Source: a virus
DNA length: 22,151 bases
Virus record (IMG/VR): IMGVR_UViG_3300025704_000129
Coordinates: 1 to 22,151 of that record
Strand: one strand, 5' to 3'
The notes under the pieces are model-generated. The model saw only the letters and a list, made by a program, of their open reading frames with translations. It did not search any database and was not told the origin of the DNA. This document shows, one piece after another, positions 1 through 22,151 of this stretch. A program made the position numbers and the translations under genes. Within the stretch, counting starts at the first letter, position 1. Every line of letters starts with the position of its first letter.

Positions 1-39
1 GAACGCGGCACAGTTGAAGTTGTGGTAGGAAAGCACTAA
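1..39 (+). CDS. 3' end of an unidentified gene
   Basis: The first 39 bases read in one open frame (ERGTVEVVVGKH) to a TAA stop. The A of this stop is also the first base of the next gene's ATG (TAATG), and the next gene's AGGAAA ribosome-binding site lies inside this tail. Only 12 residues are visible, so no function can be given. Its position just upstream of virion genes suggests another structural gene. Confidence 0.55.
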   Translation, partial: ERGTVEVVVGKH

Positions 40-191
40 TGGATAAGAACGCTGTAGACAAATTAATTAAAGCTGGTGTAAAAGCCAGCAATGATACTAA
101 AAATACTCAGCAGCGACAAGTAATTGCTACTGCTGGAAAACTACGAATTCAAGTAAACAAAGGGGCGGAACGTGGCAAAACAAACAATTAA
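39..191 (+). CDS. Small hypothetical protein (50 aa)
   Basis: This short ORF starts at ATG 39, six bases after an AGGAAA ribosome-binding site (27-32), and overlaps the upstream stop by one base. Its 50 residues are basic and polar (MDKNAVDKLIKAGVKASND at the N-terminus, ending ERGKTNN). It has no membrane segment, cysteine or motif that I recognise. Its last 20 bases overlap the next gene, which starts at GTG 172 in another frame, so the two are probably translationally coupled. The good Shine-Dalgarno spacing and tight packing argue that it is real. The function is unknown; being in a structural cluster, it may be a minor virion or assembly protein (inference). Confidence 0.6.
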   Translation: MDKNAVDKLIKAGVKASNDTKNTQQRQVIATAGKLRIQVNKGAERGKTNN

Positions 192-375
192 TTTAGGTAC
201 AAGTGCCAATAAAGGCGACGGCGATCCGTTGCGCACAGCATTTGATAAAGTTAACGACAATTTTAATGAGTTATACACAACTGATGGAACTTTTATTAGT
301 TTAGCTACTCTAAAAACAGAAGTAGCAGCATCAACAAGCTTCGAAGACTTCCAAGCTAGGATTGCAGCACTTTAA
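172..375 (+). CDS. Stand-alone fiber attachment-module protein (67 aa)
   Basis: This 67-residue protein begins MAKQTINLGTSANKGDGDP and continues into LRTAFDKVNDNFNELY, an N-terminal module common at the start of tail-fiber and virion structural proteins of marine T4-like phages. Here the module is nearly the whole protein; the rest ends SFEDFQARIAAL. The start is GTG 172, preceded by AAAGGGG (158-165), and the first 20 bases overlap the previous ORF. Related N-termini occur in the genes at 7460, 8511 and 12838, so the module probably docks proteins to a common virion site (inference). Its short length could mean a capping or adaptor protein, or a fiber that has lost its distal part. A stop and a late promoter follow directly. 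Confidence 0.75.
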   Translation: MAKQTINLGTSANKGDGDPLRTAFDKVNDNFNELYTTDGTFISLATLKTEVAASTSFEDFQARIAAL

Positions 376-382
376 GCAGATA

Positions 383-391
383 CGATAAATA
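383..391 (+). promoter_or_regulatory. T4-type late promoter
   Basis: CGATAAATA lies 24 bp before the ATG of the fiber gene at 416. It matches the T4 late promoter (TATAAATA) and the relaxed form of marine T4-like phages, which is recognised by a gp55-type sigma factor. The same nonamer, or its last eight bases, occurs in four other gaps of this window at similar distances from starts. Confidence 0.75.
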
Positions 392-415
392 TGTATAACA
401 ATAGGATAGATGAGA

Positions 416-3331
416 ATGGCCAATAGATTTCCCCTAGTACTTGATACAACGGACAACAACAAGATTAAAGAAATCCAAACTGGGGATAACTTAAACCTTG
501 CAGACAATAGTATCGTAGGTGTGCAGAACATAACTGCACTAGGAACAATTGATGCTGCTGATATAAAGGTTAATGGCAACAGAATTGTTGCTCAAGCATT
601 TAATGATCTAACAGATACTCCAAGTACATTTGTGGGTTCTCCGAACTACTTTGTAAAAGTTAAAGCAGACGGTACCGGATTAGAATACAGATCACTAAGT
701 GATCTAGGCAACATTGAAATTGATACTATTACTGTTGATACTAGTATTGTTCCGAGTACAACAAATGTAGGTAATTTAGGTACAGAAGCATTAAAGTTTA
801 ACGAAATTGTTGCTACTACCCTAAAAGGAAACTTAGTTTCATACAACGAAGAAATTGTATTTGATGCGACAACTGGAAAAGTAAGTTATGCTGCGCTACA
901 AGGTGCTCCAACTTTCCTTTCAGAATTTACAGACGATGTTGGATTTTTAAGAACACAAGATTTAGATGACCAATTAGCTGGGCTGTTTGATGAAGGTCAG
1001 CAATTTGTAACAGACATACAAGGCAGTGTGTTCGGCGACGATAGTACTGTACTAGTAGATGGTGTAAATGGTATTATCACAGGTGATGTTTTAAATTCTC
1101 AAATTACTACAACAGATTTAATCACAACAACTGCAAGAATTACTACAACAACAGCTACTACTATCAACGGACCAGCGGCAGGCAATCTAACAATTGATGC
1201 TGGAACAAGCGGGATTATAAACATAGGCACAGGAGTTTCTACAACTACTGTTAACATCGAAAATGCTGTAATCGAAACATTTGATCAAGGTTCAGGTTTA
1301 GGTGTTGCACAAATCACAGCAAGTACTGATCTAGAAATTACAGCAGGCAACAGAGTCAGAATAGAAGGCGGAATTCCTTTTAGATTTGCTTCAACTACTA
1401 CAGCTCTTCAATTAGCAATTGGCGCTCAAGAAGGCGATGTGATCTACAATACCACATCAAGTCGTTTGCAAATGTATCAAGGCGGCTCGTGGAAAGATGT
1501 AAATGGCAATGTCGAAGCAACAACAGGAACATCAAACTTTAACGACGTAATAGTCGCAGGTAACTTAACAGTACAAGGTACTACTACAAGTATTGAAACA
1601 ACTAACACAGACATTACTGATAATGTTATTACACTAAACAAAGGCGAAGTAGGTGCTGGAGTGACTGCCACTACAGCAGGTATTGAAATTGACAGAGGTA
1701 CAGAAACAAACAAAACATTTGTTTGGGACGATAGTGTTGATAAGTGGACACTAGGAAGTGAAACTCTTGTTGCTGCAACAGTTGAAGCAGCGTTTACTGG
1801 GGTTCTAGGAGGAGTAACTCCAGCAGCAATCACAGGTACAACAATTGACGGTACAACAATTACAGCGACTACAGGATTTGTTGGTAACATAACAGGTGAT
1901 GCGTCCGGTGCGCATACAGGTACATTTGACGGTGAAGTAACAGGTAGTGTATTTGGTGATGACAGCACAATACTAGTAGACGGTGTTGCAGGAATAATTA
2001 CAGGTGATGTTGAAAACACAGAAGTAATTACAACTACTGTACAAGGCAGAGCTAGTGCGGCACTAAACATCTACAGAGGTGCAGGTGGAACAGTTAGTTT
2101 AGGTGATGCATCAAGTGGAGATGTAACAGTCGGCGACAGTGGCATTAACATTACTTCAACAGGCGGAGTTAACGTTAATGGTGCAGCAACCGGCACAGTT
2201 AATATCGGCACAGGTGCTACAACCGGCAATGTTACTATCGGTAAAGCAGGCAATACCACAACAATTGATGGAACATTTAATGCTACACTAACTGGTGATG
2301 TAACTGGCGATGTGTCTGGTAATGTAACTGGTGATATTACAGGTAACATTGATAACACTGCACTAACTATAGGCACAACAGATGCAGCAACAATTGCAAT
2401 CGGTAATGCAGGTAGCACAACTACAATTAATGGAATAGTTAATTTTGGAACAGCACTAGTTGCAGCTAATATTACAGCAGATGATAGTATTATTATTCAA
2501 ACAGACGGCAATAGTGCGTCTGAAGCAATAACACTATTCCCAAAAGGCACAGACACATCGATTTATTTAAGAGCTAATGCACTAAGATTGTTAGGTACAC
2601 CATTTGTAGATTCAATAGCAGCTCAAGGCGGCATTGTTGGAGACATAAAAGGTAGTGTTGTAGCAGACGATAGTACTATACTAGTCGACAGTGTAGGCGG
2701 CAAGATTGTAGGCGATATAGAATCTACAAACATACACGGGCAAGCATTTAAAGCAGATACAATTGTTAATAATACTGGTGATATATTAGATATCACAGCA
2801 GGTACATTCTTAAACATATTTGGCGGAGCAGACGATCTTGGTATATCAAATATACAACTAGACAAGAATGGCATTAATCATATTGAATTAAAAACAGAGC
2901 CAGGAAATCCTCTAGATCCAAGTGACTATGCAAGAATTGCAATCAATGCTGGTACCAATGAAGGCGATGTAAGAATTGGTACTCCGACATCGACAAGAAA
3001 TCAAGTTGTAGAAATATATAATGCAACTGTTACTGGATCGTTAATTGGTCCAGTTACTGGTTCAGTTACTGGTTCAGTTACTGGTTCAGTTACTGGTGAC
3101 TTACAAGGTAGTGTATTTGCAGACGATAGTTCTGTTATGGTAGATGGAGTAAACTATGCAATCTTTAGTGATATGATGACACTAACTCCATTAAATGTAG
3201 AACCAGATTCTCCTGTTAGCGGAATGATAGTAGTAGCAGACGGTGTAAGTTGGGATCCAGGATTTACCGGAGTAGATACTTTAGTAGTGTACTTAAACGG
3301 TGCTTGGCGACAGGTTGCAGCTGGTGTATAA
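416..3331 (+). CDS. Large repetitive virion structural / tail-fiber-like protein
   Basis: I start this at ATG 416 (MANRFPLVLDTTDNNKIKEI, an N-terminus familiar from cyanophage structural proteins). The in-frame ATG at 410 sits only 3 bases after the AGGA box (403-406), whereas 416 is 9 bases away. The 972-residue product is rich in T, G, D, V and N and has no signal peptide or cysteine cluster. It carries four copies of a 23-residue GSVFxDDST-type repeat, TGDV/TGNV tetrapeptide runs (about 2290-2350 and 3047-3100), and TTTINGT-type and IGTGA-type beta-repeats that suggest a beta-helical shaft. A fiber module of the NLTVQGTTTSIETTNTDITD type lies near 1558-1770. Two similar ends, GGSWKDV (about 1480-1500) and NGAWRQV near the C-terminus, hint at internal duplication. 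Its own late promoter precedes it. The exact virion position is unknown. Confidence 0.8.
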   Translation: MANRFPLVLDTTDNNKIKEIQTGDNLNLADNSIVGVQNITALGTIDAADIKVNGNRIVAQAFNDLTDTPSTFVGSPNYFVKVKADGTGLEYRSLSDLGNIEIDTITVDTSIVPSTTNVGNLGTEALKFNEIVATTLKGNLVSYNEEIVFDATTGKVSYAALQGAPTFLSEFTDDVGFLRTQDLDDQLAGLFDEGQQFVTDIQGSVFGDDSTVLVDGVNGIITGDVLNSQITTTDLITTTARITTTTATTINGPAAGNLTIDAGTSGIINIGTGVSTTTVNIENAVIETFDQGSGLGVAQITASTDLEITAGNRVRIEGGIPFRFASTTTALQLAIGAQEGDVIYNTTSSRLQMYQGGSWKDVNGNVEATTGTSNFNDVIVAGNLTVQGTTTSIETTNTDITDNVITLNKGEVGAGVTATTAGIEIDRGTETNKTFVWDDSVDKWTLGSETLVAATVEAAFTGVLGGVTPAAITGTTIDGTTITATTGFVGNITGDASGAHTGTFDGEVTGSVFGDDSTILVDGVAGIITGDVENTEVITTTVQGRASAALNIYRGAGGTVSLGDASSGDVTVGDSGINITSTGGVNVNGAATGTVNIGTGATTGNVTIGKAGNTTTIDGTFNATLTGDVTGDVSGNVTGDITGNIDNTALTIGTTDAATIAIGNAGSTTTINGIVNFGTALVAANITADDSIIIQTDGNSASEAITLFPKGTDTSIYLRANALRLLGTPFVDSIAAQGGIVGDIKGSVVADDSTILVDSVGGKIVGDIESTNIHGQAFKADTIVNNTGDILDITAGTFLNIFGGADDLGISNIQLDKNGINHIELKTEPGNPLDPSDYARIAINAGTNEGDVRIGTPTSTRNQVVEIYNATVTGSLIGPVTGSVTGSVTGSVTGDLQGSVFADDSSVMVDGVNYAIFSDMMTLTPLNVEPDSPVSGMIVVADGVSWDPGFTGVDTLVVYLNGAWRQVAAGV
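1022..1090 (+). repeat. GSVFxDDST repeat, copy 1
   Basis: These 23 codons begin GSVFGDDSTVLVDGV and end IITGDV. This is the first of five copies of a protein repeat found four times in this fiber-like protein and once in the protein encoded at 7460. It is probably a structural turn of a beta-helix or a module boundary (inference). Confidence 0.85.
1943..2011 (+). repeat. GSVFxDDST repeat, copy 2
   Basis: Twenty-three in-frame codons begin GSVFGDDSTILVDGV and end IITGDV, differing from copy 1 at only two positions. A TGEVT-type tetrapeptide stretch precedes it. Confidence 0.85.
2651..2719 (+). repeat. GSVFxDDST repeat, copy 3
   Basis: Twenty-three in-frame codons begin GSVVADDSTILVDSV and end KIVGDI. 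This is the most diverged of the first three copies, but DDST and LVD are kept. Confidence 0.8.
3047..3094 (+). repeat. 12-bp tandem repeat, four units
   Basis: Four head-to-tail 12-bp units, the first GGTCCAGTTACT and then three identical GGTTCAGTTACT, encode GPVT followed by three GSVT. The unit length keeps the frame, so slippage would lengthen or shorten the fiber by four residues at a time without breaking the gene. Confidence 0.95.
3107..3175 (+). repeat. GSVFxDDST repeat, copy 4
   Basis: Twenty-three in-frame codons begin GSVFADDSSVMVDGV and end IFSDM. The last third has diverged. It follows directly on the 12-bp tandem repeat and precedes the C-terminal domain. Confidence 0.8.
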
Positions 3332-3340
3332 CGATAAATA
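3332..3340 (+). promoter_or_regulatory. T4-type late promoter
   Basis: CGATAAATA begins one base after the fiber stop codon and 29 bp before the protease ATG. A ribosome-binding site (AGGAAAAA, from 3349) follows. The next two gene junctions (7449/7460 and 8509/8511) have no late promoter, so this one probably serves the protease and both following genes. Confidence 0.75.
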
Positions 3341-3360
3341 TATAAAATAGGAAAAAGCAA

Positions 3361-6300
3361 ATGAGCGAAAAAGAATATATTGTAAGTTTAAATAAAGGTG
3401 TAGACTACGAAGCCTTTAATCAAGAAATGATTGCGGCAACAGGTGCAGGCGATATTCCAAGACGCTCAGTTGATGTTGCTAATGCAAGACTTTCTTCAAA
3501 CCGCAATACACACTATAGTTTAACTGATGCAGAAGCAGAAACACTAAGTAATGATCCTAGAGTATATGGTGTAACTTTGCTTCCAGATTTAGATCCAGAT
3601 ATTGGGATTGGGTTTGATACAGCCCAAACTGGAGACTTTACAAAAACTACACTGGACCGCGGTGACTTCCTAAACTGGGGTATGCGCAGAATGAACGAAG
3701 CTCTTAACCCGTATGTAGGAGTTAATGTAACTGGCAGCTATAATTATACGTTAGACGGTACAGGTGTTGATGTAGTTATTATGGATAGCGGCCTACAGAT
3801 TGACCATCCAGAATTTCAAGATGCAAATGGTGTAAGTAGAGTTGTAGAACTCGACTGGACAACAGCTAGTGGAATTGTTGGCATGCCTGCACAAAGTGTA
3901 AACTACTACAGAGATTTTGACGGACACGGTACACATGTAGCTGGCACAGCAACAGGTAAAACTTATGGTTGGGCAAAGAACGCTAAAATTTATAGTTTAA
4001 AACTTTCAGGTTTAGAAGGTCCGGGAGATAGCGGAACAGGGACAAGCACAACGTATGCTTTTGATTGTATAAAAGAATGGCACAAAGCTAAGCCAATTGA
4101 TCCTGCAACAGGTGCAAAACGTCCTACAGTAGTTAATATGAGTTGGGGATACCTTAGATTTTATGATACTGTTGTTAGTATGACTTATCGCGGAACTTCA
4201 AAAACTGGAACAGACATTGACTCAACTTCAAAGCGTTGGGCGTTCGGATTGCCGCCGTCCAACAATGGTGTACGATATACTACAAATGTTAGAATACCAT
4301 CAGTTGATGTTGATATGGAAGAACTAATTGACGCAGGCGTACACGTTATGGTAGCAGCTGGCAATAGAAGTCACAAAGTTGACGTAGTAGGGGGCGACGA
4401 TTACGATAATGTACTTGTGGCTAATACTGGATCAGTAAACTATCAAAGAGGTTCGTCGCCTTATAGTGTAAACGCACATATAGTCGGTAACGTAGATAGT
4501 AATATAAATGCAGGAGGATTAGAACAAAAAGCTGAAAGTTCAGAAGCAGGGCCAGGTGTTAGTGTATTTGCTCCAGGCACAGATATTATGAGTGCAATGA
4601 GTACTACAAACAAGTTCGGAGCAACTACGATTAATAATCCGTATCCTGCAAATTCAAGTTTCTTAATTAATAATATAAGCGGCACTAGTATGGCATCGCC
4701 ACAGGTAGCTGGAATGACAGCATTATGGTTGCAATTAAATCCTAGTGCAACGCCTGCGCAAGCACTAGCGTTCGTTAATACTACAGCTAAGACTACTGCT
4801 TTGTATAATACAGGTTCGCCTGCTACTGATTATACTGATACTCGCAGCTTGTTGGGAGCAACAAATAGATTTGCATTTAATAAATTTAACAGTGCAACAC
4901 AACTAACTATGGGCACAGCAGCAGAAGCTGTTGCTCCTGGTGCAGTAGCAACATATTCATTGTCATCAAGTGCAGCAAGTGTTAATGAAGGCAGTAGTGT
5001 AACAATTACTCTTACTACTACTAATGTTGCTAATGGCACGTCAGTCGGGTATCTTATATCTGGCATCGAATCAGGCGATATTAGTGAATCACTCACAGGT
5101 AACTTTACTGTAACTGGAAATACAGCAACAGCTACATTTAATATAACAGCAGATGCGACTACAGAAGGCGTACAAACTATGTTATTATCTCTAATTGGTA
5201 TTAGTGAGTCTGTTAGTGTTACAGTTAATGATACAAGTACTACACCGTTAGTACCTGCTTATGCAGTGTCACCAGCAGCAATCAACGTAGATGAAGGTAG
5301 TGCCTTAGTATTCAACGTTACTACAACTAACGTAAGTGATGCAACTACACTATATTGGAGTGTTACAAATGCAGGCGACTTTAGTACATCAACCGGTAGC
5401 TTTACAATTACAAGTAACGCAGGTTCGTTTAGTGTTACTCCAACTGCTGATGCAACAACTGAAGGCGCAGAAACATTTACTGCAAGTGTGAGAACAGGTA
5501 GTGTAAGTGGAACAATAGTTGCAACTTCGAGTACAGTTACAATTAACGATACAAGTACTACACCTGGCGGCAGCGAATCTTACTCACTTGCTGTAAGTTC
5601 AAGTTCTCTCCAGGAAGGCGAGAAGACAACGTTCACACTTACTACAGCAAATGTAGCTGATGCAACTAGCGTACCATACACAATCACAGGTGTTACTTCA
5701 AGTGATTTGAATACTGGTCCAAGGGCAAGCGGCACAGTAGGAAATACTGTAGGATACGGTAGTAATTTCTTTACTAGAGAAGTTAGAACAGCAGGTGTTA
5801 GATTAGTTAGTGCAGGATCAGTAGGCGGACAAACAGCAGTACCAGATGCATTTATTGAAAAAGTAGCACGTATGTTCCAGTTGTTTACTGATAGTGCAGG
5901 TGCAGGTATTAACGCAGGCAAACAAAACCAAATGATAGAAACATTACTTGGTAATACAACATCTTATCACTCGCCAAAGCCAACTATACAAAGAATTGCA
6001 AGAGGCGCCGGCGGAGATTATACTCCAAACTTCTTAGATGATGCAGGCATACGCTTTTGGGGTTTAGAACCATTGTTTGATGCAACAGTGCAAAACGATA
6101 TGGTTTGGTACTTAAACAGTAGTGGTACTCCTGGAACAGGTGACGAAGATGCACAAGAAGTTATTGAGCATGTATTCCACACACTACACATGCATGGTAT
6201 AGATGCAGTAACATTAAAAATGTATCCAACTCTAAGTGCAGATTGGGCAACTAGTGATTTGTATAACGCAATGGCTGAAGCATTTGATGGCAACTTTTGG

Positions 6301-7449
6301 GATCCATCAGGATATCAAAGTCCATCAAACGCATGGAAGACAGATCCAGATGCATTTGAAGTAGCAGTCAAAGAATACTTGTACTTGCTAAACTTCTGTA
6401 TGTTTGATTATTCAAGTCTATGGGATGGTGAAAGTCTTGCTCCAGAATGGAGTGATAGTCTAAAAACTCCAGCAGGTATACTAGCAAACAACCCATTAGG
6501 TTATGCGTTGTTTAATGCAAACATCGCCGATGTAATTAGTAAGCCATCTTTGGCAACTATTAGAACAATATTCCAAGACGGTGACGTAGGCGATCCAACA
6601 GTCGCAGGCGCATCGGGATATAGTGCAGATGCACCAATTTCATTAACTGGCAACTTTACAGTTAGTTCAAACACTGCTACACTTGAAATCAACACAGCAA
6701 AAGATGGAATCACTGATGGTGATAAAACACTTGCACTTGCGCTAAATAACGGCGAAGCATCAACAAACGTTAGTATTACAGATTCAAGTCAAAATGTTGG
6801 TCCAACTTACTATGCTTATCCAGCAGCCCAATCTATCGACGAAGGTAGTGCCCTAACAATAAATGTCGTAACAACAGATGTAACAGATGCAACTACACTT
6901 TATTGGAGTGTTACAGAAGCTGGCGACTTTGGCGTAACAACTGGTAGCTTTACAATCACAGGCAATACAGGTTCATTTACAGTGACTCCGACAGCAGATG
7001 AAGGAACTGAAGGTGCAGAAAACTTCCAAGTACAAATTAGAACAGGAAGTACTAGTGGTACAATTGTAGATACAACTAATCCAATTACAATTAACGATAC
7101 TAGTACAACTCCTACATTTACGCCAGACTACACAATCACTGTAACAAACGCGGGCAACAGTTATACGCTTTCAGGTACAGATAGAAATGGTGCAGTAAGT
7201 GGGTCGCAACCAACACTGGCATTTAACAGTGGTGATAATGTAAGATTTAATGTAGATGCAGGCACAGCAAGTGCGCATCCATTCTACATTAAAACTTCAC
7301 AAAGTACAGGCACTGGCAATCAAGTGTCGGGTGTTACCGGGGCAGGTACAACACAACTAGATTGGACAACCACTACTGACGGTGCCGGATCATACGGTTA
7401 TCAGTGTTCGATACACTTAGGCATGTGGAATACTATTACAATTACGTAA
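3361..7449 (+). CDS. Virion-associated subtilisin-like serine protease with Calx-beta-like and cupredoxin domains
   Basis: This 1362-aa protein begins with about 80 residues that may be a prodomain, then an S8 subtilase domain (about 105-510). The triad is clear: D142 in MDSGLQIDHPEF, H189 in DGHGTHVAG and S443 in SGTSMASPQ, with the oxyanion N335 in VAAGN. Calx-beta-like repeats follow (about 528-630, 632-735, 740-783 plus 1091-1145, and 1148-1250), several closing with NDTSTTP. The third is split by a ~307-residue insert (784-1090) containing EHVFHTLHMHG and many aromatic residues. The C-terminus (about 1255-1362) is cupredoxin-like, with H1306, C1349, H1352 and M1355. It has no signal peptide. 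A late promoter and fiber-gene neighbours suggest a virion protein that may cut host surface proteins or other phage proteins. That role is inferred; the protease fold is near certain. Confidence 0.9.
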   Translation: MSEKEYIVSLNKGVDYEAFNQEMIAATGAGDIPRRSVDVANARLSSNRNTHYSLTDAEAETLSNDPRVYGVTLLPDLDPDIGIGFDTAQTGDFTKTTLDRGDFLNWGMRRMNEALNPYVGVNVTGSYNYTLDGTGVDVVIMDSGLQIDHPEFQDANGVSRVVELDWTTASGIVGMPAQSVNYYRDFDGHGTHVAGTATGKTYGWAKNAKIYSLKLSGLEGPGDSGTGTSTTYAFDCIKEWHKAKPIDPATGAKRPTVVNMSWGYLRFYDTVVSMTYRGTSKTGTDIDSTSKRWAFGLPPSNNGVRYTTNVRIPSVDVDMEELIDAGVHVMVAAGNRSHKVDVVGGDDYDNVLVANTGSVNYQRGSSPYSVNAHIVGNVDSNINAGGLEQKAESSEAGPGVSVFAPGTDIMSAMSTTNKFGATTINNPYPANSSFLINNISGTSMASPQVAGMTALWLQLNPSATPAQALAFVNTTAKTTALYNTGSPATDYTDTRSLLGATNRFAFNKFNSATQLTMGTAAEAVAPGAVATYSLSSSAASVNEGSSVTITLTTTNVANGTSVGYLISGIESGDISESLTGNFTVTGNTATATFNITADATTEGVQTMLLSLIGISESVSVTVNDTSTTPLVPAYAVSPAAINVDEGSALVFNVTTTNVSDATTLYWSVTNAGDFSTSTGSFTITSNAGSFSVTPTADATTEGAETFTASVRTGSVSGTIVATSSTVTINDTSTTPGGSESYSLAVSSSSLQEGEKTTFTLTTANVADATSVPYTITGVTSSDLNTGPRASGTVGNTVGYGSNFFTREVRTAGVRLVSAGSVGGQTAVPDAFIEKVARMFQLFTDSAGAGINAGKQNQMIETLLGNTTSYHSPKPTIQRIARGAGGDYTPNFLDDAGIRFWGLEPLFDATVQNDMVWYLNSSGTPGTGDEDAQEVIEHVFHTLHMHGIDAVTLKMYPTLSADWATSDLYNAMAEAFDGNFWDPSGYQSPSNAWKTDPDAFEVAVKEYLYLLNFCMFDYSSLWDGESLAPEWSDSLKTPAGILANNPLGYALFNANIADVISKPSLATIRTIFQDGDVGDPTVAGASGYSADAPISLTGNFTVSSNTATLEINTAKDGITDGDKTLALALNNGEASTNVSITDSSQNVGPTYYAYPAAQSIDEGSALTINVVTTDVTDATTLYWSVTEAGDFGVTTGSFTITGNTGSFTVTPTADEGTEGAENFQVQIRTGSTSGTIVDTTNPITINDTSTTPTFTPDYTITVTNAGNSYTLSGTDRNGAVSGSQPTLAFNSGDNVRFNVDAGTASAHPFYIKTSQSTGTGNQVSGVTGAGTTQLDWTTTTDGAGSYGYQCSIHLGMWNTITIT
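5710..6630 (+). other. Globular domain inserted inside a Calx-beta-like repeat
   Basis: Reading across 5710-6630 in frame, the beta-domain beginning at about 5575 (EGEKTTFTLTT, then TITGVTSSDL) stops. It resumes at 6631 as APISLTGNFTVSSNTATLEI, which matches ESLTGNFTVTGNTATATFNI of the first repeat. The ~307 residues between are compositionally different: rich in W, F, Y, H, M and helix formers, with EVIEHVFHTLHMHG (about 6160-6200) as the most distinctive stretch. It looks like a complete domain placed in a loop. The histidine cluster could bind metal, but no canonical HExxH is present. Confidence 0.7.
7120..7446 (+). other. C-terminal cupredoxin-like domain of the protease
   Basis: The last ~105 codons of the protease encode a small beta domain with AHPFYIKTS, a DGAGSYGYQCSIHLGMW segment and a terminal NTITIT strand. 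H1306 plus the C-x2-H-x2-M cluster (C1349, H1352, M1355) has the spacing of a type 1 copper site such as that of amicyanin. Related YxCxxHxxM domains are known from marine phage structural proteins (from memory). Whether copper is bound is not shown. Confidence 0.7.
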
Positions 7450-7459
7450 GGAAACTTAG

Positions 7460-8509
7460 ATGGCAAAACAAGTTATTAATATAGGTTCGGGACAAAATGA
7501 AGGCGATGGCGGCGACCCTAGACTTGCATTTGAAAAAATTAATAGTAACTTTACTGAACTATATGACGGTACTGTTCAAACACTTACACTAACTGGTACT
7601 ACACTTGGCATTAGCGGTGGCAATCAAGTTACACTTGACAACATATTTTTTGACGGCTTAACTACTGATTTAACTGGTAGTGTGTTTGCAGATGATAGTA
7701 CATTACTAGTAGATGGTGTAAATGGCAAGATTGTCGGCGCAGTAGACACAACAAGTTTACGCACAAGCGACAATAATATAGCATTAGGCAATAGTGCAGG
7801 CTTTACTAATCAAGGTGCATATGGCATTGCACTTGGATTTGGTGCAGGCGATACTAACCAAGGCCAAGCAGCAATCAGCATCGGCTACACAGCAGGTCAA
7901 ACAACTCAAGGCAATAGTGCAATAGCAATTGGTCCAAATGCCGGTAACACCACTCAAGGCATCGACGCAGTAGCAATTGGTGTACAGGCCGGTTTAACTA
8001 CTCAAGGTCAATCCTCGGTAGCAATTGGACAAGACGCCGGCCAAGCAACCCAAGGCGCAGAATCAGTAGCAATTGGTAAGGGAGCAGGTTCAACAACTCA
8101 AGGCACACAATCAGTAGCAATTGGTAAGGGAGCAGGTGAAACAAATCAAGCCGCAAACTCAATTGTAATAAACGCAACCGGTGTAGAAGTAAACAACACA
8201 ACAGCAAGTAGTTTAGTAATTAAGCCAATTAGAAATGCTACAATGACAACCATACTCGGTTACGATGTTACAACAGGTGAAGTTACACACAATGCGGTAA
8301 TACCATATCCTGCAAACGCAGGAGTATCTTGGGACGGCGTTGCGCCAACAACAGTAGACGCTGCGCTAGATAGATTGGCATCATATACGCAAGACTTTGC
8401 TGTAGGCACAGCAAGTGATTGGAGTGGAACTCCGCCTACTACTATTATCCAAGCAATTGATAGATTGGCTACTTTAGTTAAAACATTAAACGGCGGCACA
8501 GGAGCATAA
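7460..8509 (+). CDS. Fiber-like protein with YadA-head-type 16-residue repeats
   Basis: The 349-aa product starts MAKQVINIGSGQNEGDGGDP, the shared attachment module, and then has one GSVFxDDST repeat (7676-7744). Eight 16-residue repeats follow (7769-8152) with consensus SVAIGxxAGxTTQG, resembling the left-handed beta-roll of trimeric adhesin heads such as YadA. The C-terminus has two related segments, APTTVDAALDRLAS and PPTTIIQAIDRLAT, which may form a helical trimerisation or tip region. An AAGGAAA ribosome-binding site overlaps the protease stop, 5-6 bases before the ATG. With no promoter in the 10-bp gap, it is probably co-transcribed with the protease. It is likely a trimeric distal fiber or decoration protein (inference). 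Confidence 0.75.
   Translation: MAKQVINIGSGQNEGDGGDPRLAFEKINSNFTELYDGTVQTLTLTGTTLGISGGNQVTLDNIFFDGLTTDLTGSVFADDSTLLVDGVNGKIVGAVDTTSLRTSDNNIALGNSAGFTNQGAYGIALGFGAGDTNQGQAAISIGYTAGQTTQGNSAIAIGPNAGNTTQGIDAVAIGVQAGLTTQGQSSVAIGQDAGQATQGAESVAIGKGAGSTTQGTQSVAIGKGAGETNQAANSIVINATGVEVNNTTASSLVIKPIRNATMTTILGYDVTTGEVTHNAVIPYPANAGVSWDGVAPTTVDAALDRLASYTQDFAVGTASDWSGTPPTTIIQAIDRLATLVKTLNGGTGA
7676..7744 (+). repeat. GSVFxDDST repeat, copy 5
   Basis: Twenty-three codons begin GSVFADDSTLLVDGV and end KIVGAV. It closely matches the copies in the fiber gene 4-6 kb upstream, so a module has been shared between two separate proteins. Confidence 0.85.
7769..8152 (+). repeat. Eight tandem 48-bp repeats (16 aa each)
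   Basis: Eight in-frame 48-bp units encode 16-residue repeats ending mostly TTQG or TNQG and containing AIG and AG turns. Units 6 and 7 are the most alike (both SVAIGKGAG). A ninth, degenerate unit (ANSIVINATG) follows. The regular length and the G and N turn positions suggest a beta-roll. Confidence 0.9.
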
Positions 8510-8510
8510 C

Positions 8511-9257
8511 ATGGCAGTACAATTAATTAATATAGGCAATGTTGCCAACGACGGCACAGGCGATGATCTTCGTGAAGCAATGATCAAAATTAATACAAAT
8601 TTTGAAGAATTAGATTTACGTGATGATGAACAAACTACTGCTAGTAATTTAGGCGATACTGGAGAAGGATTATTTTTTCAAAGAAACAGTTACGACTTAG
8701 AGTTTAAAAAGATCAGTGCAGGTTCAAACATAACACTAACTGCCGATGATAATAAAATTGTAATTGCTGCTGATAGTGGAGTTAGCGATCTAACAATTAC
8801 TGCTGACACTGGCAATGTTGTACTAGACGATAGCGCAGCATTAACTATATCAGGCGGCTCTGAAATCAGCACAACCATTGTAGGCGGTGTACTTACTGTT
8901 GCGTATACAGGTGTTACAGACTTAGTATCAGATCTATCTCCGCAACTAAGTGCAGATTTAGATGCACAAGCAAATAACTTATTAAATGTAGGAACTATTA
9001 CTACAACCGGAATCAATGGTCCTGTAACAGGTAATGTAACAGGTAATCTAACAGGTAATGTAACAGGTGATCTAACTGGACTTGTGCATGGCATTGATAT
9101 ACGTACTATTGCTGGAGATGATCAAGCAGACTTTGGTGCTATTAATCCGGTGATAGAAAATTTATTCCAATATGTTATACTCAATACTGATATCGAATGG
9201 GGCTCATTTACAACTCCAAATACTGCTACGTTTGATTTAGGTGCTATTGCAGTATAA
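8511..9257 (+). CDS. Virion structural protein with attachment module and TGNV repeats
   Basis: This 248-aa protein starts MAVQLINIGNVANDGTGDDL followed by REAMIKINTNFEELD, the shared attachment module. A middle part (about residues 60-150) of short beta-repeats such as SNITLTADDNKIVI and GGSEISTTIVGG leads to GPVTGNVTGNLTGNVTGDLT (residues about 170-190), the same tetrapeptide family as in the large fiber protein. The C-terminus, about 55 residues, has no motif that I recognise. The ATG lies one base after the upstream TAA, so translation is probably coupled. It is likely a fiber or baseplate decoration protein; the exact role is unknown. Confidence 0.7.
   Translation: MAVQLINIGNVANDGTGDDLREAMIKINTNFEELDLRDDEQTTASNLGDTGEGLFFQRNSYDLEFKKISAGSNITLTADDNKIVIAADSGVSDLTITADTGNVVLDDSAALTISGGSEISTTIVGGVLTVAYTGVTDLVSDLSPQLSADLDAQANNLLNVGTITTTGINGPVTGNVTGNLTGNVTGDLTGLVHGIDIRTIAGDDQADFGAINPVIENLFQYVILNTDIEWGSFTTPNTATFDLGAIAV
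9018..9080 (+). repeat. Tandem 12-bp repeat coding TGNV units
   Basis: About five imperfect 12-bp units related to GGTAATGTAACA encode PVT-GNVT-GNLT-GNVT-GDLT. It is the same tetrapeptide family as the repeat at 3047 but with different codons, so the likeness is mainly at protein level. Confidence 0.85.
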
Positions 9258-9265
9258 CTTAATTC

Positions 9266-9274
9266 CGATAAATA
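9266..9274 (+). promoter_or_regulatory. T4-type late promoter
   Basis: CGATAAATA lies in the 40-bp gap before the 1169-aa structural gene, with its last base 24 bp before the ATG. An AAGGAAA ribosome-binding site (9284-9290) follows. Spacing matches the other late promoters in the window. Confidence 0.75.
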
Positions 9275-9297
9275 CGTTGTATTAAGGAAACTCATTA

Positions 9298-12200
9298 ATG
9301 TTAGATTTATGGAACGTTGCAACTGGAACAAAACTAAAAACTATTATTGAACGATCTTCAGTAAACATACTATTACCTCTTGCAAATGGTATAGTTGCTG
9401 ACATAGAACTTATTAGTGGTAGTATTCCAACAGGCACACGATTAGAAAATAGTATAATAACAGGAACTGTGTTTGAAGTTGCTTATGATACAATATTTAC
9501 GGCTGTATTTAGAGCAACTACTGATGACGGATTTCAAGATTGCACTATAGAATTTATAGTTACTGGGCCTGATAGCCCAACATGGCAAACTAATGAAGGA
9601 TTGTTAGCTGTAGGTTCGAATAACAGTCTGTTTATCCTTGATAATGAAATTATTGATTATCAATTAGTAGCAACTGATACAGATTTGAGTGCAGGCGATG
9701 AGCTTAGTTATTTTATTGCAGATGGAGACGGTGTATTACCTCCAGGTATTACACTAAGTGATACTGGTAAACTACAAGGTACTACAGAGCCGCTTCTTAG
9801 TTTAGATAAAAGGTACACTGGCGGACAATACGATAGTGCGCCGTACGCTGGACTACCTATGGATTATACTGTACTAAGTTCAAATGGTTACGGTAGTTTT
9901 TATTATGATACTGTTGATTTTGATTATAACGAGCCAACAGCAAATTTAAGAAAATTAAATAGATATTATCCGTTTGCTGTTACAGTTACAGACGGCGAGA
10001 ATTTTGTTCGTAGAGAATTTAAGATTTATCTTGTAGGCGATGATTATCTAAAAGCAGATAACACTATTATGCAAGCAAGTACAGGTGTATTCACAGCGGA
10101 TAACACAGATGTGAGAACACCAGTTTGGATTACTCCTCGTGATTTAGGATTTAAACGTGCTAATAATTATACAACAATATATTTAGAAATTGTCGACAAC
10201 TGGACACTAGAAGGTGTTGTAGTTTATACTCTTGAAGATGTTAATGATGATGGCACTCCGAGCGAATTGCCGCTAGGAATGGCACTAGACAGTCAAACAG
10301 GCGAAGTAGTTGGACGTATTCCTTATCAGACTGCTATTACACAAGATTACAAATTTACAGTAAGAGCAACACGTATTACAACAGATTTAGATACAGTTAC
10401 AATATTTGCAAACTATTACGAAGATGTCTTATTAGGAAATTCTAGTTTTAAAATTAACAAAATTAATTTAACTGGCGACATAGACGGTACTAATGACCTA
10501 TTTGAATTAGTTGGTAAAAAGATTCTGTTAGGTAAAAGACAATATACAGTTATTAATGTTGATGACCGAAATGTAGATTATGATGTAATATTTGTAAATG
10601 AAACTCTTGCACCAAACATCAATTTATTATTAAGTCAAACTGCACAAATTGGTCAAGATCATATGTTTGTTTCTCGATTAAATGAAGCAGACAAATCAAA
10701 GTATCAAGGTAGAACATTAACATTTTCAAATACCGAATCGTATAATATAAACGGATTTACTCCCTACATTGAATGGCAAATTACGCAAACTACAGAAAAT
10801 AATCCAATTTTACCTGCTAATGCACCTAGAGTGATTGAAGTAAACACAAATTATTATGTTGGTGATTACGTTGTTAACACTGTTGAAACTGGCGGCGACG
10901 GAAAAATATATCAATGTACAGTGTCTCATTCGGTTACATCACAAAAAGACGAGTTTGGTGATGATGTACTATCTAATGGAATTATACAAATAAATTTTAT
11001 AGGTACAAACTGGAATGAAGTTGCAGAAACATTAGAAGGACTTAATGTAAATGACAGAGTTACAGCTACTAAACAGTCACTTGAAGCAGAATACAATGGT
11101 ACTGCATATATTACAGTAGTTGACAGTTTAAATTGGAGAGTAAGAGTTCCTAGTACTGCATATTCAAGAATTAAAACAAATATACAGGCATTTTTTAGTA
11201 GTGAAGATAGCAGTAATGTTATTGCAACATTAATACGCGACAACGAAGATAAAATAACACTTAGTACAAATTTAAGCTCACAGTTAAATAATGGCAGAAA
11301 TATTGGTATTGCGTTATTTGAAAAAGATAGTTTTTTCAAAAATATAATTGTTGCTGCAAATGACGAAGTTGATATACCTAGTACAGTTAAGACATTTGAA
11401 ATACGTGTAATTGGCGAAATTGATTCAAATATCAAATGGATATCACCAAGCGACTTAGGATTTATTAATGCTAACTTTACAAGCACTTTAAAATTAATTG
11501 CTGAAACAACTGTACCAGATACTGCTATGATTTATACACTTAAATCTGGTAAATTGCCATTTGGATTGACACTTGCTTATGATGGTGAAATTATCGGTGC
11601 AGCTAGACAATATGGCACAGTCGATGACCCTGGATTAACTATATTTGAAAACAAAACGGTTACTTGGGACGGAGCACTTCCAGGTGACACTACGTTTGAC
11701 AGAAACTATAAATTTACAGTTGAAGCAAGGGATAGATTTAACTACACTGCAATTGAACGAGAGTTTACTCTAAAAGTTGCAGACTTAGATAATACACAGT
11801 ATACTGACATTTATATGCGTCCGATGTTATCTGCAAAACAAAAAAGATATTACAAAGACTTTATAAGTAATCCAGAAGTATTTACACCTGAAAAAATTTA
11901 TAGATCTAGCGATTCCACTTTTGGAGTTCAAAAGAATTTAGATATGCTTGTTTATGCAGGAGTCGAAGCAGTGTCAATAGATAAGTTTATTGCAGGGGCT
12001 GCAAAAAATCATAAGCGTAAAAAATATATATTAGGGGAAATTAAAAGTGCTGTTGCAAAAGAGTCAGCTACAAGTGATACTATATACGAAGTGGTATACA
12101 TAGAAGTTAAAGACCCAGCAAATTCAACTACCGGCAATAAAACCGCTACTAGTTTTAAAACGGTAAGCAAAGAAAAGATTACAGTCGATAGTGTACAATA

Positions 12201-12807
12201 TGCAGTAATTGACAATACAACTAGATTCAGAGTAGGCTACAATGAATTAGCTGTGTATACTAGAAATACTGTGCGTTTTGTTTTTAGTGATTTAGACGAA
12301 ATAACAATCGAAACTAGAACAACTAATGATCAAGAACTAAATGTAGATAATCAAGATTTTGAAATCACTGTTAGAGATGGCGGAACAGTTGAAATTGAAT
12401 TACAAAAAGGTGACAGCGAACCATATCGTTTTAGACCTAAGACTAATACTATTAAAACAGATAGTAATGCAATCAATGTTAGTCAGTCAACTGACTCAAT
12501 TAAATATATATCTAGTATAGATAATATGAGAGCTAATATTAAAACTATCGGAGACGAGGAACGTTATTACTTACCCTTATGGATGCGCACTGCACAAGAA
12601 GGATTTCAAGAATTAGATTATGTAACTGCGATACCGATTTGCTATTGCAAGCCGGGTGAATCAAAAAATATAATGAATAACATTAAAAACTACGGATTTG
12701 ATCCAAAAACAATTAACTACGATATAGACAGATATATCGTGAAACGAACTGAAAATTCCGATGTCGAAAAATTTGTCCTGTTCGCAAATTACCAATTCAA
12801 CGTATGA
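9298..12807 (+). CDS. Large virion structural protein with Ig-like (He_PIG/cadherin-like) modules
   Basis: This 1169-aa protein (MLDLWNVATGTKLKTIIERS) resembles a long conserved structural protein of T4-like cyanophages. Putative Ig-type modules are seen as ISGSIPTGTRLENSIITGTV (about 39-58), GVLPPGITLSDTGKLQGT (about 149-166), LPLGMALDSQTGEVVGRIPY (about 324-343) and LPFGLTLAYDGEIIGAARQY (about 750-770). Each has the P-x-G-(I/M/L)-x-L...G-x-(I/V)-x-G pattern of the He_PIG family, followed by a YKFTV(R/E)A strand in the last two. The C-terminal ~300 residues are charged and lack this pattern. There is no signal peptide or membrane segment. Its own late promoter and position between fiber genes support a tail-fiber or baseplate-proximal role. 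The exact place in the virion is not known. Confidence 0.75.
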   Translation: MLDLWNVATGTKLKTIIERSSVNILLPLANGIVADIELISGSIPTGTRLENSIITGTVFEVAYDTIFTAVFRATTDDGFQDCTIEFIVTGPDSPTWQTNEGLLAVGSNNSLFILDNEIIDYQLVATDTDLSAGDELSYFIADGDGVLPPGITLSDTGKLQGTTEPLLSLDKRYTGGQYDSAPYAGLPMDYTVLSSNGYGSFYYDTVDFDYNEPTANLRKLNRYYPFAVTVTDGENFVRREFKIYLVGDDYLKADNTIMQASTGVFTADNTDVRTPVWITPRDLGFKRANNYTTIYLEIVDNWTLEGVVVYTLEDVNDDGTPSELPLGMALDSQTGEVVGRIPYQTAITQDYKFTVRATRITTDLDTVTIFANYYEDVLLGNSSFKINKINLTGDIDGTNDLFELVGKKILLGKRQYTVINVDDRNVDYDVIFVNETLAPNINLLLSQTAQIGQDHMFVSRLNEADKSKYQGRTLTFSNTESYNINGFTPYIEWQITQTTENNPILPANAPRVIEVNTNYYVGDYVVNTVETGGDGKIYQCTVSHSVTSQKDEFGDDVLSNGIIQINFIGTNWNEVAETLEGLNVNDRVTATKQSLEAEYNGTAYITVVDSLNWRVRVPSTAYSRIKTNIQAFFSSEDSSNVIATLIRDNEDKITLSTNLSSQLNNGRNIGIALFEKDSFFKNIIVAANDEVDIPSTVKTFEIRVIGEIDSNIKWISPSDLGFINANFTSTLKLIAETTVPDTAMIYTLKSGKLPFGLTLAYDGEIIGAARQYGTVDDPGLTIFENKTVTWDGALPGDTTFDRNYKFTVEARDRFNYTAIEREFTLKVADLDNTQYTDIYMRPMLSAKQKRYYKDFISNPEVFTPEKIYRSSDSTFGVQKNLDMLVYAGVEAVSIDKFIAGAAKNHKRKKYILGEIKSAVAKESATSDTIYEVVYIEVKDPANSTTGNKTATSFKTVSKEKITVDSVQYAVIDNTTRFRVGYNELAVYTRNTVRFVFSDLDEITIETRTTNDQELNVDNQDFEITVRDGGTVEIELQKGDSEPYRFRPKTNTIKTDSNAINVSQSTDSIKYISSIDNMRANIKTIGDEERYYLPLWMRTAQEGFQELDYVTAIPICYCKPGESKNIMNNIKNYGFDPKTINYDIDRYIVKRTENSDVEKFVLFANYQFNV

Positions 12808-12810
12808 CAT

Positions 12811-12819
12811 CGATAAATA
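12811..12819 (+). promoter_or_regulatory. T4-type late promoter
   Basis: CGATAAATA starts 4 bp after the upstream TGA stop and ends 19 bp before the ATG at 12838. An AAAGAGG ribosome-binding site (12824-12830) follows. It probably serves this gene and the one overlapping its end at 13428. Confidence 0.75.
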
Positions 12820-12837
12820 TATTAAAGAGGAATTAAC

Positions 12838-13428
12838 ATGGCCAGCAACATTATAAGCGGAACTATTGACGGAGCATATCCAGTAGCAGGTGTCGACAAC
12901 GATACGCAAGGCTTTCGTGACAACTTTACAATTATTAAAACAGGATTAGCAACAGCAGCTAGTGAAGTAACTGCTCTTCAAGCTAACACTGCTAAATTAA
13001 ATGTATCTAATGATTTTAACGGAACAGATATTACAGATGCTAACTTTTCGTTAAACACAGAAAAATACCATAACATTGGTACAGTTATTACAGGGCAAAA
13101 CATTAGTTTTCTAAATGGACATTACCAGAGTGCAACTATTAACTTATCTGAAGGAACAAGCACAATTAACTTTGCGCTAGCAGATTGGCCAGAACGTGAT
13201 CATGTTGCTAAAATGACAGTGCAGTTATTTGGTAATGACACTGCTAAAACTGTAACTTTTACAGTTGATGGCGGCGGCACTATTAAATATAACGCAGATT
13301 ATCCTAGAGTGGCCAGCATTGCAACTGCTACAGTAGATAGTAGTACTGATCCTGTTATCATTGATTTTTGGACATATAATCAAGGCACAACTGTATACGC
13401 AGAATACAGAGGACGGTTTGAAGACTAA
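12838..13428 (+). CDS. Virion structural protein with variant attachment module
   Basis: The 196-aa protein starts MASNIISGTIDGAYPVAGVD followed by NDTQGFRDNFTIIKTGL, a diverged form of the shared module in which the GFRDNF core replaces AFDKVNDNF. A possible coiled coil follows (ATAASEVTALQANTAKLNV, residues about 40-60). The rest is a beta-rich domain ending DFWTYNQGTTVYAEYRGRFED. A late promoter and a ribosome-binding site precede it, and its TAA overlaps the ATG of the next gene by one base. It is probably a small decoration, fiber or neck protein; the function is inferred from context only. Confidence 0.7.
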   Translation: MASNIISGTIDGAYPVAGVDNDTQGFRDNFTIIKTGLATAASEVTALQANTAKLNVSNDFNGTDITDANFSLNTEKYHNIGTVITGQNISFLNGHYQSATINLSEGTSTINFALADWPERDHVAKMTVQLFGNDTAKTVTFTVDGGGTIKYNADYPRVASIATATVDSSTDPVIIDFWTYNQGTTVYAEYRGRFED

Positions 13429-13667
13429 TGCTTAACCCACTAGTTGATAGTTTAACAGATCTATCTATAAACGAATTAGAAGACAAAATAGTTGTGCTCC
13501 AGCGCAGATACTTTATGACTGCAAATCTTGGAGTACAATCTCAAATTACAAATTTCTTAGAAATTTATAAAGAAGAATTACACACACGCCGAATGATCGA
13601 ATATCAGCGCCAAAAAGATCAAGATAATAGCGGATCAGGACTTGACAATCTCATAAATGTAAGTTAA
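13428..13667 (+). CDS. Conserved small protein, late cluster (79 aa)
   Basis: This 79-residue, charged, mostly helical protein (MLNPLVDSLTDLSINELEDK, ending LDNLINVS) resembles a short conserved ORF that I recall from T4-like cyanophage structural clusters. It has no enzymatic motif. Its start overlaps the previous stop (TAATG), implying translational coupling and shared late transcription. The strong sigma70 promoter of the next transcription unit lies inside its last 26 bases, so its 3' end marks the late/early boundary. The function is unknown. Confidence 0.65.
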   Translation: MLNPLVDSLTDLSINELEDKIVVLQRRYFMTANLGVQSQITNFLEIYKEELHTRRMIEYQRQKDQDNSGSGLDNLINVS

Positions 13668-13670
13668 AAT
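13642..13670 (+). promoter_or_regulatory. Sigma70-type early promoter
   Basis: TTGACA (13642-13647), a 17-bp spacer and TAAAAT (13665-13670) match the bacterial housekeeping consensus at 11 of 12 positions. The predicted start, about seven bases past the -10 box, falls at or next to the ATG at 13677. It lies within the end of the upstream late gene and should drive the replication/metabolism block. Confidence 0.75.
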
Positions 13671-13676
13671 AAGTGT

Positions 13677-14195
13677 ATGCTTATGAAAACAGATGAACTA
13701 GGTATTCTACGATTTAGTAATCGCGATCTTATTGATATGATCTATAGTGGTCATGTGGATAAAGTGCATGTGGTATTGTGCGATGCTAACGACGATGTAG
13801 ACAAGTTCAACGCCGCTATGGAAGAACAAGGCTTTGACAAACTACAAAAATATATTCCGCTAGATGTAGATCAAAAGACTTTTGACGGTGTATGTCAAGG
13901 TGAATGGTTTATGCCTGATGAATACAAGAATATGGATGTGCGTGACTATGTTATCAAAAAATGTCCGGGCGAGTATTTTGAAAGATGCTTTGAAGAATTA
14001 AATGAGTTTGAAAAGCGTGGAATGGGAAATTTGTTACGCTATATGGTGTATCTTGTAGACTTTATGCGTGAGAATAACATTGTATGGGGCGTAGGACGTG
14101 GATCAAGTGTAGCAAGTTATGTGCTGTATTTGATAGGTGTGCATCGTATAAATTCAATCCAGTTTGACCTGGATTGGCGAGAGTTCTTAAGATAA
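13677..14195 (+). CDS. DnaE-like (DNA polymerase III alpha) partial-domain protein
   Basis: The 172-aa protein (170 aa if ATG 13683, MKTDELGILRF, is used) ends with VWGVGRGSSVASYVLYLIGV followed by HRINSIQFDLDWREFLR. This closely follows the GRGS...LGI...DPL...FLN segment of bacterial C-family polymerases (DnaE/PolC). In those enzymes that segment immediately precedes the PDxDxD catalytic motif. Here the gene stops just before it, so it cannot polymerise by itself. The first 120 residues include MDVRDYVIKKC and no motif that I recognise. Similar short DnaE-like proteins are known in T4-like cyanophages (from memory). No Shine-Dalgarno sequence precedes either ATG, and the promoter predicts a leader of 0-6 nt. 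The role is unknown; nucleotide or DNA binding is plausible. Confidence 0.7.
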   Translation: MLMKTDELGILRFSNRDLIDMIYSGHVDKVHVVLCDANDDVDKFNAAMEEQGFDKLQKYIPLDVDQKTFDGVCQGEWFMPDEYKNMDVRDYVIKKCPGEYFERCFEELNEFEKRGMGNLLRYMVYLVDFMRENNIVWGVGRGSSVASYVLYLIGVHRINSIQFDLDWREFLR

Positions 14196-14222
14196 GTAAG
14201 TATATAATTATAGGAGACATAT

Positions 14223-14639
14223 ATGTCAAAGGTATCACAAGCTAAAAAACAACACAGAAGTATGCGTGGAAAACAAGTAGACATGGATCTGCTTAGAAAA
14301 CGCAATGAACTAACACCAGCAGTAGGTAATGCTCGTGTAAATGCACGTGGCGACGAATTAGGACCAGGTGGTCAAATTATTAAAAGTCGTGAAGATGTTG
14401 TTGCAGAACATTATGCAACAGCAGGCACAGCAGCAGAATCTACAGGTAGAACATCAGTACCAGTAGCCGACGAGCCTGAAGTTGTAGCAGTAGCAGAACA
14501 GCCTGTTAAAAAAACAGTAACACGTACTACTAAAAATTCAGCTTTGCCAGCAGAAGTAGCAGCTGAAGAAGCAGCATTAGATGCTGATGAAGAATGGATC
14601 GAAGACGATGACGGCAATTTTGTAAAAAAAGGTGAATAA
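14223..14639 (+). CDS. Hypothetical protein with basic N-terminus and acidic C-terminus (138 aa)
   Basis: The 138-aa product has a basic N-terminus (MSKVSQAKKQHRSMRGKQVD) and a conserved-looking core, ELTPAVGNARVNARGDELGP (about 29-48). A low-complexity Ala/Val/Glu/Thr linker (about 60-110) and a strongly acidic tail, EEWIEDDDGNFVKKGE, follow. The core resembles a conserved T4-like cyanophage ORF of unknown function. GGAG (14213-14216) sits 6-7 bases before the ATG. A TATAAT-like -10 (14203-14208) is present but lacks a good -35. Its stop overlaps the next ATG (TAATG). The pairing with a co-chaperonin gene is suggestive but proves nothing. Confidence 0.6.
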   Translation: MSKVSQAKKQHRSMRGKQVDMDLLRKRNELTPAVGNARVNARGDELGPGGQIIKSREDVVAEHYATAGTAAESTGRTSVPVADEPEVVAVAEQPVKKTVTRTTKNSALPAEVAAEEAALDADEEWIEDDDGNFVKKGE

Positions 14640-15043
14640 TGTCTGAAAATTTAAACGCAATTAAAGGAACTCCTCGAGCTAAAGGTGAAGATGTCCTAGT
14701 GATTGATATGGTCTTTGGCGAACAAGTTACACAAGGTGGAATTATTCTTACATCAGATGATGGAAAAACTAGAGGAATTTATCCACGTTGGGCTAAAGTT
14801 TACTCTGTAGGACCAAACAATAAAGATACTGAATTTAATGTAGGTGACTGGGTATTAATTAAACACGGACGCTGGACTCGAGGACTAAAACTTCAAACAG
14901 CTGATGGCGAAATTGAAATGCGTAAAGTTGAATTAGAAAGTATTTTAGCAGTATCTTCTGAAAGGCCAGATGGCACACAAATAGGCGCAGAATTTGCAGA
15001 CGGTGAACACGCAACTATTGATCCATCATCATTTTTAAAATAA
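14639..15043 (+). CDS. GroES/Cpn10-like co-chaperonin
   Basis: The 134-aa protein follows the Cpn10 pattern. RAKGEDVLVIDMV (about 13-25) matches the first strand, EQVTQGGIILTSDDGKTRGI (about 28-47) matches the mobile loop GGIVLP, AKVYSVGP is the G-x-V-x-A-V-G-P segment, and FNVGDWVLIKHGRWTRGLKL corresponds to VKVGDRVLF. T4 makes its own co-chaperonin gp31 to fold the capsid protein with host GroEL, and this is the likely counterpart (family knowledge plus inference). It is longer than GroES (about 97 aa) or gp31 (111 aa), with ~25 extra C-terminal residues. It starts at the TAATG overlap with the previous gene, after an AAAAAAGG ribosome-binding site. Confidence 0.65.
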   Translation: MSENLNAIKGTPRAKGEDVLVIDMVFGEQVTQGGIILTSDDGKTRGIYPRWAKVYSVGPNNKDTEFNVGDWVLIKHGRWTRGLKLQTADGEIEMRKVELESILAVSSERPDGTQIGAEFADGEHATIDPSSFLK

Positions 15044-15053
15044 GGCAAAAAAC

Positions 15054-15410
15054 ATGACAAATCCATTTAAAGACGTAGATACATTTGCAACAGCGTGTGA
15101 TCAGGCACCTAGCATTGAAAACTATGCTATGTATCTTGATTTAATTACAGAAGAGTACAACGAACTAAAAGACGCCATTGTAGCAAACGATCGTGTAGAA
15201 CAACTTGATGCACTAGTTGATATCTTAGTTGTAACTATGGGTGCTATTCGTGCAGGCGGCTTTGACGGAGAAGGTGCTTGGAAAGAAGTAATGGATACAA
15301 ACTTTGCAAAGATTGATGCAGAGACGGGCAAAGTACGCAAGCGCGAAGACGGAAAAGTACTTAAACCCGAGGGCTGGAAGGCGCCCAAACTTGCACAATT
15401 TATAAAATAA
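15054..15410 (+). CDS. MazG-like NTP pyrophosphohydrolase (first of two)
   Basis: This 118-aa all-alpha protein (MTNPFKDVDTFATACDQAPS) has the MazG/PRA-PH signature. E33, E34 and E37 lie in ITEEYNELKDA, and D52 and D56 lie in QLDALVDILVVTMG; these acidic residues bind Mg and hydrolyse a nucleoside triphosphate to the monophosphate and PPi. The tail contains FAKID followed by GKVRKREDGKVLKPEGWKAP, a segment typical of phage members of this family. Phage MazG proteins may clean the dNTP pool or lower host alarmone levels; the substrate is not readable here. It lies 10 bp after the co-chaperonin gene and is followed by a promoter/hairpin region. Confidence 0.8.
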   Translation: MTNPFKDVDTFATACDQAPSIENYAMYLDLITEEYNELKDAIVANDRVEQLDALVDILVVTMGAIRAGGFDGEGAWKEVMDTNFAKIDAETGKVRKREDGKVLKPEGWKAPKLAQFIK

Positions 15411-15423
15411 ATTAGTATTTTAC

Positions 15424-15452
15424 TTGACTCCTTAGCGTTTATATGTTATTAT
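15424..15452 (+). promoter_or_regulatory. Sigma70-type promoter embedded in an inverted repeat
   Basis: TTGACT (15424-15429), a 17-bp spacer and TATTAT (15447-15452) form a near-consensus promoter in the 67-bp gap before the small membrane gene. Transcription should start near 15459, in or just before the right arm of the inverted repeat. The resulting mRNA would lack the left arm. Confidence 0.75.
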
Positions 15453-15477
15453 ATGTATAAACACTAAGGAGTTTTCT
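15428..15477 (+). terminator. 16-bp inverted repeat followed by TTTTCT (terminator, operator or SD-masking hairpin)
   Basis: CTCCTTAGCGTTTATA (15428-15443) pairs with TATAAACACTAAGGAG (15456-15471) with one C/A mismatch and a 12-nt loop, and TTTTCT follows. In RNA read through from upstream this hairpin could terminate transcription and would bury the AAGGAG ribosome-binding site (15466-15471). RNA made by the embedded promoter would not form it. The dyad could also be a repressor site. Confidence 0.65.
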
Positions 15478-15639
15478 ATGAAAATTACACCACAAACAGC
15501 AGGCGTAGGTACAACAGGACTTACAGGCATTGCACTAATGACATTACATATCACAGGGTTTTTAACAGGATGGGCTTGGCCTATTCTTTATATATTCCTT
15601 ATCATCTCAGGTATCGGACAAGAAAATAGGAAGGGCTAA
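15478..15639 (+). CDS. Small membrane protein (53 aa)
   Basis: The ATG at 15478 lies 6 bases after AAGGAG. The 53 residues (MKITPQTAGVGTTGLTGIAL at the start, WPILYIFLIISGIGQENRKG at the end) contain one long or two short hydrophobic segments (about 12-29 and 34-46) separated by GFLTGW, with a basic C-terminus. There is no cleavable signal or catalytic motif. The next gene's ribosome-binding site (AGGAAGG) lies at its end, and the gap is 2 bp. It is the first gene of the unit driven by the hairpin promoter. The function is unknown; small inner-membrane proteins of T4-like phages often affect host envelope or lysis behaviour, which is only a possibility here. Confidence 0.7.
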   Translation: MKITPQTAGVGTTGLTGIALMTLHITGFLTGWAWPILYIFLIISGIGQENRKG

Positions 15640-15641
15640 CT

Positions 15642-16181
15642 ATGGCTACTCACGGAATGATTGACTTAGAAACACTGGACACAAAACCCAGTTGTACTGT
15701 ACTGAGTTTAGGAGCAATTAAGTTTAATCCATTTGACGATAGTGAGCCACACAGTGAACTATATCTTAAAGTTAGTGTAGACGATCAGGATCGCTTGGGA
15801 CGTACCACAAGCGATGATACTATTGCATGGTGGGCTAAACAAGATCCTAAAGCAATGGAAGAAGCATTTGATCAGACTGGTGCTGTGACTGTAGAAGAAG
15901 CATTACGTCAAGTTAGCAAATGGAGCGTAGGCGTTGACACTATCTGGGGACAAGGCTATGGCTTTGACTTAACTATTATGGAAGACATGTATCGCATGTT
16001 AGGTATACCTATTCCGTGGCAGTTTTGGCAGATCAAAGATGCACGTACACTGTTTGGATGCTGTAAAGTAGACCCACGCAAAGTGCTACAACAAACTGAT
16101 TTGCACAACGCATTAGCAGATGCATACTTCCAAGCAAAAGGTGTGCAGTTTGCATACAACGAGTTAGGAGTAACTCGTTGA
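15642..16181 (+). CDS. dexA: DexA-like 3'-5' exonuclease (DEDDh family)
   Basis: This 179-aa protein has all DEDDh exonuclease residues: D8 and E10 in MIDLETLDTKP, D109 in WGQGYGFDLTIMEDM, and H155 and D160 in DLHNALADAYF. TVLSLGAIKF after motif I is typical of the T4 DexA / 3'-5' exonuclease family. T4 DexA degrades single-stranded DNA from 3' ends and is thought to help recycle host DNA; it is 227 aa, so this is a compact version. An RNase role (oligoribonuclease-like) cannot be excluded. AGGAAGG precedes the ATG. Its TGA overlaps the TTG start of the next gene, pointing to coupled translation. Confidence 0.85.
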   Translation: MATHGMIDLETLDTKPSCTVLSLGAIKFNPFDDSEPHSELYLKVSVDDQDRLGRTTSDDTIAWWAKQDPKAMEEAFDQTGAVTVEEALRQVSKWSVGVDTIWGQGYGFDLTIMEDMYRMLGIPIPWQFWQIKDARTLFGCCKVDPRKVLQQTDLHNALADAYFQAKGVQFAYNELGVTR

Positions 16182-16342
16182 TACGATGGTATGATTATCC
16201 TGCAGCGTTTTTAGCAGCAGACATAATGCTGACTGCTGCATTTAGTATTCCTTTTATTGGATTCGTTGTTGCATACGCTATGTACGAATACGGCTGGAAC
16301 GCTTACTGTCAATATAGATTAAGGCAAGAAAATGAAAAATAG
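16178..16342 (+). CDS. Small membrane protein with TTG start (54 aa)
   Basis: This ORF starts at TTG 16178, seven bases after GGAG (16167-16170) inside the end of the exonuclease gene, and shares TTGA with its stop. The 54-aa product begins MIRWYDYPAAFLAADIMLTA and has a hydrophobic stretch of about 25 residues (9-36) before a polar, basic tail (QYRLRQENEK). I recall similar RWYDY-starting small proteins in T4-like cyanophages. It overlaps the next gene by 11 bp. The function is unknown; a single-pass or hairpin membrane protein is likely. The non-ATG start makes it easy to miss. Confidence 0.65.
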   Translation: MIRWYDYPAAFLAADIMLTAAFSIPFIGFVVAYAMYEYGWNAYCQYRLRQENEK

Positions 16343-16619
16343 TCCTATAAACAAATTACAGCAGTTAATGATTATTACTGCCGAAGAGTGCGGAGAACTA
16401 ACACAACGATGTTCTAAAGTTGTTCGTAAATTTAAACATATCGAAGACATCACAGATGCTGAACGTGAAAAACTATTAGAAGAAGTAGGTGATGTTTATT
16501 GTATGATCAATCTAATGACACAGAACGGTGTGTTAGATTGGAAACATATCTATGCACGTAGTAGTGTAAAAGAAGAAAAATTAAAAATTTGGAGTAATTT
16601 ATTTGAAGTATGTGATTGA
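16332..16619 (+). CDS. MazG-like NTP pyrophosphohydrolase (second)
   Basis: The 95-aa protein has the canonical MazG arrangement: E18, E19 and E22 in ITAEECGELTQ, then E51 and D54 in LLEEVGDVYCMINLM. The basic stretch KVVRKFKHIED lies between. Family members hydrolyse (d)NTPs or related nucleotides to NMP and PPi, typically as dimers or tetramers. It is distinct in sequence from the MazG-like protein at 15054, so the phage carries two paralogues or two unrelated acquisitions in one unit. It overlaps the upstream membrane gene by 11 bp and the HAD gene downstream by 17 bp. The substrate is unknown. Confidence 0.8.
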   Translation: MKNSPINKLQQLMIITAEECGELTQRCSKVVRKFKHIEDITDAEREKLLEEVGDVYCMINLMTQNGVLDWKHIYARSSVKEEKLKIWSNLFEVCD

Positions 16620-16941
16620 TATCGACGGCACTATCTGTAAAGAAGTAATTATACCTAACAGTGGTGGAAAGAAAGACTACGCTAATCATATTCCGATGCC
16701 AGAACGCATTGCTAAAGTAAATGCACTATACAATGCAGGACATACAATCAAATATATGACAGCACGAGGGTGTGTTAGTGGTGTAAACTATTTTGAACTT
16801 ACTTATAAACAGCTAATGGACTGGGGCGCAAAGCATCACGAACTAAGTGTAGGCGAAAAAGAAAACTACGATATTTGGATTGACGACAAAGCATTTTGGA
16901 GTGAAAACTTCTTCCGTGAAACAGGAGAGTCATATGAGTGA
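16603..16941 (+). CDS. HAD-superfamily phosphatase
   Basis: The 112-aa protein starts at TTG 16603, eight bases after GGAG. It has HAD motif I MKYVIDIDGTIC (nucleophile D6 and D8), motif II T53 in YMTARG, and motif IV D94/D95 in IWIDDKAF. It is small, with hardly any cap domain, so it may act on a phosphorylated macromolecule, sugar or nucleotide. It overlaps the fructose-bisphosphate aldolase gene by 8 bp, which suggests a joint role in sugar-phosphate flow, but the substrate is inference only. Similar small HAD proteins are common in T4-like marine phages. Confidence 0.8.
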   Translation: MKYVIDIDGTICKEVIIPNSGGKKDYANHIPMPERIAKVNALYNAGHTIKYMTARGCVSGVNYFELTYKQLMDWGAKHHELSVGEKENYDIWIDDKAFWSENFFRETGESYE

Positions 16942-17743
16942 TCACAGATTTATTGCAGCAATGGATCACAGTGGTGGCTCAACTGGTGGCGTATTAGAAC
17001 GCTATGGACAAGCGTACACAGAAGCAGACAAGATGGAGAAAGTTCATACTATGCGTCTTAGAATGGTCAACAGTCCTGACTTCAACGACAGTAACATCTG
17101 GGGAGCAATCCTCTACCAAGACACAGTCACACGTGGCATGGTTAACATCTTGGATGAAAAAGGTATTGACACGTTCCTAAAGATTGACAGTGGATGTGAC
17201 GAAGATGGCACACTCAAACAGTTTCCAGTAAAGCAGATGTTGGAGTGGGCTACAAACGGCATTGGTCCCAAAATCTACGGCACTAAGATGCGTAGCATTG
17301 TACATGGTGTAGGAATGATTCATCCTGTACTCAAACAACAATTTACCCTTGCTCGTACTATTTGGGAGCATGGGCTTGTACCTATTATTGAACCAGAAGT
17401 GCCCATTGATCATCCTATCAAAGCTGAAGTCGAAGACGCTCTTATGTATCACTTGCAAGAGTTCTTAGATGAATATCCAGGCAAGTGTATTCTCAAACTA
17501 ACGCCGCCGGAAGTGCCCAACTTGTATCACAACCTTACAGTGTTTCCTAATGTAGAACGTGTTGTGTTTCTAAGTGGCGGATACAGCACAAACGAAGCAT
17601 GTAATAAACTAGGTCTTAATGATAACGTAACTGCCAGCTTTAGTAGAGCATTGTCAGAAGGATTACGTTATGACTTGACAGACGAAGATTTTAATGCTAA
17701 AATGAGCAGTAACATTAAACAAATAACAAAGGCAAGTGAATGA
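16934..17743 (+). CDS. fba: Class I fructose-bisphosphate aldolase
   Basis: I place the start at ATG 16934 (MSDHRFIAAMDHSGGSTGG), six bases after AGGAG; an upstream in-frame extension to 16880 lacks this context. The 269-aa protein matches the bacterial class I aldolase family. D11 lies in AAMDHSGGST, K83 in FLKID, K118 in KMRSI, E153 in PIIEPEVPI, and the Schiff-base lysine K188 in ILKLTPPEVPNLY, followed by SGGYSTNEACNKL. It cleaves or forms fructose 1,6-bisphosphate from DHAP and glyceraldehyde 3-phosphate without metal. As an auxiliary metabolic gene it could feed gluconeogenesis and pentose-phosphate flux for nucleotides (inference). It is slightly shorter than typical bacterial versions (about 295). 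It overlaps the HAD gene (8 bp) and gp44 (ATGA). Confidence 0.9.
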   Translation: MSDHRFIAAMDHSGGSTGGVLERYGQAYTEADKMEKVHTMRLRMVNSPDFNDSNIWGAILYQDTVTRGMVNILDEKGIDTFLKIDSGCDEDGTLKQFPVKQMLEWATNGIGPKIYGTKMRSIVHGVGMIHPVLKQQFTLARTIWEHGLVPIIEPEVPIDHPIKAEVEDALMYHLQEFLDEYPGKCILKLTPPEVPNLYHNLTVFPNVERVVFLSGGYSTNEACNKLGLNDNVTASFSRALSEGLRYDLTDEDFNAKMSSNIKQITKASE

Positions 17744-18654
17744 AAGAACTATGGGTAGAAAAGTACCGACCAAGCACAGTAGATGGGTATGTGTTCCGCG
17801 ATGATGCACAACGCAATCAAGTAAACACATGGATCAAAGACAATAGTATCCCACATCTGTTGTTTAGTGGCAATGCAGGCATTGGTAAAACTACCCTTGC
17901 CAAGCTATTGTTTAATGAGTTAGATCTTCATCCGTTGGATATTTTAGAAATTAACGCAAGTCGAACTAACAGTGTAGATGATGTTCGTGATAAGATTGTT
18001 TCATTTGTACAAATGATTCCGTTTGGTGACTTTAAGGTTGTACTACTTGACGAGGCTGATTACTTGTCGCCCAACGCACAAGCAGCACTACGTGGCGTTA
18101 TGGAAGAATATCACACAACAGCACGTTTTATTCTTACTTGTAACTATCCTAATAGAATTATTCCGGCAATTCATAGTAGAACACAAGGGTTTCATATTGC
18201 TAAGATTGACCAAACAGAGTTTACAGCACGTATTGCAACTATTCTTATTACAGAAGGCATTACTCCAGACTTAGATACACTCGACACGTATGTTAAAGCT
18301 ACGTATCCAGACTTGCGTAAATGTATTAATATGGTGCAACAAAATGTAGTTGATAACAGTCTTGTTAAACCCAGCGAAGGCGACAGTGGCGAAGCTGACT
18401 GGAAACTTGAAATGGTTGAACTATTCAAAGCACGTAAGATTAACGAAGCACGTAAGATGCTTTGTGGTAGAGTACGTGCAGAAGAAATGGAAGAGATTTA
18501 TCGTTGGTTGTATGATAATATTGAACTATTCGGGAGTGAAGATAAACAAGATGCAGCAGTGCTAACTATTAAGCAAGGGTTAGTAGATCATACACTAGTT
18601 GTAGATCCAGAGATTAATCTTGCAGCAACACTTATTCGATTAGGAGCACTATGA
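17740..18654 (+). CDS. 44: Sliding clamp loader large subunit, T4 gp44-like
   Basis: The 304-aa AAA+ ATPase begins [19 protein letters not shown], typical of RFC/gp44 proteins. Walker A is GNAGIGKT (44-51), Walker B LLDEAD (102-107), sensor 1 [10 protein letters not shown] (131-140), and an SRT version of the SRC box lies at 146-148. It should load the gp45 clamp onto primer-template DNA with gp62. The start overlaps the aldolase stop as ATGA, and its own stop overlaps the ferredoxin start the same way. In T4 gene 44 is followed by 62; here a ferredoxin gene occupies that place, and no gp62 is visible in the window. Confidence 0.93.
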
Positions 18655-18992
18655 CTTACATTGTAAATGATGCATGTATTAAATGCAAACATATGGATTG
18701 TGTTGAAGTATGCCCTGTAGACTGTTTTTACGAAGGCGAAAACATGTTGGTGATCAATCCAACTGAGTGCATTGACTGCGGAGTATGCGAACCAGAATGT
18801 CCGGCTGATGCTATCCTTCCTGATACTACACCCGGTGCAGCAGACTGGGTAGACTTTAATCAAAAGTATTCAGACCTTTGGCCTGTAATTACACAAATGC
18901 GTCCAGAAGATACTCCTGCAGATGCAGAAGACTGGCACGGCGTAGAAAACAAAATGGAGTTCTTTAGTGAATCTCCAGGAAAAGGAGACTAA
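18651..18992 (+). CDS. fdxA: Seven-iron ferredoxin (FdxA type, [3Fe-4S][4Fe-4S])
   Basis: The 113-aa protein starts [20 protein letters not shown] and carries the cysteines of an Azotobacter-type 7Fe ferredoxin: C9, C17, C21 and C12/C25 near the N-terminus, then C40, C43, C46 and C50 in [12 protein letters not shown]. The long C-terminus ([20 protein letters not shown]) and SPGKGD end are typical of alphaproteobacterial FdxA. It transfers electrons at low potential; the partner in the infected cell is unknown. It overlaps gp44 by ATGA, so it is co-translated with a replication protein. It was probably acquired from an alphaproteobacterial host (inference). It differs from the plant-type [2Fe-2S] ferredoxin carried by cyanophages. 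Confidence 0.92.
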
Positions 18993-19205
18993 ATGTTTAG
19001 TAAACAATGTAAAGCACACTTAGAAGAAATAGGAATGGGTCCAATTGAACACCTAATTAGAGCATGGAAGATCGGGTTTACGTTCTTGCTACTATTTCCA
19101 GTAATGATTATCCACGGACTTGCTCCAAGGTGGTTTACAACAACCGCAATGGATTATATGTCTAAAATGGTGAATATTAAAACAGAAGAACTTAATAAGA
19201 AATAA
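18993..19205 (+). CDS. Small membrane protein (DUF6356-like, 70 aa)
   Basis: The 70-residue protein starts MFSKQCKAHLEEIGMGPIEH directly after the ferredoxin stop, with AAAGGAG (18981-18987) 5 bases upstream. One hydrophobic segment (about 25-45, KIGFTFLLLFPVMIIHGLAP) is flanked by basic or amphipathic parts. The layout (KxHLxExx...HL...A..IG......IHGLxP) resembles the small DUF6356 family of marine alphaproteobacteria and their phages; this is from memory and only moderately sure. Placement next to fdxA may mean a shared origin or a membrane partner, but no function is established. Confidence 0.65.
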   Translation: MFSKQCKAHLEEIGMGPIEHLIRAWKIGFTFLLLFPVMIIHGLAPRWFTTTAMDYMSKMVNIKTEELNKK

Positions 19206-19215
19206 AGGCAGTCAA

Positions 19216-19710
19216 TTGATTAAAGCAATACTAGCATGTGACGACTACGGCGGCGTAAGTAAAAACGGCACACTACCTTGGCCGCACAACAGCACAGACC
19301 TTAAATGGTTTAAAGAAAATACAGCAGGACATATTGTTGTAATGGGATCTACTACTTGGGAAGATCCTGACATGCCGCGGCCGTTGCCCAAGCGTACTAA
19401 TGTATTAGTAACTACACGCAAAGATGACTATCCAGGAGCCGATGTGTATCTTACAGGTGAGTTGAATAACGAATTAAAACATCTAGAATACGTTAATGAA
19501 GGTGTTATTACTTGGGTTATTGGTGGCCCTAATATTGTTGAACAAACATTGGGTGTTATTGACGAGTTTTATCTAAGTCGTATTCCTGGCGCATATGCGT
19601 GTGATACATTCTTGCCTTTGAAGAAAATAGAGTCGTTATTTGAAAAAATATGGTCAGAAGATCACGAAGCAGTTACATTTGAGATTTGGAAAAAACGGAA
19701 AACAAAATGA
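19216..19710 (+). CDS. frd: Dihydrofolate reductase
   Basis: This starts at TTG 19216, seven bases after AAAGG. The 164-aa protein has the DHFR landmarks: GTLPWP (18-23), substrate-binding D28 in STDLKWFK, the NADPH-binding VVMGSTTWE segment where bacterial enzymes have [19 protein letters not shown], and [10 protein letters not shown] with its conserved GG. It regenerates tetrahydrofolate used up by thymidylate synthase. Its stop overlaps the thyA start as ATGA, matching the T4 frd-td pair. The missing Lys/Arg in MGSTTWE is a mild deviation in the cofactor site. Confidence 0.9.
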
Positions 19711-20573
19711 AGCAGTACTTAAACGCATTAGAATATATTTTAGAACACGGTAAAGATCGCGGTGATAGAACAGGTGTAGGCACACGCGGTGTGTTTGGTT
19801 ATCAAATGCGTTTTGATCTGCGTAATGAATTTCCAGCAGTTACTACAAAGAAACTTGCATGGCGCAGTGTTGTAAGTGAGCTACTATGGTTCTTAGAAGG
19901 CAGTACAGACGAACGCAGACTTGCTGAAATACATTATGGCGAATCACGTGAAAACCTAATTGATAAAAATACTATTTGGACTGCCAACGCAGACAAGCAG
20001 GCACGTGATTTAGGCTATACAAATACTGATACTATAAAAGACTTAGGTCCAGTTTATGGGCATCAGTGGCGCACTTGGGATGCACAGTTAGGACACGTTG
20101 ATCAGATTGCACAAGTGTTGGAAGGTCTTAAACTCGATCCTGATAGCAGGCGCCATATTGTAAGTGCTTGGAATGCTGATCGTGTACCTGTAATGGCATT
20201 GCCGCCTTGTCATACTATGTTCCAATTTTACGTACAAGATGGAGAACTTAGTTGTCAACTATATCAACGCAGTGCTGACATGTTCCTAGGTGTGCCTTTT
20301 AACATTGCTAGTTACAGTTTACTAGTGCATATGTTTGCCAACCTGCTAGAGTTAAAAGTTGGCGACTTTGTTTGGACAGGTGGAGATTGTCATATCTATC
20401 AAAATCATTTTGAACAAGTTAAAGAGCAGATTACTCGTGAACCACACGCAGGGCCACAGTTGTTGATGCCAAAGTTTGATGATTTAAAAAGTTTAATTGC
20501 TACAAGTCCATTTGATTATAAACTAATTAACTATTCGCCGATGGATTCAATTAAGGCACCAATGGCAGTCTAA
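19707..20573 (+). CDS. thyA: Thymidylate synthase (ThyA)
   Basis: I use ATG 19707 ([20 protein letters not shown]), which overlaps the frd stop; an upstream TTG at 19686 would add seven residues of no family likeness. The 288-aa protein has R21 in DRTG, the [10 protein letters not shown] segment, RR at 148-149 in [11 protein letters not shown], catalytic C168 in [11 protein letters not shown], and [13 protein letters not shown]. It methylates dUMP to dTMP using methylene-tetrahydrofolate, supplying an AT-rich phage genome. Unlike T4 td, no intron interrupts it. Its stop overlaps the next ATG (TAATG). Confidence 0.95.
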
Positions 20574-20797
20574 TGCCGCCTGCAAATGAAATGTCGTGGC
20601 AATGGGTAGAAAAGTTTGCATGGCTTCCGGTACGCAGTAACTGGAGCAAAAAGCGTATTTGGCTTAAAAAATACTGGTACGGTTGTCGATACTATGACTC
20701 AATGGGTAGACCTCCTATTAAGTTTAGTGAATGGAATCTAATTTATACAGATAAAGAATATGTATTAATGTTGTTGAGAGAAAGTGGGGAACATTAA
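20573..20797 (+). CDS. Small Trp/Tyr-rich hypothetical protein (74 aa)
   Basis: The 74-aa product ([20 protein letters not shown], then SKKRIWLKKYWYGCRYYDSM) is basic and unusually rich in W and Y, with no catalytic motif that I recognise. The ATG overlaps the thyA stop, and no Shine-Dalgarno sequence is seen, so it probably depends on coupling; ATG 20591 is an alternative start. It is the last gene of the unit, and its TAA lies in the loop of the terminator hairpin. The function is unknown. Confidence 0.6.
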   Translation: MPPANEMSWQWVEKFAWLPVRSNWSKKRIWLKKYWYGCRYYDSMGRPPIKFSEWNLIYTDKEYVLMLLRESGEH

Positions 20798-20814
20798 ATT
20801 GCTCCCCACTTTTT
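20781..20814 (+). terminator. Bidirectional intrinsic terminator between convergent genes
   Basis: AAAGTGGGGA (20781-20790) pairs perfectly with TCCCCACTTT (20803-20812) around a 12-nt loop, and TTTTT (20810-20814) gives the U-tract for the + strand unit. Read from the other side it ends CCCCACTTTCTC, so it can also stop phoH transcription. The stop codon of the 74-aa ORF lies in the loop. Confidence 0.88.
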
Positions 20815-20816
20815 AG

Positions 20817-21566
20817 TTATTCGTCTCCGTAGATTTCAAGGACTTCCTTAACTGCTTCATGTCTTTCAATGTCGCCTTTTTGGAACTGGACAGTACTAAT
20901 ACGTGACGACGAACTGTTTTCTAAGTGATTAACAAAATCAAGTAGTCCGTTATCTTTTAGTCTATCTGCTTGCGCTAAGTCACCAGTTACAACCATCTTA
21001 CTATTTGTACCAATGCGTGTTAACAACATTTTCATTTGGCTCGGTGTTGCATTTTGCATTTCGTCTGCAATAATAAAACTATCTTTAAAAGTTCTACCAC
21101 GCATATATGCAAGTGGTGAAATTTCAATTACGCCTTCTTTAATCATGCCTTCTATTTCGCTTGCATAAAAATGCTCCCTAAACACATCGAATATAGGTCT
21201 TGTCCACGGTGCCATTTTTTCTTCTAATGTACCTGGTAAGAATCCTAAATCTTCATCTGCACTTACTGCTGGACGAGTAACAACAATGCGTTCTACTTCT
21301 CCAGATAAAAATGCTTTAACAGCCGATTGGCATGCCAGAAGTGTTTTTCCTGTTCCTGCTGGACCAATACCAAAAACTATGTTTTTATCCGTATCCAGTA
21401 GTTCCATTACGTAGTCTTCTTGGCTGCGATTTCTTGGAAGTATTTCAACATTACGTTGTTTCTTAGGCTGAAAGGTGTTTAGTTTAACAACATTGTTACC
21501 GTTGTTGTTTGTTTTATTAGACGTCTTAATGTGTGCTTGTCGTTTGTTAGACTTAGCTTTACCCAT
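20817..21566 (-). CDS. phoH: PhoH-like ATPase
   Basis: The 249-aa protein has a basic, Asn-rich N-terminus (about 1-40), Walker A GPAGTGKT (68-75), VVTRPAVSADEDLGFLPG (95-112), Walker B FIIADEMQNA (164-173) and VVTGDLAQAD. This is the PhoH core also found in E. coli PhoH and in many marine phages. PhoH proteins are P-loop NTPases linked to phosphate stress or RNA handling; their role in phage infection is unresolved. AGGAGGA (21571-21577, - strand) is a near-perfect ribosome-binding site 4-5 bases from the ATG. It is the only clear - strand gene here, convergent with the thyA unit and divergent from the next late gene. Confidence 0.93.
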   Translation of the reverse strand: MGKAKSNKRQAHIKTSNKTNNNGNNVVKLNTFQPKKQRNVEILPRNRSQEDYVMELLDTDKNIVFGIGPAGTGKTLLACQSAVKAFLSGEVERIVVTRPAVSADEDLGFLPGTLEEKMAPWTRPIFDVFREHFYASEIEGMIKEGVIEISPLAYMRGRTFKDSFIIADEMQNATPSQMKMLLTRIGTNSKMVVTGDLAQADRLKDNGLLDFVNHLENSSSSRISTVQFQKGDIERHEAVKEVLEIYGDE

Positions 21567-21588
21567 GTAGTCCTCCTATGAGTTTAGA

Positions 21589-21624
21589 CAGGGTGGATTG
21601 GTCCGTTTACAGGACATCTACCTG
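21589..21624 (-). promoter_or_regulatory. Leader hairpin upstream of phoH
   Basis: In the predicted phoH leader, GGTAGATGTCC (from 21622 down) can pair with GGAC and ATCCACC (down to 21592) around a TGTAAAC loop, with one A/C mismatch and a 2-nt bulge. CAG/CTG bases extend the stem. It lies 15 bases or more upstream of the ribosome-binding site. It may be an operator or RNA structure; its function is not known. Confidence 0.4.
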
Positions 21625-21652
21625 CACTCGTATTTACTCTTTTTAAAATCAT

Positions 21653-21658
21653 ATTATA
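21653..21658 (-). promoter_or_regulatory. Probable -10 box of the phoH promoter
   Basis: A perfect TATAAT on the - strand lies about 87 bp upstream of the phoH ATG. The -35 region at 16-18 bp spacing is poor (CACAAA, ACACAA or GACACA), so the promoter may need an activator or be weak. The implied leader is about 80 nt. Confidence 0.5.
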
Positions 21659-21694
21659 TACGTAGTGAATTATTTTTGTGTCTGTGCTATAGGT

Positions 21695-21702
21695 GATAAA
21701 TA
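21695..21702 (+). promoter_or_regulatory. T4-type late promoter
   Basis: GATAAATA (preceded by T rather than C) ends 22 bp before the ATG at 21725, followed by an AGCGAGGA-type ribosome-binding site (21712-21719). It lies back to back with the phoH early promoter. Confidence 0.7.
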
Positions 21703-21724
21703 GTTGTATAAAGCGAGGACGACA

Positions 21725-22151
21725 ATGCCTAATATATTAGACACACTTGATGTGATAGAAAACCTTAGTTCTATCTTCGAAAACGACAAAGCGTTTTCAA
21801 TTCTTAAAGACTTTGAAAGAGTTATTGATGAGCTTGGGCTATACGTATACGACAACTGGGATGAAGGCGAGTTAGCTGCTGGCCCTGAAGTTGATCGTCA
21901 TTGGGTTAAATGTACATTTTTATGGCCACATAAAAACATGCCAGACCCGGCAGGCGGCAAACGTCTGTTAGATTACGATTGTAAAGTGCAATACGAAAAA
22001 TCGCATATTATTAAACCTCGCCAGATTATTAAACCAAGTGATATTCGCCCTGGGACTAAAAAAGGCAAGCTAGATAAAATACCTGTTTGGTTAGTACATA
22101 TTACTATGCCTAAAAAGTTGATTGTTAGTATTTACGGCGGAGCAGTCGAGG
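21725..22151 (+). CDS. Late gene of unknown function (3'-truncated by window end)
   Basis: The open frame from ATG 21725 (MPNILDTLDVIENLSSIFEN) runs 142 codons to the window edge without a stop. The N-terminus is acidic and helical, then YVYDNWDEGELAAGPEVDRH, WVKCTFLWPHKNMPDPAGGK with a following RLLDYDCKV, and VWLVHITMPKKLI. I recall similar proteins in T4-like cyanophages but no assigned function. The late promoter and GAGGA ribosome-binding site suggest a virion or assembly protein. Conserved W, C and PDP positions indicate a globular fold. Confidence 0.7.
   Translation, partial: MPNILDTLDVIENLSSIFENDKAFSILKDFERVIDELGLYVYDNWDEGELAAGPEVDRHWVKCTFLWPHKNMPDPAGGKRLLDYDCKVQYEKSHIIKPRQIIKPSDIRPGTKKGKLDKIPVWLVHITMPKKLIVSIYGGAVE

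Follow-up and report, generated by a model that had tools for sequence, protein, structure and literature searches.

Why would a phage encode a subtilisin-like protease within its tail fibre gene cluster? The window, that is, the whole 22,151-nucleotide stretch of viral DNA analysed here (IMG/VR record IMGVR_UViG_3300025704_000129), carries at 3361-7449 on the + strand an open reading frame of 1362 aa with an ATG start, which had been described as a virion-borne subtilase of uncertain purpose. Our best explanation, at a probability of roughly 0.5, is a tail- or baseplate-fibre-associated protease that is carried on the virion, acts on host surface protein and bears exchangeable modules.

Domain organisation of the 1362-aa protein

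The following features were assigned within the gene.

3361..3660, +: I9-like propeptide and linker, aa 1-100 (model secondary structure, pro-form alignment)
3661..4890, +: S8 subtilase catalytic domain, proteinase K type, aa 101-510 (Pfam, alignment, model)
3784-3786, 3925-3927, 4363-4365 and 4687-4689, +: codons for D142, H189, N335 and S443 (triad and oxyanion Asn)
4948..5715, +: tandem beta-rich repeats, Calx-beta-like by eye (DNA repeats D1-D3; uninterrupted repeat in locus L027)
5716..6636, +: ND (nested domain), a globular domain without a named family, aa 786-1092, in a beta-repeat loop (segment alignment, L027)
6637..7125, +: remainder of the interrupted beta repeat and the final repeat (DNA repeats, L027 comparison)
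7126..7446, +: aa 1256-1362, cupredoxin-like, with H1306, C1349, H1352 and M1355 as predicted copper ligands

The S8 triad and oxyanion Asn of the preliminary description were borne out by Pfam, alignment and model fold, with D142 found in VIMDSGL, H189 in FDGHGTH, N335 in AAGNRSH and S443 in SGTSMAS. Pfam Peptidase_S8 (PF00082) matched the protein with an E-value of 1.8e-27 (96.8 bits; curated cut-off 21.8), and no S77 was detected among its Pfam matches up to E 1. The AlphaFold model adopts a subtilisin fold, aligning best with keratinase 5wsl (Z 36.9, rmsd 2.5, 275 residues) followed by 4dzt (Z 36.4); the best 17 rows ranged from Z 36.9 to 33.9 over 266-275 residues. In an alignment of 61 distinct rows, window included, the catalytic His and the oxyanion Asn were each present in 60 (one gap apiece), the Asp in 57 (two gaps, N in L083 and Y in L090) and the Ser in 57, the remaining four being gaps where L016 stops at a contig edge and the L065, L073 and L090 cut-outs ended before the residue. 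Thus, the Asp is absent only in two divergent rows (L083 and L090), and the Ser is lost in no row aligned there. All four residues were intact in the window and in almost every relative at identities as low as about 26-31%, among them 8 of 8 aligned loci from isolated phages (L120-L127). Loss of the triad in close relatives had been named beforehand as an outcome that would overturn the assignment; the triad was found to be kept. Sequence and model together indicate that the 1362-aa protein is probably a catalytic subtilase.

The N-terminal part was modelled as beta-alpha-beta-beta-alpha-beta, followed by a low-confidence linker (residues 87-102, pLDDT <50), and the pro-form structure 3afg aligns from model residue 1 (Z 31.1, rmsd 3.6, 343 aligned). 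Pfam I9 gave no match to this N-terminal part, and no signal peptide was seen by eye at the N-terminus. Given the I9-like propeptide of the model, the protein is probably made as a zymogen.

The C-terminus had been characterised as beta-rich, which holds for the tandem repeats (no Calx-beta match in the Pfam scan of the protein) but leaves out the globular ND inside one repeat and the cupredoxin with its four type-1 ligands, just as the I9-like propeptide had been omitted. The His, Cys, His and Met copper ligands were invariant in 22 aligned cupredoxin rows, and the profile of this alignment matched solved structures of copper nitrite reductase (E 1.2e-8), amicyanin (5.1e-6) and plastocyanin (2.9e-5). 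Pfam PF00127 matched 18 of the 22 members at E up to 1 (best 8.1e-5), with the window domain alone scoring 18.0 bits, under the cut-off of 21.2. The alignment points to a probable copper-binding domain.

ND, a domain shared among unrelated phage proteins

ND spans about 302 aa and is invariant at E933, E936, H937, H940, Y985 and E1005 in 73 distinct segments, with E973 retained in 96%. Its location varies: (i) a beta-repeat loop in the window protein; (ii) within the S8 fold in other proteins; (iii) cyanophage baseplate proteins, where it separates the halves of a YHYH domain; and (iv) lipoprotein-like proteins of Actinomycetota. Close relatives were found to be free of it. The domain is strongly conserved, its structure is predicted with confidence, and it changes place among loops of markedly different folds. 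It was carried by 85 cyanophage records, many of them S-RIM2 and S-RIM12 isolates, and by none of the nine complete S8-bearing phage records searched. Among cellular genomes, 8 of 42 from one Actinomycetota order matched, several in part; when remoter relatives were sought in 296 genomes of the phylum, the starting genome alone matched.

Membership of a known family was rejected, as no significant relative of ND turned up in Pfam (55 members searched, the lowest E-values being 0.11 and 0.13 for unrelated families), NCBIfam, PDB sequences (best E 0.66), PDB folds by Foldseek (best E 0.37) or BFVD (best E 1.7), and its Actinomycetota relatives had no Pfam match above cut-off. Inteins carry self-splicing ends, an N-terminal Cys or Ser and a C-terminal His-Asn, and are inserted exactly. 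An intein was ruled out by eye: the ends of ND are of the SGYV(V)D type, and residues of the host loop are replaced. The closest likeness, a weak one, lies with zincins of the Pro-Pro endopeptidase and anthrax lethal factor type: by the analyst's count, zincin proteins made up 49 of the 50 VIA-align entries listed for the predicted fold, at Z up to 7.1 (a Z below 8 is weak); the best alignment covered 158 residues at rmsd 5.2, and some lethal factor rows align through the N-terminal domain of that protein. Unlike zincins, ND has no HExxH helix, an EHxxH (E936-H937-x-x-H940) standing in its place, and no significant Foldseek, PDB or Pfam sequence relative; it was not classed as a plain zincin for want of HExxH. 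We tentatively propose, while considering it rather unlikely, that ND founds a new family of catalytic domains that are portable and probably depend on a metal, swapped in frame among unrelated phage virion proteins (protease, baseplate wedge and fibres), usually at one copy per phage, and common to the lipoprotein-like Actinomycetota proteins. Were this so, the window protein would unite two hydrolase-like domains and one of blue-copper type in a single tail protein.

Gene neighbourhood, probable virion location and possible roles

The surroundings of the S8 gene are as follows.

410..3331, +: gene of 973 aa immediately upstream, fibre-like by eye, recurs as a neighbour (locus comparison)
3332..3340, +: CGATAAATA, T4/cyanophage-type late promoter-like element (sequence match)
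7460..8509, +: 349-aa gene, variable neighbour (tail-spike PHROG match; YadA-head-type repeats below the Pfam cut-off)
8511..9257, +: 248-aa gene with T4_gp9_10_N (T4 gp9/10 N-terminal, baseplate), recurrent neighbour (Pfam/PHROG)
9298..12807, +: 1169-aa He_PIG (Ig-like) protein, recurrent neighbour (Pfam)
12838..13428, +: 196-aa recurrent neighbour with a CGATAAATA element ahead of it (locus comparison)

The order of 973-type fibre, S8, gp9-N and He_PIG proteins recurs in L003-L038 as far as the loci extend, some matches being partial. This places the S8 gene in a tail and fibre cluster, in agreement with the preliminary description, although the fibre-like call on the 973-aa gene was made by eye (no Pfam or PHROG match) and YadA_head in 7460-8509 scored 20 bits, below the Pfam cut-off of 25. 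None of the usual neighbours was matched in L039. Of the T4-type late promoter that had been proposed, the near-consensus CGATAAATA stands, while exact TATAAATA has 0 occurrences in the window and the element is mostly not conserved, with ATAAATA present in 6 of 45 distinct S8 upstream regions, including that of the window, which is common to L003. The same 9-mer precedes the starts at 410, 9298 and 12838. ATAAATA occurs five times on the + strand and never on the - strand, a total that shows no excess over the Markov mean (5.85); four of the five stand 26-31 nt ahead of the starts at 410, 3361, 9298 and 12838 (binomial p 3e-6, with 18 gene starts chosen by the analyst).

The earlier suggestion of a virion-borne protein is likely to be right by analogy with relatives at about 25-31% identity, the evidence being a label in one case and a cluster range in the other. 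S-SCSM1_228 (1411 aa, S8 plus a laminin-G-type domain) bears the note 'virion protein' and is one of 48 CDS of S-SCSM1 so labelled, ORF91, 213 and 214 among them; the S-SCSM1 paper gives 45 proteins by mass spectrometry and names these three as non-structural. The label is selective, since several structural genes are without it. Atu_ph07 gp329 is the end member of a virion-protein cluster (CDS 284-329) named in the proteomics paper on that phage (PMC6102473). As far as the corresponding reports extend in the parts available, S8 is not among the proteins named from the S-CREM1 proteome (14 proteins, nine of unknown function), nor does it appear in the proteome table of S-CREM2, a phage that may itself have no S8 gene. 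An S77 gp21-type protease was found beside S8 in 9 of 9 complete S8-bearing phages checked. A role for S8 as head-maturation protease in place of gp21 was thus ruled out, and the separation of the two enzymes drawn earlier is sustained. Only one of 11 viral contigs (G345) had an S77 match, a count that says little because the contigs are fragments.

A complete subtilisin-type enzyme, a probable copper domain and an ND found in many phage surface proteins together suggest a surface tool, probably for passing the outer layer of the host. We envisage that late translation in the host cytoplasm would yield a zymogen, in which the I9-like propeptide would aid folding of, and block, the proteinase K-type S8 domain until removed, presumably by the enzyme itself. 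Behind the constant S8 domain, an exchangeable beta-repeat stalk may bear the cupredoxin and the roaming ND. The protein would be assembled into or onto the tail with the fibre and gp9-type proteins, and S8, if exposed on the particle exterior, could digest the host's outer-membrane protein or surface layers made of protein and so help the fibres reach their receptor; cupredoxin and ND may tune the protease to its host, serving in binding, in redox chemistry or as a second enzyme. L039, without the usual neighbours, and the Asp-lacking L083 and L090 sit less well with this scheme.

Next in standing, though we regard it as unlikely, is a tail maturation protease with no part to play at the host surface, which during assembly would cleave either the adjoining fibre or baseplate proteins or its own C-terminal stalk. 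Proximity to fibre and gp9-type genes in L003-L038 and a propeptide permitting timed activation suit such an enzyme, as do the 13 of 37 compared loci that encode propeptide and S8 only, which fits a diffusible assembly factor; yet S8 is patchy (46 phage records at E 0.01, versus 326 matching the gp9 cupredoxin), gp21 already covers head maturation, and fusions to laminin-G, Ig-like and cupredoxin modules fit display better than assembly. An intracellular effector, degrading host proteins late in infection and staying out of the particle, is improbable: the late-type promoter element and the lack of a visible signal peptide would agree with it, but the virion label of S-SCSM1_228 and the fusion of S8 to virion-type modules argue against it, and most subtilases with an I9 propeptide, like most cupredoxins, act outside the cytoplasm. 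Least probable is a dead protease scaffold, the S8 fold retained merely as a structural or adhesive module of a binding protein, for which the missing Asp of L083 and L090 speaks and against which the otherwise intact catalytic residues weigh.

If the protease is displayed on the tail, as we favour, phages would breach a protein surface layer with a zymogen of the secreted type; polysaccharide-degrading tailspikes are the well-known phage counterpart. Among the 37 loci, 13 naturally encode the protease by itself, 14 have a cupredoxin as well and 8 have both cupredoxin and ND, so that which part sets the host becomes testable. The chemistry of ND, once known, would annotate baseplate proteins in the 85 cyanophage records. 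Cupredoxin also occurs at the end of gp9 in cyanophages, the domain matched by the 326 phage records, and this raises possible copper sites on T4-like tails as a separate question.

Relationship to known systems

The preliminary description knew of no established role for such a protein in T4-like phages, a statement in need of revision: an S8 peptidase was named for P-HM1 and P-HM2 in 2010 (PMC3037559), several records are annotated as subtilisin-like serine protease, and one S8 relative has the virion-protein label. Among the titles and abstract starts of open-access papers, none pointed to work on a virion subtilase in cyanophages or on phage-tail cupredoxins, which does not show absence in print. 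Phage S8 proteins are thus already known; the architecture of the window protein and the roaming ND seem new. Nor need the window phage be a cyanophage, judging from its genes: its ferredoxin exceeds the FdxA_Protbact cut-off, and the top-ranked rows are Sinorhizobium phages for thymidylate synthase and Pseudomonas jumbo phages for the clamp loader.

Compared with proteinase K-type subtilases (aqualysin I, Meiothermus keratinase and the cold-adapted subtilisin-like proteinase), the window protein has the same triad, oxyanion Asn and fold, but is phage-encoded in a tail cluster, has no signal peptide seen and carries exchangeable C-terminal modules. With T4-like cyanophage S8 proteins it shares the family (PHROG 9158, matched by the window protein at E 9.9e-88 and by S-SCSM1_228 at E 3.9e-116) and a comparable neighbourhood. 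The S8 gene follows a baseplate wedge/tail-pin gene in S-H38, where a virion structural gene comes after it, and in S-CREM1, where a hypothetical and then a baseplate wedge gene come after it; in other isolated phages it lies among fibre genes. These proteins are annotated as subtilisin-like serine protease (S-H38, S-WAM2, Sf-FR1 and S-H9-1), 'peptidase' (S-CREM1) or 'baseplate wedge subunit' (S-SCSM1_228), and that of S-H9-1 likewise ends in a cupredoxin; they differ in their 26-35% identity and in the absence of ND from the nine complete records. Agrobacterium jumbo phage Atu_ph07 gp329 combines S8 with a He_PIG part homologous to the window neighbour at 9298..12807, but as a single fused protein in which Pfam and PHROG scans show no cupredoxin. 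The cyanophage baseplate wedge proteins of PHROG 708 (Syn33_094 and S-RIM2 SWTG_00062) have no S8 match, and about 170 aa of other sequence precede their ND, Syn33_094 having 1721 aa against a PHROG model length of 1383; this ND is 67% identical to that of the window protein.

Domain architecture and catalytic residues of the S8 protein

The preliminary description assigned a complete S8 triad (D142, H189, S443) and oxyanion N335 to a 1362-aa ORF at 3361-7449; the ORF proved real, and all four residues were found inside the Pfam S8 domain (E 1.8e-27).

Features of the window used in this analysis
3332-3340: late promoter-like element
3361-7449, + strand: S8 protein; aa 786-1092, nested domain (ND)
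5536-5564: 29-nt linker, family D2
5537-7202: block in common with loci L041-L043
8511-9257: gp9/10-N protein
9298-12807: He_PIG protein, Ig-like
13677-14195: 172-aa DNA polymerase III alpha-like protein
16937-17743: class I fructose-bisphosphate aldolase-like gene
18651-18992: ferredoxin

Relatives of solved structure identified by phmmer include keratinase, aqualysin, and proteinase K, and the model of aa 1-528 (pLDDT 83.7, pTM 0.88, 32 rows) aligned with keratinase 5wsl (Z 36.9, rmsd 2.5, 275 residues) and aqualysin I (Z 36.4). Loss of the triad in relatives, which had been named as evidence against the protease, was not the pattern observed: among 61 distinct S8 rows, Asp and Ser were each conserved in 57 and His and Asn each in 60, where the absent Ser cells are gaps due to truncation or the limits of the cut-outs and the real Asp differences are those of loci L083 and L090. 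These two loci encode divergent S8 homologues (5626-8430 and 862-4032, respectively) that carry ND, lack the catalytic Asp and, judged by sequence, are possibly dead proteases. The window S8 protein is very probably an active protease.

The first ~75 residues were modelled as beta-alpha-beta-beta-alpha-beta, an arrangement typical of I9 propeptides, and pro-form 3afg, a solved structure, aligned from residue 1 of the S8 model (Z 31.1, rmsd 3.6, 343 aligned); Pfam I9 itself gave no match, and no signal peptide was visible by eye. The last ~107 residues are, by sequence, a cupredoxin with predicted copper ligands. These ligands (His, Cys, His, Met) were invariant in 22 aligned rows, and the profile matched copper nitrite reductase (E 1.2e-8) as well as amicyanin and plastocyanin; the window domain by itself scored below the Pfam cut-off (18.0 vs 21.2 bits). 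Between the N-terminal S8 part and the cupredoxin are beta repeats, with ND (~302 aa) in the loop of one. The earlier 'beta-rich C-terminus' holds for the repeats; ND, the terminal cupredoxin, and the propeptide had gone unseen. In cyanophages, gp9 (baseplate wedge tail fibre connector) likewise ends in a cupredoxin-like domain (11511-11810 of the Syn33 locus, L001; L002; L150-L153); this domain was matched in 326 phage records, and its four copper ligands were present in 10 of 10 aligned rows, six of them gp9.

Gene order, late promoter-like element and virion link

Where the locus reaches, L003-L038 display a recurrent order of a 973-type fibre gene, S8, a 248-type gp9/10-N protein, a 1169-type He_PIG protein, and 196-type, polC-like 172, and 138 genes. 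The 973-aa gene match was short in some loci (e.g., L035-L037), and at L039 none of the recurrent neighbours was matched. The 172-aa protein of the window matched one portion of DNA polymerase III alpha (E 4.1e-11 in Pfam; PHROG 11127) and is a recurrent tail-cluster neighbour in relatives. Elsewhere in the window, the aldolase-like gene (NCBIfam E 1.4e-70, below cut-off; Pfam Glycolytic, above cut-off) and the ferredoxin, above the FdxA_Protbact cut-off, are possibly metabolic genes and hint at a proteobacterial host.

In a set of 37 loci, some of them nearly identical to one another, 13 encoded the protease only, 14 cupredoxin without ND, 8 both, 1 ND inside S8, and 1 a truncated protein. 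Among isolated phages, a baseplate wedge/tail-pin gene is followed by S8 in S-H38, S-CREM1, and Sf-FR1, and S8 has fibre genes close by in P-SSM2, S-WAM2, and S-RSM4. The record of S-SCSM1_228 carries the note 'virion protein', a label found on 48 CDS of S-SCSM1 by our count, with 45 proteins given in the paper (PMC9602691). In Atu_ph07, gp329 combines S8 with a homologue of the He_PIG neighbour, and the virion-protein cluster is reported as CDS 284-329 (PMC6102473); since gp329 is the end of this range, it was presumably itself detected in virions. The S8 protein is likely to be in the virion. The preliminary description noted that classical T4 phages mature the head with a different protease, gp21; the gp21-type S77 protease was present in all 11 complete records searched, nine of them with S8.

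The 'T4-type late promoter' was corrected in sequence: the element is not TATAAATA but the T4-like CGATAAATA. It precedes four virion-type genes in the window, a placing unlikely by chance (p 3e-6); ATAAATA is not over-represented there (5 vs a Markov mean of 5.85). Most relatives lack the element at the S8 gene (present in 6 of 45 upstreams).

Carriers, exchange and fold of the nested domain

When ND alone was compared with phage records by tblastn, 85 places in 85 records were matched, all in the 60-80% identity band and all in records named as Synechococcus or Prochlorococcus phages or cyanophages; from viral contigs, the best 80 of 140 relatives were used. Some of the collected loci overlap; together they encode 93 ND-carrying ORFs (73 distinct segments), and 47 of these ORFs had no S8 match. 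With ND masked, the 93 carriers grouped into 10 clusters under single linkage, a method that may over-join repeat-rich proteins. ND was found (i) inside a beta repeat (window, L028); (ii) C-terminal to S8 (L056 and kin); (iii) within a loop of the S8 fold, in the catalytic Asp-His interval (L037, L053, L054, L080, L112, and L115); and (iv) between Pfam YHYH halves in Syn33_094 and S-RIM2 (profile 89-139 before, 155-183 or 155-187 after), where it is not the sole insert, as ~170 aa of other sequence separate the first half from ND. Syn33_094, a baseplate wedge protein (L001 11817-16982), also has a cupredoxin-like stretch by eye (HPM..C..H..M), and the PHROG 708 model is ~340 positions shorter than this protein. 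Among 20 contigs searched, each of the 14 bearing ND had one full copy; in contig G351 (that of L071), a partial match at the contig edge (3-317), in another open frame, may be either a second copy or an end effect. The phage of contig G345 encodes ND (in a 4835-aa frame) and S8 (in a 538-aa frame) on two different proteins. One ND per phage with free choice of carrier would fit a domain that is required on the particle, though at no single exact position.

Matched pairs displayed gain and loss: a 7-aa loop in L035 corresponds to 316 aa in L037 (protein flanks 80% and 84% identical), and an ordinary repeat in L027 to ND in L028; the L027 and L028 genes share 92% DNA identity across their first 2616 nt and 78% across the final 651. 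At least 13 changes of architecture and 7 of ND presence were needed on a quick tree built from 46 S8 rows; 19 of the 46 had been collected by way of ND, the tree was confined to rows with a propeptide match, isolated-phage rows and the short L016 and L065 were excluded, and a long-branch warning applies to L073, L039, L042, L048, and L055. Identity of ND to the window did not track that of S8 (Spearman 0.20, p 0.25, n=34). The window and L041-L043 have a 1675-nt block in common (87.7% DNA identity); the S8 of L041-L043 is only 44-46% identical to that of the window. Because the left end of the block falls on a copy of the repeated D2 linker (five copies, 66-100% to the reference), homologous recombination at repeats is suggested; the right end lies within the cupredoxin, outside any repeat.

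Outside phages, ND is encoded at 60-64% identity on four genome contigs whose titles give Actinomycetota, Acidimicrobiia, or Candidatus Actinomarinales. In two of these loci (L134 5755-6855 and L136 5683-6888), ND forms the main part of a protein of 366-401 aa which, by eye, has an N-terminal lipoprotein-type signal and adjoins chromosomal-looking genes (fabF-like, ppdK-like). Of 42 genomes from that order, 8 had a match, in some cases a partial one, as did 1 of 296 in a phylum sample, namely the starting genome; no Pfam family exceeded its cut-off in the Actinomycetota proteins. ND is thus present both in phage virion proteins and in a cellular protein of lipoprotein-like type.

The ND model (pLDDT 92.1, pTM 0.92, 55 rows) had no significant match by Foldseek in the PDB, where an M30 zinc metallopeptidase ranked first at E 0.37, or in BFVD. 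By VIA-align, 49 of 50 among the matches listed were zincin proteins by our count. Pro-Pro endopeptidases came first (Z 7.1-6.3), followed by anthrax lethal factor (Z 6.2-4.8; its better-scoring rows aligned to the N-terminal domain) and then collagenase T, aminopeptidases, lugdulysin, and thermolysin-like enzymes, all below the Z of 8 under which the tool warns that a match may reflect no more than a common arrangement. A long helix (model 142-160, aa 927-945) carries E933-x-x-E936-H937-x-x-H940, with E973, Y985, and E1005 downstream. These seven residues were kept in 12 of 12 rows, including a 24%-identical cellular relative in which H943 and H945 are not kept, and across the 73 segments E973 was kept at 96% and the other six at 100%. 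This relative (L145 1015-1905), whose genome belongs to the order that also includes the L134 genome, retains ExxEHxxH together with the Glu and Tyr residues further on. ND was not classed as a zincin because it lacks HExxH, has an EHxxH pattern instead, and reached only sub-8 Z values. That ND may hold a metal is our guess from the conserved residues.

Proposed role and comparison with known proteins

We propose that the S8 protein would be made late in the cytoplasm as a zymogen, be incorporated into the tail, and act on host surface protein. We give this chain as a whole a probability of about 0.5, and the host surface is an even bet as the target. A rival reading, in which the enzyme instead matures the tail, is less likely. 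No existing name was found in the open-access literature for ND, its movement, or the S8/ND/cupredoxin architecture. Cyanophage S8 peptidases were already known by annotation, including in a 2010 comparison (PMC3037559), and YHYH domains have been proposed as tail-associated metal-dependent hydrolases (PMC7824862) and grouped with domains of carbohydrate binding and host recognition (PMC7029224).

Follow-up and report, generated by a model that had tools for sequence, protein, structure and literature searches.

The window, i.e. the whole stretch of DNA analysed here, is a 22,151-base virus record. Among its genes is one for a large subtilase-bearing protein, from here on the carrier, in which beta repeats follow the protease domain and the third repeat is interrupted by a module of about 300 residues (Table 1). 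In a PHROGs search, the carrier matches PHROG 9158 (E 1e-87) and the protease phrog_3677, and its subtilase motifs HGTH and SGTSMASP are also kept by its relatives. The cupredoxin-like domain at its C-terminus has an H...C...H...M spacing, and a similar stretch lies mid-protein in some relatives (L174).

Table 1. Features of the window, with nucleotide coordinates
Feature	Coordinates	Strand	Evidence and remarks
Carrier protein, 1362 aa, no internal stop	3361..7449	+	S8 subtilase, four beta repeats, inserted module, cupredoxin-like C-terminus
Subtilase (S8) domain, HGTH and SGTSMASP motifs	3757..4797	+	PF00082, E 1.8e-27, residues 133-479
Beta repeat 1, intact	4945..5238	+	Repeat HMM 4-102, 112 bits
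Beta repeat 2, intact	5248..5556	+	Repeat HMM 3-102, 97 bits
Repeat 3, N-terminal half, interrupted	5575..5709	+	HMM positions 5-52 only
Inserted module, 307 aa, residues 784-1090	5710..6630	+	Confidently predicted alpha/beta fold; no known family matched
E-H-V-F-H-T-L-H motif on predicted helix	6166..6189	+	E/H/H/H invariant; model and alignment
Glu222 (module numbering) in KEYLYLLN, candidate third metal ligand	6373..6375	+	Invariant; alignment; collinear with TEYxYW of the EExxH family
Repeat 3, C-terminal half, interrupted	6631..6789	+	HMM positions 52-102
Beta repeat 4, intact	6799..7104	+	Repeat HMM 4-102, 84 bits
Cupredoxin-like C-terminal domain, weak	7228..7443	+	PF00127, 15.1 bits, under cut-off of 21.2
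Module-free homologue of the L067 carrier	9298..12807	+	Empty site near residue 106, ~nt 9613-9621
ORF, 172 aa	13677-14195		Partial match only, to positions 15-94 of PF07733 (DNA polymerase III alpha NTPase domain); 45%-identity counterparts in PA5oct/MIJ3-like jumbo phages
GroES-like gene	14639-15043		By eye
MazG-like gene	15054-15410		By eye
Class I fructose-bisphosphate aldolase-like gene, phage-encoded	16880-17743		PF00274, E 5.5e-7
Small ferredoxin-like gene	18651-18992		By eye

A nested domain insertion

The first-pass annotation had proposed that a domain of ~307 residues is inserted precisely inside one repeat, that the sequences on its two sides together make a repeat like its neighbours, and that both parts are preserved. 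A repeat HMM of 102 positions, built from 17 uninterrupted repeats of relatives, bears this out. It finds four repeats in the carrier, the third of which is split into a match to HMM positions 5-52 at residues 739-786 (48 bits) and a match to positions 52-102 at residues 1093-1143 (40 bits). When the insert is skipped, repeat 3 becomes a single match to positions 5-102 (96.7 bits, i-E 2e-31). Thus, the two halves abut at HMM position 52 without loss or duplication, and the insert boundaries are correct to about 3 residues.

We also looked for homologues with the same repeat uninterrupted and found it in ten relatives of the same subtilase-plus-repeats protein (L174-L176, L182-L184, L187, L191, L193 and L196). 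As an example of such an empty site, YTITGVTSADIGGESLTGNFTV corresponds to YTITGVTSSDL, the insert and APISLTGNFTV in the window. No relative was seen in which one continuous domain spans the region. The idea that the region is a single, fast-evolving domain of the subtilase protein resembling a repeat by chance is contradicted by the split and joined HMM matches, by the empty-site relatives and by the occurrence of the module without the repeat in other proteins, has no point in its favor, and is rejected with near certainty. These data confirm that the nested insertion is real.

The earlier description of the repeats as Calx-beta-like is not confirmed by Pfam: in a search of the carrier, Calx-beta (PF03160) was not found at E<=1, although the top PDB fold matches of the flanks in Foldseek are Calx/NCX CBD1 domains, at weak significance (E 0.07-0.17, prob 0.57-0.77, over 54-62 columns).

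A conserved family in phages and marine bacteria

The insert has no match in profile searches of Pfam, PHROGs and NCBIfam, and nothing better than E 0.87 among PDB sequences. By tblastn, the module is present in 85 phage records, all of them cyanophages, at 60-80% identity and with nothing weaker up to E 10. IMG/VR yielded 140 to 187 related stretches, depending on which of two queries was used, and with the Flavobacteriaceae version described below as query, it yielded 38 stretches that belong to a second, deeper subfamily. No matches were found on plasmids. Conservation is nevertheless high, with a mean column identity of 79% across 38 aligned modules. EHVFHTLHMHG, to which the first-pass annotation had drawn attention, is indeed present in the insert, and its E153, H154, H157 and H160 (module numbering) do not vary among 113 aligned homologues, in which H87, E150, E222, E246 and D249 complete the set of invariant polar residues. 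Because dN/dS is ~0.1-0.3 in two pairs of modules (L023/L116 and L014/L016), the module is under purifying selection.

A GTDB scan identified the module in 12 marine bacterial genomes, where it forms the C-terminal domain of secreted proteins or lipoproteins with signal or lipoprotein N-termini. Identity is 60-64% in Actinomarinales, 57% in an Opitutaceae bacterium, and 41-45% in Opitutales and Flavobacteriaceae. At the sequence level, the module therefore demonstrably shares ancestry with the C-terminal domain of these marine bacterial proteins. The gene neighbors are constant within Opitutales (ketopantoate reductase, nadB, panC, proS and eno, as read from translations) and within Actinomarinales (fabF- and fabI-like genes), which makes the module gene an inherited cellular gene in these two groups. 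In Flavobacteriaceae (L089), the gene adjoins one for an alpha-L-fucosidase, and a glycosyl hydrolase-like gene is near. Among 289 genomes of the phylum of one Opitutales source (L091), only the source genome itself has the module, which is thus rare in cells. On the module tree, phage and bacterial rows interleave (3 changes); therefore, transfers between phages and bacteria have occurred.

In the Opitutales protein L091, the module is preceded by a divergent domain that belongs to a small family of secreted Opitutales proteins (L091 N-terminus, L224-L227 and L241-L245), here called the EExxH family. This domain is collinear with the module over ~213 columns (hhalign P 2.7e-6; reversed control 0.2), with DATLEEVLH aligning near DAQEVIEHVFH of the module, and TEYxYW with KEYLYL. 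The two differ in that identity is only ~23%, E replaces H154, and the EExxH family was found here only in bacteria, with no viral relatives. By eye, members of this family are fused to a YHYH-like domain (L225) or an HEMGH-type metallopeptidase (L227). At residues 280-380, L091 also has a WYxSxWFGxF...GWLY repeat domain that is widespread in Opitutales secreted proteins and perhaps functions in binding or anchoring.

Insertion sites and module ends

Clustering of the flanks of 103 distinct viral loci gave ~28 groups of insertion sites, a count that is approximate, given that S6 and S7 are loose clusters and that S3 and S5 may represent a single homologous position. At all of these sites the module is in-frame and in a virion protein. 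The sites include the beta repeat (S1), PT-rich linkers (S2), a catalytic-domain loop of the subtilase that directly follows the Asp region DHPEF (S3, where both subfamilies occur; S5 is its likely counterpart), the end of a subtilase protein (S4), baseplate wedge-type proteins (S9, S11, S15 and S28), and fibre-type proteins. Carriers match tail, baseplate and virion-structural PHROGs; for instance, a Syn33/S-RIM2-type carrier of 1709 residues, including the module, matches all of phrog_708 (positions 1 to 1383 of 1383). In other words, several unrelated virion structural proteins contain the module, as is characteristic of a displayed phage accessory domain. The window itself provides another empty site: residues 3-106 and 610 onward of the L067 carrier, in which the module is at residues 141-446, match residues 2-105 and 108 onward of the module-free homologue in Table 1. 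The existence of ~28 sites means that actual insertions are needed.

In the main subfamily, the module has one sharp pair of ends, DPEYNNG...SGYVVD, immediately outside of which the flanking sequence diverges. There is no target-site duplication at these ends, as flank repeats average 5.0 nt compared to 4.8 nt for mismatched pairs.

Predicted structure and a candidate metal site

AF2 modelling of residues 730-1160 on a 66-row alignment was confident, with a mean pLDDT of 85 and a pTM of 0.80; from the single sequence, pLDDT was 34. In the model, the flanks form strands on both sides of the module, which consists of a hairpin, two helices, two strands, a long helix carrying EVIEHVFHTLHMHG and, later, a long helix carrying KEYLYLLN. 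Foldseek searches of PDB and BFVD returned mainly beta-sandwich matches, which are to the flanks. There was no PDB match at E<=0.001, and among the 50 Foldseek matches listed, which were dominated by the flanks that the submitted model also contained, none was to the module.

Together with a second, distant E, the invariant E-H-x-x-H-x-x-H suggests a zincin-like site in which Glu takes the position of the first His. In this arrangement, E153 and H157 (i, i+4) together with E222 would be the shared positions most likely to serve as metal ligands. Zincin metallopeptidases of the gluzincin layout resemble the module in having a strand, a helix with an E/H cluster and a later Glu helix in a similar order. 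However, zincins have HExxH whereas the module has EHxxH in 113 of 113 homologues, and no zincin was matched in sequence, or in fold among the matches listed. Because HExxH is absent, we do not class the module as a zincin, and any enzymatic activity is putative. Its most likely function, we infer, is at the host surface, as a metal-dependent enzyme or binding domain. More specifically, and only tentatively, we propose that its target is on the host cell surface and is bound or acted upon through a zincin-like metal site formed by E/H/H on one helix and E222 on another.

An alternative that we regard as less likely is that the module is a non-catalytic adhesion or ligand-binding domain, e.g. 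glycan-binding, in which the His/Glu cluster is structural. Its placement in tail, baseplate and fibre proteins fits this idea, as do the carbohydrate-related neighbors of the Flavobacteriaceae relative, and phage tails typically display promiscuous domains. However, the strict conservation of many polar residues in 113 homologues exceeds the needs of a scaffold, and the neighborhoods in Actinomarinales and Opitutales consist of housekeeping genes.

Copy number and movement between virion genes

Each of the 33 records with a match has a single full-length module, although in one of them a second, partial copy lies at the contig end, and all 85 cyanophage records have the module at one place each; because IMG/VR records are mostly fragments, single copy is established only for the complete cyanophage genomes. 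When site labels are mapped on the module tree, at least 43 changes are required, whereas 28 would be the minimum, and 7 are needed for the subtilase-loop site alone. The beta-repeat site was reached twice, since in L116 this repeat loop is occupied by a module from the S4/S11 group. Modules that are nearly identical lie in unlike contexts (96.5% nucleotide identity for L023/L116 and 98.1% for L014/L016). Part of the conflict between sites and tree may reflect gene conversion between modules instead of relocation. The clamp loader in the window shares 53% identity with its counterpart in a PA5oct-like jumbo phage and ~35% with those of cyanophages, while the window module is ~67% identical to cyanophage modules. 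Thus, the module has crossed phage lineages.

A further reading, which we consider very unlikely, is that the module is mobile in its own right. It would be a protein-coding element with defined DNA ends that enters loops of virion genes in-frame by an undescribed route of its own, and thus a protein-level transposon that also confers a function on the virion.

Another reading, which we judge highly improbable, is that the module is a self-splicing or self-mobile, intein-like element that is removed post-translationally or moved by its own endonuclease. The same discrete ends at many sites, the near-identical copies in unlike contexts, and the occurrence of a copy in the subtilase domain that separates the conserved Asp region from the catalytic His are all compatible with such an element. 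However, across the 28 sites, the module lacks an N-terminal Cys/Ser, a C-terminal His-Asn and a conserved +1 nucleophile (Cys/Ser/Thr), its ends being DPEYNN and SGYVVD followed by varied residues. Moreover, no endonuclease or Hint match was found in Pfam or NCBIfam, target-site duplication is absent, copies do not build up within genomes, and the bacterial versions end their proteins, leaving nothing to splice to. On these grounds we reject this reading.

Discussion

The module is precisely nested in its carrier and occurs at many sites with constant ends, mostly in single copy and under purifying selection. We suggest, as a reading that is moderately probable, that it is a mobile domain, displayed on virions and probably binding metal, which marine bacterial surface proteins have as well. 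In this model, the insert would fold on its own and would move from one virion protein to another in marine myoviruses. Phages would carry it mostly in one copy, placed in loops or linkers that are exposed on proteins of the tail, baseplate and fibre region, so that the carrier keeps its fold; in the window, the copy would sit in a loop of the third beta repeat. Display on the particle is inferred from the carrier families and the gene neighborhood. Movement would probably occur when structural genes of co-infecting phages recombine in the ordinary way and frame and fold happen to survive, and selection would keep the module at one copy.

The data name an unannotated family common to marine phages and marine bacterial surface proteins. 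The phages with the module include cultured Synechococcus cyanophages, and it becomes testable what a phage gains by mounting one copy on its particle.

Promiscuous Ig-like domains are displayed on structural proteins of phages. The module resembles these domains in being compact, present in many unrelated virion proteins of tailed phages and presumably exposed. It is unlike them in being ~300 residues long, alpha/beta, strongly conserved and mostly present in one copy per genome, and in being found both appended to proteins and inserted into other domains. Domain shuffling is also known for phage receptor-binding and baseplate proteins, with recent exchange of fragments between tail-protein classes and across lineages (Smug et al. 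2023, PMC10684548), in a text in which the words "nested" and "cyanophage" are absent. Here, by contrast, a single defined module with constant ends is tracked through ~28 sites. It represents a clear example in nature of one large domain that has repeatedly entered other folds in frame, and in which occupied and empty sites can be compared.
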